Part shown: one piece after another, positions 1-64,000 of the stretch
How positions within the stretch are numbered: position 1 is the first letter of the stretch
Layout: every line of letters begins with the position of its first letter
Source of the DNA: Primula veris
Lineage: Eukaryota > Streptophyta > Magnoliopsida > Ericales > Primulaceae
Assembly: GCA_963682055.1 (NCBI GenBank)
Contig: OY821744.1
Coordinates: 6,550,835-6,614,834 of the forward strand
DNA: 64,000 nucleotides
Direction: 5' to 3'
Notes under the pieces: generated by a model
Seen by the model: only the letters and a program-made list of their open reading frames with translations
Database searches by the model: none
What the model was told of the DNA's origin: nothing
Program-made: the position numbers and the translations under genes

Positions 1-1310
1 AAAGTTTAAGAGGGTTGTATGAAGGGAAAAAATATAGTTCATAAGAGTTATTTGTATTCTACCCTACAAAAATATTTGCGTTTTTTTGTGATTGGTAATT
101 GCCGGAGATAATTAAATAAGGAATTCAAATTTATCGTGAGAAATTTTGACTGTTTAAACTAGTTCCATATTTTTTTTAAATCAACATTTATTCATTTGTT
201 TAGTAGTCATTGGATCCCGCAAATGATGAACCCCAAAATGGTATGTTTGGAAGCACGTATCCGGACTATAAATGATGCGAATGATCCCGCAAATGATGAA
301 CCCCAAAATGGTATGTTTGGAAGCACGTATCCGGACTATAAATGATGCGAAATGGGTGTAATTATAAAAGGGTGAGGTATTATATTTAGTCCACTTCAGA
401 TGTGATTATTTAGCAAACCATTTTCTTAAACCCGCTAATAATATGGACCAAATTATTAACCGTAAGACTAATGTCTTGCTTACCAAACGAGACATATGGG
501 TAGTAATTGGTGTATTCACAAACGAGTTGATATTTATGTAAATTTTTCTTTTTATTAGTAGGTGCTAAAATAGTAAAAATATATGTTCCATTCGCCCACT
601 AATAATAATGCAATTTGATTTTTTACTTAGTCTCAATAGAATAGTTTTTCAAAATTACAAACAAAACGATTAGTTTTTCAATCTGTCACATCAGCGGGTA
701 AAGATTTTGAGTTGAAATTTTGATGAGGAAAAACATTTTACTTTTATTATTATTAATGTTATGTTCATATACCCACCTTTTTTATTATCATATTTCATTA
801 ACAGGATTTTTCATACACCCCACACAATTTTAAATGTATCCCACATCATATATTGCCGCTGAAATAAAATACAAACTTGAGCAGGCTGCTATAACTCGCC
901 AATTTGGAGATATGTTCATAGTTTCATACCAATGCCTCGTTTTTTTATCTTTTGTTATTCATTTAATAATCTTATACAAAGACATCGTGGGTCAATATTG
1001 TTAAATACGTACACTAAAAATTATGACACGTATCATTCAAATCAAATATCAATTAATTATTAATTTCTCGGTCTGAGAATAAACTTGTTATTAGTAATTT
1101 AAAATCGAAAAATAAATTATATTTTATCATCTTATAAAATCTATGATGATAATTTATATAAAATAAATGTATTTCTTTTTTTAAAAACCATTAAATGTGG
1201 TATAAATTGTAGTACTCATTAGTGATGTTTTCAAACATAAATACAAGTTTGATTCATTTACATAAGTTATGAGAGATAATGGACTCAAACTTAAGGAGCT
1301 GGTCTTGCAA
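1..1310. other. AT-rich intergenic DNA
   Basis: I see no gene in this stretch. It is AT-rich, with short homopolymer runs and stops in all frames. The only structure I can point to is the 70-bp tandem duplication annotated separately at 213-352. Confidence 0.6.
213..352. repeat. 70-bp tandem duplication, two units
   Basis: Two adjacent units, 213-282 and 283-352, both begin GATCCCGCAAATGATGAACC and end in AAATGATGCGA. They are nearly identical, so the duplication is recent. No coding frame runs through it. Confidence 0.85.
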
Positions 1311-1331
1311 ATAAAAGTTCACCCCAAAAGC

Positions 1332-1339
1332 TATAAATA
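1332..1339 (+). promoter_or_regulatory. TATA box-like element
   Basis: TATAAATA followed by AGAGGGTGGGGG is a good plant TATA box. It stands directly before a CA-rich, repeat-containing region that is open for 140 codons, but only from a GTG codon. It may be the promoter of a retroelement or pararetrovirus-like leader; I cannot identify the element. Confidence 0.4.
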
Positions 1340-1559
1340 GAGGGTGGGGGTACCATTATTTTCACATCAAAAAAAGTTTCAGAGAGAAGCTCCTCCACAG
1401 CCGTTAGGGAATCAACTCCGCTCCTCCACGGCCGACAGAGAATCAGCTACGCTCCTTCACAACCGTCAGAAAATCAGTTATGCTCCTCCACAAACGTTAA
1501 GGGATCAACTCCTAGGAGAAGCTCTGCACACTCCGGCCTCAACGAACGCCTTCAAAGTC

Positions 1560-2000
1560 TGCAACAAATCTGTAATAAACTTGGCATTCGATTTTCAAGA
1601 ACGTCTAAAAGCAGCAAGCAAAGCGTTTCTACGTATCAAAATCTTCAAGTTCTTCACCAAATCTGAAGAACTTCTGCAACAAATCTGCCTTCGATCTTCA
1701 GGAACGACTACACAAAGGCAAAAACACGTTTCTCTAGATCAAAATCAACTTCTTCACCAAATCTGAAGAACTTCTGCAACAAATCTGCATTCTATCTTCA
1801 GGAACGACTACAAACAATAAGCAAGACGTTTCTGCAAAGTAAAGTCTTGAAAATTCTTCACCAAATCTGAAGAACTCCACTCAAAAAATCTACAACAAAC
1901 CGACATTCGATCTTCAGGAATGACTACACAAAGGCAAAAATACGTTTTTCTAGATCAAAATCTCTAAGTTTTTCACCAAATCTGAAGAGTGTCAAGATCA
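1560..2000 (+). repeat. Degenerate tandem repeat, ~100-120 bp period
   Basis: The phrase TTCACCAAATCTGAAGA recurs near 1654, 1753, 1857 and 1973, each time followed by CTTCAGGAA(C/T)GACTACA or a variant. Spacing is about 98, 104 and 119 bp. The open frames here translate to low-complexity peptides with no domain I recognise. Position just downstream of a TATA box suggests the transcribed leader of an old retroelement, but this is inference. Confidence 0.6.
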
Positions 2001-2595
2001 TCAACGAAATTAACAAAACTACAAATTTGTTCATCAAATCCCAAGAATTCTACTCAAGTTCAACAAATTCAACAAAATTCATCAAAGAGTCTACAACAGC
2101 ATTTCGAGCCATCACAAATTGTTCGAAGAGGAGAATCAAAGGACTTTAATTTCTATATTTTCTTTTATAAATTATCAGAGATTATACCTGCAAATTAATT
2201 GATAAATAAAATTTAATTTGCTTCGTATTTATTTTTCCTGTTTTCAGCATTTAGTGAAAATTTGTGTGAAACAAATATTACCACCAAATATCAAGGTAGG
2301 GTAAATGTGGAAAAACTGTATACTATGTTTGTTAACAACATGAACTAATTTTATAATAGGAGTGCATTTGAAAAAAACAAAACTATTATTATTTAATAAG
2401 TAGAGTAAGTTTTATTAGAATACATGGTAAAATTCAAATGTATATATATTAAAGCTTATATACGTGTTATATATATATACATGAGAAGTATATATAAACA
2501 TTTTAAAAAAACATCAAATTACACATCAAAATCTAAATCATCCATTTCAAGGGTAAGATTAGAACATAGCTTATGGAAAGACATTTTTATTTAAT

Positions 2596-3346
2596 TGTAG
2601 CTAGTTAATTCCTAAATATAGTAACTATTGGGGAGCCTATTTTTATCGCTAGGCCCGGCTTACTCGTTAGAGGAGATAGGGGCGACGTAGTCTCTCGGAG
2701 GGGGTCGGAGGATCAGTGATGTCGGGGCTTCTTTGCGTCCGCTTCTTACTCTTGTTAGACCTGCGCACGAAACAAACAGGGGGACCGGGTTGGTCCCAAA
2801 CAATCCCCCTCCAACGCTCAAGTCAGTACGGGAAAAGAGAAAGTATGGCAGGACAGTATGGAAGATGAGGGATATAGAGGGTGAAAGGGGGGTGCCTGGA
2901 GGGTACAGACAGATAATCGGGTGTTACGGGGTGGTATCCTCAGTCTTCTGGTCTTTTCGGGTTTTCTCTTAGTGAGAGAGAGCGAGAGCTTTTAATGAAG
3001 CATTAAGTGGGGTATTTATAGTGTCATTAGGTGCATAATGACTCTTGAATCACTGTACATTTAGTTTATGATCTAACGGCGTGACAGGAATTTAGGGCTC
3101 TGACAACAGTATGGACGATCCGTCATGCTAACACTTAGTCCTCTGGGATTGGGCCACGTCGAGTTTCAGACAAGTGGCTCCACATGTCGGGTCGGCCTTG
3201 CGCATGCATGGTGGGCGATATTAATTGAGCGGGCGTACCCGACACGCCTCTCCGCCCCTCTTCGGAGTCGGTCCGGTGTGACTAGGTCCGGGGTTCCGGG
3301 TAATGAGGTCCCGGACGAGAGAATACCGATATTTCCTCACCAACTA
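2596..3346 (-). mobile_element. Diverged Ty3/gypsy LTR (solo or remnant)
   Basis: This segment aligns, with many differences, to the LTR at 54365-55099. Both start TGTA, share a GGGGAGCCTA block and a CAAGTCAGTA block, have a reverse-strand TATA box inside GGGTATTTATAGT, share TGGGCCACGTCG, and end CCTC(A/G)CCAAC. It therefore belongs to the same family as the Tat/Retand-type element at the right of the window, in the same minus orientation. The terminal dinucleotide at 3345-3346 is TA where the other copy has CA. I found no matching target duplication, so exact ends are uncertain. Confidence 0.6.
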
Positions 3347-3420
3347 TTTTCCTTTACGTATCACCTCCGGCGTTGTCTCACCTCCGGCGTTGTATCAACA
3401 AAATTTGATGGCGATAAACT

Positions 3421-4655
3421 TGTTGGTTTCCGTGTACGAAATAACAATTAATAATAATAAAAGGACTAAACAAGAATTAATTAAAACCAGTGTAATCTTT
3501 ATTAATTTCCAAATGAAATACAATAAACTGATTACAACATGTAGGTACTGAAAAGTAATTAAAGCAAACGTTATCAGATTATTATTAATTAATAATCTGA
3601 TGTACTGAATTGCAATAAATAGAAACTGCCGGACTGGAAAGTACAAACTTAACAGCCGGACTGTTCTGTTTGAAATTGAAATTACAGGACTGAATTGAAA
3701 CTATTCTAATTACAGAATTAAATTACAGAATAGTAATTACAGCAAAAAACAGAATTTTAAACTAATTACAGATAAGTACAAACAGAATATAAAGCTACAG
3801 CTAAGGACAGCAATTGAAATACTAAAATAAAAAGGACAGAATTGAATGCGTAAATGAAATGGACAGAATTAAAAGACGTAAATGAAATGGACAGAATAGA
3901 ATAAAATAAGACGAGGCTACTGTTAACAGTATGCTCTTAACCGATATTCGCCCAACCACCTTAAGGTTTCTGGTTGCGTTGGCGCTTCGATCCCAAGGTA
4001 CAACGTCTCGGATGACTCGCCGGAAACTGGCGACGAGTCAAGGTCGAGCTGTTGGTGGGTGGTTCTCTCTGGTTCTAAAATGTAATGCTGTTTTTGAGAG
4101 ATGATATATGCTTCTGTGACATGTGGGGGGTCTGCCTATTTATAAGCTTGCTGAGTATCTCAGCCATTAAGGTCACTTTACTACTGTCAGTTTTCGAAAT
4201 TCGAAACCCGAACAGGCGCGTTTTTCCCGAACAGGAGCAAGCAAGCCCGTCGAGCAAGCAAGCCCGTGTGTGGTACACAATACACACATGTGTATATGGA
4301 CACACTACTTGATATCCACATGGGATACCCTAGTATATATATTGTAAAAATCACTCATGATTTTCCAATGTGGGATAACCCTCATGGGTTAAATCCCATT
4401 TCTTTTCTCATTTTCCAGCATTGGCTTTATTGCCTCTTTCGAGTACCAACCTTCGAGTCCAATTATCATCCACACCCTTCCTCTGAATAGGTCATGCGAT
4501 ATACCGTTGCGAAGCTAGTCGCACGAGCTACTCAACCGCATTGAGTATGGCCTCAGAAAAACTGAGGAGTCGCATTGAAAATTGACTCAAAGATGGTCCC
4601 TGACCATTTGGAACAACCATGTATAAAATACATGTTTTCCTACATTTTTCCAACA
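3421..4655 (-). mobile_element. Solo LTR, probably Ty1/copia, with TSD AAACT
   Basis: The 1235-bp segment begins TGTTGG and ends CCAACA, a perfect 6-bp terminal inverted repeat. It is flanked on both sides by AAACT (3416-3420 and 4656-4660), a 5-bp target duplication. On the minus strand it has a TATA box (reverse of CCTATTTATAAGC near 4136-4148), so the LTR reads leftward. No internal domain is present; this is the footprint left when two LTRs recombine. Copia assignment rests on the TGTTGGAAAAATG start and is tentative. Confidence 0.8.
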
Positions 4656-6537
4656 AAACTCACACAGGAAAACCCCGCCAAGTCGTCAACACACAAAGCA
4701 AAGAGCTTCTAAAGTATATTTTTTATGATTAATGTAAGTGTTCTTTATCTATTGTACATGTTGCTACATCATGTATTCGAACTTCAGAATATTACATGTA
4801 AATTTTGACTTGTCACAAAAATCTTTGACCTATGTCCTCTACCCATTCCAGATTTTACTTGTAAGGGGCAAACTTTTCATAAAAACCGTGTACTTTATTT
4901 GAGTATCCTACAATCTAGCAAAGGTACTTAAATAACTTGTGAATTGAAACCATGGAACGAGACTCTGCTCACCTCCGAGGAGTATTCTTCTTAATCCTCC
5001 ATACCTTCCTAACTAATCGTTTTCCTATTTTAAAACTATACCTATTTCTACAAAATCCAGTTCTGATCCTATTTTAATTTTGTATTGAACTTCTTATTTC
5101 ATTTAAATTATTAATGTTTATCTTGTAAGTTGCTCTGTACTTTAAAGTTTGACAAGTTAACTTAGCTAGGATAATGGTAACACAAATATCCACGTCACGT
5201 ATCGCAAATCACTCCAAATATTATACCCCATATTATCTGCAAACTTCAGTGTCTATTTTCTTATTTTATCAAAAAAATAATAATTTAAAAACTTAAAAAA
5301 TATTATACAATTAATATAAAACATGTATCAATACATTTCAATAATTTTTTTTTAAAGAAAATCCACACGCAATTTATTTTGGAATAAATGTATAAATTAA
5401 ACATTAAATCTTATAAAAATTGTCTAAAACAATATTATATCCAAATTCTTTAAAATTTGAATACAATATAATATAAAATCTTATAAATCTGCGAAACAAG
5501 TTGTGAAAATTTAAAATTTAAGTGAAAATAAGCAGAGAAACACAGAAATGATAAAAAATAGAAAGTAAAAGATTTGACTCATCACAAATTCATACCAACA
5601 TAAAAATAGACTTTATTAACCAAAATTTTATTGGTAATTTTTGCAAATTTCATCCTTAACGATCTGTTTGTTTGAACGGAAAATATTTACCCTGTAAAAT
5701 ATTTGCCAGGAGAATTATTTTCGTCAAAATTGTGTTCTCTCTATTCATTTATTAAGTATTTGACGATACTTATATTTTTCATTGAATTTTTTTGACTAAA
5801 GGCGCGTTTGAGATCAATTTTTGTAGTAAATAATAGATTTTACAATAAGAAACTAACTTGCTTAAAATAAGCTACTTTTGAATAATAATAAGAAAAAAAT
5901 TGTTTAAATTAAGTCATTTATAGCTTTTTTTCTGAATTCCTAAGTTATATGATTTTGAGCTTTTTATGCGAAAAGTAACTTTTGAAAAGTTAGCACCCAT
6001 AACTTTTTTTTATCAAAAAACAAAATAAGAAGTCTTTAGAAATAATGACAAAAAAACGGGTTTAAAATAAGTCACTTCTATCTTTTTTAGCTTTAAATGA
6101 CTTATAACTTATTTTTGTTAATAAGCCATTTTTCACTTTTAACTTATTAGTTACGCTTTAATATACAAAATAATTTAATCAGAAAATTTAACTTTTTTGT
6201 GTAAAAACTAAAATAAGTCTCCGAATTCATAACTTATCCGATTTTGAGTTTTTTCACGAAATCTAACTTTTGAAAAGTTGAAAACCTAATTTATCCAACA
6301 CGCAGAATTAATTTTTATTAAAAAGAAGAAGAAAAACAGAGGTAAAACACGAAGGAAAATGTTTTCGGTCCAATTTTGGGATTTGTCATTTTCCCTTGTT
6401 TTCCTTAACAAATGAAAAATATTTTACTTGGTTTCTTATTTTTCTGTAAACAAATAATGCATAAAATCTATTTTCACTGAAAAATACTGATTTCCCCTCT
6501 AAACAAAGAGAGCCTTTGTGAAAGAAGCATGCACTAG
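4656..6537. other. AT-rich intergenic DNA
   Basis: No gene is visible. Between about 5800 and 6300 the sequence (GGCGCGTTTGAGATC... with repeated AAAATAAGTCA and TTTTGAAAAGTT phrases) looks like decayed MITE DNA, but I could not set its ends. Confidence 0.5.
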
Positions 6538-7243
6538 TAGGGGTGGGCACGGGGCGGATTGAGGCGGATTGGTCTCAATCCTAACCCGTCCCGTAAAATA
6601 AATGGCGGGACGGATTGGGGCGGATTAGTGAAATTCAAATCCCAACCCAACCCAACCCAACCCATTATAATTAAAACCCCAACCCAACCCAACCCAACCC
6701 ATTATCAAGCGGGACGGATTGGGTGCGGGTTGTTTCTTGAATTTTCATTTTAGTCATTAATTTTTCATTATTTCGCATAATTTACCTAAATATTTAAAAA
6801 AATAAAATTCAAATAGAAATATAAACTAAAAGCCAACCAAAATACGTTTAGAATGTTCGGAACAAATAACAAAACTAAAACAAAACAAAACAAAACAAAT
6901 TGTTATTCATCAACATAATCAAAATAAAGTTCAATAGCTAATTGAATCCACAAGTTCAATAGCTACAGATTTCGTAATAACTTTATATAACTTCATATTT
7001 GACTATACTTCAATTACAAATAAAGTTTTTAAAAATAAATTAACCACCCATACTACCTAGACCCAGATTAAAAATTCTTTTTTTTTGTAAGTACGAGATA
7101 ATACATTGAATTTATAAGACAATATATCAATCAAATCATTAAGCTTAAGTTTGGACAATCCAAAGATTTTTTGTCTATATATATAATTTTTCTTAAATCA
7201 ATACTATTATAATATAGAAACTCTTGTTAAAAAAGATCTTGAG

Positions 7244-7288
<45 letters not shown>

Positions 7289-7463
7289 ATTGAAACGGGT
7301 TGAGGTGGATTAACCCGCGGTTTGGAAACCCCAACCCTAACTCAACCCATGAATTTTTTTACGGATTGGGGCGGGGCGGATTTAACTTTTTTTGACACCC
7401 AACCCGTCCCAATCCGCCCGGATTGGGTTACGGGGCGGGTTTGCGGATTTTTTGTCCACCCTA
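6538..7463. mobile_element. Non-autonomous hAT-type element, 926 bp
   Basis: The left end reads TAGGGGTGGGCACGG; the right end, reversed, reads TAGGGTGGACAAAAAATCCG. The element is flanked by an 8-bp direct repeat TGCACTAG (6530-6537 and 7464-7471), the hallmark length for hAT transposons. Both ends carry subterminal G-rich words (GGCGGATTGG, CGGGGCGG) in inverted orientation, and the left part contains runs of the pentamer AACCC/CCAAC. No transposase is encoded, so it would need an autonomous relative. Confidence 0.8.
7246..7284. repeat. (AT)n microsatellite inside the hAT element
   Basis: About 19 uninterrupted AT dinucleotides just before the right subterminal G-rich block of the hAT element. 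Confidence 0.9.
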
Positions 7464-7471
7464 TGCACTAG

Positions 7472-8124
7472 TAATATAAGTTTAACTTGTACCAAAAAAT
7501 TAAAGTTGACAAAAGAATTAGTTGTGCACCAAAGCATGGAGAATTATGGAGTGAAAACAGTCTGGAGGTGAGCTCAGCCCCATGGAATGTACACATGGAC
7601 TAAATAAATCAGTTGGTACATTATCGGTAAAAGAGATCCCAAGTTCAATAAAAGATCCAAAAGTTGCGAGTCACAATCTTATTTCTCCTTCGAAAAATCA
7701 AACAAAATAAAAAGCAGATTGTCTTTAATCATATCAACCCAATCAAATTATAAACAAATTGACCTTTTTAAAACTTGTACAACCTGAAAAACTCATAATA
7801 ATATCAAACAAAAATTAACAATAATCAACACAATCAAACGAACATATTTTGAACCTTTTTTTTCCATAAAAGTACATTAAATATACCAACATTCCACTTG
7901 TATGTCAAAAAACACAGAATCCACATTAAAAAAAAAGAAAGATAAATCTTATAGTCGAGAGAAGAAGAGGCATAGAAGGTGAATGGTAAAGTAATGGTCT
8001 AGAAATTAATGGACCAGATATTGGGCCGAAGTGCAACAATCATTTCTCTTAAAAATATACTTTTCCCACGCCCAACGAATAAGTATGTTTTTCCACTTAT
8101 AAGATACTACCATACGAGAGATCA
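7472..8124. other. Intergenic region and NAC 3' flank
   Basis: No gene is seen. The minus-strand NAC transcript must end somewhere here; I cannot fix the cleavage site. Confidence 0.5.
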
Positions 8125-11100
8125 TTAAAGGTCGTCTAAATCTGCATATATATCATCCAGCTCAATAAATTCTTCTCCGTTAACCTGTCGATAGAAACAT
8201 AAAAGCACTGTTAACAAGTCCTTTTGTTGTCACTTAAAAGAACAGGAATAATTATTCTCAGTGAGATGAAAAAGTATACTTTAGATCACGACACTTTCAA
8301 GATATAAATACCCCTTTTTCATGCAAACATATGAGCAAGTACGTCAAAAACACATTTTACATGAAGCAAGCTTTCAGATGTTACCAAAACAAGACCGCAG
8401 ACAAGTGGCTGGGTATTGATTCTCAAAAGGCTTAAAAAACTAAAGTACAAAAGACAGAAACTGAACAAACCTATAGCATAGAAACCTAAATTCAATATTA
8501 GGCAGGATTGTGTAGCATACCTGGTTAACATCATTATAATTGAAAGGAATATCACGGAAGTCGTCTTCTGAGAATATGTTCATCATCGAAACTATGTCCG
8601 CTTCCCCAACATCTGGCGCTCCACCATTGGCCCAACACATAGTTGTTGAAGGCCTGGGCACAGGTAAGAGTGGCACAGTAGGTGTTCCAGTTATGATAGA
8701 GCTATTGTTGTGAGCTGTTACGGGAGAAGTGAGCGTGTCCATGGAGTAGCTGTCGTTGCGAGTGCCAGAGCTGGTGTTCTGAGCAACTAGGTGAAGATCT
8801 GCAAACGGAGTGGTTGTGTCTAGTGAGTAATTGTCATTAAGAGAGAGAGAGTTCTGATGAGCTGATAGGAGAAAACTTGCAGATTGAGTTATTGTTTTGA
8901 GAGAGTAGTCGTAGTTAGAGATTGGGTTGTTATGAGTGATGGCTGAGAGGGGCGAATTATTGGATGTTTGTAGAGAAGCAGAGGATGTACCAGTGTAGAC
9001 ATGTGTATTGTCGTTAGCAACAGTCGAGGGAGGTACGGGTGCAGGGGGTTGAAAAGTTTCAGCATTATCATCACTGTCCCATTCTTGCTCATTAAATGGA
9101 GCTCCGTATTGAGCCCCATTTTTTGGACCGAGACCACTCTTTTTGAATACTTTCACCAGCACATATGGAGCCTATTACAGAAAACAATGAATTAACAATC
9201 AAATTTGGTTTTCAGCGAGCGGTTCATAAAGTGGTTAAATTATTCACAAAATGACTAGAGATTTACACAACCACAAATTGATTCAATATGAAAAGGAAGA
9301 AATAAAATATTACACGAAGGCAACAACTGGGCAATCTTTTGTCTTTTTATTATCTTAAAGAACAGTATAGCTGCAAAAAGTCTACTGAATGCAATACCAA
9401 CTGAGTGACACATCATTAAGTATATGCAAAAATCTAATCCGTAGACCATAACAAACAAATCTTAAGCAAAGACTTCATTCACCACCCAAATAGTAGAGGA
9501 AAATCAAATTTGGTTTTCAGCGAGCTGTTCATGAAGTGGTTAAATTATTCACAAAATGACTAGATTTACACAACCATAAATTGATTCAAATTGTTTCAAT
9601 ACCAAAAGGAAGAAGTAAAATATTACAAAGGCGCTCCTTTTGTTAATTCCTATACGTTGTTAGCAGCCTAGTTTGCTAGTCTCTTATCTGTATGCTCTGT
9701 TTTTTAGCTTTTAAGTCAGATGTGGAAGAAGTTTGTAAATGTAATCTGCTAGCAAGGACAGCGTACTATAAGCCGAGGCTGTTTGGTTTGGGATAAGTTA
9801 TAAGCTGGTGAGAACCCAATTTTCTGGAATATATGTAGGGGTACCGTCCCTGGTGCTTGAAAAAATATTACAAAGGCAACAACTGGGCAATCTTTTATTT
9901 TTTATCATATTACAGTATAGCTGCAAAACGTCTACTGAAAGCCATAACAATTGAGTGACACATCATCAAGTATATGCAAAAATCTTCATAGCAAACAAAT
10001 CTTAAGCAAAGACTTCACCACCCAAATAGTTGAGGAAAATCAAATTTGGATTTCAGCAAGCTGTTCATAAAACGGTTATAAATTATTCACAAAATGTCTA
10101 GATTTACCAAACCACAAATTGATTCAATACGAAAAGGAAGAAATAAAATATTACAAAGGCAACAACTGGGCAATATTTTATTTTTTATCATCTTAAAGTA
10201 CAATATAGCTGCAAAAAGTCTACTGAATGCCATACCAATTGAGTGACACATCATTAAGCATATGCCAAAATAGTTGAGGAAATTTTAAACTTCTAACTAC
10301 AAATGACAAAAATAGTTACCTGATTAACTCCACCAGCTGCCAACTCCTTCTCCAGAATCCGGTACTCGTGCATTACCCAATCAGTTCTCTCTCCTTTAGG
10401 AGCCTGACCTTGGTGGAAAACCAGGGTTTTAATTGATCCAACAGTTTCTTCATTGTGCACAACAGACCTATCTTTTCCGGTAGCTTTCCAGTACCCAGTT
10501 TCAGTTGCACGGCCAAATCTAGATCCACTTGCATACTTACGTGATATCGGGCAAAAGAAGAACCATTCAAGATCTTTATTCTTCAAACAAGATAAACCTA
10601 CCAAAAGAAATACAAACGTTGTTTAGCTCAAGAAAATAAAGGCATCTTAACTGCAAAGAAAGATGGAAAGAGTGAATTCACAAAAGGCTCGTATGGGTTG
10701 ACCCCTGCTATTACTTTTTTTAATAGAAAGTACACATAAAAGGTGTTTGGTGAAATAAGTTTAAGTATATTCTGAGCCAGTTAATACTTAACTTTTAAAA
10801 GTTATAGAAAGTTTATTAACTTTTGGACGGTGTTTAGAAGTCATGTTTAAGTAGACACTTTAACTGAAAGTTCAAAAGTGAACTTCTGAACTTTTAAAAT
10901 ACATTCAAACGGGCCTGATTAAATAAATATCACCCGTCAGAGTACCACTAAGTACCATAAACCAAGAGAGAAATAGATGTACAAAGAAAATAAAGGAGAT
11001 AAGTACCTGGAAGATCCCAAGGAGGGTACTTGTATACATTGATCTCAGCGATTGCCCCGTCAATTTTTTTTCCCAAAGACTTTCTCTTTAACCAATACTT

Positions 11101-11160
11101 AATGAGCTCAACATCTGTAGGATGAAAACGAAAACCCGGCGGTAGAGACAAACTTGCCAT
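8125..11160 (-). CDS. NAC-domain transcription factor, 380 aa, 4 exons
   Basis: DNA-binding transcription factor of the plant NAC family, acting in the nucleus. Exons by splice consensus and frame: 11160-11007, 10597-10320, 9171-8521, 8184-8125. Residues 1-51 hold subdomain A/B ([20 protein letters not shown], then KSLGKKI and YPPWDLPG). Exon 2 gives C and D ([34 protein letters not shown]). Exon 3 starts with subdomain E ([19 protein letters not shown] then [11 protein letters not shown]). The C-terminal ~220 residues are Ser/Thr/Asn-rich and acidic at the end ([15 protein letters not shown]), a plausible activation tail; no transmembrane helix is seen. The start ATG at 11158-11160 gives the canonical NAC N-terminus. 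A uORF and a 5' UTR intron lie upstream. The KRK-SLGKK start and the GPKNG...YGAPF motif recall the ANAC082-like clade, from memory. Confidence 0.93.
9198..10290. repeat. Three repeat units inside NAC intron 2
   Basis: Units begin near 9202, 9507 and 10038 with AATCAAATTTGG(T/A)TTTCAGC and share GGCAACAACTGGGCAAT and GTGACACATCATTAAG. Units 1 and 3 are about 250-305 bp; unit 2 is longer because of a 229-bp insertion (9633-9861). The intron has thus grown by local tandem duplication. Confidence 0.8.
9633..9861. mobile_element. 229-bp insertion flanked by a 16-bp direct repeat
   Basis: The insert is bounded by AAAATATTACAAAGGC at 9617-9632 and 9862-9877. The two sister units (near 9310 and 10147) carry this word once, joined directly to AACAACTGGGC, so they show the pre-insertion state. 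A 16-bp duplication is typical of target-primed insertion (SINE/LINE); the size fits a SINE, but I could not find convincing A and B boxes or a long tail, so the class is open. Confidence 0.55.
10735..10925. repeat. MITE-like segment in NAC intron 1
   Basis: Starts GGTGTTTGGTGAAATAAG and ends with the loosely inverted ATTCAAACGGGCC; the interior is made of AACTTTTAAAAGTT-like palindromic words. No clear target duplication, so this is a weak call. Confidence 0.35.
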
Positions 11161-11248
11161 AACGAATACCAGCAGTATTCGCAAAAGCCGAACTTATTTG
11201 TGATGAAAAATCTAAAATCTGTAGCACGAGCGTTATTCAAGTTGTAGG

Positions 11249-11359
11249 TCAAGTCAAATCCCGCAAGAAAAGTCGTCGGCCGATTCTCACTCTGCCACTG
11301 CTCAAGAAAATAATAGCACTTCGATAGAAGCACTTATAATTTCCGAAGATTAAAGGCAT
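11249..11359 (-). CDS. Upstream ORF of the NAC gene, 36 aa
   Basis: In the 5' UTR exon (11377-11161) the minus strand has an ATG at 11357-11359 and a frame of 36 codons ending in TGA at 11249-11251, 89 nt before the NAC start. The peptide begins MPLIFGNYKCF and ends RIGRRLFLRDLT, an Arg/Leu-rich C-terminus. Established: some NAC genes, including Arabidopsis ANAC082, carry uORFs reported to repress the main ORF in a peptide-dependent way. Inference: this uORF may do the same. The amino-acid sequence cannot be checked for conservation here. Confidence 0.5.
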   Translation of the reverse strand: MPLIFGNYKCFYRSAIIFLSSGRVRIGRRLFLRDLT

Positions 11360-11377
11360 CGGCCGAACAAAGAAACC

Positions 11378-12613
11378 CTGAATTAGGAAGTAAAAAAGTA
11401 AATATCAGTATTTTATGTTTATCATAACAAATTATCTACAACTGTACGAGTGACACACAGTTTCAACTGATCAAAACCAAAATACTAAAGATGAACAATT
11501 ATTTTTGGCAACCGGCAATTTATAACTTATCCAGATGCAATAACATCTTAACTCAAAACCAAAGTTGGTAAACTTATAACAACTCATCCAGAAACGATAA
11601 CAACAATAATTTCAGAACGAAATCAGCAAATTTAAATTCCAACAGATACGATAAAATCAATAATTTCAGAACAAAATCCGCAATTTAGAACTCATCCAGA
11701 TAGGATATCACAAAATCCAAAAGGAAATCAGTATTGAGTGCTAGTTATTTAATTTCTACAAGCAAAACATCATCTTCAGCAAGTCAAAACATCTAAAGTT
11801 AGTTAAAAAATCAACCAATTCAAAAGAAAATCGATAATTTACAACTGATCCAGATGCTTCATCACTAATTTCAAAAAAGAAAATCGCCAATTCAAATCAG
11901 CCACAATAAATTGATAATATTACAATTTTAAATCGACATTCACAATTAAAACTCATCCAGATACAACAACATTGCTCAGTTCAAAAGAGTAATTACAACT
12001 CATTCATGTTAATTATCGCCATAATACAAGAATAACAGCATCTATATCGCCTAGTCAAAGCAGCCACAATAAATCGATAATTTTACAATTTTAAATAGAA
12101 ATTGACAAGTTTACAAGTTACAAATCATCCAGATAGAATAACATCATTAAGGTCAAAAGGAAAAAATACAACCCATTTATGTTAATTATCACAACACATC
12201 CAAAAAAAATAAAAATAAAAACAAAATAATAGTAACAAAAGTTAACTAGACCCCAAACCTGTAAAACCCTAGTTCTAATAACAGACTAACATCTCAATAA
12301 ATCACTTAAAACTTTAGATCTATGTTAGTACAATATGATAACCTTTTTTTTAATTAACACATAAGTCAATACAAATTCAACATCGATATATATATATATA
12401 TATGTATATGCATATATATATTAGATGAAAAAGTTTAGATCCATATCAGAAAAAGATGATAACCTTTTTTTCTTAATGAACACGAAAGTCAATACAAAGC
12501 ACCAGATTTTAATTTCAATAATAGTGATAATACACACAGTATTAATATGATGAAATCATTAAAGAATATTATATATATAGAAAGAGAGATATGAAACCCT
12601 TAAAAGGCTCACC
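11378..12613 (-). other. 5' UTR intron of the NAC gene
   Basis: On the minus strand a donor ATCG|GTGAGCC lies at 12614/12613 and an acceptor TAATTCAG|GGTTTC at 11378/11377. The intron is AT-rich, with repeated ACTCATCCAGAT and AAATCGATAA phrases, and contains a TATATA/TATGCATATA tract near 12388-12420. It separates a short CT-rich leader exon from the exon that holds the uORF and the start codon. Confidence 0.6.
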
Positions 12614-12704
12614 GATTGGAGGAGGAAAGCTAGAGAGGGAAAGAGAGAGAAAACGCGGCAGCTAATGAAAAACAATTTAGGGTAAAAGTGATCGAGTTTT
12701 TAGT

Positions 12705-12712
12705 TTTATATA
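12705..12712 (-). promoter_or_regulatory. TATA box of the NAC gene
   Basis: The minus strand reads CACTATATAAAACTAAAAAC here, about 60-90 bp before a CTCTCTCTTTCCCTCTCTAG leader that precedes the 5' UTR donor. Position and sequence suit a TATA box for the NAC transcript. Confidence 0.5.
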
Positions 12713-12719
12713 GTGGGGT

Positions 12720-13605
12720 ATATTTATTTGCAAATAACCTCTATGAACTTTTAGAAATTTTTTAATTGACCGTCATATTCTGAATTTTGCAAATTACTCC
12801 ATGTCTAGTGATTAAAATGGCGTAACTTTGTGCTTTTAAATTAAACTTTGGTTTTGTGTTTAATTTTTTTTATAATTGTTGGGTTATTTGTGTGTGTTTT
12901 TTTATGATTATTCAGGTGAATAAACTTAATATGGGTAGTCGAAATTAGTTTTTAAATAAACTGTTTTTTATAATATTATGACTATTTTTTCGAACACTCT
13001 TTATGTAAAAAAAATAATCATAAATCGCTATCTTAAAATGTTGTAGTCTGGGACGGAGAGTAGCACTTATTAAGGGAACCATGAATACTAAGATTGATGT
13101 TTTTTCCCTTGGTTGTTGTTCTGTTCCTTTTTATGTTATATTTGGAAAACTGATATAACTGAAAAGTAACAAAAAGTTGGTTCATGTTTTGGAGAAGTGT
13201 GCTAGTAAGTTGGGACAGTTAAAAAAAAAAGATTGCCCGAATAAATTAAAACAAAGGGGATTATATAGTAAAATCATATTTTATTCTTTAAACAAACAAA
13301 TGCTTAATATAAAATTGTCTCAAATTAAAGATAAATATGGGAGTCAATTGAAATTTTAAAACGTTTATGGGGTCAATTTCAGTTGCTAAAAGAATTAATG
13401 AGGGTAGTTTGCAGGTCAATTATAGTTCGTGGGGGTATTTGTATTTTACCCGATTATTTCTTATGACAACTGTCACGCATTAGTCTATTAGAAAGAAATT
13501 AAATCTTAAAAAAATAAAAAAAATAGAAAGAAATCACACTAAAGTACTGATTACTAACTATCAAGTCATTCTGCCACTGACAGTATAGTAATGTAAAAAA
13601 AAATA
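12720..13605. other. Intergenic DNA between NAC gene and MULE-1
   Basis: AT-rich; no gene that I can support. A 60-codon open frame at 13177-13359 has no recognisable domain. Confidence 0.5.
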
Positions 13606-13687
13606 GGGTAAATTTTGGATTGGTCCATGAAAACACAAGTATTTAAGGATTGGTCCATGAAACTGAAACTAATTAAGGATTGGTCCA
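13606..13687. repeat. MULE-1 left terminal repeat with three GGATTGGTCCA words
   Basis: GGATTGGTCCA occurs at 13617-13627, 13647-13657 and 13677-13687, spaced exactly 30 bp. The same words, inverted, fill the right end. Regular spacing near the termini suggests transposase binding sites; that is inference. Confidence 0.8.
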
Positions 13688-13735
13688 TTTGCTGACATCA
13701 TTAAAAAATTGCTGACGTCATCATAACACAATTAA

Positions 13736-13800
13736 AAAAAACAGAAACTTTTTTTCTCTCTCTCTCCTCTCTCTCTCATCTCTCTCTCCGAAAACCCTGA
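13736..13800 (+). promoter_or_regulatory. CT-rich leader upstream of the MULE-1 Ulp1 gene
   Basis: A CTCTCTCTCCTCTCTCTC tract, about 80-140 bp before the start codon, is mirrored by a GA-rich tract before the transposase gene at the other end. Such tracts are common in plant 5' UTRs. No clear TATA box is seen on this side. Confidence 0.4.
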
Positions 13801-13877
13801 AACTTTCTCTCTTTAAACCGCCAACAAATCCGGCTATCAAACTGAAAAACCTCTCTTCGTTAATTTCAGAAAACAAC

Positions 13878-16800
13878 ATGGTGAAGGTAAGTTTATTAAT
13901 CGTTGTTTTTATTAAAACAGTCTGAAAAATATATAAATTAATTTAATTAGGGTAAGTTCAGTGACATTTTACATAAATTAGGGTTATTAATTGTGTTTAC
14001 CCATTTTATATATAAATTAGGGTTCATACTCTATTGTTCATACTCTATTTTTAAATAAAAAATGCGATTCTAATAATATTTGTTGAAAATATTATTCAGA
14101 CTGTTTATATTCAGTTGTTTTGGGAATAAAAACATAAAACAGCCTGGAAAAAAGTATTCAGACTGTTTATATTCAGTTGTTTTGGGAATAAAAACATAAA
14201 ACAGCCTGGAAAAAAGTATTCAGACTGTTTAGTGATTCAGACTGTTTAGTGATCTATATGTAATTGTTGAAAATATTATTCAGACTGTTTATGTTTAGCG
14301 ATTCTAATAAAATTCGTATTCAGACTGTTTATATTCAGTTATTTTCGTAATAAAATTGGTAAAAACAGTATTCAGACTGTTTTTATGTTTAGCGATTCTA
14401 ATAAAATTGGTACTCAGACTGTTTATATTCAGTTATTTTCGTAATAAAATTGGTAAAAATAGTATTCAGACTGTTTTTATGTTTAGCGATTCTAATAAAA
14501 TTGGTACTCAGACTGTTTATATTCTAATAAGATTATGTTGGAAAAATACTCAGACTGTTTACTTTCTCTGTATGTTAATATGTGCATGAGTTTACACAGA
14601 CTGTTTACAGATTTTTTGTTATTGTTTTTAGAAACATATTGCCATCAAACATTCGACAAACCCCAAAAACCAACCATCTGACACCACAAACACCAAAAAA
14701 GGCAACATACAGTACAAATCAAACCTGGTTACTGTAATCAAGTTCTTTGTCGAAACAAATTTCAATCCGGCACAACTTGAATTAGTTAAGCAACACTGTC
14801 CGTTCTGGGAATTGATCAATGCTTCTAGAAATGGAGAATTAACCACTAACCAGGCTAGGAAAAGTGATAAAGAATTGTACCAGATGGCCTTGAGGTACGA
14901 CCGAAACTCACAGGCCCTTAAGCTAGGTAGATTCACAGTTCCAATAGAGAGAGACCGTGTGCGTGACATTTATGGAATTTCTGGTAATGCTGAAAATCCA
15001 ATAGCTCTCACAAGCTTTGCTAAAAACCAAGAAGCCTACCACAGCTTTGTTGAAAGATGCTTTTCAAATAAACTCAACAAATCCAACCTAACCAAAACAG
15101 CTATCGTAAAGGCATTGAACGAAGCATTGGTATTAACAACAAAAGTTGGTAGAGAGGACGTCGTCCGACTGGTAACATTGTACATGCTAAATGCATTTTT
15201 CTTGACGGTGAGCGGCATGACCATAGCATTGGGGTACTTGAAAATAGTTTCCGGTGACATCAAAGAGATAAAGGAATATGATTGGGCAACTCATATACAT
15301 GAGAAGCTTATGGAGTCGCTCAACAACCAAGACCCAAGATCACTGTCCACGTGTCTACTCACGATACCGGTACAATAAAATTACTTCTCAAGACCTTTTT
15401 TTTATTAGTTCATACTCTTTTTTATAAGTTAGTACTCTTTTTATATGTTCATAATGTTCTTAAGTTGTTTATTATTACATCAGACTCTTTATTTATTTCC
15501 ATTATAAATCAGACTGTATTATTACTATCATAAATCAGACTGTATTAAATCTCAGTATGTTTAAAAAATCTCAAAAAATCTCAGACTGTTTTTACAAAAC
15601 TGTAAAAACAGTCTGAATAATACTAAAAACAGTCTGAATAATATATTATTAAATCTCATACTGTATTGTTACTATCATTTAAGACAATATACTAAAAAAC
15701 AGTCTGAATCATTTAAAAAACAGTCTGAATCATTTAAGACAATATATTATTGCTCTATCTATCTCAGACTGTTTTTACAAAAACTGTAAAAAGAGTCTGA
15801 ATAATACTAGAAACAGTCTGAAAATAGATTATTAAAAATCATACTGTATTGTTACTATCATTTAAATCTCAGACTGTATTCTTAAAAACTGTATTTCCAT
15901 CTGTACAGTATGTCATCCTTGAAAAGTTCAATATTTCAAAACCGGACATGACAAAAGAAGCGTCCACAAAGGCTTTGTGTGTCAAATGGGACGTCTTTTC
16001 ATTCTTCAAGTTGTGTTCCTCAAGGTTCACAATTGTAGACCTGTGCAATGAAAAGGTATAACACTATTTCTATACAATTGTAGACTGTTTTTATTCTATC
16101 TATACAATTGCTTCTAAAAACCTTATCATTCTTTAAATTATCATCATAGGGATGTAGAAAACAATCAAAAAACCTCGTTATTTATGATGGTAAAAAGAAG
16201 CTACCTCCGAAACCAAAGCGATTAACAGATGAGGAGTTGGAGAAAGAGATAGACGAAGATGTTGAAGATCCTCAGAATGTTTACTCTAGTTCAACTGAAG
16301 AGGAAGGCTTGGAAAACTCTGAAAATGAAGGCTCGGAAAACACAGAAGAAGACTCTGAGAGCGAAAATGATTCAGACAACAAATTTACCATCTTCCTTAG
16401 GAAACAATTCGGGACACCAAAAACTCCAATATTCAATGAAAAAATGGGAACATCTAAGAGCACTGAATATGACGAGGGAGGTCCCTCTGGAGGTGGTGGC
16501 TGTTATAATTACAGTGCCGATGATATGCATGTGAATGAAAGTCCAATTCACGAAGAGAGGAGAGAAGAAGAGTCCGAAAAAGAAGAGACCAAAGTGGCTG
16601 AATTGCAGAAAAACCTAGATGAGGCAATTTTGCAAATTAAAGAGTATAAAGACCTAACAACCACAATGCAGAAAAGCATCAACGACCTTTGGAAATCTTT
16701 GGCTTTAGAAGAAAAATTAAAGTCCAAGTGGGTACCTGAGTGGAAACAAAAAATTGAACAAATGGTTGAGGAAAAAAAAATGCTCGAGAAGGAAATAAAA

Positions 16801-19800
16801 GGTAAACGCCATAAAATGCAATTCAAACTCTTCCTCTCTTGTCTAATTTTTTTTCCATTAGCTTGGTTTCCCTAAGTCAGACTGTTTGTGTTATAGAAAA
16901 GGAGGAGATGATCACCAAATACCAAAGAATTGTCTCTGATCTCCAGCAAGAGGCAGATGTAGAAAAAAATAAAATGCGAAACAAAGAAGCCGAGATGAAG
17001 CAAAGAATGGAAAAATTGGAGAATGAAAAAAAGCAGCTTGAGGAAGACCTACAAGGTAAAGGTAAAGTACCTCTATTGTAATCTATTACTATCATAAATC
17101 AGACTGTATTAAATCTCAGTCTGTTTAAAAATTAAAAAATATCAATAGAATCTCAGACTGTTTTTACAAAAACTGTAAAAAGAGTCTGAATAATACAAAA
17201 TTTATTTGAATATTAATGCACCTATTTTGCATTCATATTGTATTACTAAAAACAGTCTGAATTTTTTTTTATTAAAATCTCAGACTGTATTGTTACTATC
17301 ATTCGTAATGTATTATTAAAAACAGTCTGAATCCCTTTCTTTTGCTTAGTAAATTTCTTTCAATGAAATATATCAAATAGAAACCTCAGACTGTATTATT
17401 ACTATCATAAATCAGACTGTATTATTTCAATGAATTATTCAGACTGTTTTTCCTCTTATTGTTGCAGGGGGACATGAGCTAATAGAAGGGCTATACAATG
17501 ATGCACAGGTGTATGCGGCACACGACTACTCACAAAAGTGTCGAATCGATGAAGTTATAACTGATGCTCTCTTAAATGCGGATATACAGACTCCACAGCT
17601 AGATTTAATCCGCAAAGAAATTCTGGAAAGACTCGGTTATGAGTATGATGGTCCGGGATCCAATATTCTCCGAATCAGAGCAAGAACAGATAGGAGACCA
17701 CCAGTGAAGTACACACCAAGTAAAATAGACTCTCCAACAAAAACCCAAGCAAATGAGAACCAGCTACGGAAACGTAAGCAAGCTGATCAAGATGACAAGT
17801 CTGCAATGGTCGCAGACGTAGGCGCTTCTGATCCGTTGTTGGAAAAACCAAATAAAAAACCAAAGGGTGGACGAACAGCAAAAAAGAGAGCATCAAAAAA
17901 GAAATCTCCTGAACTGGACGACCAAGGTGGCGAAGGCTATTTCCCACAAATCGACTTCAGTAGTCTAGTAGACCATGTACCGGACAAAACAGAGAGAGCA
18001 CACGATATCATCACAAATAAAAATGAGAATGATATCACAACAAAGCTCCCTGACAACATCTTCAGCAAAATTCAAGAAATTCACAACGCAAATGGACCAT
18101 TGTAAGTCAGACTCTTTTTATTTTTGTGTTTATGATACAATTAGGTCTCACACTCTTTACATTTACCTCAGACTGTTTAAAACAGTATGAATTGTTTTAA
18201 TGAAGACTGTTTTGTATTTATGATACTTTTATATAGCTTGGACTCTTTTTAATTTTAGTTCAGACTGTTTTTATAGACTGTTCAGACTGTTTTTAGTTCT
18301 TTTTTATATAGCTCACTCTTTTTAAAAAATGATCAATTGTGTTTTTGTCAGACTGTTTAGTTCAGACTGTTTTTTGTTAGAAAGTTTAGTTCAGACTGTT
18401 TAGTTCAGAATGATAAATTTAGTTCAGACTGTTTTTTTATACAAGCCCCATACTGTTTTTTAATAGCTCAGACTCTTTTTTATATAGCTCAGACTCTTTA
18501 AAAAAAATGATCTATTGTGTCCCTTTTATATACAACTTTTAATGTTTTTTTTTAACTCAGACTGTTTTGTTGTCATACTGTTTTTTTCAATCTCATACTG
18601 TTTTTTCAATCTCAGACTGTTTTATCTCAGACTGTTTTGTTGTCAGACTGTTTTTTTCAATCTCAGACTGTTTTGTGCTTACTATAAAATTTTAATTTAC
18701 AGTGCCGCCTTGTTCTCAAAACTCGGTTCAAACAATAAGGATTACTTCATCACTCTCAACGACATCTACAACTTAATTAATGGCCAGTTGCTATGCTGTA
18801 ATGTAAGTATACAAGGATCGTACAATTTAATTGCTTGCTTACAAGCTCTTGTACTCATACTCTTTCTAAAACTTGTCCTTATCGCAGATCATAAATGGGT
18901 ATACCCACATATTGAGGCAAGAATACCAGGCAAAATCTACAAAAACATTCAAGATATTGACCTCCGTATTATGGGTAAAAACACAAACTCTTTTTATGTT
19001 GTCAATGCATCACTTTGTTTCTTTACAAAAAGAGTCTGAGATTTTATCTTAAACCTTTTCGTTGTTGTTTGGTTTGTAGTTTTTTTTAAAAGACAGGAAA
19101 AGATACGAGGATGAGCTCGATGCGAAAATCACCGATAAGCTGAGGAAGCACGTTCAGAACGGATACAAGTTATTGTTCTTCCCTATTAACTCGAATAGGA
19201 ACCGACCCATTGACGTAGAGGCAGACCACTGGACTCTATTGGTTCTGAACGTCGAATCGAAGAAGTGGGGTTTTTATAATAGCAACATACCTCCTTGCAA
19301 TATCAACAGACCAGACCCTTACCTTGATGACGCCAAACTAGTGGTAATTCAGACTCTTTTTAAAATACAACAGTCTGAATTTGCAAAAACTACCCTCTTC
19401 ATCTTTTAAATGTATATATTTTTTTTAATGTTACAGATGGCCTTTGTACAAGAAAAATTGAAAATGATAGCTGATGTGCCCTCCTTCTCACTTGATTCAC
19501 AAGATGGGTACACGTTAGACGTTGTAACAGACTGTCCCTATCAAGGAGCCACGTAAGAAAAATATGTGCCTACTGATATTCAGACTGTTTTTACTATTCA
19601 TCTAAATCAAAATTAATTTTACATGTTTTATTTTTTTACAGATCAGACTGTGCATTGTATGTGTGCTACAACATGGAGACAATCATCAATGGTGAACCTG
19701 TCACAAGAGAGACGACTTCCGACAAGATACTAGAGTTCAAGGCCAAGATAATAACGAGAATCGTCAATCGATACAATCAGTCTGAATTAACAAAAACAGT

Positions 19801-19804
19801 TTGA
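13878..19804 (+). CDS. MULE-1 Ulp1/C48-like protease-domain protein, 1022 aa, 11 exons
   Basis: Exons inferred from GT/AG sites with continuous frame: 13878-13886, 14632-15369, 15909-16055, 16150-16801, 16897-17055, 17468-18101, 18703-18802, 18888-18974, 19080-19343, 19437-19552, 19642-19804. Residues 1-300 form an alpha-rich N-terminal region (ALKLGRFTVPI...) of the type seen in plant mobile-element Ulp1 proteins. Exons 4-5 encode an acidic segment and a Lys/Glu coiled coil. Exon 6 is a basic KKPKGGRTAKKRASKKK linker. The C-terminal ~190 residues carry the Ulp1 signature: DHWTLLVLN (His ~892), YNSN (Asn ~909 where Ulp1 normally has Asp), CPYQG (Gln ~966) and SDCALYVC (Cys ~972). Ulp1 enzymes cleave SUMO; the substrate here is unknown. 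Exon 1 encodes only Met-Val-Lys. It converges on the transposase gene. Its partner in MULE-2 is 32312-38746. Confidence 0.82.
13887..14631 (+). repeat. TCAGACTGTTT array in Ulp1-gene intron 1 (MULE-1)
   Basis: About 12 sense-strand copies of CAGACTGT between 14099 and 14605 in a 745-bp intron, plus one reverse copy near 13918. Copies sit in 50-110 bp AT-rich sub-repeats (TTTATATTCAGTT.TTT, AGCGATTCTAATAAAATTGG). Confidence 0.85.
15370..15908 (+). repeat. Motif array in Ulp1-gene intron 2 (MULE-1)
   Basis: Mixed-orientation copies of CAGACTGT/ACAGTCTG, including a perfect 16-bp stem with a 4-nt loop (15581-15616) and a near-perfect one near 15761-15802. The intron ends CTGTACAG before exon 3. 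Confidence 0.85.
17056..17467 (+). repeat. Motif array in Ulp1-gene intron 5 (MULE-1)
   Basis: Repeated CTCAGACTGTATT and AAAACAGTCTGAAT units separated by TATTACTATCAT and TGTATTATTAAA spacers. MULE-2 has an extra partial duplication of this array (35852-36428). Confidence 0.85.
18102..18702 (+). repeat. Motif array in Ulp1-gene intron 6 (MULE-1)
   Basis: Densest array: about a dozen exact sense-strand CAGACTGTTT words plus variants CAGACTCTTT and CATACTGTTT in 600 bp, nearly all in one orientation. About 39 bp near 18590-18630 are missing from the MULE-2 copy. Confidence 0.87.
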
Positions 19805-20975
19805 TTAATGTAAAAATTAGTTGTAAACAGTCTGAATGTAAAAATAGTTCCATTATTTGTAAACAGTCTGAATAGAAAAGAGTTCTATTATTTTGTTCGA
19901 ATATGATTTCGTTTCTTTTCCATTTTCTTTCGCCAATATATTTTTCAATGAATCTTAAGACTGTATTATTACTATCAATCATAAATGTATTATTAAAACA
20001 TATAAAAACGTATTTATACTGTATTACAAAAAACAGTCTGAAAAATATTATTAAATCTCAGACTGTATTATTACTATCATTTATACTGTATTATTATAAA
20101 CAGTCTGAATCTCAGACCGTTTCAGTACTCACACAATTCAGACTGTTTTAAAGATATCTATTGACTAAAAAAAAAGAGTCTGAATAATATGATTGATGTA
20201 ACTAGTTTGCTTCACTTTATTTCTTCCGTTAATATATTTCAATGAAATATAAACAGTCTGAAAATATATTATTAAATCTCAGACTGTATTATTACTATCA
20301 ATTATACTGTATTATTATAAACAGTCTGAATCATTTACGACAATATACTAAAAAAACATCATATGACATGTATCATTAGAAACTCAGACTGTTTTTATGT
20401 TCATTAGAGTATCATACTGTTTTCAGAAAGAATCTCAGACTGTTTCATTACTCACAATTCAGACTGTTTTAAAGAAGTCTATTGACTAATAAAAAAGAGT
20501 CTGAATAATATGATGATTGATGTAACTAGTTTTCTTCGTTTTCTTTATTACAATCGTAAAAATAAGACTGTATTATTAAAAACAGTCTGAAAACATATAA
20601 ACAGTCTGTATTACAATCATAATCTCAGACTGTTTTTAATATAAAACTGTAAATCAAAACTGTAAACAGTCTGAATAAATACCTGTGCACAAACGAATCC
20701 ATCAGAAAAAATACCTGTGCACAAAAAACATAACATCAATTGATCTCTAAAACAGTCTGAAAACAGTCTGAATAAGAATAATAATAAAAAAAACGCAATT
20801 GATCTGTAAAAAGAACTCTAAATAACTGATTTGTAAAACAGTATGAATACAAGAACCTCATATTGTATTATTAATATCATAAAATCAGACTGTATTATTA
20901 AAAACAGTCTGAAAAAGGCCAACATCATATAAAACTAAAAAAAGTCTAATATACAACTAAAAAATCTATTCACGA
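19805..20975. repeat. Intergenic motif array between the two convergent genes (MULE-1)
   Basis: Between the stop codons of the Ulp1 and MURA genes, about 10 forward and 12 reverse copies alternate, so there is no strand bias here, unlike the introns. Near 20677-20727 it also contains a duplicated piece of the transposase start region (see findings). Confidence 0.85.
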
Positions 20976-23605
20976 TCATCCTTCAGAAGAAAGCTTCTCT
21001 TTGCACGTCCGTTGATTATGATTTGCATATTTCTTGCACCTCCCGCATTGATTAGCTTTCTTCTTTTTCGCGACTGGATTTGCCTCACCACCTGATGGAA
21101 TACGCTTCTTTTGAGGCCTTCCCGGAGGCCTTGATGTTTCTGGAGGTTTAATGTTTGACTCATTAATCAATTCAGAATCTCGCCAAATAGAACTAGGGAC
21201 TGGGTTGATTGGCGTATTGTACGAACTTCGATAAATGTCCACAAAGAACCATTTTTCAACAAAATTCTCCATAGGCAGTTTGTCCCTAGAAATACACAAA
21301 ACTGCATGTTGGCACGGGAACCCAGTCCTCTTCCATTCATGACATGAGCATTGCCGATGTCCCAGGTCCACGTATTCGGATGGAGCTGACAGCACTTCAT
21401 ATTTCCAAAACCCTGACCTCACAACCAAAAACGACAGACCGTTGTGAATGAATGTGTCCCATTTTTCTTGGTAGAAAGGACACAGAACACCTTTCCATGT
21501 TGCTGCAAAAAAAAAAAACATAACCAAAAATCTCTTAAAAACGTATACCTAGTAAAAACAGTATGATATGATGACAAACACGAATTCACATAACAGTCTG
21601 AGTTGCCACAAACCTGCTTTGATTCTTCTTTCATCGAACCATTTCATCAATTTCAATCTTAGCTTATCAATCAGTTCAGTGATAGGTAATTCTCTAATAT
21701 CATTGATCCAATTATTGAATGATTCCACAGCATTGGAAGTTGTCTCACCATATCGCGACTTTACACAATATGCTTCGGCCCATTTCATAGGATTGCAATT
21801 CTCCATAAATTTATCTATTTTACGACCCCCCATATTGCGCAACAACTTCATATTCTGTTCAAACAAAGGAATTGTAGCAGAAGTTGCACAAGTTTGCAAC
21901 AAATTAATAATTTCAGTCCTTTTTGTTCCATCACCCCCACTAAACTTCAATTTCAAATTATCCTTCAAATGGCGTAGACAGTAATAATGGTCTGCGTTGG
22001 GAAAAATCCGAGACATACCATCCAACAACCCAATATGTCTATCCGAGAAAAATGTCAAAGGACGGTCATCACCTATAGTTAACTTCAGTTGTTCTAGAAA
22101 CCAACCCCAATTATCAATATTCTCACTGCTAACAATAGCAAAAGCAAGTGGATACAACCCTGTAACATTAAAAAAATCAAAAACAGTCTGAAAATCAAAA
22201 ACAGTCTGAAAATCAAAAACAGTCTGAAAATAAAAAACAGTCTGAAAATCAAAAACAGTCTGATAACAAAAACAGTCTGATAACAAAAACAATCTGATAA
22301 CAAAAACAGTCTGATAACAAAAACAATCTGGTAACAAAAACATTTTTATAAAACAGTCTGATATAACAAAAGTTGTATATAAAACAGTCTGATAACAACA
22401 CAATTTAGGCTTGTATAACAAAACAGTCTGAACTAAATTTAAAAACAGTCTGAGTTATATAAACCATTAATGTAACAAAAAACAAACAAAAAAAGAGCTT
22501 GAAAAAGGAAAAACAAACCTTTATTGCCATTCTTGCCGACTGCAGACAATAAAACACCCTTATATTTTCCTTTTAAAAATGTTCCGTCAATGAAAAGCAT
22601 GGGGCGAACATCCCTAAACCCTTTTATGCAGCCATGAAGAGAGAAAAATACCCTTTTGAATTGATTTGAACCATTCCCATCCTTATCAAGTTCCAGGACA
22701 CTGCGACTCCCAGGATTTGTCGATTCTAAACCCACAAAATACCTTTCTAATTGGTTGTATGATTCATCGATATCCCCACTGTGCATTCCGCTAGCCATTT
22801 GGACAACATTCCAAGCTTTATAATAGCTTATCTCCAACCCATAACCAATCCTTAAATGCGATGTTATAGCAGAAGGGGCTAAATTTGGATTTTCCCTCAC
22901 ATATTCATCCATTATTTTCGATATGAGCTTGCTATTTACATGCTTGTTCAGAGCACCTGGGGCTAACTTTTTGCATGTATGTTGTGATTCAAACTTTCTA
23001 ATCTTAAATTGTTGGTCTGAGGTCCACACACCAGCATATATGTACCAGCTACAGCCAATACTATCCCTCTCTTCACAATAAGCGACCACCCTAACCGAGT
23101 TATTCCTTCCAAACCAGGGGACATGACCTTCATATATACAAAATTTCCGTAATGACTCTCTAAAGTGATCAGCACAACTAAAAATCTGCCCAACCCCAGT
23201 TATCAAGTTTGCCCACTCACTCGTTTTATAAACCTTCCTAACAGCTAAACTAGAACCTGCATCACACCAATCATCATCATCCGAAAATTCAGAACAATCA
23301 GCACTTATTTCCTTCGAAGTACCAACAGTGCAAGTGGATACAGTCCCAACAAAAACTAGAATCTCTACTATTTTTTTTCCCAACACGTTAAACAGAGCGA
23401 CCATATCTTTCAACTCATCATCCGATCTCAATAAACATCGCTCATCTATAATTGCTAAGTAGGTTAGAGACACTGAATCCAAATTCAAGCTAAACCTATT
23501 ACTTATTGTATGTAATAACTCCGCATAGGTCATACGCTTATTCAGAGCAACAGGGACACATTGATCATTATATCGACAATACATTACTAAATCAAACGAA
23601 TCCAT
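20976..23605 (-). CDS. MULE-1 MURA-type transposase, 719 aa, 3 exons
   Basis: Transposase of the Mutator superfamily, expected to bind the element ends and move it in the nucleus. Exons: 23605-22519, 22159-21614, 21502-20976. Residues ~1-75 look like a PB1-type domain. Residues ~140-220 match the MuDR N-terminal DNA-binding region (SCADHFRESLRKFCI...SQHTCKK). The DDE catalytic domain has Asp ~340 (FIDGTFLKGKYKG), Asp ~402 (FFSDRHIG) and Glu ~508 (TSNAVESFNNW), with the usual YCLRHLKDN between. A SWIM zinc finger follows (CSCHEWKRTGFPCQH, Cys 596/598/608, His 610), then an AT-hook-like RPPGRPQKKR and a C-terminal zinc knuckle CGRCKKYANHNQRTC. All three catalytic residues are present and no frame break is seen, so it may be functional. 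An in-frame upstream ATG lies in intron sequence; I prefer ATG 23603-23605 after a good acceptor (GTGCACAG). Confidence 0.9.
22160..22518 (-). repeat. Motif array in MURA intron between exons 1 and 2 (MULE-1)
   Basis: About 11 exact ACAGTCTG words plus several variants in 359 bp, all in reverse orientation on the plus strand, that is in sense for the transposase gene. Near-tandem units AAATCAAAAACAGTCTG and ATAACAAAAACAGTCTG make up the core. Confidence 0.87.
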
Positions 23606-23617
23606 CAGAAAAAATAC

Positions 23618-24593
23618 CTGTGCACAAAAACAGTATGAAGTATTAAATTTTAATAATAAACGCAATTGATCTCTAAAAACCTAACAAAAACCTACATTGT
23701 GTTACAGAAACAGTCTGAGTTATTATATAATAAGAATACAATAGCTCAGACTGTTTATAATAACTCAGACTGTTTTCTGTAACTCTAGAATACAATAGCT
23801 CAGACTGTTTTTAAAAACAGTCTGAATACAAGAAAAAACAGTATGAACTCTTGAATTTTAACAATACAAAATCATACAGAACAGTCTGAATTATTATAAT
23901 AAACACTGTTTTTTAAAACAGTCTGAATACAAGAAAAAAACAGTATGAAGTATTGAATTTTAATAATAAACGCAATTGATCTCTAAAAACCTAACAAAAA
24001 CCTACATTGTGTTACAAAAAAAAGTCTGAGTTATTATATAACAAGAATACAATAGCTCAGACTGTTTATAATAACTCAGACTGTTTTCTGTAACTCTAGA
24101 ATAAATAGCTCAGACTGTTTTTAAAAACAGTCCGAATACAAGAAAAAACAGTATGAACTCTTGAATTTTAACAATACAAAATCATACATAACAGTCTGAA
24201 TTATTATAATAAACACTGTTTTTTAAAACAGTCTGAATACAAGAAAAAAACAGTATGAAGTATTGAATTTTAATAATAAACGCAATTGATCTCTAAAAAC
24301 CTAACCAAAACATGCATTGTGTTACAGAAAACAGTCTGAGTTATTATATAACAAGAAATACAGTAGCTCAGACTGTTTATTAATAACTCAGACTGTTTTA
24401 TGTAACTCTTGAATACAATAGCTCAAACTGTTTTTTTAAAACAGTCTGAATAAATCATACATTGTGTTAGAAAATTCTGATTTATTATTTATTATAATAA
24501 ATCTCTAAAACCTAAATTCAGCAAAGCAATTTGAGCTAAACTCAGCAAGAAAAACGAAGCTAGCAATAAAAAAACAGTTTGAAGAGAGAGAAC
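23618..24593 (-). repeat. MURA 5' UTR intron built of 310-bp tandem units (MULE-1)
   Basis: Donor CAGACAG|GTTCTC (24594/24593) and acceptor GTGCACAG|GTATT (23618/23617) on the minus strand suggest a 976-bp leader intron. It holds ~2.6 units of a 310-bp tandem repeat starting with CAGTATGAAGTATT at 23631, 23941 and 24251. Each unit has about six TCAGACTGTTT words in both orientations. Confidence 0.7.
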
Positions 24594-24599
24594 CTGTCT

Positions 24600-24770
24600 G
24601 TCGAGAGAGAGAGATATACAGAAATTTGATAAAATTCGTTCAGTGAGAGAGATATACAGCTAATAGTGTATATAGATGGTTTAGAGAGAGAGAGATGGAG
24701 AGAAACGGTTTAGAGAGAGAGATAGATACAACTGTTTAAAAAAACAGAATATGTATAATATATATATAGT
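24600..24770 (-). promoter_or_regulatory. Promoter region of MULE-1 transposase gene
   Basis: On the minus strand a TATATATA tract (near 24757-24768) is followed by CTCTCTC tracts and then the putative 5' UTR donor. The promoter overlaps the innermost GGATTGGTCCA word of the right terminus (24770-24780), so terminal binding sites could also affect transcription. Confidence 0.45.
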
Positions 24771-24883
24771 GGACCAATCCTTAATTAGTTTCATAAATAA
24801 TGGACCAATCCTTAAATAAATTTTATAGCTGGACCAATCCTTAAATACTTTTGTTTTCGTGGACCAATCCTTAATTTTCTCTA
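24770..24883. repeat. MULE-1 right terminal repeat with four inverted GGATTGGTCCA words
   Basis: TGGACCAATCC at 24770-24780, 24801-24811, 24830-24840 and 24860-24870. One word more than at the left end, with 29-31 bp spacing. Confidence 0.8.
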
Positions 24884-24975
24884 AAAGGTAAATATTTTAA
24901 TTAGAATAAAAACCCTCTCATAGTCTCGTATTACTATTGATCTACATAATTTATTTATTTATTGTAGTATCATTT

Positions 24976-26062
24976 AGATAAGAGAAACATTATACTGAAT
25001 CCGGTCTACCACGTGTATCGTGTGTAATTTCATAGATTTTTATGTAGCAAATAGTAGTCAAATTCAAAATTCATCCCGGACATTTATTAATTTCCTATAT
25101 TTCCCATCTCTTACTTTTTTATTCTTTTTTAGATGGATCTATTTTTCTGAGTCTTTATTATTTTTTATTTTCTCCATAAAAATATAATATTTTTTATAGA
25201 GGTATTGAGTACGAGAAATACTATGATGAACCGGGTGTATCACGTGTAGCATGTGCTATTTCATAGATTTTTGACACTTATCACTTATTAATACATATGT
25301 ATGTACCGAATACTAGTCAAATTAAAAATTCATCATGTACATTTACGGATTCCCTATATTCCTTATTACCCAGACGCTTCCTACGAATTATTTTATTCGC
25401 TCCCCTAAAAATAATTAACTGTCACCGTTATTTTTATATTATTTCCCTTTAAAAATACTTATAATTTTTTAATTATTTAAAAGGTAAAGGTGAATATTGG
25501 TAAATATGTGAACTGAAAATTTCACTTCTCATCCCAATAAAAACTCAAATAAAAAGAAAAAATCTTGTGCAAACTACCCTAAACACAAATATTAATTAAA
25601 TTTAAAAATATGCATCAAAATAGGACTTAACACCGTATGTTAATTTTTTAACCTTTTAAAAATCTATAAAAATGGAGAATTTGAAAATATATTTTAATTA
25701 GTTTTTTTAAAATTTTAATTAGTTTTATTATTCGGTTCAAAAATGAAATTTTAGTGTCCATATTTACGAAGTATTTATTACCTTTTAAATAATTCAAAAA
25801 AAATCTAAGTTTTGTAAACCGGAAGAATATTAAAAAAAAAGGGTAGATTTTTAGGAGAAAGATGAAAATGTTTAATGTTGGTTAATGGGAAGTAGTGCAT
25901 TAACTGTCATTAATGGGTGAATTAACTGTCCTTAGTGAGTGTGTTTAATTTTGAATTCGTTTCGATACATTCGGATGTATTATTAAATGACAGGTGTTTT
26001 AAATACATTGGATGGCGCACGGTACAGATGATAAATCCGGATTACCATAGTATTTCTCTTGG
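24976..26062. mobile_element. Possible non-autonomous element with inverted termini
   Basis: A segment near 24976-25110 (GAGAAACATTATACTGAATCCGG... CACGTGTATCGTGTG) is repeated imperfectly at 25214-25365 (GAGAAATACTATGATGAACC... CACGTGTAGCATGTG). A sequence near 26017-26062, reversed, gives GAGAAATACTATGGTAATCCGG. Direct plus inverted copies suggest a small DNA transposon with a duplicated left end. No coding capacity and no target duplication found. Confidence 0.35.
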
Positions 26063-27343
26063 ATAGTGTATGCGGTAAGAATGGTCTTAGATTTGCCCAT
26101 CTGATAGACCCCACACCTCTGAAGGTACCTTATATCGTTAATTTGTTAGTCGTTTGATTATTTTACATTAGATCTGAACCGTATGATCTAAAATCTTATT
26201 AAAAACAAATTCTTAAATTACTATTCTACCCTTAAATTTTACGGTTTAAATTTAAAGTAAATGATACAACGGTCATGTATTTAACGATACTTTATACCGT
26301 TCAATGTATAATCGCACAAAAGAAAAACCCGGTAGCCAAATCACACATGACCACAAAATTGTACCCTATAGTTAAGCAGGATGTAACGATGACATGTAAA
26401 ATTGACAAGTTTTTAAGTGATTTGGAATAGATTTGTCAAGTGGATACTTCATAAATTTATGTAAAGTTTATACATCAACTTAGAAAGAAATGCTAGATTT
26501 ATCTGAAACCTGATTCCTAATTTTTGAACCTGGTCTGAAATTTCTACTTAAAAAGTATTGTTTTTTTAGGCAATTCAACATTATTTCCAAATCACTTAAT
26601 TATTAATTTGTAATTGTATCATGTTTCACATCCGACCGAGTTAGATTATCCAAATTTATTTTATCACATTAGGTAAAACAGAAGCATCGGGATCAGGTTT
26701 GGCTATAGATCAAGGTGGCACAAGTGCCATTAGGCCTCAAATGCAGTCCATTAGATGGGTATTGGTAGAATGAATCGATCCGTATGGGTGCGAATATGGG
26801 TGGTTAATATAGGAAATTGATACTTAATTATCTAGTTTTTTTCTCAATCGAGCTTTACCGGGGGGCTATGCACTATGATGCATTCGCCCCTAGTTGAAAC
26901 TAGCTCTAACTCACCAATGTTATATATTTTGTTGTGTGTTCTACAAGATCTTAATTGTTTAATAAGCCCACAAAATTGGACATACTTACTTCAAAATGTA
27001 AAGATAAGCATGTTAAACTTAATTCAAAATCTTGCGTCACAATATTGAAGGTAGCAAATTACTTTTCTGACTTTATCACATTATAAGTTATTTAGTAATG
27101 TGTAGTTATTAGTTAACTAGAGATGTGATTATCGACCTGATCATATTTTAAGTTATTTGGTAATGTCTAATAATGTGATTTTCTGGGGTATTTGGATGAA
27201 ACAATCCCTTACAAATGCTAACATCATTATTATACTTGACTATCTCTGATTGGTTTTAGCTGTCTTAGTATTTTCAGGATAATTTTTTAAAACCATGCAA
27301 TTTCATCCGAAGGTCAATAAAAACTTTGAATTTTTTTTTATAT
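26063..27343. other. AT-rich intergenic DNA
   Basis: No gene or repeat that I can support. It is the pre-insertion flank of the copia element. Confidence 0.5.
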
Positions 27344-27534
27344 TGTTAAAGGAAAGAATCATACTGAATAAATTAATTGACAACGGTAATTGAGAGCTGA
27401 TGATTTACTTCTTATTATCCTATATGTCAGCATAATTATAGGGATTACAGTAGATTGTGATTATCTAGTCCTGTATAAAAGGCTAGTGTTTTACCCTTGT
27501 AAATCATCACTAAATAAACATATGTTTCTCTTTA
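27344..27534 (+). repeat. Copia 5' LTR, 191 bp
   Basis: Starts TGTTAAAGGAAAG and ends TTTCTCTTTA; the canonical CA terminus is TA here. A TATA-like CTGTATAAAAGG lies near 27472-27483. It preserves the empty site (TTCTTATTATCC) into which MULE-2 inserted in the other LTR. Confidence 0.9.
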
Positions 27535-27546
27535 TGGTACCAGAGC
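27535..27546 (+). other. Primer-binding site for initiator tRNA-Met
   Basis: TGGTACCAGAGC differs at one position from TGGTATCAGAGC, the complement of the 3' end of plant initiator tRNA-Met that most plant copia elements use. It abuts the LTR directly. Confidence 0.85.
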
Positions 27547-27592
27547 AAGGTTCTGGAATTTAAAAATTCACAAAACCCTAGCCTACATAACG

Positions 27593-30500
27593 ATGGGAGA
27601 CAAAGGGGCAGAGAAAGCAACCAAGTCAGGCATGCCTTCTAACCCTAGTTGGGAAAATTTTAATCATCCTTTATACCTACACCATTCGGATCAGCCAGGG
27701 GCAATTCTTGTGTCACAACCCTTGGTGGAAGATAACTATAATACATGGGCTCAGTCCATGAATATGGCATTGGCGGTCAAGAACAAAATTGGCTTAGTCG
27801 ATGGAACGATTGAGGAGCCGACCGAGAAAGACGAACTGCTACAATGGAATCGTTGCAACAATTTAGTCAAGACTTGGCTACTAGGATCAATGTCAAAAGA
27901 GATTGCCGGAAGCGTCATCAACTGTAAGAGTGCACGCAACATGTGGCTTGATTTGCAAGAGCGTTTTTCTCATGCGAATACTGTCCAGCTTTTTCATGTG
28001 GAGAACGAGATCCATGATTGTGTGCAAGGTAACATGTCAGTAAGTTCCTACTACACAGAACTGAAAAAATATTGGGATGATCGTGATACACTTTGCCCGA
28101 TCCCTGCATGCAATTGTGGATCATCCAAACAGATAAACTCATATCGAGAGACTCAGAAGACCATGAAATTTCTCATGGGTCTGAATGATTCGTTTACTAC
28201 TGTACGTAGTAATATTTTGTTGTTGGATCCATTACCGCCGGTAAACAAGGCGTATGCACTAGTAATACGTCAAGAAAAGCAAACCGAGGTTTACGGAAAG
28301 GTGCCGACACAACCCGAAGCAGCTGTGTTTGCTGTGAAAAACTCGAACAGAGAATTAAACATAGAAAATAGTGGTTTAAAATGTGGAAAGTGCCACAAAA
28401 CAAACCATAGCACTGAAAATTGTCGCGCACATCAAAAGTGCACTTATTGTGGCTGGAAAGGACACTTATACGAGTTTTGTAGAAAAAGAAAGAATGTCGA
28501 AGGAGAGCGGACTCGTTTCAAAGGTAATCAAGTTAGTGCCTCTGTATCTAATAGGAAAGAAGAGGCGTCATACTTTCCGTTCTCTCAAGAGGAATGCAAA
28601 CAGCTACTAAACATGTTGAACAAGAGTAAGGTTTCCATGGTTAATCAAGTCGGTAATCATCTAAATCATGACGAAATCTCAGGTAAAACCCTCAAATTAT
28701 ATGAGAATGGAAAGAAAGATTATTGGATCTTAGATAGCGGCGCTACTGACCATATTGTTTGTAGTCCAAACCTCCTTACATTTTCAAAACAAGTTAAAAA
28801 TTACTCTGTTGAGTTACCAAATGGTTCATCTGCACAAGTTACTCATATTGGAAAAGTCGTTTTCTCACCCAATTTTATCCTTAATAATGTCCTGTGTGTG
28901 CCACTTTTTCATCTGAATTTGATCTCCATCAGTAAGCTAGCCTTCGATTCATCTTTCATTACTGTTTTTCTTAAAAACTTTTGTGTCATACAGGACCTAC
29001 GTTCGGGGAAGATGATTGGGACGGGAATTGAACGGGAGGGGCTCTATTACCTTGACCAAGCAAAAAAAGGAACATGTAATTCAATTCGAGCTTTTGTCCC
29101 TGGTCTTTGGCACCAACGCCTTGGACACCCTTCCAACAAAGTATCTTCATTATTTTCTTTTTTCAAGAATAAAATTTGTGATCAAGACAAATGTTTAATT
29201 TGCCCTCTAGCTAAACAGACCAGATTACCCTTTTCATTAAGTTCTATTTCTACTCAGTCTTGTTTTGATTTAATACATATCGATATTTGGGGTGGTTATC
29301 ATGTTCCTTCACTCTCAGGAGCAAAGTATTTTCTTACCATCGTTGATGATTATACTAGAAGCACATGGATTTATTTAATGAAATACAAATCCGAAACACG
29401 TGATCTTTTAGTCAAATTCATAAATATGGTTGAGAACCAATTTAATACTAGAATAAAAATTGTTCGTAGTGATAATGGCCCAGAATTCAAAATGGAAAGC
29501 TTTTATTCTGAAAAAGGGATCGTTCATCAAACTAGTTGCGTCGACACACCACAACAAAATGGTGTTGCCGAACGCAAACATAGACATCTACTTAATGTCG
29601 CTCGTGCTCTGCTTTTTCAAGCCAACCTTCCCAAACATTTTTGGGGTGATGCTATCCTTACCTCAGCATACCTTATTAACCGTACACCCACACCTGTCCT
29701 TGGTGGTAAAACACCATTCGAAAAATTATTTCAAAAGGAACCATCTTATTCACACCTAAGAGTTTTCGGTTGTTTATGTTTTGCTTCCACACATTCGAGT
29801 AAACGTACAAAATTCGACTCTCGTGCATCTCATTGCATTTTTCTTGGTTATCCTTATAGCCAAAAGGGGTATAGAGTGTTCGATCTTGAACTTAAAAAGG
29901 TCTTTGTCTCAAGAGATGTTCTATTTTTTGAGGACATATTTCCTTATCAAACCAACACGAATTCCGCTGCACCGCTGAATCACCCGAACCCCACTATCTC
30001 ACCTTCAGCCTTTGACATGGATTATATACCAAGTCCTAGCCTCATTACACCATCTCAAACACAATGGCTAGCCGATGACATGCCACCTGAACCCACACCT
30101 TTTCAACAAAACCAGCTAGAGGACACATCTCCAACTCAATCACCAACTACACCATTATCCTCAACGGTTTCATACCCCACACAATCTTTTCCCGATGATG
30201 CACAAGCAGCCCAACCACCACCAAGAAAATTTACACGGTCTACAAAAGCCCCGTCTTTTTTGCAAGACTTTCATGTTGAGGTAGCCCTTCCGTCAAGAAC
30301 CGTTCCTTCGTCTACAACGAACATGGTCATAAACAAAGGTACGGCCCATCCACTTTCCCATTTTTTGTCATATGACCATCTTTCTTCAAGGCACAAAGTT
30401 TTTACTAATAAGCTTACACTTCTTAAAGAACCAAAAAGCTTCCAGCAGGCTATTCGAGATCCAAAATGGCGTGAAGCTATGCACTCTGAAATACAAGCAC

Positions 30501-31996
30501 TTCAGGCCAATAATACTTGGAAGCTCGTCCCACTTCCATCTCATAAAAGAGCTATTGGATGTAAATGGGTTTACAAAATCAAGCTAAAACCGGATGGCAG
30601 TATAGAGCGTTACAAGGCTCGATTGGTGGCGAAAGGCTATAGTCAAGTTGAAGGCGTTGATTATCGTGAAACTTTTGCACCAGTAGCAAAACTCACTACA
30701 GTCCGTGTGTTACTTAGCATTGCCGCCATAAAAGGATGGCACTTACATCAACTCGACGTTAATAACGCTTTTTTAAATGGTGATCTTTACGAAGAAGTTT
30801 ATATGGCCATGCCTCCTGGTTTCGAAAGAAAGGGGGAGAATGTAGTTTGCAAGTTACAGAAGTCTATTTACGGATTAAAACAAGCCTCGCGACAATGGTT
30901 TATAAAGTTATCAAGTGCTCTCAAAGCGGATGGTTTCCAGCAATCTTTGTCAGATTATTCCCTATTTGTTCGAAATCATCCAGGTAGTTTTATTGCATTG
31001 TTGGTATATGTCGACGATGTGATATTGGCAGGAAATAACTTGCAAGACATTGCAAAAACAAAATTGTTTCTTTCAAACCATTTCAAGTTGAAGGATATGG
31101 GAATACTTAAATATTTCTTGGGAATAGAAGTCGCACGGTCCAAGCAGGGAATTACATTGTGTCAAAGAAAATATGCATTGGAAATTTTAGAAGACGCAGG
31201 GCTTTTAGGTGGAAAACCCTCTCGATTCCCTGTTGAGCAAAATTTGTCTCTCACTCAAACGAATGGGGAATTGCTTGCTGACCCATCTTCGTATCGTCGT
31301 CTAGTTGGTCGTCTCATTTACCTTACCATTACGAGGCCTGACCTTGTGTACATTGTCCACGTACTAAGTCAATTCATGGATAAACCAAGACAGCCACACC
31401 TTGAAGCTGCACACAAAGTTCTCAGGTACATAAAACAAGCACCCGGACAAGGAATTTTGCTATCTTCTCAAAGTCGATTGGAGTTGCGAGCATTTTGTGA
31501 TGCCGATTGGGCTCGATGCAGAGATACAAGAAGATCGATTACTGGGTACTGCGTTCTCCTCGGTTTATCACCGGTCTCTTGGAAAACTAAAAGACAGAGT
31601 ACTGTGTCTCGTTCGAGTGCAGAGGCGGAGTATCGTTCAATGGCTAATACTTGTTGTGAAATCACCTGGTTAAAGAATATTCTGAATGACTTAAATGTGA
31701 CACATACAAAACCAGTTACATTGTTTTGTGACAATCAGGCTGCTATGCACATAGCCGCAAATCCGGTGTTCCATGAACGAACGAAACATATAGAACTTGA
31801 TTGTCACTTAATACGTGAAAAGATTCAGAGTGGGATGGTGCGGACGGCTTATATTCGAACTACAAATCAGCCCGCTGACCTGTTTACTAAACCAATCGGT
31901 TCCACACAGTTCGAAGTGCTGCTTAGCAAGTTGGGAGTCATTAACATCCATTCCAACTTGAGGGGGAGTGTTAAAGGAAAGAATCATACTGAATAA
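27593..31996 (+). CDS. Copia Gag-Pol polyprotein, 1467 aa, intact
   Basis: Single open frame with all copia domains in copia order. Gag, ~20-240 (YNTWAQSMNMALAVKNKIG...), then two zinc knuckles ~264-300 (CGKCHKTNHSTENC and CTYCGWKGHLYEFC). Protease near 381 (WILDSGATDH). Integrase HHCC ~505-550 (LWHQRLGHP...CLICPLAKQ), then the catalytic core ~560-700 (IDIWGG, RSDNGPEF, NGVAERKHR give D,D,E). Reverse transcriptase ~965-1210 with KARLVAKGYSQ, LDVNNAFLNGDL and the active site YVDDVIL near 1139. RNase H ~1290-1440 (DADWA, SSAEAEYRS, CDNQAA). Start ATG lies 46 bp after the PBS; the last codons run 28 bp into the 3' LTR, where the TAA stop is supplied. No frameshift or stop. Lineage within copia not resolved. 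Confidence 0.96.
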   Translation: MGDKGAEKATKSGMPSNPSWENFNHPLYLHHSDQPGAILVSQPLVEDNYNTWAQSMNMALAVKNKIGLVDGTIEEPTEKDELLQWNRCNNLVKTWLLGSMSKEIAGSVINCKSARNMWLDLQERFSHANTVQLFHVENEIHDCVQGNMSVSSYYTELKKYWDDRDTLCPIPACNCGSSKQINSYRETQKTMKFLMGLNDSFTTVRSNILLLDPLPPVNKAYALVIRQEKQTEVYGKVPTQPEAAVFAVKNSNRELNIENSGLKCGKCHKTNHSTENCRAHQKCTYCGWKGHLYEFCRKRKNVEGERTRFKGNQVSASVSNRKEEASYFPFSQEECKQLLNMLNKSKVSMVNQVGNHLNHDEISGKTLKLYENGKKDYWILDSGATDHIVCSPNLLTFSKQVKNYSVELPNGSSAQVTHIGKVVFSPNFILNNVLCVPLFHLNLISISKLAFDSSFITVFLKNFCVIQDLRSGKMIGTGIEREGLYYLDQAKKGTCNSIRAFVPGLWHQRLGHPSNKVSSLFSFFKNKICDQDKCLICPLAKQTRLPFSLSSISTQSCFDLIHIDIWGGYHVPSLSGAKYFLTIVDDYTRSTWIYLMKYKSETRDLLVKFINMVENQFNTRIKIVRSDNGPEFKMESFYSEKGIVHQTSCVDTPQQNGVAERKHRHLLNVARALLFQANLPKHFWGDAILTSAYLINRTPTPVLGGKTPFEKLFQKEPSYSHLRVFGCLCFASTHSSKRTKFDSRASHCIFLGYPYSQKGYRVFDLELKKVFVSRDVLFFEDIFPYQTNTNSAAPLNHPNPTISPSAFDMDYIPSPSLITPSQTQWLADDMPPEPTPFQQNQLEDTSPTQSPTTPLSSTVSYPTQSFPDDAQAAQPPPRKFTRSTKAPSFLQDFHVEVALPSRTVPSSTTNMVINKGTAHPLSHFLSYDHLSSRHKVFTNKLTLLKEPKSFQQAIRDPKWREAMHSEIQALQANNTWKLVPLPSHKRAIGCKWVYKIKLKPDGSIERYKARLVAKGYSQVEGVDYRETFAPVAKLTTVRVLLSIAAIKGWHLHQLDVNNAFLNGDLYEEVYMAMPPGFERKGENVVCKLQKSIYGLKQASRQWFIKLSSALKADGFQQSLSDYSLFVRNHPGSFIALLVYVDDVILAGNNLQDIAKTKLFLSNHFKLKDMGILKYFLGIEVARSKQGITLCQRKYALEILEDAGLLGGKPSRFPVEQNLSLTQTNGELLADPSSYRRLVGRLIYLTITRPDLVYIVHVLSQFMDKPRQPHLEAAHKVLRYIKQAPGQGILLSSQSRLELRAFCDADWARCRDTRRSITGYCVLLGLSPVSWKTKRQSTVSRSSAEAEYRSMANTCCEITWLKNILNDLNVTHTKPVTLFCDNQAAMHIAANPVFHERTKHIELDCHLIREKIQSGMVRTAYIRTTNQPADLFTKPIGSTQFEVLLSKLGVINIHSNLRGSVKGKNHTE
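31958..31968 (+). other. Copia polypurine tract
   Basis: TTGAGGGGGAG immediately before the 3' LTR start TGTTAAAGG; it is the expected plus-strand primer and lies within the ORF. Confidence 0.85.
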
Positions 31997-32039
31997 ATTA
32001 ATTGACAACGGTAATTGAGAGCTGATGATTTACTTCTTA
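31969..32039 (+). repeat. Copia 3' LTR, left part
   Basis: First 71 bp of the 3' LTR, identical to 27344-27414. It ends ...ACTTCTTA, where MULE-2 begins. Confidence 0.93.
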
Positions 32040-32311
32040 GGGTAAATTTTGGATTGGTCCATGAAAACACAAGTATTTAAGGATTGGTCCATGAAACTGA
32101 AACTAATTAAGGATTGGTCCATTTGCTGACATCATTAAAAAATTGCTGACGTCATCATAACACAATTAAAAAAAACAGAAACTTTTTTTCTCTCTCTCTC
32201 CTCTCTCTCTCATCTCTCTCTCCGAAAACCCTGAAACTTTCTCTCTTTAAACCGCCAACAAATCCGGCTATCAAACTGAAAAATCTCTCTTCGTTGATTT
32301 CAGAAAACAAC

Positions 32312-35300
32312 ATGGTGAAGGTAAGTTTATTAATCGTTGTTTTTATTAAAACAGTCTGAAAAATATATAAATTAATTTAATTAGGGTAAGTTCAGTGACA
32401 TTTTACATAAATTAGGGTTATTAATTGTGTTTACCCATTATATATATAAATTAGGGTTCATACTCTATTGTTCATACTCTATTTTTAAATAAAAATTGCG
32501 ATTCTAATAATATTTGTTGAAAATATTATTCAGACTGTTTATATTCAGTTGTTTTGGGAATAAAAACATAAAACAGCCTGGAAAAAAGTATTCAGACTGT
32601 TTATATTCAGTTGTTTTGGGAATAAAAACATAAAACAGCCTGGAAAAAAGTATTCAGACTGTTTAGTGATTCAGACTGTTTAGTGATCTATATGTAATTG
32701 TTGAAAATATTATTCAGACTGTTTATGTTTAGTGATTCTAATAAAATTCGTATTCAGACTGTTTATATTCAGTTATTTTCGTAATAAAATTGGTAAAAAT
32801 AGTATTCAGACTGTTTTTATGTTTAGCGATTCTAATAAAATTGGTACTCAGACTGTTTATATTCAGTTATTTTCGTAATAAAATTGGTAAAAATAGTATT
32901 CAGACTGTTTTTATGTTTAGCGATTCTAATAAAATTGGTACTCAGACTGTTTATATTCTAATAAGATTATGTTGGAAAAATACTCAGACTGTTTACTTTC
33001 TCTGTATTTTAATATGTGCATGAGTTTACACAGACTGTTTACAGATTTTTTGTTATTGTTTTTAGAAACATATTGCCATCAAACATTCGACAAACCCCAA
33101 AAACCAACCATCTGACACCACAAACACCAAAAAAGGCAACATACAGTACAAATCAAACCTGGTTACTGTAATCAAGTTCTTTGTCGAAACAAATTTCAAT
33201 CCGGCACAACTTGAATTAGTTAAGCAACACTGTCCGTTCTGGGAATTGATCAATGCTTCTAGAAATGGAGAATTAACCACTAACCAGGCTAGGAAAAGTG
33301 ATAAAGAATTGTACCAGATGGCCTTGAGGTACGACCGAAACTCACAGGCCCTTAAGCTAGGTAGATTCACAGTTCCAATAGAGAGAGACCGTGTGCGTGA
33401 CATTTATGGAATTTCTGGTAATGCTGAAAATCCAATAGCTCTCACAAGCTTTGCTAAAAACCAAGAAGCCTACCACAGCTTTGTTGAAAGATGCTTTTCA
33501 AATAAACTCAACAAATCCAACCTAACCAAAACAGCTATCGTAAAGGCATTGAACGAAGCATTGGTATTAACAACAAAAGTTGGTAGAGAGGACGTCGTCC
33601 GACTGGTAACATTGTACATGCTAAATGCATTTTTCTTGACGGTGAGCGGCATGACCATAGCATTGGGGTACTTGAAAATAGTTGCCGGTGACATCAAAGA
33701 GATAAAGGAATATGATTGGGCAACTCATATACATGAGAAGCTTATGGAGTCGCTCAACAACCAAGACCCAAGATCACTGTCCACGTGTCTACTCACGATA
33801 CCGGTACAATAAAATTACTTCTCAAGACCTTTTTTTATTAGTTCATACTCTTTTTTATAAGTTAGTACTCTTTTTATATGTTCATAATGTTCTTAAGTTG
33901 TTTATTATTACATCAGACTCTTTATTTATTTCCATTATAAATCAGACTGTATTATTACTATCATAAATCAGACTGTAAAAACAGTCTGAATAATACTAAA
34001 AACAGTCTGAATAATATATTATTAAATCTCATAATGTATTGTTACTATCATTTAAGACAATATACTAAAAAACAGTCTGAATCATTTAAAAAACAGTCTG
34101 AATCATTTAAAAAACAGTCTGAATCATTTAAAAAACAGTCTGAATCATTTAAGACAATATATTATTGCTCTATCTATCTCAGACTGTTTTTACAAAAACT
34201 GTAAAAAGAGTCTGAATAATACTAGAAACAGTCTGAAAATAGATTATTAAAAATCACACTGTATTGTTACTATCATTTAAATCTCAGACTGTATTCTTAA
34301 ATACTGTATTTCCATCTGTACAGTATGTCATCCTTGAAAAGTTCAATATTTCAAACCCGGACATGACAAAAGAATCTCAGACTGTTTTTACAAAACTGTA
34401 AAAACAGTCTGAATAATACTAAAAACAGTCTGAATAATATATTATTAAATCTCATAATGTATTGTTACTATCATTTAAGACAATATACTAAAAAAAAGTC
34501 TGAATCATTTAAAAAACAGTCTGAATCATTTAAGACAATATATTATTGCTCTATCTATCTCAGACTGTTTTTACAAAAACTGTAAAAAGAGTCTGAATAA
34601 TACTAGAAACAGTCTGAAAATAGATTATTAAAAATCACACTGTATTGTTACTATCATTTAAATCTCAGACTGTATTCTTAAATACTGTATTTCCATCTGT
34701 ACAGTATGTCATCCTTGAAAAGTTCAATATTTCAAACCCGGACATGACAAAAGAAGCATCCACAAAGGCTTTGTGTGTCAAATGGGACGTCTTTTCATTC
34801 TTCAAGTTGTGTTCCTCAAGGTTCACAATTGTAGACCTGTGCAATGAAAAGGTATAACACTATTTCTATACAATTGTAGACTGTTTTTATTCTATCTATA
34901 CAATTGCTTCTAAAAACCTTATCATTCTTTAAATTATCATCATAGGGATGTAGAAAACAATCAAAAAACCTCGTTATTTATGATGGTAAAAAGAAGCTAC
35001 CTCCGAAACCAAAGCGATTAACAGATGAGGAGTTGGAGAAAGAGATAGACGAAGATGTTGAAGATCCTCAGAATGTTTACTCTAGTTCAACAGAAGAGGA
35101 AGGCTTGGAAAACTCTGAAAATGAAGGCTCGGAAAACACAGAAGAAGACTCTGAGAGCGAAAATGAGTCAGACAACAATTTTACCATCTCCCTTCGGAAA
35201 CAATTCGGAACACCAAAAACTCCAAAATTCAATGAAATAATGGAAACATCTAAGAGCACCGAATATGACGAGGGAGGTCCCTCTGGAGGTGGTGGCTGTT

Positions 35301-38300
35301 ATAATTACAGTGCCGATGATATGCATGTGAATGAAAGTCCAATTCACGAAGAGAGGAGAGAAGAAGAGTCCGAAAAAGAAGAGACCAAAGTGGCTGAATT
35401 GCAGAAAAACCTAGATGAGGCAATTTTGCAAATTAAAGAGTATAAAGACCTAACAACCACAATGCAGAAAAGCATCAACGACCTTGGGAAATCTTTGGCT
35501 TTAGAAGAAAGATTAAAGTCCAAGTGGGTACCTGAGTGGAAACAAAAGATTGAACAAATGGTTGAGGAAAAGAAAATGCTCGAGAAGGAAATAAAAGGTA
35601 AACGCCATAAAATGCAATTCAAACTCTTCCTCTCTTGTCTAATTTTTTTTCCATTAGCTTGGTTTCCCTAAGTCAGACTGTTTGTGTTATAGAAAAGGAG
35701 GAGATGATCACCAAATACCAAAGAATTGTCTCTGATCTCCAGCAAGAGGCATATGTAGAAAAAAATAAAATGCGAAACAAAGAAGTCGAGATGAAGCAAA
35801 GAATGGAAAAATTGGAGAATGAAAAAAAGCAGCTTGAGGAAGACCTACAAGGTAAAGGTAGAGTACCTCTATTGTAATCATATAAACTATTTTGCATTCA
35901 TATTCTATTACTAAAAACAGTCTGAAAATATATTATTAAAATCTCAGACTGTATTGTTACTATCATTCGTAATGTATTATTAAAAACAGTCTGAATCCCT
36001 TTATTTTGCTTAGTAAATTTGTTTCAATGAAATATATCAACTAGAAACCTCAGACTGTATTATTACTATCATAAATCAGACTGTATTATTTCAATGAATT
36101 ATTCAGACTGTTTTTGAATTATTACAGTACAAAACTGTAAAAAGAGTCTGAATAATACAAAAATTATTTGAATATTAATGCAACTATTTTCATTCATATT
36201 GTATTACTAAAAACAGTCTGAAAATATATTATTAAAATCTCAGACTGTATTGTTACTATCATTCGTAATGTATTATTAAAAACAGTCTGAATCCCTTTCT
36301 TTTGCTTAGTAAATTCTTCTTTCAATGAAATATATCAAATAGAAACCTCAGACTGTATTATTACTATCATAATCAGACTGTATTATTTCAATGAATTATT
36401 CAGACTATTTTTCCTCCTATTGTTGCAGGGGAACATGAGCTAAAAGAAGGGCTATACAATGATGCACAGGTGTATGCGGCACACGACTACTCACAAAAGT
36501 GCCGAATCGATGAAGTTATAACTGATGCTCTCCTAAATGCGGATATACAGACTCCACAGCTAGATTTAATCCGCAAAGAAATTCTGGAAAGACTCGGTTA
36601 TGAGTATGATGGTCCGGGATCCAACATTCTCCGTATCAGAGCAAGAACAGATAGGAGACCACCAGTGAAGTACACACCAAGTAAAATAGACTCTCCAACA
36701 AAAATCCAAGAAAATGAGAACCAGCTACGGAAACGTAAGCAAGCTGATCAAGATGACAAGTCTGAAATGGTCGCAGACGTAGGCGCTCCTGAGCCGTTGT
36801 TGGAAAAACCAAATAAAAAACCAAAGGGTGGACGAACAGCAAAAGGGAGAGCATCAAAAAAGAAAACTCCTGTACTGGACGACCAAGGTGGCGAAGGCTA
36901 TTTCCCACAAATCGACTTCAGTAGTCTAGTAGACCATGTACCGGACAAAACAGAGAGAGCACACGATATCATCACAAATAAAAACGAGAATGATATTACA
37001 ACAAAGCTCCCTGACAACATCTTCAGCAAAATTCAAGAAATTCACAACGCAAATGGACCATTGTAAGTCAGACTCTTTTTATTTTTGTGTTTATGATACA
37101 ATTAGGTCTCACACTCTTTACATTTACCTCAGACTGTTTAAAACAGTATGAATTGTTTTAATGAAGACTGTTTTGTATTTATGATACTTTTATATAGCTT
37201 GGACTCTTTTTAAATTTAGTTCAGACTGTTTTTATAGACTGTTCAGACTGTTTTTAGTTCTTTTTTATATAGCTCACTCTTTTTAAAAAATGATCAATTG
37301 TGTTTTTGTCAGACTGTTTAGTTCAGACTGTTTTTTGTTAGAAAGTTTAGTTCAGACTGTTTAGTTCAGAATGATAAATTTAGTTCAGACTGTTTTTTTA
37401 TACAAGCCCCATACTGTTTTTTAATAGCTCAGACTCTTTTTTATATAGCTCAGACTCTTTAAAAAAAATGATCTATTGTGTCCCTTTTATATACAACTTT
37501 TAATGTTTTTTTTTAACTCAGACTGTTTTGTTGTCATACTGTTTTTTTCAATCTCAGACTGTTTTATCTCAGACTGTTTTGTTGTCAGACTGTTTTTTTC
37601 AATCTCAGACTGTTTTGTGCTTACTATAAAATTTTAATTTACAGTGCCGCCTTGTTCTCAAAACTCGGTTCAAACAATAAGGATTACTTCATCACTCTCA
37701 ACGACATCTACAACTTAATTAATGGCCAGTTGCTATGCTGTAATGTAAGTATACAGGGATCGTACAATTTTATTGCTTGCTTACAAGCTCTTGTACTCAT
37801 ACTCTTTCTAAAACTTGTCCTTATCGCAGATCATAAATGGGTATACCCACATATTGAGGCAAGAATACCAGGCAAAATCTACAAAAACATTCAAGATATT
37901 GACCTCCGTATTATGGGTAAAAACACAAACTCTTTTTATGTTGTCAATGCATCACTTTGTTTCTTTACAAAAAGAGTCTGAGATTTTATCTTAAACCTTT
38001 TCGTTGTTGTTTGGTTTGTAGTTTTTTCTAAAAGACAGGAAAAGATACGAGGATGAGCTCGATGCGAAAATCACCGATAAGCTGAGGAAGCACGTTCAGA
38101 ACGGATACAAGTTATTGTTCTTCCCTATTAACTCGAATAGGAACCGACCCATTGACGTAGAGGCAGACCACTGGACCCTATTGGTTCTGAACGTCGAATC
38201 GAAAAAGTGGGGTTTTTATAATAGCAACATACCTCCTTGCAATATCAACAGACCAGACCCTTACCTTGATGACGCCAAACTAGTGGTAATTCAGACTCTT

Positions 38301-38746
38301 TTTAAAATACAACAGTCTGAATTTGCAAAAACTACCCTCTTCATCTTTTAAATGTATATATTTTTTTTAATGTTACAGATGGCCTTTGTACAAGAAAAAT
38401 TGAAAATGATAGCTGATGTGCCCTCCTTCTCACTTGATTCACAAGATGGGTACACGTTAGACGTTGTAACAGACTGTCCCTATCAAGGAGCCACGTAAGA
38501 AAAATATGTGCCTACTGATATTCAGACTGTTTTTACTATTCATCTAAATCAAAATTAATTTTACATGTTTTATTTTTTTACAGATCAGACTGTGCATTGT
38601 ATGTGTGCTACAACATGGAGACAATCATCAATGGTGAACCTGTCACAAGAGAGACGACTTCCGACAAGATACTAGAGTTCAAGGCCAAGATAATAACGAG
38701 AATCGTCAATCGATACATTCAGTCTGAATTAACAAAAACAGTTTGA
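32312..38746 (+). CDS. MULE-2 Ulp1/C48-like protease-domain protein, 11 exons
   Basis: Counterpart of the MULE-1 gene at 13878. Exons: 32312-32320, 33066-33803, 34705-34851, 34946-35597, 35693-35851, 36429-37062, 37645-37744, 37830-37916, 38022-38285, 38379-38494, 38584-38746, with uninterrupted frame. Catalytic-site sequence is the same: DHW, YNSN (Asn instead of Asp), CPYQG, SDCALYVC. Differences from MULE-1 are concentrated in the acidic part of exon 4 (for example SENDSDNKF versus SENESDNNF, and IFNEKMG versus KFNEIME) and the basic linker of exon 6 (for example ASDPLL versus APEPLL). An upstream duplicate of the start of exon 3 lies in intron 2 (34324-34374). Function as proposed for the MULE-1 protein. 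Confidence 0.82.
32321..33065 (+). repeat. Motif array in Ulp1-gene intron 1 (MULE-2)
   Basis: Same length (745 bp) and nearly the same sequence as intron 1 of MULE-1, with about 12 sense TCAGACTGTTT words. Confidence 0.85.
33804..34704 (+). repeat. Expanded motif array in Ulp1-gene intron 2 (MULE-2)
   Basis: 901 bp against 539 bp in MULE-1. The growth is a tandem duplication of ~380-400 bp (about 33970-34374 and 34375-34754) that includes the intron 2 acceptor and the first 51 nt of exon 3. A local run of four AAAAAACAGTCTGAATCATT units lies near 34067-34150. Confidence 0.85.
35852..36428 (+). repeat. Expanded motif array in Ulp1-gene intron 5 (MULE-2)
   Basis: 577 bp against 412 bp in MULE-1. 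A ~220-bp block from TTCATATT.TATTACTAAAAACAG to the TTGCTTAGTAAATT and ATCAGACTGTATT words occurs twice (about 35895-36115 and 36195-36415). Confidence 0.82.
37063..37644 (+). repeat. Motif array in Ulp1-gene intron 6 (MULE-2)
   Basis: As in MULE-1 but about 19 bp shorter overall; dense sense-strand TCAGACTGTTT, CAGACTCTTT and CATACTGTTT words. Confidence 0.85.
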
Positions 38747-39918
38747 TTAATGTAAAAATTAGTTGTAAACAGTCTGAATGTAAAAATAGTTCCATTATTT
38801 GTAAACAGTCTGAATAGAAAAGAGTTCTATTATTTTGTTCGAATATGATTTCGTTTCTTTTCCATTTTCTTTCGCCAATATATTTTTCAATGAATCTTAA
38901 GACTGTATTATTACTATCAATCATAAATGTATTATTAAAAACATATAAAAACGTATTTATACTGTATTACAAAAAACAGTCTGAAAAATATTATTAAATC
39001 TCAGACTGTATTATTACTATCATTTATACTGTATTATTATAAACAGTCTGAATCTCAGACCGTTTCAGTACTCACACAATTCAGACTGTTTTAAAGATAT
39101 CTATTGACTAAAAAAAAAGAGTCTGAATAATATGATTGATGTAACTAGTTTGCTTCACTTTATTTCTTCCGTTAATATATTTCAATGAAATATAAACAGT
39201 CTGAAAATATATTATTAAATCTCAGACTGTATTATTACTATCAATTATACTGTATTATTATAAACAGTCTGAATCATTTACGACAATATACTAAAAAAAC
39301 ATCATATGACATGTATCATTAGAAACTCAGACTGTTTTTATGTTCATTAGAGTATCATACTGTTTTCAGAAAGAATCTCAGACTGTTTCATTACTCACAA
39401 TTCAGACTGTTTTAAAGAAGTCTATTGACTAATAAAAAAGAGTCTGAATAATATGATGATTGATGTAACTAGTTTTCTTCGTTTTCTTTATTACAATCGT
39501 AAAAATAAGACTGTATTATTAAAAACAGTCTGAAAACATATAAACAGTCTGTATTACAATCATAATCTCAGACTGTTTTTAATATAAAACTGTAAATCAA
39601 AACTGTAAACAGTCTGAATAAATACCTGTGCACAAACGAATCCATCAGAAAAAATACCTGTGCACAAAAAACATAACATCAATTGATCTCTAAAACAGTC
39701 TGAAAACAGTCTGAATAAGAATAATAATAAAAAAAACGCAATTGATCTGTAAAAAGAACTCTAAATAACTGATTTGTAAAACAGTATGAATACAAGAACC
39801 TCATATTGTATTATTAATATCATAAAATCAGACTGTATTATTAAAAACAGTCTGAAAAAGGCCAACATCATATAAAACTAAAAAAAGTCTAATATACAAC
39901 TAAAAAATCTATTCACGA
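38747..39918. repeat. Intergenic motif array between convergent genes (MULE-2)
   Basis: Both orientations alternate, as in MULE-1. It also carries the duplicated transposase-start fragment near 39622-39671. Confidence 0.85.
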
Positions 39919-42571
39919 TCATCCTTCAGAAGAAAGCTTCTCTTTGCACGTCCGTTGATTATGATTTGCATATTTCTTGCACCTCCCGCATTGATTAGCT
40001 TTCTTCTTTTTCGCGACTGGATTTGCCTCACCACCTGATGGAATACGCTTCTTTTGAGGCCTTCCCGGAGGCCTTGATGTTTCTGGAGGTTTAATGTTTG
40101 ACTCATTAATCAATTCAGAATCTCGCCAAATAGAACTAGGGACTGGGTTGATTGGCGTATTGTACGAACTTCGATAAATGTCCACAAAGAACCATTTTTC
40201 AACAAAATTCTCCATAGGCAGTTTGTCCCTAGAAATACACAAAACTGCATGTTGGCACGGGAACCCAGTCCTCTTCCATTCATGACATGAGCATTGCCGA
40301 TGTCCCAGGTCCACGTATTCGGATGGAGCTGACAGCACTTCATATTTCCAAAACCCTGACCTCACAACCAAAAACGACAGACCGTTGTGAATGAATGTGT
40401 CCCATTTTTCTTGGTAGAAAGGACACAGAACACCTTTCCATGTTGCTGCAAAAAAAAAAAACATAACCAAAAATCTCTTAAAAACATATACCTAGTAAAA
40501 ACAGTCTGATATGATGACAAACACGAATTCACATAACAGTCTGAGTTGCCACAAACCTGCTTTGATTCTTCTTTCATCGAACCATTTCATCAATTTCAAT
40601 CTTAGCTTATCAACCAGTTCAGTGATAGGTAATTCTCTAATATCATTGATCCAATTATTGAATGATTCCACAGCATTGGAAGTTGTCTCACCATATCGCG
40701 ACTTTACACAATATGCTTCGGCCCATTTCATAGGATTGCAATTCTCCATAAATTTATCTATTTTACGACCCCCCATATTGCGCAACAACTTCATATTCTG
40801 TTCAAACAAAGGAATTGTAGCAGAAGTTGCACAAGTTTGCAACAAATTAATAATTTCAGTCCTTTTTGTTCCATCACCCCCACTAAACTTCAATTTCAAA
40901 TTATCCTTCAAATGGCGTAGACAGTAATAATGGTCTGCGTTGGGAAAAATCCGAGACATACCATCCAACAACCCAATATGTCTGTCCGAGAAAAATGTCA
41001 AAGGACGGTCATCACCTATAGTTAACTTCAGTTGTTCTAGAAACCAACCCCAATTATCAATATTCTCACTGCTAACAATAGCAAAAGCAAGTGGATACAA
41101 CCCTGTAACATTAAGAAAATCATAAACAGTCTGAAAATCTTAAACAGTCTGAAAATCAAAAACAGTCTGAAAATCAAAAACAGTTTGATAACAAAAACAG
41201 TCTGATAACAAAAACAATCTGGTAACAAAAACATTTTTATAAAACAGTCTGATATAACAAAAGTTTGATAACAAAAACAGTCTGATAACAAAAACAGTCT
41301 GATAACAAAAACAGTCTGATAACAAAAACAGTCTGATAACAAAAACATTTTTATAAAACAGTCTGATATAACAAAAGTTGTATATAAAACAGTCTGAACT
41401 AAATTTAAAAACAGTCTGAGTTATATAAACCATTAATGTAACAAAAAACAAACAAAAAAAGAGCTTGAAAAAGGAAAAACAAACCTTTATTGCCATTCTT
41501 GCCGACTGCAGACAATAAAACACCCTTATATTTTCCTTTTAAAAATGTTCCGTCAATGAAAAGCATGGGGCGAACATCCCTAAACCCTTTTATGCAGCCA
41601 TGAAGAGAGAAAAATACCCTTTTGAATTGATTTGAACCATTCCCATCCTTATCAAGTTCCAGGACACTGCGACTCCCAGGATTTGTCGATTCTAAACCCA
41701 CAAAATACCTTTCTAATTGGTTGTATGATTCATCGATATCCCCACTGTGCATTCCGCTAGACATTTGGACAGCATTCCAAGCTTTATAATAGCTTATCTC
41801 CAACCCATAACCAATCCTTAAATGCGATATTATAGCAGAAGGGGCTAAATTTGGATTTTCCCTCACATATTCATCCATTATTTTCGATATGAGCTTGCTA
41901 TTTACATGCTTGTTCAGAGCACCTGGGGCTAACTTTTTGCATGTATGTTGTGATTCAAACTTTCTAATCTTAAATTGTTGGTCTGAGGTCCACACACCAG
42001 CATATATGTACCAGCTACAGCCAATACTATCCCTCTCTTCACAATAAGCGACCACCCTAACCGAGTTATTCCTTCCAAACCAGGGGACATGACCTTCATA
42101 TATACAAAATTTCCGTAATGACTCTCTAAAGTGATCAGCACAACTAAAAATCTGCCCAACCCCAGTTATCAAGTTTGCCCACTCACTCGTTTTATAAACC
42201 TTCCTAACAGCTAAACTAGAACCTGCATCACACCAATCATCATCATCCGAAAATTCAGAACAATCAGCACTTATTTCCTTCGAAGTACCAACAGTGCAAG
42301 TGGATACAGTCCCAACAAAAACTAGAATCTCTACTATTTTTTTTCCCAACACGTTAAACAGAGCGACCATATCTTTCAACTCATCATCCGATCTCAATAA
42401 ACATCGCTCATCTCTAATTGCTAAGTAGGTTAGAGACACTGAATCCAAATTCAAGCTAAACCTATTACTTATTGTATGTAATAACTCCGCATAGGTCATA
42501 CGCTTATTCAGAGCAACAGGGACACATTGATCATTATATCGACAATACATTACTAAATCAAACGAATCCAT
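39919..42571 (-). CDS. MULE-2 MURA-type transposase, 719 aa, 3 exons
   Basis: Counterpart of the MULE-1 transposase. Exons: 42571-41485, 41102-40557, 40445-39919. The catalytic triad (FIDGTFLKG, FFSDRHIG, SNAVESFNNW), SWIM finger and C-terminal zinc knuckle are all intact. By eye it differs from the MULE-1 protein at about five residues (for example LAIRDERC versus LAIIDERC, AIISHL versus AITSHL, AWNAVQMSS versus AWNVVQMAS, ELVDKL versus ELIDKL). Because MULE-2 inserted after a young copia element, this or a near-identical transposase was active recently. Confidence 0.9.
41103..41484 (-). repeat. Motif array in MURA intron (MULE-2)
   Basis: 382 bp with tandem ATAACAAAAACAGTCTG units; copy arrangement differs from MULE-1 (extra block near 41258-41350) while flanking exons are almost unchanged. 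Confidence 0.85.
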
Positions 42572-42583
42572 CAGAAAAAATAC

Positions 42584-43560
42584 CTGTGCACAAAAACAGT
42601 ATGAAGTATTAAATTTTAATAATAAACGCAATTGATCTCTAAAAACCTAACAAAAACCTACATTGTGTTACAAAAAACAGTCTGAGTTATTATATAATAA
42701 GAATACAATAGCTCAGACTGTTTATAATAACTCAGACTGTTTTCTGTAACTCTAGAATACAATAGCTCAGACTGTTTTTAAAAACAGTCTGAATACAAGA
42801 AAAAACAGTATGAACTCTTAAATTTTAACAATACAAAATCATACAGAACAGTCTGAATTATTATAATAAACACTGTTTTTTAAAACAGTCTGAATACAAG
42901 AAAAAAACAGTATGAAGTATTGAATTTTAATAATAAACGCAATTGATCTCTAAAAACCTAACAAAAACCTACATTGTGTTACAAAAAACAGTCTGAGTTA
43001 TTATATAATAAGAATACAATAGCTCAGACTGTTTATAATAACTCAGACTGTTTTCTGTAACTCTAGAATAAATAGCTCAGACTGTTTTTAAAAACAGTCC
43101 GAATACAAGAAAAAACAGTATGAACTCTTGAATTTTAACAATACAAAATCATACAGAACAGTCTGAATTATTATAATAAACACTGTTTTTTAAAACAGTC
43201 TGAATGCAAGAAAAAAACAGTATGAAGTATTGAATTTTAATAATAAACGCAATTGATCTCTAAAAACCTAACCAAAACATGCATTGTGTTACAGAAAACA
43301 GTCTGAGTTATTATATAACAAGAAATACAGTAGCTCAGACTGTTTATTAATAACTCAGACTGTTTTCTGTAACTCTTGAATACAATAGCTCAAACTGTTT
43401 TTTTAAAACAGTCTGAATAAATCATACATTGTGTTAGAAAATTCTGATTTATTATTTATTATAATAAATCTCTAAAACCTAAATTCAGCAAAGCAATTTG
43501 AGCTAAACTCAGCAAGAAAAACGAAGCTAGCAATAAAAAAACAGTTTGAAGAGAGAGAAC
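42584..43560 (-). repeat. MURA 5' UTR intron with 310-bp tandem units (MULE-2)
   Basis: Units start with CAGTATGAAGTATT at 42598, 42908 and 43218, a period of 310 bp as in MULE-1, carrying TCAGACTGTTT words in both orientations. Confidence 0.72.
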
Positions 43561-43738
43561 CTGTCTGTCGAGAGAGAGAGATATACAGAAATTTGATAAA
43601 ATTCGTTCAGTGAGAGAGATATACAGCTAATAGTGTATATAGATGGTTTAGAGAGAGAGAGATGGAGAGAAACGGTTTAGAGAGAGAGAGATAGATACAA
43701 CTGTTTAAAAAAACAGAATATGTATAGTATATATATAG

Positions 43739-43844
43739 TGGACCAATACTTAATTAGTTTCATAAATAATGGACCAATCCTTAAATGAATTTTATAGCTG
43801 GACCAATCCTTAAATACTTTTGTTTTCGTGGACCAATCCTTAAT
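43739..43844. repeat. MULE-2 right terminal repeat
   Basis: Four TGGACCAAT(C/A)C words with the same spacing as in MULE-1; the first is changed to TGGACCAATAC. The element ends CCTTAAT directly against TTATTATCC of the copia LTR, lacking the TTTCTC that follows in MULE-1. Confidence 0.8.
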
Positions 43845-43847
43845 TTA

Positions 43848-43967
43848 TTATCCTATATGTCAGCATAATTATAGGGATTACAGTAGATTGTGATTATCTA
43901 GTCCTGTATAAAAGGCTAGTGTTTTACCCTTGTAAATCATCACTAAATAAACATATGTTTCTCTTTA
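43848..43967 (+). repeat. Copia 3' LTR, right part
   Basis: Last 120 bp of the 3' LTR, identical to 27415-27534, followed by the TATAT target duplication. Confidence 0.93.
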
Positions 43968-43972
43968 TATAT

Positions 43973-45627
43973 TGTCTCAACATACGGAAAAACTATTATA
44001 TGAACATTGTGGACTATTATTTAGGGTGTGACAATCAATATTATTTTTTAATTTTAATTTTGAATTAATTTTATAGTAGATATTTTTGGGTTTATTAATA
44101 GCTGTTAAGTTTTTAGTATATGACACAACCTAAATAATATTGTACTGAGTTCACGGTAATATTACTCGTTCGGTGTTCATTCCAAAACATTAAAACCAAA
44201 ACCAAAACTTATTTTTATAGTATTTTTTACCATCATATCGAATTGATTTTGATCAAATGATAGTTAAAAATATGACAGCCTACGCTAAAAATTTTAGGAC
44301 GGAAAATATGTAAAACCCATTAGAGTGAGTGCCAACGGTTAAACGATCCTCAAGGATAGTAACATTCAAAAGCCTGTATACCCAAAACTTATGTTTGATG
44401 TCGCTTACAAATAAAATTAATATAAAAAGCTAAATAAGAGTAAAACGAATCTGGAAGAGATGGTTCGAAATTCTTCTCAATTTGTTCGTTTTCAATTGTA
44501 ATAATTAGTTTTCAAATAACTATGGTTTGCTCTACTCAACTTCGACTAGTGTTCTCGAAAATATAAATATTCGTCGGCTCGTCGCCATGGTAATGAAGAA
44601 TAACTAAAGTAAATCACAATTTATGAAATAAATACATTAATAATCACATATTAACTGATTATATTATATTTTGTATATAAATGATAACTATGTTGCAAAG
44701 TAACTTATATAAAATAAAAAAAGGAGCACTCCATAAAATAAGGTCCACATTTACATTTTGGCTTAGTCCATATAGAGTTAGTTAATCTATTCGACGGTAA
44801 AAAGCTTAGTGTATATTGCTCCCCATTAGTGTATATTGCTTAGTGTAAAGGTAAGAATTTACTACTATTAAAAAAAAGTTAATAGACGAAAAAAATCCCA
44901 TTTAATTTGTAGTTACACTGACCAAAAAAATGTTTCAAATTATCCATAAACGACTAATCGGAGATATATTAATAATGAGAGACTTAAAAATAGTTATATA
45001 CAAATCAATTTAATTATAAAAAAATCTTACATATGTGTACTTATTTACAATTAGGTACATATATCATAAAAAATCAAAAAATCAAAAATCAAAAAATAAA
45101 AAAATCAAAACATAAAAACATAAAAAAAAAACTGTATATAGTAATGATTAGATATAGAAGATTGGACATGATTAAACAAGATTAGACATAAATGATTGAA
45201 AATGATTAGAAAAGATCATACATGATCACACTTATTTCTTTTTATAAAAAATGTATTTTTTAAAAATTTGGTTATTTAAATTTTGGTTTTGGATTTTTTA
45301 ATGGTATATGTACCTATTTGTAAAAAAATCACAAAATATGTATTTTTTGTAAAATAGTCATCAATCAAAACAATGGTTTTTTTATAAATAAGTTTATAAA
45401 TATGTACTAAATTATCATTTTTTTTTCTATTAAATTAATAATATTATTGTTATTGATAAGATTTTGACTATTTTTATTAGTTACTTGAAACAAATCAAAT
45501 ATTAGTCAAATATTTATATATACCCCAAAACAAAACCTTGGTGTGGTTTTTATTCGTATATTACAAAAAAATATTGAAGAAACTCTTAAACCCCTGTTTG
45601 ATAAATATTTTCTAATTTAGTTATTGA
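43973..45627. other. AT-rich intergenic DNA
   Basis: No gene that I can support. Low-complexity AAAATCAAAAAATC runs occur near 45068-45130. Confidence 0.5.
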
Positions 45628-48600
45628 ATGGGAAAGAAGAAGAAAGCAAGCTCAGGAAAACCAAATAATAATTCCTCAAACAACAACTCTACCAATCTCC
45701 TTTCTCCTCCTCCTATGTATTTGTCTTTCATCCTTTTTAATTTATTAACTGTTACATTTATTATTATTATTATTATGTTGTTGTTGTTCTTCTTCTTGTT
45801 TAGTACTTATAGCTTATGATTTATTTTATTTTATTTTTATGGGTATAATAGATGTTATGAAGGTGAAGAGCTTGCTGTTCTTCTCAGCTCCATTGAGAGG
45901 TATACAGTTTTCTCCCCTTTCGTTGAACCTAAGTGGGCGTTTGGCTTCGGCTTTTTATAAAGCAATGAGAAGAAAGATTCCTTAAAAGAAGCTGCTTTGT
46001 ACTGTTTTGAACCACCTTAGGTTGTTTACTTATAAGTGACTTATTACTTATTTTGTTGATAAGTCATTTTTTACTTATAAGTGGACGTAAATATACAAAA
46101 TGATTTAATTGGAAAATTACTACTTTTGGTAACCCTAATGTGAAAAGGATTAAAAAAAATCCCTAAAATCTTAGCTACTCTGCTTTTGAGCTTTTGTTTA
46201 AGCTTTTTTCACTCAAAAGCTAGCTTTTGAAAAGGTAAGAAAGCTGACATGCCAAACACACCTACCTTTTCTTAATCAAAAAGCTAAAAAAGCTGAGAAA
46301 AAAAGTCGTTGCCAAACAGGCACTATTAGTATAGTACTTATTAATTGCTGATATCCTCTTGAAGTAGAGTAGTGTTTTTTCAATTTGTTTCCATAAAACC
46401 GAAACATTATAACATCCACCTTGAAATTTATGATTTGACTAATCAATGTGTCTGGAAAATGTCAATTATTGTTTAGATTGTTCGGCTATACCGTCGTACA
46501 CTGTTGGATCAATAGTCGTTTATTATGTTTATACGATGTAATGTTATGAGAGTGTAATGTTGAGGGCATCAATAAAAGTGTATGCCTCATTATCCCCTTA
46601 AAATCACTCGCAAGACGTGCCGATTAGGACGGTTGGACTATCTGAAGTTAGTGTCTTTTCCCACTTATTAACCTTTTAATAATTATACGAGTGGTGGCAA
46701 AGTGAAACTTGCTATAGCTTCAAGTTGTTAAGGAAACTGTTGATCCTTTTGCGTTGCGTTCCTATTTTTGTTCCCATTATAGCTTCCCTTTTCATTGGGA
46801 TTTGAAAATATAAACTATTTAAAGTAAACAGAGATCGATTCTTTTCATGGTCTGTTGATTCTGATGGATGTCCGTTATCAAGGGCATTTGTAAAGTTTAA
46901 GCTTCTGCTCTTATTACGAACTTGAATAGTACCAGAGCTAGAAAAATTGTAGTTGTGTACCAAAATAAAAATATGTACTCCTCTTTATCCATCCATTTCG
47001 CTGTATAATGACTTTGGTGGATGTAGTTTTTGAAAACAGAACACATACATGATAATTGTCTAGAAAATGTTTGGGAAACAATTCGGCAATTTTTATTTGT
47101 TACTTGCAGCCATTTTGTGTTCCAAATCAGACTCTCACTTTGGAAAACGTATATAATTGCTACCACACCTGTGAAGTATTTGTGGCACTTTCGTAATTAT
47201 TTTATTTTGTGTGGTAGCAGGGGACGGGAATCAGCAAGACTCGCGGGTCCAGACTTACCTTACAAAATATGGCTAAAGGTATTTCCTATTCCCCCCTTTT
47301 TTTCACGAATTTCAGCTGTTATTAGTTTCAAATTAGTTTCCAGATTGTGAAAAGGAAACAAGAGGCAATACGGAAGACGAAAAACGGAAAAGAAGACCCT
47401 AAACTTGTAGGGGAAACAGGAGATGAGTAAATGACAATTTGGCAGATCATAGATGATCTGATAACCATAGATGAGATACTTAATAAAACAGTCAGATATG
47501 AAGAAAAAATAATAATTTTTAATTACAAATGGCAATGTATTTTATAACAAATTAATTTTTTAATGTTAAAGCTTTATCAACTACTCTTTTATGTTTTTAT
47601 CAGCAACAATTCTGCATCGGAGTAAATGATGTTACACGTGTACTTGAACGTATGCCACCATTTTCCACCACTGATAGCTCTCTTTCTGCTAGTGAACAAA
47701 CACATCAGCCCAAAGCTCCTCCAGTTCAGCTTCAGGTTATTACACTGTGTCACCCTCTTCTACTGTCATGCATTTACGACTTCTTTTTGTTTCTTTATAC
47801 ACTTAATCTACGAGGTGAATTTCTGCTAATTTCATGAAACATGTTCCTTTCCATTATGAGTGTGAACCTTTTTTATTTTCGGTAAAACATTGACTTTATT
47901 GTGCATAAAAATGTGGAAACCCCGTCTCCTCAAGTTTCTGGATTTATTTAGTTACAGCTCTTAAGAAAACAGGCTGTTTTTTTAGTTGGAACAGAAACTG
48001 GGCTCATCCAGCTTCGAGCTTCTACCTTTTGAGTCCAAAAAACCCGAAAACCGCAGCTTTTGAGTTGATCAACCCAATGCAGTCCAAGTATTAAGCAAAC
48101 AAACTAAAATAGCTGAGTTTAAAGCTGCAACCAAACAAGTCCTCAACCTTGTTATTCTTAAAAGTTTACCTCCATCGTTGCGGTTTTTTACATATGCATT
48201 ACTTAATTCGAAGCAAAGAAACTAAAATAGCTGAGCTTAAAGCTGCAACCAAGCAAGGTCTCAACCTTGTTATACTTAAAAGTTTACCTCCATTATTCCG
48301 GGTTTTTGAGATGCATTACTTAATTCCAATACATATATTTTGGTTAATATTGACTAATTTTTCGGTTTAATTGATAAGTGAAAATGCAGTCTCCTTAAGA
48401 TTCCGGGGTTGTTTACTTGAATTCTTTTGGGTACATGGTCATTTACTTGCTACTTCTAAGAAAATAAGGTGGATCGTTTATGTTGAAAAAAACTGTGGTC
48501 TTCCAGCACCAAGTCTCTAGCTTTTGAAACAAAAAAAAACAGAAGCCCAGCTTTTAATCTGATCAACGAAAACAGTCCAACTTTTAGGAAATTGCACAAG

Positions 48601-49414
48601 TGCAGAACAGATTTCAGCTTAAAAGATTGCAACCAATTAAGGCCTCAACCTCTTTTTACATAATACCTCCATTAGTACAGTCTATCAATGGGTATTTTAC
48701 TTATTTAATTAACTTTAATATGTGCGGATCTGCAGGCAATTCTAATAGCGTCTGATTGTATTCCAAAATGGTTGATGAGGCATTTGCCAACCCTGGCCTG
48801 TAACAAGAATGTACCTATAATTCATGTGAAGGATAAGAAAGGAGGTTCCTTGAGATTAGGCGAACTAGTTAAACTAAAAACAGCAATCGCAGTTGGAATT
48901 AAGGTAAGAAAGCTAATACTTATTCATTAGGAAATTATTCTGCAAGAGTATATCCCTTTTCTTTCATCTTCTTTATACAGGATTTAGGCTTATATTGAGT
49001 TATTATGTATTTGTCATTGCTGGGACCTTTGAGGAAAAGAATCATGTGCAACACCAAACTATGGCCCGTGTCCTCTTACCTTTATTCTTTTGTTTTTATC
49101 CGTATTTTTGTACCTTAATGTGGACAACATTACTTATGCTGTTTAAATTACTTATCGCTTAAATCAGACAATTGCACATGGAAGTCACACTGAACTGATA
49201 TTTCCATTTTCTCTGTAGAAATAATCTCTCTAGTTTTATTGAACAGCCTAGTTGCAGGTTTTATAGATTTTCGAGTCCTGAGTTTGCTTTCAATTCATCT
49301 TTCTGTTCTTAACCTTGAACTTGTGGATTGGTTCAGGTCAGGGGTAATGCGGTCAATCAAGTTATTGAGAACCTTTTTCGGAATGCGAAGTTAAAACTAG
49401 AAAAGCTACCATAG
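45628..49414 (+). CDS. L7Ae-fold RNA-binding protein, RNase P p38/POP3-like, 190 aa, 6 exons
   Basis: Probable small nuclear/nucleolar RNA-binding protein of the L7Ae/L30e family. Exons by splice sites and frame: 45628-45716, 45852-45899, 47221-47278, 47604-47735, 48736-48903, 49337-49414. The N-terminus is basic and Asn/Ser-rich (MGKKKKASSGK). Exons 3-4 give PDLPYKIWLKQQFCIGVNDVTRVLERM, and exon 5 the L7Ae core: AILIASDCIPKWLMRHLPTLA, then VPIIHVKD and RLGELVKLKTAIAVGIK. The pattern of a central hydrophobic strand, a short helix, and LGE.V...TA.AVGI matches this fold, where the loop binds kink-turn RNA. L7Ae proteins serve in RNase P/MRP, snoRNPs and ribosomes; the ILIASDCIP/IKVRGNAVNQVIENL form best fits the p38/POP3-like plant proteins, but an NHP2-like role is possible. 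Introns 2 and 4 are large and repeat-filled. Confidence 0.78.
45932..46324. mobile_element. MITE-like insertion in intron 2 of the L7Ae gene
   Basis: Left end AGTGGGCGTTTGGCTTCGG; right end reversed AGTGCCTGTTTGGCAACGAC. About 390 bp with AAAAGCTAGCTTTTGA palindromic words inside and no coding frame. Looks like a PIF- or hAT-type MITE; target duplication unclear. Confidence 0.5.
48080..48335 (+). repeat. ~128-bp tandem duplication in intron 4 of the L7Ae gene
   Basis: The phrase AACTAAAATAGCTGAG(T/C)TTAAAG...CTCAACCTTGTTAT.CTTAAAAGTTTACCTCCAT occurs at ~48101 and ~48220, each followed by ATGCATTACTTAATTC. A third, decayed copy can be traced near 48620-48680. No coding role. Confidence 0.75.
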
Positions 49415-52400
49415 ATTTTGGCATAAAACTGTATGTTTACCTTTGCCATCTCTTAAATAGGCAGGTGTATTATGAAGTTGTGCCTGAAACGACATATTTA
49501 ATATCAGCGTGATATGTGGCACACTTGTAAACCGAACAAATGTAATGTTTGTTGATGCTATTTTGTCCCCTTATTACGAGCGAAAGTTTATTTACAAGCT
49601 TTTTTAACCATTTGCCCGATCACATCTTTATTGTGATTGTTAAGGCATGTTCATTATAAATGTGCTTTTTATGCATGGCGAGACCTCTAAATTAGGAACT
49701 ATTGGCCACACAATTTCACAAAATGTTTACATTTCTGAATTTGCAAAATGTGTGCGAACAAAATACTGTAACTTCGAACTCCCAAGACAACTCTAATTTT
49801 AAACTCAATATTCAAGCTGTGTATGGAAATTATATTGCATCCCCATCCAGAAAAAAGATACATGTGTAAACACAGTATCTAAGTTGTGGATCTGCGTTGT
49901 ATTTTCCTCAGGAAATTTTGCAAGCATATAGGAAAAGAGATGAATGTTGTGCACATAGCGTTTCGGTACTGAAGTGGGCTGTACTCTCCACTGACCTCTT
50001 GTTAATAAAATTCTATTTGGCTCGTAAATTATACCCAAAGTTTCATCTTTTTTGCGCCTGCAATGTTACGACTGTATGCATTTTGACCCCTAAGTTTATG
50101 TATCAAAGCATGAATATCACCACTAGAGCTGTTGTAAACTAATGTGGTCGTTGGCGGTTATCGTTCAGTAAGAGGAAATTGCTTTTATTTTCATATAAAC
50201 AATATAAGTATTAATTAAACAATACAGATATGAACTATTAATTGCATAATATATTGGAAGTTGGCTTTTAAATTTAAGTTTGATTTTGAGTTTTGTAAAA
50301 CAGTTTTTCAGTAGATGATACAAGTTAACAGTACTGTTGCCTTCTTATAAACAATTGTAGCTTCTTCTCAACTTTCGCATGCCAAGCTATTTTTATGAGT
50401 TATGAGTAATACTGCATTTTCTTTCTCGAATTGGTAACTAAACTAGCCTAAAAATAAATGACGTTACACCTCTGCACATGCTAGTAGTCTGTGGTGGCCA
50501 GTTGAACTGAAAATGACATAAACTTGGCGTAGAAATAACAAAAACTAAATGGAAATATGTGATGATTAGTTATCTGCTCGTAACTTTCAAGTCACTTTTA
50601 TGTCTTGTACAAAGTTAATCAGTGATCACATTGTTTCTGTAACACATTAAATATCAAATTAAACAGACTTGAAACCATGTCAACTTAGTCAAGTACCTGA
50701 CAAGTTGTAGGAATTTTCGCCTAGTCTTGTCCGAAAAGCTAATAAGTTATAGAGGCAACGAACACTGGTAATACATTTTTTTTCCCTATCAAATGTTGCT
50801 ATTAGCTCGACCATAACATTTGTGCATAATGTTACTTGATACGAAACTCGATATATATGCTCCTTGAACAACTTCATATCACAACATTACAGTAAATAGA
50901 ATGACTTGAGACTACGATTGAGTAAATCGGTAAATGTTGTATAATGTATGGAGTTATTGAGGTGTTGTGTTCGTCTTATCTTATGCAGCAGGTTGGCCTA
51001 ATGGCTGATGTAATTAGTAGTAATTAAGTACCGAGGACTAATACACGCAAAGGTTGCATTGCTTAGTTGTATTAAGTTAATAGAACTTAAGAGATCAGAG
51101 AGATATAGGCATAGAGAAGTTTATAAGTGCAAATATGCCGGTTATGGTTGGTTATGAGATCTGTGTGCTAGCGCGGTGTGCGTGTGACTGAAAAAATGTT
51201 AGAACGGCATGACTTTCGTCGTTACCTTCGCCATATGAGGCACATCTTAATTTTTAAAGACATATCGCCTGGTCTGGCATGTCATTTTGATTTGTCACAA
51301 TGTTATAAGGTATTAATAAGGATAAGGAGGAGAGTATATAAAAAGTTGTATTTATCCCGAAAATATATTGTTTTTAGAAGCATGTATCAGACTCTGAAAT
51401 GGACATTTTACACTACATAAGTATTGCTAATGAAACTATTTTTGCTAGCTTACCAGATAATTCATAGTTATCATGATTTATGAACTTATTATGATGATCA
51501 TTATACTGCGCAGAGTTACATCAACATAATTCATTAGTGTTGCAAATTGCAATTGCGATATTTTATTTGCGAAGCTAAGTTAACCGTCAAAGACATCAGA
51601 TACGTTAATAAAGAATGAGAAGTATAAAATACATAAAGAAATCTATTTTGGATTTGCTCAAATTATTCGAATAAGCCAACTTGCAACCGATTTAAAGCCA
51701 ACTTGCAACCGATTACTTGTGACAGGTCCCATTTAAAGCAAATCACTTATCAAAAACGCAATAATGTATACATATCAGACCTTGGCTTTTACTACAAGTC
51801 AGTGACTAATCCAGCATTTCCACTATTTTGAGTAAGAGAACCAAGTCTTATCTAATCTTTTTAGCAAAACGTAACTACGTACTCGTCTGTTCCTATTTAA
51901 TTATCAATTACGAAAATACGTATAATTTTGATCGGTTAAATAGTTCTATCAAAATTGTCGGAATAAATTTTTTTAAAAGTTGATCATATACTTCAAATGT
52001 TAAATTTTATGATTAAATTTTAAAAAAATTAATTTTGACAATTTTGATATAGTTATAACCCGAACAAAATTAAACGTAGTTTCATAATAGACAGTTAAAT
52101 GTGAACGAATGGAGTATATAATACGTAATGTATTATTTTTCAAATTTTATATGAAGATGGAGGAGTAAAACCACCCAACATGAATAATAATATTTTAGTT
52201 CATAAGATTATATATATACTTGTATCTCAGTTTTTCAAAAAAGTAAATTATTTAATTTTGATAAAACTCATTAACCAAGTAGATATATTAGGTCAATCAT
52301 GTGATGATAATGATATAGTTGTAATAAATAATATTGTTATGTATCAACTTTTAATTTTTAAAGCAAAATATCAATACTTAATATTTTATATTAAAAACAC

Positions 52401-54364
52401 ATTATGTTCGAACTTTTTTGTGAGAAAAAAACTAAGTCTATATCAAGTTAAAAGTAATTAGTACTTTTGAATTTTTAATCAAAAAATTGTATAAACAATA
52501 ACATAACATAAACTCATAATAATAATAAATTAATTAATTGAGTGTGACACAAAATTTGAACTTGAGATCTCTTAATAATTAAATAGATACTTTTTCACTA
52601 CATAAAGGAAGTGAGTTTGTTACAATTTGCATTTACTTTGTCTATTTAATAACTTTTTTACAAATAAATAATTAAAAATTAATAAAAAAAAAAATTTAAT
52701 ATTTTTTTTTATCAAACTAAGGGTGCGGCGCTTGCATCCCCTTACCTATATTTAGATTCCTTGCAAGTTAAAATGCATAACGCAATTCACTCAATATTAT
52801 ACAAAGTAACTTTCTTAGTTTATGATATCGCAATTAACTTTCTTAGTTTATGATATCACAATTATGTAACGTGTGTGTACAGTGTACTTTATAATTTATG
52901 TTTATTTAACTTTATAAGAAGAAAATACGAATGATTCTTTTCTTCCCAAATGACAATAACTAGTACTCATACGAGTCCCACAATGTAGTTCCCACTACCA
53001 AATTAATTCATTACAAGATATTTTTTCTTGCTTTTTGAAATGAAAGATATTTTTCTTGCTTGAAAAATAGCTAATTAAATCCCACATCTGCTCTGGGACG
53101 TGCATTACCGTTTCTTTTTTGAAAATTTACCCTTTCTATGAAAACAAAATCTGCAAGAAGGCCTGACAGATGCTGTATTACATCTTGTAAAAAAATTTAG
53201 ATTTCAGTTTGTTGGGATGGTAAAATAGAAGAGAAAATCAGAACATTTATCATCTTTAATTTTATTTTTTTGTAATTTTACGTCTAATAAGCAAGGCACA
53301 ATATCCCGTTCTAAATAACTTGAAGTGGAATAACAAGTAGTGGGCATGTCAACACTCAAGAATGTCTAAGATTAGAAAGATAAACTCAATACTGTCCCTT
53401 TCAAAAACAAAAAAACTCAATAATAATGTCTAATCCTTTCCCTTTATCAAGATTCAACACTTGCTTCCAACTTACATCATCAAGGTTTTACATTGAAAGT
53501 AATCAAAGATACTTTCCAAATTAATAGGTGTTTTCCGGAAATTTACATCGAAAGTAATCAAAGATGCTCTAAAACTCTAATGGGTGCTTTCCGTTTTTTT
53601 TCCCTAGTTGTACATCAATGATCAATACATTAAATTTATCGCTTTTTGAATAGCTTAGCAACATATTTAGTTTATTATGTTGTTAAAATTTAGTAACACT
53701 AATTCTAATAACAAATTTTATAAATATATATGTTAGTATCCCAACATATTATTGTAGTGAATATATAATATATTTTATACAACTTTTTCATCATTCTTAT
53801 AGCATATTTAACGGTGTGTTGATTTAATATGTTGGTTTAATTTAAGTTTAGTGTGTTGATTCGTGGGAAGGTACGAGTCAAGTTTATTAGTTTGTTGGTT
53901 TAAGTTTTGAATGTTATAGTAATTACTAAATAAGTCCTAACAGTTTTGAATGTTATTATAAATAAGTAATAACAATTATCATTGTAATCAAAACTAAATA
54001 ATTGACAACTTTAAATTACAAAACACAATTTTCTAAAAATTATTAATTATTAAAACGTCTGTTTATTATAACTAAAAATTATTTTTAAAAATCATATATT
54101 TTTTAATTTAGAAATTTGTTACATGGACTGGTTAACAATTTTTTTGAAATTACAGGAACATTACCTATTATAAATAATGAACATATTTGTATTCATTTTT
54201 TATTTTCAGACTTTTTTGTAACTGTCTGAAAACTATAAATACCATTTATATGTTTTTAACTCTTCATAAATATTTTTTTATTAAACTTAAAAATACAGGG
54301 ACTGATCTGTAATTATACATGGATAAATCCATGTAATTATCAACACGGAACCAACATAAACAAG
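49415..54364. other. Long AT-rich intergenic region
   Basis: About 5 kb without a gene I can support. Several 60-90 codon open frames exist but have AT-driven composition and no recognisable domain. The only clear structure is the short duplication at 53494-53605. Confidence 0.55.
53494..53605. repeat. ~57-bp imperfect tandem duplication
   Basis: ACAT(T/C)GAAAGTAATCAAAGAT followed by AATAGGTGTTTTCCG in the first unit and AATGGGTGCTTTCCG in the second. Confidence 0.7.
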
Positions 54365-55099
54365 TGTAAGCAGCGAATGCCTAAAAGAGAGAAGAGAGAG
54401 AGGGGGAGCCTACTGGCGAGCTTGATTTTCTTCCCAAGCTCGACTTAATCAACTTCGCGTTGGCTCCGATCTTCCGAGGCGGTCAGGTATGCTCCGACTG
54501 TCAGGTGGTCTTCGTGCCTGCACAAGGAACGAACAGGGGCCCGGGGTTGTTGTCGGGTTTTCCCTCTCCAACGATCAAGTCAGTATCGGGGTTAACTGAA
54601 AGTAGGAATATAGTTAAGGATGAGGGTCCGGGCCGGTTACAGGTCGTTGTATCGAGTGGTACAGACAGTGTTCAGGGGGTCCGGGTTGTTTAAACTTTAT
54701 CTCTCTTCTCTTTCTTTCCGTCCTCTTCTCAGTGGTATTGGTGGGGGTATTTATAGTATGATCAGAGGCGTATTAGCCCTTGGATCACTGTACTGTGAGA
54801 TGCTAATCCAACGGCGTCAGTCATTTATGACTCTGACAAGGGTACTGTCCTTTCCCGGGGTCCACAGGAGGTGTCCTGTGATTGGGCCACGTCGGTGAAA
54901 CGTCAGGAGGGTCCCCCAAGGGAGCAGCAGCATTAATTGGGGAAGCGTACTCGACACGCTTCTTTGGGCCGGCCTCAGCACGGCTCGGCCCTCCCAATCC
55001 GGGGCGTCGCATCATTCAGGGTTGATGAGGCCCGGACGGCCCGCTTTGGGGGCGTTATTGCCCCGGACGAGGGGATGCTGACATTCCCTCGCCAACAGC
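54365..55099 (-). repeat. 3' LTR of the Tat/Retand-type element
   Basis: On the minus strand it begins TGTTGGCGAGGGAATGTCAG (55099 leftward) and ends ...GCTTACA (54365). A reverse-strand TATA box, ACTATAAATACCCCC, lies at ~54749-54763. It aligns with the older LTR at 2596-3346, which supports the ends. The partner LTR is outside the window. Confidence 0.7.
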
Positions 55100-55218
55100 T
55101 CCCTGTCCGGAGTCGTTGCTAAGGACGAGGTCGGCGAGGATCTCTGGTCGTTACGGGGGCTCCGGTCATTGTGTTCTCGTGCTCGTCGGTGCAAATATGC
55201 TCATGCATGGCTGTTTTA

Positions 55219-55475
55219 TGACACGTGTGCAACCATTCATGGATTTCTCACACGTGGACACGAGGCGCCGTTTCTGTCCCTTTGATTTCTACAACGTCAT
55301 TAATGCTAAAACGGCTGGTGAGTGACATTTGGCAGATGGCCTCTACATGCTGTACACGTGGTGGACATTGATTGAGTGGCGGCGGTTATTTGTGGGAGTT
55401 CGTGCAAGGAGCCGTTGCGTCTTTTCACCTTCTGGTAAATGTCTTTTCACCTTCCACTAGGGGCCTATAAATACC
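55219..55475 (+). promoter_or_regulatory. Promoter of the antisense ORF, with three CACGTG boxes and TATA
   Basis: CACGTG occurs at 55222-55227, 55251-55256 and 55355-55360, in ACACGTG contexts typical of G-box/ABRE sites. CTATAAATACCCCC follows at ~55465-55478, about 120 bp before the ATG at 55594. The promoter points right, opposite to the retrotransposon's own transcription. Confidence 0.65.
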
Positions 55476-55593
55476 CCCAGTGAAAACCATTTTTCACTTT
55501 TTTCAACTTCTCTCTACAAGATTCCACAGCAAACATTCTCTCTCTCCTTTTCTAGCCTTAGCAAATTTCACCTTCGAACACTTAAGCCAGAAA

Positions 55594-58310
55594 ATGGTTA
55601 TTAAACACGGAGCCGGCAAGGGCCCGATGGTTGCCCCTACTCCGCAACGCTTGGCCGTGATGGCCAACGCGCTCCCATTCCGGGCTATGGTCCTCGACCC
55701 GTCCCTGAGCATCGATAGCAACGATAGCAGCATCATGGTACGGACTCACGGGTCCGACCTCGAAGAGTTCCGACAACTCTGCGGGATCGGCGAAGGGTTC
55801 CGTCTTCGGAGGTGTCAGAACTCCGACGAGGTGAACGGGATCGTAGCGGATCCGAAGAGCATGGTGACGCTCTCTCTCTCATCCCTTCTGTACGGGGGCA
55901 CTCATCTCCCTATCCCGGAGCTGCTGGCGGAGTTATGCGCCTGGACGCAAACTCTCCCTTGTCAGTGGCCTCTGCAAGCCTACCGGATCTGCGCCGGGAT
56001 GGAGGCTCTGAACGAGCTATTGGGCTCGACTCTACCGGAGCCATTGGGGTTAAGGGAGCTGATCGCTTGTTACGAGTTTTTACAGAGCGAGCCTAGCTCC
56101 CAAGCCAAAAGCAGGCAGCCGTACCTGCGGTGTCGGTCGCATAACCAGCTTATCTTGGGTAACTCTGATTCGAATCGGGGTTACACACAAGATGTAATCG
56201 TGGTGGAGGGTAACTGGCTCCGCCGTGATGACCTGATCCTCCCAACCAGACCGGGGAGGGTCCTAAGCAACAAAGAGAACAAGGCCACGGTGGTCGCGAG
56301 GCTAAGGGGTCTTGGGGAGCCGAATGTGAGGTCGATCGAGCTGGCCTTGAACTGGTGGGGTCCGGACGGGACCGACGCAGGCGCTCGCGACGCGGAGCGC
56401 CTGTTACTATGTGGCTCCCCCACAAGCTGTAAGGGGAATGAGTTCCTCTGGCCCCCTAGGACCTTCTGTCCCGTGGGGTACTCCCGGGAACGGTGGGAGA
56501 AGGAGAAGGGTTTTGAATCCACCCTCCCACCTAAGGCCATCAAAGAAACTGAGGCTGAGGCTGGGGTTATGCCCGTGGCGAAGAAGGCGACGAAGCCGAA
56601 GCCAAGCAGCAGAGCGAAGGCCGTGGTGATTACCTCCTTTGCTCCTTCGTCGGCCGGGGTTATGTTTGAAACCCGGCCTGATGGTACCGTCCTCCATTAT
56701 AGGGAGGGGGCGGACGGTACCCGCAGCTATATCGACCAGTATGGGAAACCGTTGCTTGATGTCCCTCCCCTGAGCTCGAGGGCACCGGACACGACGGGCT
56801 TCTTTCGTCTGGAAGATAGTTCTCCTGAGGCCCCACCCACCGGGCCAGCCTTGGGCACCTCACGGACTTTGGTGAGTCAGCTTCCCTTCTTCCATTCTTC
56901 AGCTTCACAGTTGACTAAATTTTGTAAAAAATTTTTTGACTCCTTATCTTTGTCTAAACCATGTAGGTTGTCCGTTCTGACGAGGAAGAGGAGGAGGTTG
57001 CCGCCGAGGCTGGGGGCGAGGAGGAGATTGTCGAGGCCAGAAGTGGCGAGGAGGCGGAGATTATTGAGCCCGAGGCTAGTGAGGGAGAGGTCGACGGGGT
57101 AAGGGACGAGGAGGTGGAAGAGGTGGAGGCTTTGGAGCCCGAGGCTGAGGTGGAGGAGGGGGTCGTCGGGACAAGGGACGACGAAGTGGTTGAAGTGGCT
57201 CCCGCGGATGCTAAGTTAAAGACCTTGGAGAGGTTGGGAGGCCTGGCGGGGCAGTTGAGGCGTGAACGAGCCGCTCGTAAAGCCGAAGCAGCCGAAGCTG
57301 CCAAGAGAAAGAGGGAGGAGTTGAAGGCCCCTCGGGATGCGAAGAAGGCCCGTGTCGGGGATTCTGAGCCGAGGGGGGATGTGGTCGCTGCAGAAGAGCG
57401 AGCGGTGTCATCCGTTCAGGCAAAGGGCCCGATGCCTAGCGCTTCGGGCTCAAGCTCAGGCTCTGGCTCCCCGTTCCCAAGGATGCCTATTCAGACTCCG
57501 GAGGAGGTCAAGGCGGCAACCGGGGTTCGGAGCATTATGGAGGGCCATCCCTCTGCTGGCCTGCTTGCTCTGGCCGCGCTTCAGCAGCAGACTGTCGAGG
57601 CCGACCAACGTGGTCGCGACCTTGCTTCCGCCATGACGTCGGCGATGGCCATGATCCCGCAGGTAAAACGTTGTTTTCGTTGTGCCATTGTTTTTCGTTT
57701 ATTTCTTGAATTCTTGCTAAGTGTTGCTCTTCTTTCGTAGGCCTACTTGACGATGAACCAATACGTCTACCAGCAAGGGCAACTGGTGAGGTCGTGGGCT
57801 TCGAAGGCAGAGGCCAATGCTAAACTGGCCGAAGACGCTCTGAAGAAGGCGGAGGGGGCCCAGAAAAGGGCGGAGAGGGCCGAGGGCCTCATCGAGTCCT
57901 TGGAAGCTCGGAGAGCGGAGGCCGCGAAGGCCGGTGCTGAGGCTGAGGAGCGTGCCCAAGCTGCGGTGACGGCTCTGAAGGAGGTTGAAGCGAGCGTGGC
58001 CGATAAAGTGAAAGCTGCGGTCGAAGACGCTGAGGCCGGGGTGGCCGAAAAAGTAAAGGCTGCGGTTCAAGCCGCCGAGGCAGAGATGAGCGCCGCCTTG
58101 GAGCTATTGACACAGAAGGACTTTAATTCCTTCTACGTCGATGGCTGGTCTGAGACAGCAGCTTTTATGAGGGCGGGACCGGATCATCCGGTGTGGAACA
58201 TGGAAAACATTTTTGTTCCGGTCCCCTCTGCTCCAGTCCCCGAGGTGGTCCCCTTAACCCCTCGAGCCCTTTCGGACGCCGATGCAGATGATGATGAGGG
58301 GGCATCCTAG
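55594..58310 (+). CDS. Antisense ORF of the gypsy element (Transposase_28-like), 847 aa, 3 exons
   Basis: Exons 55594-56871, 56967-57662, 57741-58310, joined in frame by GT/AG introns of 95 and 78 bp. I prefer the ATG at 55594 (MVIKHGAGKGP) because the upstream in-frame ATG at 55480 lies only a few bases after the TATA box, where transcription would hardly have begun. Residues ~40-290 resemble the domain called putative gypsy-type transposon (Transposase_28): LSLSSLLYGGTHLPIPELLAEL, WPLQAYRICAGMEALNEL, LRELIACYEF. The middle is Pro/Lys-rich, then very acidic (EEEEVAAEAGGEEEIV), and the C-terminal third is an Ala/Lys/Glu coiled coil (KAEANAKLAEDALKKAEGAQ). Such extra ORFs are known in Tat-lineage elements; their function is unknown. 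Frame and splice sites are intact. Confidence 0.8.
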
Positions 58311-58556
58311 GGCTTTTTGTGGTTTTTAGATTTTATTCTCGATGTAATTTCCTTTTTTGTACTTAGCATGTAATAGCTTTCCATTGAATGAAATGAAAAA
58401 ACAATTTTGGACTTGTCTTTTATTCTTCTGTGTTTTATTTCTATACTTCCGTTGTGATTTATACGTTGTATGCATGCTCCCAAATGAGTGGGCCTTAGTG
58501 CTTCGGCGTTGGGGCGCTCGTTTAATACAACTCATAACTTGTAAACCGAAGTAACA

Positions 58557-59170
58557 CAGAAAATTTAAATGAATTGAAAAATTCAAGTAAATATGAACCG
58601 GGGTGCCGTACAGGCTCGTGTTCTGAAACACTTAGAGAAAATTTAAATGAACTGAAAAATCCAAGTAAATATGAACCGGGGTGCCGTATAGGCTCGTGTT
58701 CTGAAACACTTAGAGAATTTAAATGAACTGAAAAATTCAAGTAAATATGAACCGGGGTGCCGTATAGGCTCGTGTTCTGAAACACTTAGAGAATTTAAAT
58801 GAACTTAAAAATCCAAGTAAATAGAACCGAGGTGCCGTATAGGCTCGTGTTCTGAAACACAGAGAATTTAAATGAACTGAAAAATCCAAGTAAATAGAAC
58901 CGGGGTGCCGTATAGGCTCGTGTTCTGAAACACAGAGAGAATTTAAATGAACTGAAAAATCCAAGTAAATAGAACCGGGGTGCCGTATAGGCTCGTGTTC
59001 TGAAACACAGAGAATTTAAATGAACTGAAAAATCCAAGTAAATAGAACCGGGGTGCCGTATAGGCTCGTGTTCTGAAACACAGAGAATTTAAATGAACTG
59101 AAAAATTCAAGTAAATAGAACCGGGGTGCCGTATAGGCTCGTGTTCTGAAACACTTAAAGAAAATTTAAA
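58557..59170. repeat. Tandem array, 8 units of ~70-80 bp
   Basis: Each unit has AGAATTTAAATGAACTGAAA, then CAAGTAAAT(AT)GAACC and GGGTGCCGTATAGGCTCGTG followed by TTCTGAAACAC. Eight copies of the GTGCCGTA(T/C)AGG core lie between 58590 and 59160. It separates the 3' ends of the antisense ORF and pol. Tandem repeats in this part of Tat elements are known to seed satellite DNA. Confidence 0.9.
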
Positions 59171-59271
59171 TGAACAACAAACAACAACAGTTTTTATTTA
59201 TAAAGCCCGCAGGCATAAATTTACATCAAATTCTTTTTTACACCAAGACACAAAGTCATAAAGGCCGAGCC

Positions 59272-62200
59272 CTACGGGTAGTACTTCCTTAGGTTGTTGA
59301 CGTTCCAAGGTCGGTCCACCGGGACATTGTTAGGAAGGCGACCCAGCAGATAGGCCCCGTTCCCAACTGCACCGAGGATTCGATAGGGGCCTTCCCAATT
59401 GGGGCCTAGCTTGCCGTCGGACTGTATCCTGGTGTTGTTGTTTACTTTTCGTAACACGAGGTCTTCGTCTTGGAAACGTCTGGCGTTCACTCTTTTGTTA
59501 TAAGAACGCCCCAGCTCGTTTTTATATTCGGCGTTACGGATGGCCGCAACCTCCCTTCTTTCTTCAGCGTAGTCCAGCTCTAGCCCCATCATCTTTTCAT
59601 TAAGCCCGTTTTCCACCATGTCCGTCCTCAGAGAAGGAAGCCCGATTTCTAACGGGATGATGGCTTCCATTCCGTAAGTAAGGCTATAGGGTGTCTGTTG
59701 AGTGCCCCGTCTTCTCGTCGTTCGGTAGGCCCAAAGGACGTGATGCAGTTCTGCAGCCCATCGTCCTTTGGACTCGTCTAGCCTCTTCTTGATTCCGTCG
59801 AGCACGGTCTTGTTTGATACCTCGGCTTGTCCGTTGCATTGGGGATACGATGGGGTCGAATAGTAGTTCTTGATGTGATACTTTGCATACATCGTTTTTA
59901 ATTTATCCCCGGTGAACTGTCCCCCATTGTCCGCGACGATTGAGTAGGGGATTCCGAATCTGGTGATCACGTCTCTCCAGAGGAAACGTATCACTTCGGC
60001 CTCTGTGATTTTCGCCAAGGCCACGGCCTCCACCCACTTTGAGAAGTAATCGGTGACCATGAGGAGGAACTTCTTTCCCCCCGGGGCTACGGGGAATGGC
60101 CCGACGATATCCATGCCCCATTGTGCAAAGGGCCAGGGCGAGGTTACGCTGCTCATTTTTTGCGCCGGGGCATGGGGTATGGGTGAGTACTTCTGACACT
60201 TTTCGCACCTGAGTACGAAAGCCTTGGCGTCCTTCTGCATGAGGGGCCACCAATATCCGTGGGTCAAGGCTCGGTTGGCCAGCGATCTGCCCCCGGTATG
60301 GCTCCCACACGTTCCTTCGTGAATTTCCTCCATGACCCTCATTACCGTGTCAGGATGGACGCAGAGTAAGTAGGGGCCAGAAAACGATCTTTTATAGAGC
60401 TTGTCGTTGGGAGCTATCCAGAATCCCAGTGCCGTTCTTCTTATTTTCTCGGCCTCTTTCTTGTCATTGGGAAGATCACCGGAGCGATGATATTCGATTA
60501 TGGGGTCCATCCAGCTTGGCTCCGGCGGGAGGTCAGTCACCATGTTAATTGTTGCCTTAGCCTCGATGCTAGGCGAAGGGACATATTCTACGGTGATGAC
60601 TCTCTCTTTTTTATCACCCATGACCGAGGCTAGGGTCGCTAGTGCATCGGCGTGGGTGTTCTCGTTTCTGTTTATGTTGACGATTTCTTGACATTCAAAG
60701 CTTTGGAGTATTCCGGAAGCGATAGCCACGTAGCTGGCCATCCTGTCGTCCTTCGTCTGAAATTCACCACTGATCTGGCTGCTGACTAATTGAGAGTCCA
60801 TATGCACCAGTATCTTCTTGATTCCGAGGCTTCGGGCCATTTTCAGGCCGGCGATAACGGCCTCATATTCGGCCTCGTTATTGGTGGCTCTGAAGCCAAG
60901 TTGGATCGACTTCTCAATCACATCCCTTTGTGGAGATCGGAGTACGACGCCGAGGCCGGACCCTTTCTTATTGGCGGCTCCATCCGCGTGCAAGATCCAG
61001 GTCTCGGGGGCACAACCTGTGATGTCGGGGCATTGAGTCGTCCCAGTGAATTTTGCCACGAAGTCGGCCAGGGCCTGTCCCTTGACGGACCTTCGCGGCG
61101 CATAGCTGATGTCGTAGGCGTTCAAGTGGCAGGCCCACTTCATCATTCGTCGAGAGAGATCCCCCTTTTGGAGTATTTCTCGCACAGGCTGGTCCGTATA
61201 GACCACAATGCTGTGTGCAGAGAAATAGTGAGCAAGTTTTCGTGAGGCCACGACGAGGGCTAGGATGAGTTTTTCCAAAGGCATATACCTAGCCTCGGCA
61301 TCGAGGAGAGTTTTGCTCACGTAATAGATAGGCCTTTGCTCCCTGTCGAGTTCCTTGATAAGGACGGCGCTGACGGCTATCTCAGACACGGCCAGGTATA
61401 GGGTAAGGACATCGCCTGGGTCCGGCTTGGTTAGAAGGGGCGGACTTCCGAGGTAGTCCACCAGCTCGGTGAACGCACACCGGCATTCATCGTTCCATTC
61501 GAATTTCTTCTGAGCTTTTAAGGCCGTAAAGAACGGCTTGCATCGGTCCCCGAACCGGGCAATAAATCGGTTGAGGGCGGCAGCCATCCCGGCTAGCTTT
61601 TGTATGTCCCTTCTCTTCTCAGGTGTTTTCAAATTTTTCAAGGCAGAGATCTGGGACGGGTTCGCTTCGATGCCGCGGTGGGTCACCATGAACCCCAGGA
61701 ATTTGCCGGCGCCTACCCCGAAGGCACATTTAGAGGCGTTCAGCTTCAGGTCATGCCTTCGTATTGTTTCGAACACCTCCCTTAGGTCGGATAGGTGGTC
61801 CCTCTCCTGGGTGCTTTTTACCACCATGTCGTCAATATAGACCTCCATGGTTCGGCCTATGTTCTTAGAGAATATCTTGGTGACCATTCTCTGATAGGTC
61901 GCCCCGGCGTTCTTAAGTCCGAAGGGCATCACTTTGTAGCAGTAATTTCCCCTTGGGGTGATGAAGGCAGTTTTTTCTTGGTCGGCCTCCGACATAGGTA
62001 TTTGATGGTAGCCGGAGCAGGCATCCAGGAAGCTCATTCTGGCGGCCCCGGCCGTAGAGTCCACTATTTGATCGATTTTGGGCAAGGGGAAAGGATCCTT
62101 TGGACAGGCCTTGTTGAGGCTCGTATAATCGATGCATACCCTCAACTTTCCGTTCTTTTTGGGGACCACTACGGGATTGGCGAGCCATCTGGGGTAATAA

Positions 62201-63849
62201 ACTTCCCTGATGGCCCCGGCCAGAAGAAGCTTCTCTACTTCCTCGTTTATGGCATCGGCATGCTCTGGACTGACGCGGCGCCCCTTTTGCATCACGGGCT
62301 TGGCATCCGGGTTGACGTTTAATTGGTGGCAGGCGAGGTCGGAACTGATGCCTGGCATCTCGCTTGGACCCCATGCAAAATTGTCGAGGTATTGGAGAAG
62401 GAGTTCGACGAGGTCGGTGACCTCAGGTTTGGTAAGCTTTGCCCCCACCATAAAAAAGTGGTCCTCGTCATGCCCCGGGATTTGGACTTTCAGCAGTCCC
62501 TCCTCCACCTTGTCTTCGGCCTCAGGCCCCATCTTTTTGTTTAGTTCCCTCAGCAGCTTCGGGTCCTCTGCCTCGATGTTCATGGCACTTTGGGCCGGCA
62601 CCATCTTTTTGCCGGAATACATGGCCATGGCACAGCTGCGTGAGACTTTCTGATTTCCTGAGATGGTTTCCACGCCAGAATCAGTTGGATACTTAACCTT
62701 TTGGTGTAAGGTGGAGGAGATTCCATCTATTCTATGGAGCCACGGGCGCCCCAATATCACGTTGTAAACAGAGGGGACATTCACCACCGTGAACTCCACG
62801 CCCATTACTTTCGTACCAGTTTTCACGGGCAAGGTTATGTTTCCTTTGGGCCGGACCGCCTCCGAGTTGAATCCATATAGGGGAGGGACGTCGGTTTCCA
62901 ACTGTTCCTCTTTGAGTCCCATCTTTCGAAAGAGGTCTTCAAAGAGTATATTGACCGACGCTCCTTGATCAACGAGGATCCGTCCTACAGCGCATAGGCC
63001 TATCTGTGCCGAGATAACGAGGGCATCAGTGTGGGGCACGTCCACCCCCACCAGGTCGAAGTCAGTGAAGCTTACATCCGGCTTGGAATTGCGCTTATAC
63101 TTTTTCCGAGGGCTTGAGCTTTCTGCGAGGCAGACGTACTGCTTCATCAATGCTTCCCGTGCTGAGGTTCTTTCTGCCCCATTCTGGATTGACCTTTTGG
63201 GCCCAGAGTGAATGACATGACAGATCATCACCGGTGGGGGGAGGTCCCGCTGCCTCTCATCAACCCCTTCTCCATCTCGGTCGGATTCTCTTCGAGATTT
63301 GACATATTTATCCATTAGGCCATCCCGGACCCATCCCTCGAGCCTGGCCTTCAAACCATGGCACTCGGAGGTATGGTGGCCGCGACCCCTGTGGTATTCA
63401 CAGATTTTGTCGTTAGGCCCTGGGGCCGGCTCGTTCCGTAGTGGGAGAGGCCAAGAGAAGAAAGGTTCGTTCTCAATCTTGTTAAGAAGGTCGACAAGAG
63501 GTAGGCGAAAGGTGGTGGAATAGGCAGCGCCCGACCCCGAGGCGACAGGGGTTTGATGCCCCGGTCGGGGGTCCTCTTTTCTTCTTTTAGGGGCCGGTTG
63601 CGGGTTTCTTCCCGTTCGTGGCCGCTCCATCCTTTCCGCTATGGGCCGGTTTCTTCGAGGGCTCGTTGCGACGAACCGATCCCTTGGCTGGTCGATAAGG
63701 GCTACGGAACGTGTTGCCCCGGCAGACCTCATGTCCTTCTCAATGTCGATATGCTGTTTTATGAGGGACCTCAGTTGAGGAACAGAGTTGGGGGGGGGGG
63801 GGGGGGGGGTCGCGATCATCTCGTTTCGGATCCTGCTCCCGACTACCAT
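59272..63849 (-). CDS. Gypsy Gag(C-terminal)-Pol polyprotein, 1525 codons visible
   Basis: Polyprotein of a Ty3/gypsy element of the Tat lineage. In order: gag C-terminus with a zinc finger near 150 (CEYHRGRGHHTSECH); aspartic protease near 290-310 (LVDQGASVNIL); reverse transcriptase ~540-740 (CIDYTSLNKACPKDPFPLP, active site VYIDDMVV near 670); retroviral-type RNase H ~800-930 (YYVSKTLLDAEARY); second RNase H ~950-1080 (LHADGAANKKGSGLG, ATNNEAEYEAV, VHMDSQLV); integrase ~1140-1430 with HHCC (HEGTCGSHTGG...CEKCQK) and D,D,E in WGMDIVG, VADNGGQF and NGQAEVSN. It ends VNNLRKYYP. The Met at 63849 is not the true start: the frame continues upstream and meets a TAA at 63952-63954. The stop codon lies at the left end, next to the tandem array. 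Confidence 0.93.
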   Translation of the reverse strand: MVVGSRIRNEMIATPPPPPPNSVPQLRSLIKQHIDIEKDMRSAGATRSVALIDQPRDRFVATSPRRNRPIAERMERPRTGRNPQPAPKRRKEDPRPGHQTPVASGSGAAYSTTFRLPLVDLLNKIENEPFFSWPLPLRNEPAPGPNDKICEYHRGRGHHTSECHGLKARLEGWVRDGLMDKYVKSRRESDRDGEGVDERQRDLPPPVMICHVIHSGPKRSIQNGAERTSAREALMKQYVCLAESSSPRKKYKRNSKPDVSFTDFDLVGVDVPHTDALVISAQIGLCAVGRILVDQGASVNILFEDLFRKMGLKEEQLETDVPPLYGFNSEAVRPKGNITLPVKTGTKVMGVEFTVVNVPSVYNVILGRPWLHRIDGISSTLHQKVKYPTDSGVETISGNQKVSRSCAMAMYSGKKMVPAQSAMNIEAEDPKLLRELNKKMGPEAEDKVEEGLLKVQIPGHDEDHFFMVGAKLTKPEVTDLVELLLQYLDNFAWGPSEMPGISSDLACHQLNVNPDAKPVMQKGRRVSPEHADAINEEVEKLLLAGAIREVYYPRWLANPVVVPKKNGKLRVCIDYTSLNKACPKDPFPLPKIDQIVDSTAGAARMSFLDACSGYHQIPMSEADQEKTAFITPRGNYCYKVMPFGLKNAGATYQRMVTKIFSKNIGRTMEVYIDDMVVKSTQERDHLSDLREVFETIRRHDLKLNASKCAFGVGAGKFLGFMVTHRGIEANPSQISALKNLKTPEKRRDIQKLAGMAAALNRFIARFGDRCKPFFTALKAQKKFEWNDECRCAFTELVDYLGSPPLLTKPDPGDVLTLYLAVSEIAVSAVLIKELDREQRPIYYVSKTLLDAEARYMPLEKLILALVVASRKLAHYFSAHSIVVYTDQPVREILQKGDLSRRMMKWACHLNAYDISYAPRRSVKGQALADFVAKFTGTTQCPDITGCAPETWILHADGAANKKGSGLGVVLRSPQRDVIEKSIQLGFRATNNEAEYEAVIAGLKMARSLGIKKILVHMDSQLVSSQISGEFQTKDDRMASYVAIASGILQSFECQEIVNINRNENTHADALATLASVMGDKKERVITVEYVPSPSIEAKATINMVTDLPPEPSWMDPIIEYHRSGDLPNDKKEAEKIRRTALGFWIAPNDKLYKRSFSGPYLLCVHPDTVMRVMEEIHEGTCGSHTGGRSLANRALTHGYWWPLMQKDAKAFVLRCEKCQKYSPIPHAPAQKMSSVTSPWPFAQWGMDIVGPFPVAPGGKKFLLMVTDYFSKWVEAVALAKITEAEVIRFLWRDVITRFGIPYSIVADNGGQFTGDKLKTMYAKYHIKNYYSTPSYPQCNGQAEVSNKTVLDGIKKRLDESKGRWAAELHHVLWAYRTTRRRGTQQTPYSLTYGMEAIIPLEIGLPSLRTDMVENGLNEKMMGLELDYAEERREVAAIRNAEYKNELGRSYNKRVNARRFQDEDLVLRKVNNNTRIQSDGKLGPNWEGPYRILGAVGNGAYLLGRLPNNVPVDRPWNVNNLRKYYP

Positions 63850-64000
63850 GTTTTGCCTAAAGGCAGCTATGGCGGTGGAGTCGGGACAGTCCGCGCATTC
63901 GGCATGCTTCAGCCAAAACCGACTATCATAATTCTCGAGGGTCTCTTTAGATTAGACTCTCACTTGATAGAGTTGCTCCGGCTGGGCAGCTCTCTCTTTC
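63850..64000 (-). pseudogene. Upstream gag segment with in-frame stop
   Basis: In the same frame as pol, the minus strand reads EQLYQVRV, then TAA (63952-63954), then SKETLENYDSRFWLKHAE and continues without a break into the pol frame. This is gag-like sequence (retrotransposon gag motif LYQVR...KETLENY). The stop would separate N-terminal gag from the rest, so the copy is probably non-autonomous unless read through. Confidence 0.7.

Follow-up and report, generated by a model that had tools for sequence, protein, structure and literature searches.

The closest described parallels to the present locus are the VANDAL elements of Arabidopsis. VANC21 binds the word YAGTATTAY and the targets of VANC6 carry AGTTGTCC/AGTTGTAC; such words form tandem repeats in introns, in intergenic DNA and upstream of VANA, are rare elsewhere, and are already known to differ between related families (PMC5735166). 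DUF287 is present in the VANCs of the Fig. 5 legend of that paper, which names as an important remaining question how silent marks are removed once a VANC-type protein has bound (PMC5735166). The available part of a further report describes the terminal inverted repeats of VANDALs as degenerate (PMC10398659). According to the accessible part of a review, Ulp1-carrying VANC genes of Arabidopsis target their own kind of element, and the capture of Ulp1 is dated to the monocot-eudicot split (PMC13317346).

The window, that is, the whole 64-kb stretch of Primula veris DNA that was analysed, contains two copies of a Mutator-like element, MULE-1 and MULE-2, both packed with the octamer CAGACTGT. As a best reading of its sequence, MULE-1 is a Mutator-like element that is autonomous and probably recognises itself and counters its silencing through a VANC-like system. 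Its features are as follows.

About 13606..24881, unstranded: MULE-1, whole element of family A, from GGGTAAATTTTGG... at the left end to ...CCTTAATTTTCTC at the right end, with imperfect terminal inverted repeats
13617..13687, plus strand: three left-end copies of GGATTGGTCCA, exact at 13617, 13647 and 13677, transposase-site candidates
13878..19804, plus strand: gene V, 11 predicted exons, 1022 aa, all 10 introns GT-AG, frame intact
13887..14631, plus strand: V intron 1, 12 forward words and 1 reverse
15370..15908, plus strand: V intron 2, 5 + 5 words (MULE-2 counterpart 901 bp, 18 words)
17056..17467, plus strand: V intron 5, 6 + 2 words
18102..18702, plus strand: V intron 6, 12 forward words
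19643..19651, plus strand: one of two exonic words, TCAGACTGT, read as Ser-Asp-Cys and including the putative Ulp1 nucleophile Cys972
19805..20975, unstranded: 3'-3' intergenic stretch, 8 + 12 words
20976..23605, minus strand: MURA transposase gene, 3 predicted exons, 719 aa, frame intact, with PB1, DBD_Tnp_Mut, MULE and SWIM (Pfam)
22160..22518, minus strand: MURA intron 1, 11 words, sense orientation only
23606..24448, unstranded: MURA upstream region, 310-bp repeats, 16 words
24770..24870, minus strand: four right-end copies of GGATTGGTCCA in reverse complement, exact at 24770, 24801, 24830 and 24860

The sequence-only reading had bounded MULE-1 at 13887-24593; an element does lie there, but it extends to about 13606-24881. 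Its terminal inverted repeats are present, not clean, and span some 50-90 bp (aligned over about 87 bp). Target-site duplications of MULEs range from 8 to 11 bp. Identical ends recur in the family member L012, there with a 9-bp duplication, TTGTTTCTA; the insertion flanks of MULE-2 overlap by TTA only, and those of MULE-1 and of the L014/L015 copy showed no clear target-site duplication. MURA carries a MULE-family DDE transposase domain (PF10551, E=3.2e-20) in addition to DBD_Tnp_Mut and SWIM, and in a tree of 20 of the 120 listed database matches its nearest relatives are proteins of Liquidambar, Camellia, Rhododendron and Malus.

Exact CAGACTGT occurs 208 times on both strands of the whole window, compared with a mean of 1.40 and a maximum of 5 in 100 dinucleotide shuffles, in agreement with the earlier claim of a density far above chance. 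MULE-1, counted over 13604-24880, accounts for 96 of these, 55 forward and 41 reverse, close to the hand count of roughly 55 and 40. With hand-made gene models, in which exons are predicted from splice site and frame, 94 fall in 6,048 non-coding bases and 2 in 5,229 exon bases; the 110 words of MULE-2 divide into 108 non-coding and 2 exonic, and the remaining 40,911 bases outside both MULEs hold 2. Introns and intergenic DNA are thus filled and exons spared in both elements, as had been proposed, and the variants named at that stage are also present, CATACTGT 30 times and CAGACTCT 23 times on both strands of the whole window. The density is 12-31 per kb upstream of the transposase gene, between the two 3' gene ends and in the long introns; introns below 112 bp hold 0-2 words each. 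There are no words in the 274 bp of the left end before the first ATG, and the last word of MULE-1 lies at 24441, leaving the right end word-free. The octamer forms part of an 11-mer, TCAGACTGTTT, with three further nearly fixed bases, and the most enriched 8-mers and 10-mers of the MULE-1 non-coding DNA, relative to the rest of the window, lie inside it. An Rfam scan at the gathering threshold gave no match.

Much of the word content sits in tandem repeats, and different introns share segments that are 78-87% alike. Such arrays may be neutral satellites, with tandem duplication and copying between introns spreading the word and exon duplications being purged. This would agree with the decayed arrays that old copies still hold, and with the 8-mer, whose substitution rate between copies is no different from that of its surroundings (p = 0.73 and 1.0). 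Neutral copying would, however, carry flanks together with words, whereas the 94 non-coding words of MULE-1 stand in ~59 independent contexts and conservation around the seed octamer drops away three bases outside it. Substitutions between copies affect 5/847 positions of the 11-mer versus 74/5,139 (p = 0.049), so that constraint on the word is no more than weakly indicated.

The orientation of the word bears on another alternative. The word is T-rich when read in sense, and it is so oriented in 24 of 25 cases in V introns 1 and 6 of MULE-1. The 12/1 pattern of V intron 1 is identical in 8 distinct copies including MULE-1 (9 loci, two of them being one place). MURA intron 1, present in 16 different lengths across 33 copies, contains 4-15 sense and 0 antisense words in 33/33 copies examined, both window copies included. 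This bias would suit a transcriptional or splicing enhancer of the element genes, bound by V or a host factor and not removing silencing. Yet both orientations are similarly frequent in the intergenic (8+12) and MURA-upstream (8+8) parts, arrays also occur in L012, which has no recognisable genes, and the authors of the VANC21 work dispute that this protein acts primarily by activating transcription (PMC5735166), so that we regard an enhancer as an improbable explanation. Separately, the idea that MURA introns are translated, suggested by open-frame values, was dropped because 1-8 in-frame stops interrupt each of the intron 1 copies examined.

Across the 436.5-Mb genome, the exact 11-mer TCAGACTGTTT is found 15,396 times, compared with 267 for the reversed control. 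From the first 100 places listed, five word clusters and one single place were examined, and in these the word kept to the MULE family, the outcome that the sequence-only reading had named as support. Four of the clusters are clearly part of family members, and the fifth adjoins a family end that has decayed. In the places examined, TCAGACTGTTT belongs to MULE family A. Non-autonomous copies without coding genes (L009, L010, L012) retain word arrays, and L012 consists of the ends and a 2.8-kb word array only.

The second copy in the window lies within a retrotransposon.

27344..43968, plus strand: copia retrotransposon hosting MULE-2, 5' LTR from 27344, about 190 bp, 3' LTR split 32039/43845
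32040..43844, unstranded: MULE-2, second copy, inserted in the copia 3' LTR, which is interrupted between 32039 and 43845
32312..38746, plus strand: gene V of MULE-2, intact, predicted gene model
39919..42571, minus strand: MURA of MULE-2, intact, predicted gene model

The copia LTRs are identical at 192/192 compared bases; the MULE family has therefore moved recently. By hand-made models, both MULE-1 and MULE-2 have two intact genes, V and MURA. In the alignment of the two elements, the exons are gap-free and all 659 gap columns are non-coding, and array copy number differs between them. The arrays would grow and shrink via tandem duplication and copying between introns, and word and reader could therefore change together.

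An intact 1022-residue V protein is predicted in both copies. It displays an N-terminal DUF1985-like region, an acidic/coiled middle, a basic stretch and a C-terminal Ulp1 domain (Peptidase_C48; E=3.2e-9, Pfam). The catalytic set of this protease family is His-Asp-Gln-Cys; by inspection, V retains His892, Gln966 and Cys972, with Asn909 at the Asp position. DUF1985 is the best Pfam match of exon 2, below cut-off (E=0.088 at full length, 0.0042 for exon 2; 17.5 of the 35.1 bits required), which leaves membership of V in the VANC family unproven by sequence. Pfam gave no DUF287 match in V at E<=1, a domain that VANCs gain and lose. Protein searches for relatives of V yielded no match that reached the cut-off, and neither NCBIfam for the N-terminal part nor solved structures for exon 2 gave anything meaningful. 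A fold of exon 2 predicted without alignment was discarded (pLDDT 41.5).

Distant copies of the V N-terminal domain in the same genome bear other words. We compared three clades of V over 10 loci, both window copies included, with three words; the clade-B and clade-C loci are decayed, and 4 kb of each was covered. Clade B (3 loci, 43-48% identical) carries TCATACTGTTTT and clade C (2 loci, 29-32% identical) carries ATTAGATTGTCA. By exact counts, five clade-A elements hold 20-93 A words and 0 C words, the three clade-B loci 3-4 A words and 8-11 B words, and the two clade-C loci 0 A, 0 B and 12-23 C words. As a control for the selection of a top word, the highest 10-mer counts of 12 unrelated 4-kb segments were 2-5, with 8 in one that has a 73-bp tandem repeat; the top count at locus L061, also 8, is no higher than this. 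Genome-wide, the C word occurs 3,445 times versus 95. DNA comparison between clades A, B and C found no match at the settings used. A likeness of words C and A (7 matches) was reached by 8% of shuffles and is not claimed. No DUF1985 match was found in six clade-B/C open pieces (four of them N-terminal), and a DUF1985 search of the genome gave 2 sub-threshold loci that hold none of the three words and presumably are plant-mobile-domain genes. Helical spacing of words is reportedly the subject of a 2022 EMBO J paper by Sasaki et al.; in family A helical phasing was looked for and none was found (p = 0.92), and in family C a helical spacing of about 11 bp was seen, reached by 0/2000 jittered sets, with spacings that are not independent. 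Taken across related loci, the counts suggest that the word tracks the divergence of the V protein.

These words also speak against neutral satellites: seeded as for A, the words of the two other families lengthen to 12-mers within DNA that is unrelated, and words A and B are one base apart with unaligned flanking DNA. We therefore consider neutral satellites quite unlikely.

Of the element-specific anti-silencing or transposase-binding system first proposed, the VANC/VANDAL-like part stands as the best reading, and V, already named there as a possible reader, is favoured over the transposase. Two features of the sequence point in this direction: the word differs between the three clades of the V N-terminal domain, and at the ends another word is repeated, GGATTGGTCCA, a better transposase-site candidate. 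We thus find it likely that V reads the word. The word could instead be an internal site for MURA, or serve an accessory function of V in transposition, in keeping with the arrays retained by the gene-less moving copies. However, the ends lack the word and carry GGATTGGTCCA, all 13 window copies of which lie at element ends in inverted orientation, and end synapsis should need no hundred internal sites across introns; a role in transposition is very unlikely.

If V is the reader, it would bind clustered copies of its own word through its N-terminal half and coat the introns and intergenic DNA as well as the region upstream of the transposase gene. This would clear its own element of DNA methylation and silent chromatin or keep them from forming there, a benefit shared by non-autonomous copies bearing arrays, and MURA would then act on the separate GGATTGGTCCA repeats. 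By analogy with VANCs, the effect is probably anti-silencing. More tentatively, we hypothesize that V may be a word-guided deSUMOylase, its N-terminal half docking on hundreds of TCAGACTGTTT and its Ulp1 domain stripping SUMO from silencing proteins. This is rather unlikely. The Ulp1 domain, in which 3/4 catalytic positions are kept by inspection, nevertheless provides a way to test how binding might lead to the removal of silencing. If true, the deSUMOylase reading would answer the question raised for VANC-type proteins (PMC5735166), and L012-like array-only copies would be parasites of the system with only ends and docking sites. Three words with three diverged putative readers in one genome, in a plant other than the Arabidopsis of the published case, form a natural swap experiment on the joint change of a DNA word and its reader, and the intact, recently mobile autonomous copies and the array-only copy are usable for a direct test of word density.

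A search of the literature found neither the MULE-1 word nor a word system shown outside Arabidopsis; Sasaki et al. 2022, on eudicots by its title, lay beyond this search. Ulp1-carrying MULEs of melon, rice and grapevine resemble MULE-1 in having Ulp1 sequence inside a MULE, a likeness by description only, and the accessible part of the review mentions no word arrays for them (PMC13317346). The Ulp1-carrying KIU/Kaonashi VANDALs of Arabidopsis are closer, as MULEs with a Ulp1-domain gene and hypomethylation of their own kind through motifs, according to the same part of that review (PMC13317346); KIU and V are likened by description, through the Ulp1 domain. VANDAL21/VANC21 and VANDAL6/VANC6 share with MULE-1 a Mutator-type transposase and a second protein (PMC5735166; available part of PMC10398659), as well as an 8-9-base word in introns, intergenic and transposase-upstream DNA with word-poor exons. 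They also share tandem word repeats varying between copies, as in family A, related families with different words, and a high density peculiar to the family in its genome. In contrast, TCAGACTGTTT shows no significant likeness to the words of VANC21 and VANC6 (26% and 81-87% of shuffles), V combines a Ulp1 domain with only a sub-threshold DUF1985 and no DUF287 match, the ends of MULE-1 are imperfect inverted repeats with repeated GGATTGGTCCA, and one non-autonomous family-A copy is little but a word array. Arabidopsis VANDALs have already shown the principle, of which the MULE-1 system would be a further case; what is new is the presence of other words in diverged V clades.

The window contains 208 copies of the octamer CAGACTGT, where 1.40 would be expected, bearing out the excess claimed by the sequence-only reading. 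Two copies lie in the 40,911 bases outside the Mutator-like elements MULE-1 (about 13606-24881) and MULE-2 (32040-43844). As that reading had also noted, both elements share one pattern: on predicted gene models, 94 of 96 copies in MULE-1 and 108 of 110 in MULE-2 fall outside exons. Since exons make up 5,229 of the 11,277 bases of MULE-1, the non-coding bias is not a length effect. The octamer is the core of an 11-mer, preceded by T and followed by TT in 95-97% of contexts (similar flanks down-weighted). The next base on either side reaches 54-68%, and positions further out carry mostly <=0.3 bits; the 94 words analysed represent 59.4 effective contexts, and the eight octamer positions were fixed by seeding the search with the exact octamer. 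Variants are abundant too: one-mismatch forms of the 11-mer number 44 beside 78 exact ones (0.18 expected from letter shuffles), and 31 of the 44 carry one of just three substitutions, G>T at position 4, G>C at position 8 or T>A at position 10. In MULE-1, the introns of gene V contain 37 words in sense and 9 in antisense orientation, those of the MURA transposase gene 12 and 0.

V, the putative reader of the word, has 11 predicted exons, every intron being GT-AG, and encodes 1022 residues. Its C-terminus is a Peptidase_C48 (Ulp1) domain (Pfam, E=3.2e-9), while the N-terminal half matches DUF1985 below threshold (Pfam, E=0.088 full length; 0.0042 exon 2 alone). By inspection, V retains what we take to be the catalytic residues His892, Gln966 and Cys972; the position where Ulp1 usually has Asp reads Asn909. 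One of the two exonic words (19643-19651) reads Ser-Asp-Cys (TCA GAC TGT) around the putative nucleophile. MURA has 3 predicted exons and 719 residues with PB1, DBD_Tnp_Mut, MULE and SWIM domains, and both genes are intact in both elements. Each element end carries 3-4 copies of GGATTGGTCCA, with no exact copy elsewhere in the window. The alternative that the internal word is a binding site of the transposase is weakened by this separation of terminal and internal words.

Aligned with each other, MULE-1 and MULE-2 show differences in 79 of 5,986 non-coding columns and 46 of 5,229 exon columns, and all 659 gap columns are non-coding. Constraint on the word between them is weakly indicated at most: substitutions affect 5/847 positions in 11-mers versus 74/5,139 elsewhere in non-coding DNA (p=0.049), 8/744 versus 71/5,242 for the 8-mer (p=0.73), and 10/753 versus 69/5,233 with the 8-mer defined in MULE-2 (p=1.0). 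MULE-2 is inserted in the 3' LTR of a copia element; the two LTRs of that element are identical at 192/192 compared bases, and the family has therefore moved recently. Such elements usually duplicate 8-11 bp of target. At MULE-2 the duplication is only TTA (32037-32039, 43845-43847), and the terminal bases of the MULE-1 right end are missing there; a clear target duplication is also absent at MULE-1 and at the L014/L015 copy, a third near-complete element. The dS between the window copies is uneven (V: N-terminal part 0.005, middle 0.044, Ulp1 part 0.019; MURA 0.002), which suggests mosaic copies arising through recombination. At 20677-20728 (minus strand), the array between the 3' ends of the two genes contains a copy of the MURA start region (TGTGCACAGGTATTTTTTCTGATGGATTCGTTT), which looks like a transfer of upstream repeats into this stretch. 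Array DNA of V intron 6 (18541-18674) and MURA intron 1 (22216-22344) is 78% identical in inverted orientation; array sequence has apparently been copied from an intron of one gene into an intron of the other. Apart from the elements, a 73-bp tandem repeat (58553-59175, 8.3 copies) adjoins a gypsy-type open frame.

MULE-1 16150-18101 versus MULE-2 34946-37062: V exons 4-6, the divergent middle
59272-63951, minus strand: gypsy-type open frame with RVT_1, RNase H and integrase
L012 5460-9108 (G000:C1, about 5.5915-5.5951 Mb): non-autonomous element of the source genome

The excess extends genome-wide: the 436.5 Mb hold 15,396 exact copies of TCAGACTGTTT, and the reversed word occurs 267 times. 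Among the first 100 listed places, which reach 6.65 Mb on C1, 95 belong to five clusters and 5 are single; all five clusters and one single were opened. L014/L015 is 97-99% identical over long matches. L012 (3.65 kb, 9-bp TSD) consists of family ends and array only; the 2.8-kb array in its interior repeats a 26-bp unit, with word variants ACAGTCTGAAC / ACAGTCCGAAC, about 106 times. L009 and L010 are non-autonomous as well, and shorter. L011 is an array in decay that retains a single identifiable family end, and the opened single place (L001) likewise lies within a decayed array. A MURA search returns at least 127 matches (62 of 1,767 candidates scored), and all 30 returned loci, both window copies included, hold 24-33 exact 11-mers per 4.1 kb. 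Across 33 copies, again including both, MURA intron 1 takes 23 distinct sequences of 322-452 bp, with 4-15 sense words per copy and none antisense. In V, 8 distinct copies including MULE-1 (9 loci, two being one place) have words in introns 1 and 2 and lack them in exon 2. The same word persists in three copies of greater divergence (about 83-90% identical in MURA exon 1), at 28-44 octamers per 10 kb. The recurrence of one word in many flanking contexts weakens the reading of the arrays as neutral satellites.

Querying the genome with the 299 N-terminal residues of V yields 131 matches from 348 candidates. Most of V exon 2 is spanned by 85 of them at 86-99% identity (clade A includes both window copies), and seven further places match at only 29-70%. 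Segments of 4 kb were analysed for five of the seven (identities of 43-48% in three and 29-32% in two), leaving out those at 66% and 70%. Ranked against other genome DNA with no word supplied, the top 10-mers are AAAACAGTAT and AACAGTATGA in clade B (counts 8-12) and ATTAGATTGT and TAGATTGTCA in clade C (12-23). The same procedure, omitting 10-mers of fewer than four letters, gives top counts of 2-5 in 12 unrelated 4-kb segments and 8 in a segment with a 73-bp tandem repeat; a fourteenth overlapped MULE-1 (20).

Exact words of families A (TCAGACTGTT), B (TCATACTGTT) and C (TTAGATTGTC), given as A/B/C; shuffled expectation <=0.35 in every cell (20 shuffles each)
MULE-1: 82/11/0
MULE-2: 93/9/0
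L046: 31/7/0
L047: 25/2/0
L048: 20/3/0
L057 (clade B): 3/9/0
L060 (clade B): 3/11/0
L061 (clade B): 4/8/0
L058 (clade C): 0/0/23
L059 (clade C): 0/0/12
Rest of window: 0/0/0

Among the loci counted, exact A and C words are fully separated; A and B are close families, each holding a minority of the other's words. DNA matches between clades are absent at the settings used, long matches within clades are about 86-92% alike, and V proteins of different clades are 25-38% identical over the compared pieces. The consensus words of B and C, seeded with 8-9 fixed bases, are TCATACTGTTTT and ATTAGATTGTCA. Genome-wide, the C word occurs 3,445 times versus 95 for its control and the B word 2,312 versus 139, some inside family-A copies (e.g. 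C1:6638930-6645005). Clade C words keep one orientation per cluster, except one mixed cluster (first 100 places listed), and their spacings approximate multiples of 11 bp (distances up to 110 within the unmixed clusters). Loci of clades B and C are decayed, each known over 4 kb. L062 and L063, two loci of sub-threshold DUF1985 similarity which we take to resemble plant-mobile-domain genes, contain none of the three words; L062 has a small excess of its own word around ATCTACGGTT (6-8 copies).

The word and its putative reader change together, and replacement of the word along with the V clade again argues against neutral satellites. That V reads the word is the best-supported inference, drawn from three clades and five distant loci.

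Published work already describes such systems with words differing between families, some with Ulp1 domains (PMC5735166; PMC13317346). In the literature searched we found no account of the MULE-1 family or its word, no genome outside Arabidopsis with a set of three words and no array-only copies; a 2022 EMBO J paper on eudicots may cover some of this ground. In Arabidopsis, VANC21 binds YAGTATTAY, clustered in arrays in VANDAL21 non-coding DNA, and causes methylation loss, and the related VANC6 acts on different words (PMC5735166; PMC10398659). The VANC-like system proposed from sequence is partly supported, and anti-silencing is, by analogy, the probable outcome of word reading. The Primula elements resemble VANC/VANDAL in layout, in tandem evolution of their arrays and in word turnover.
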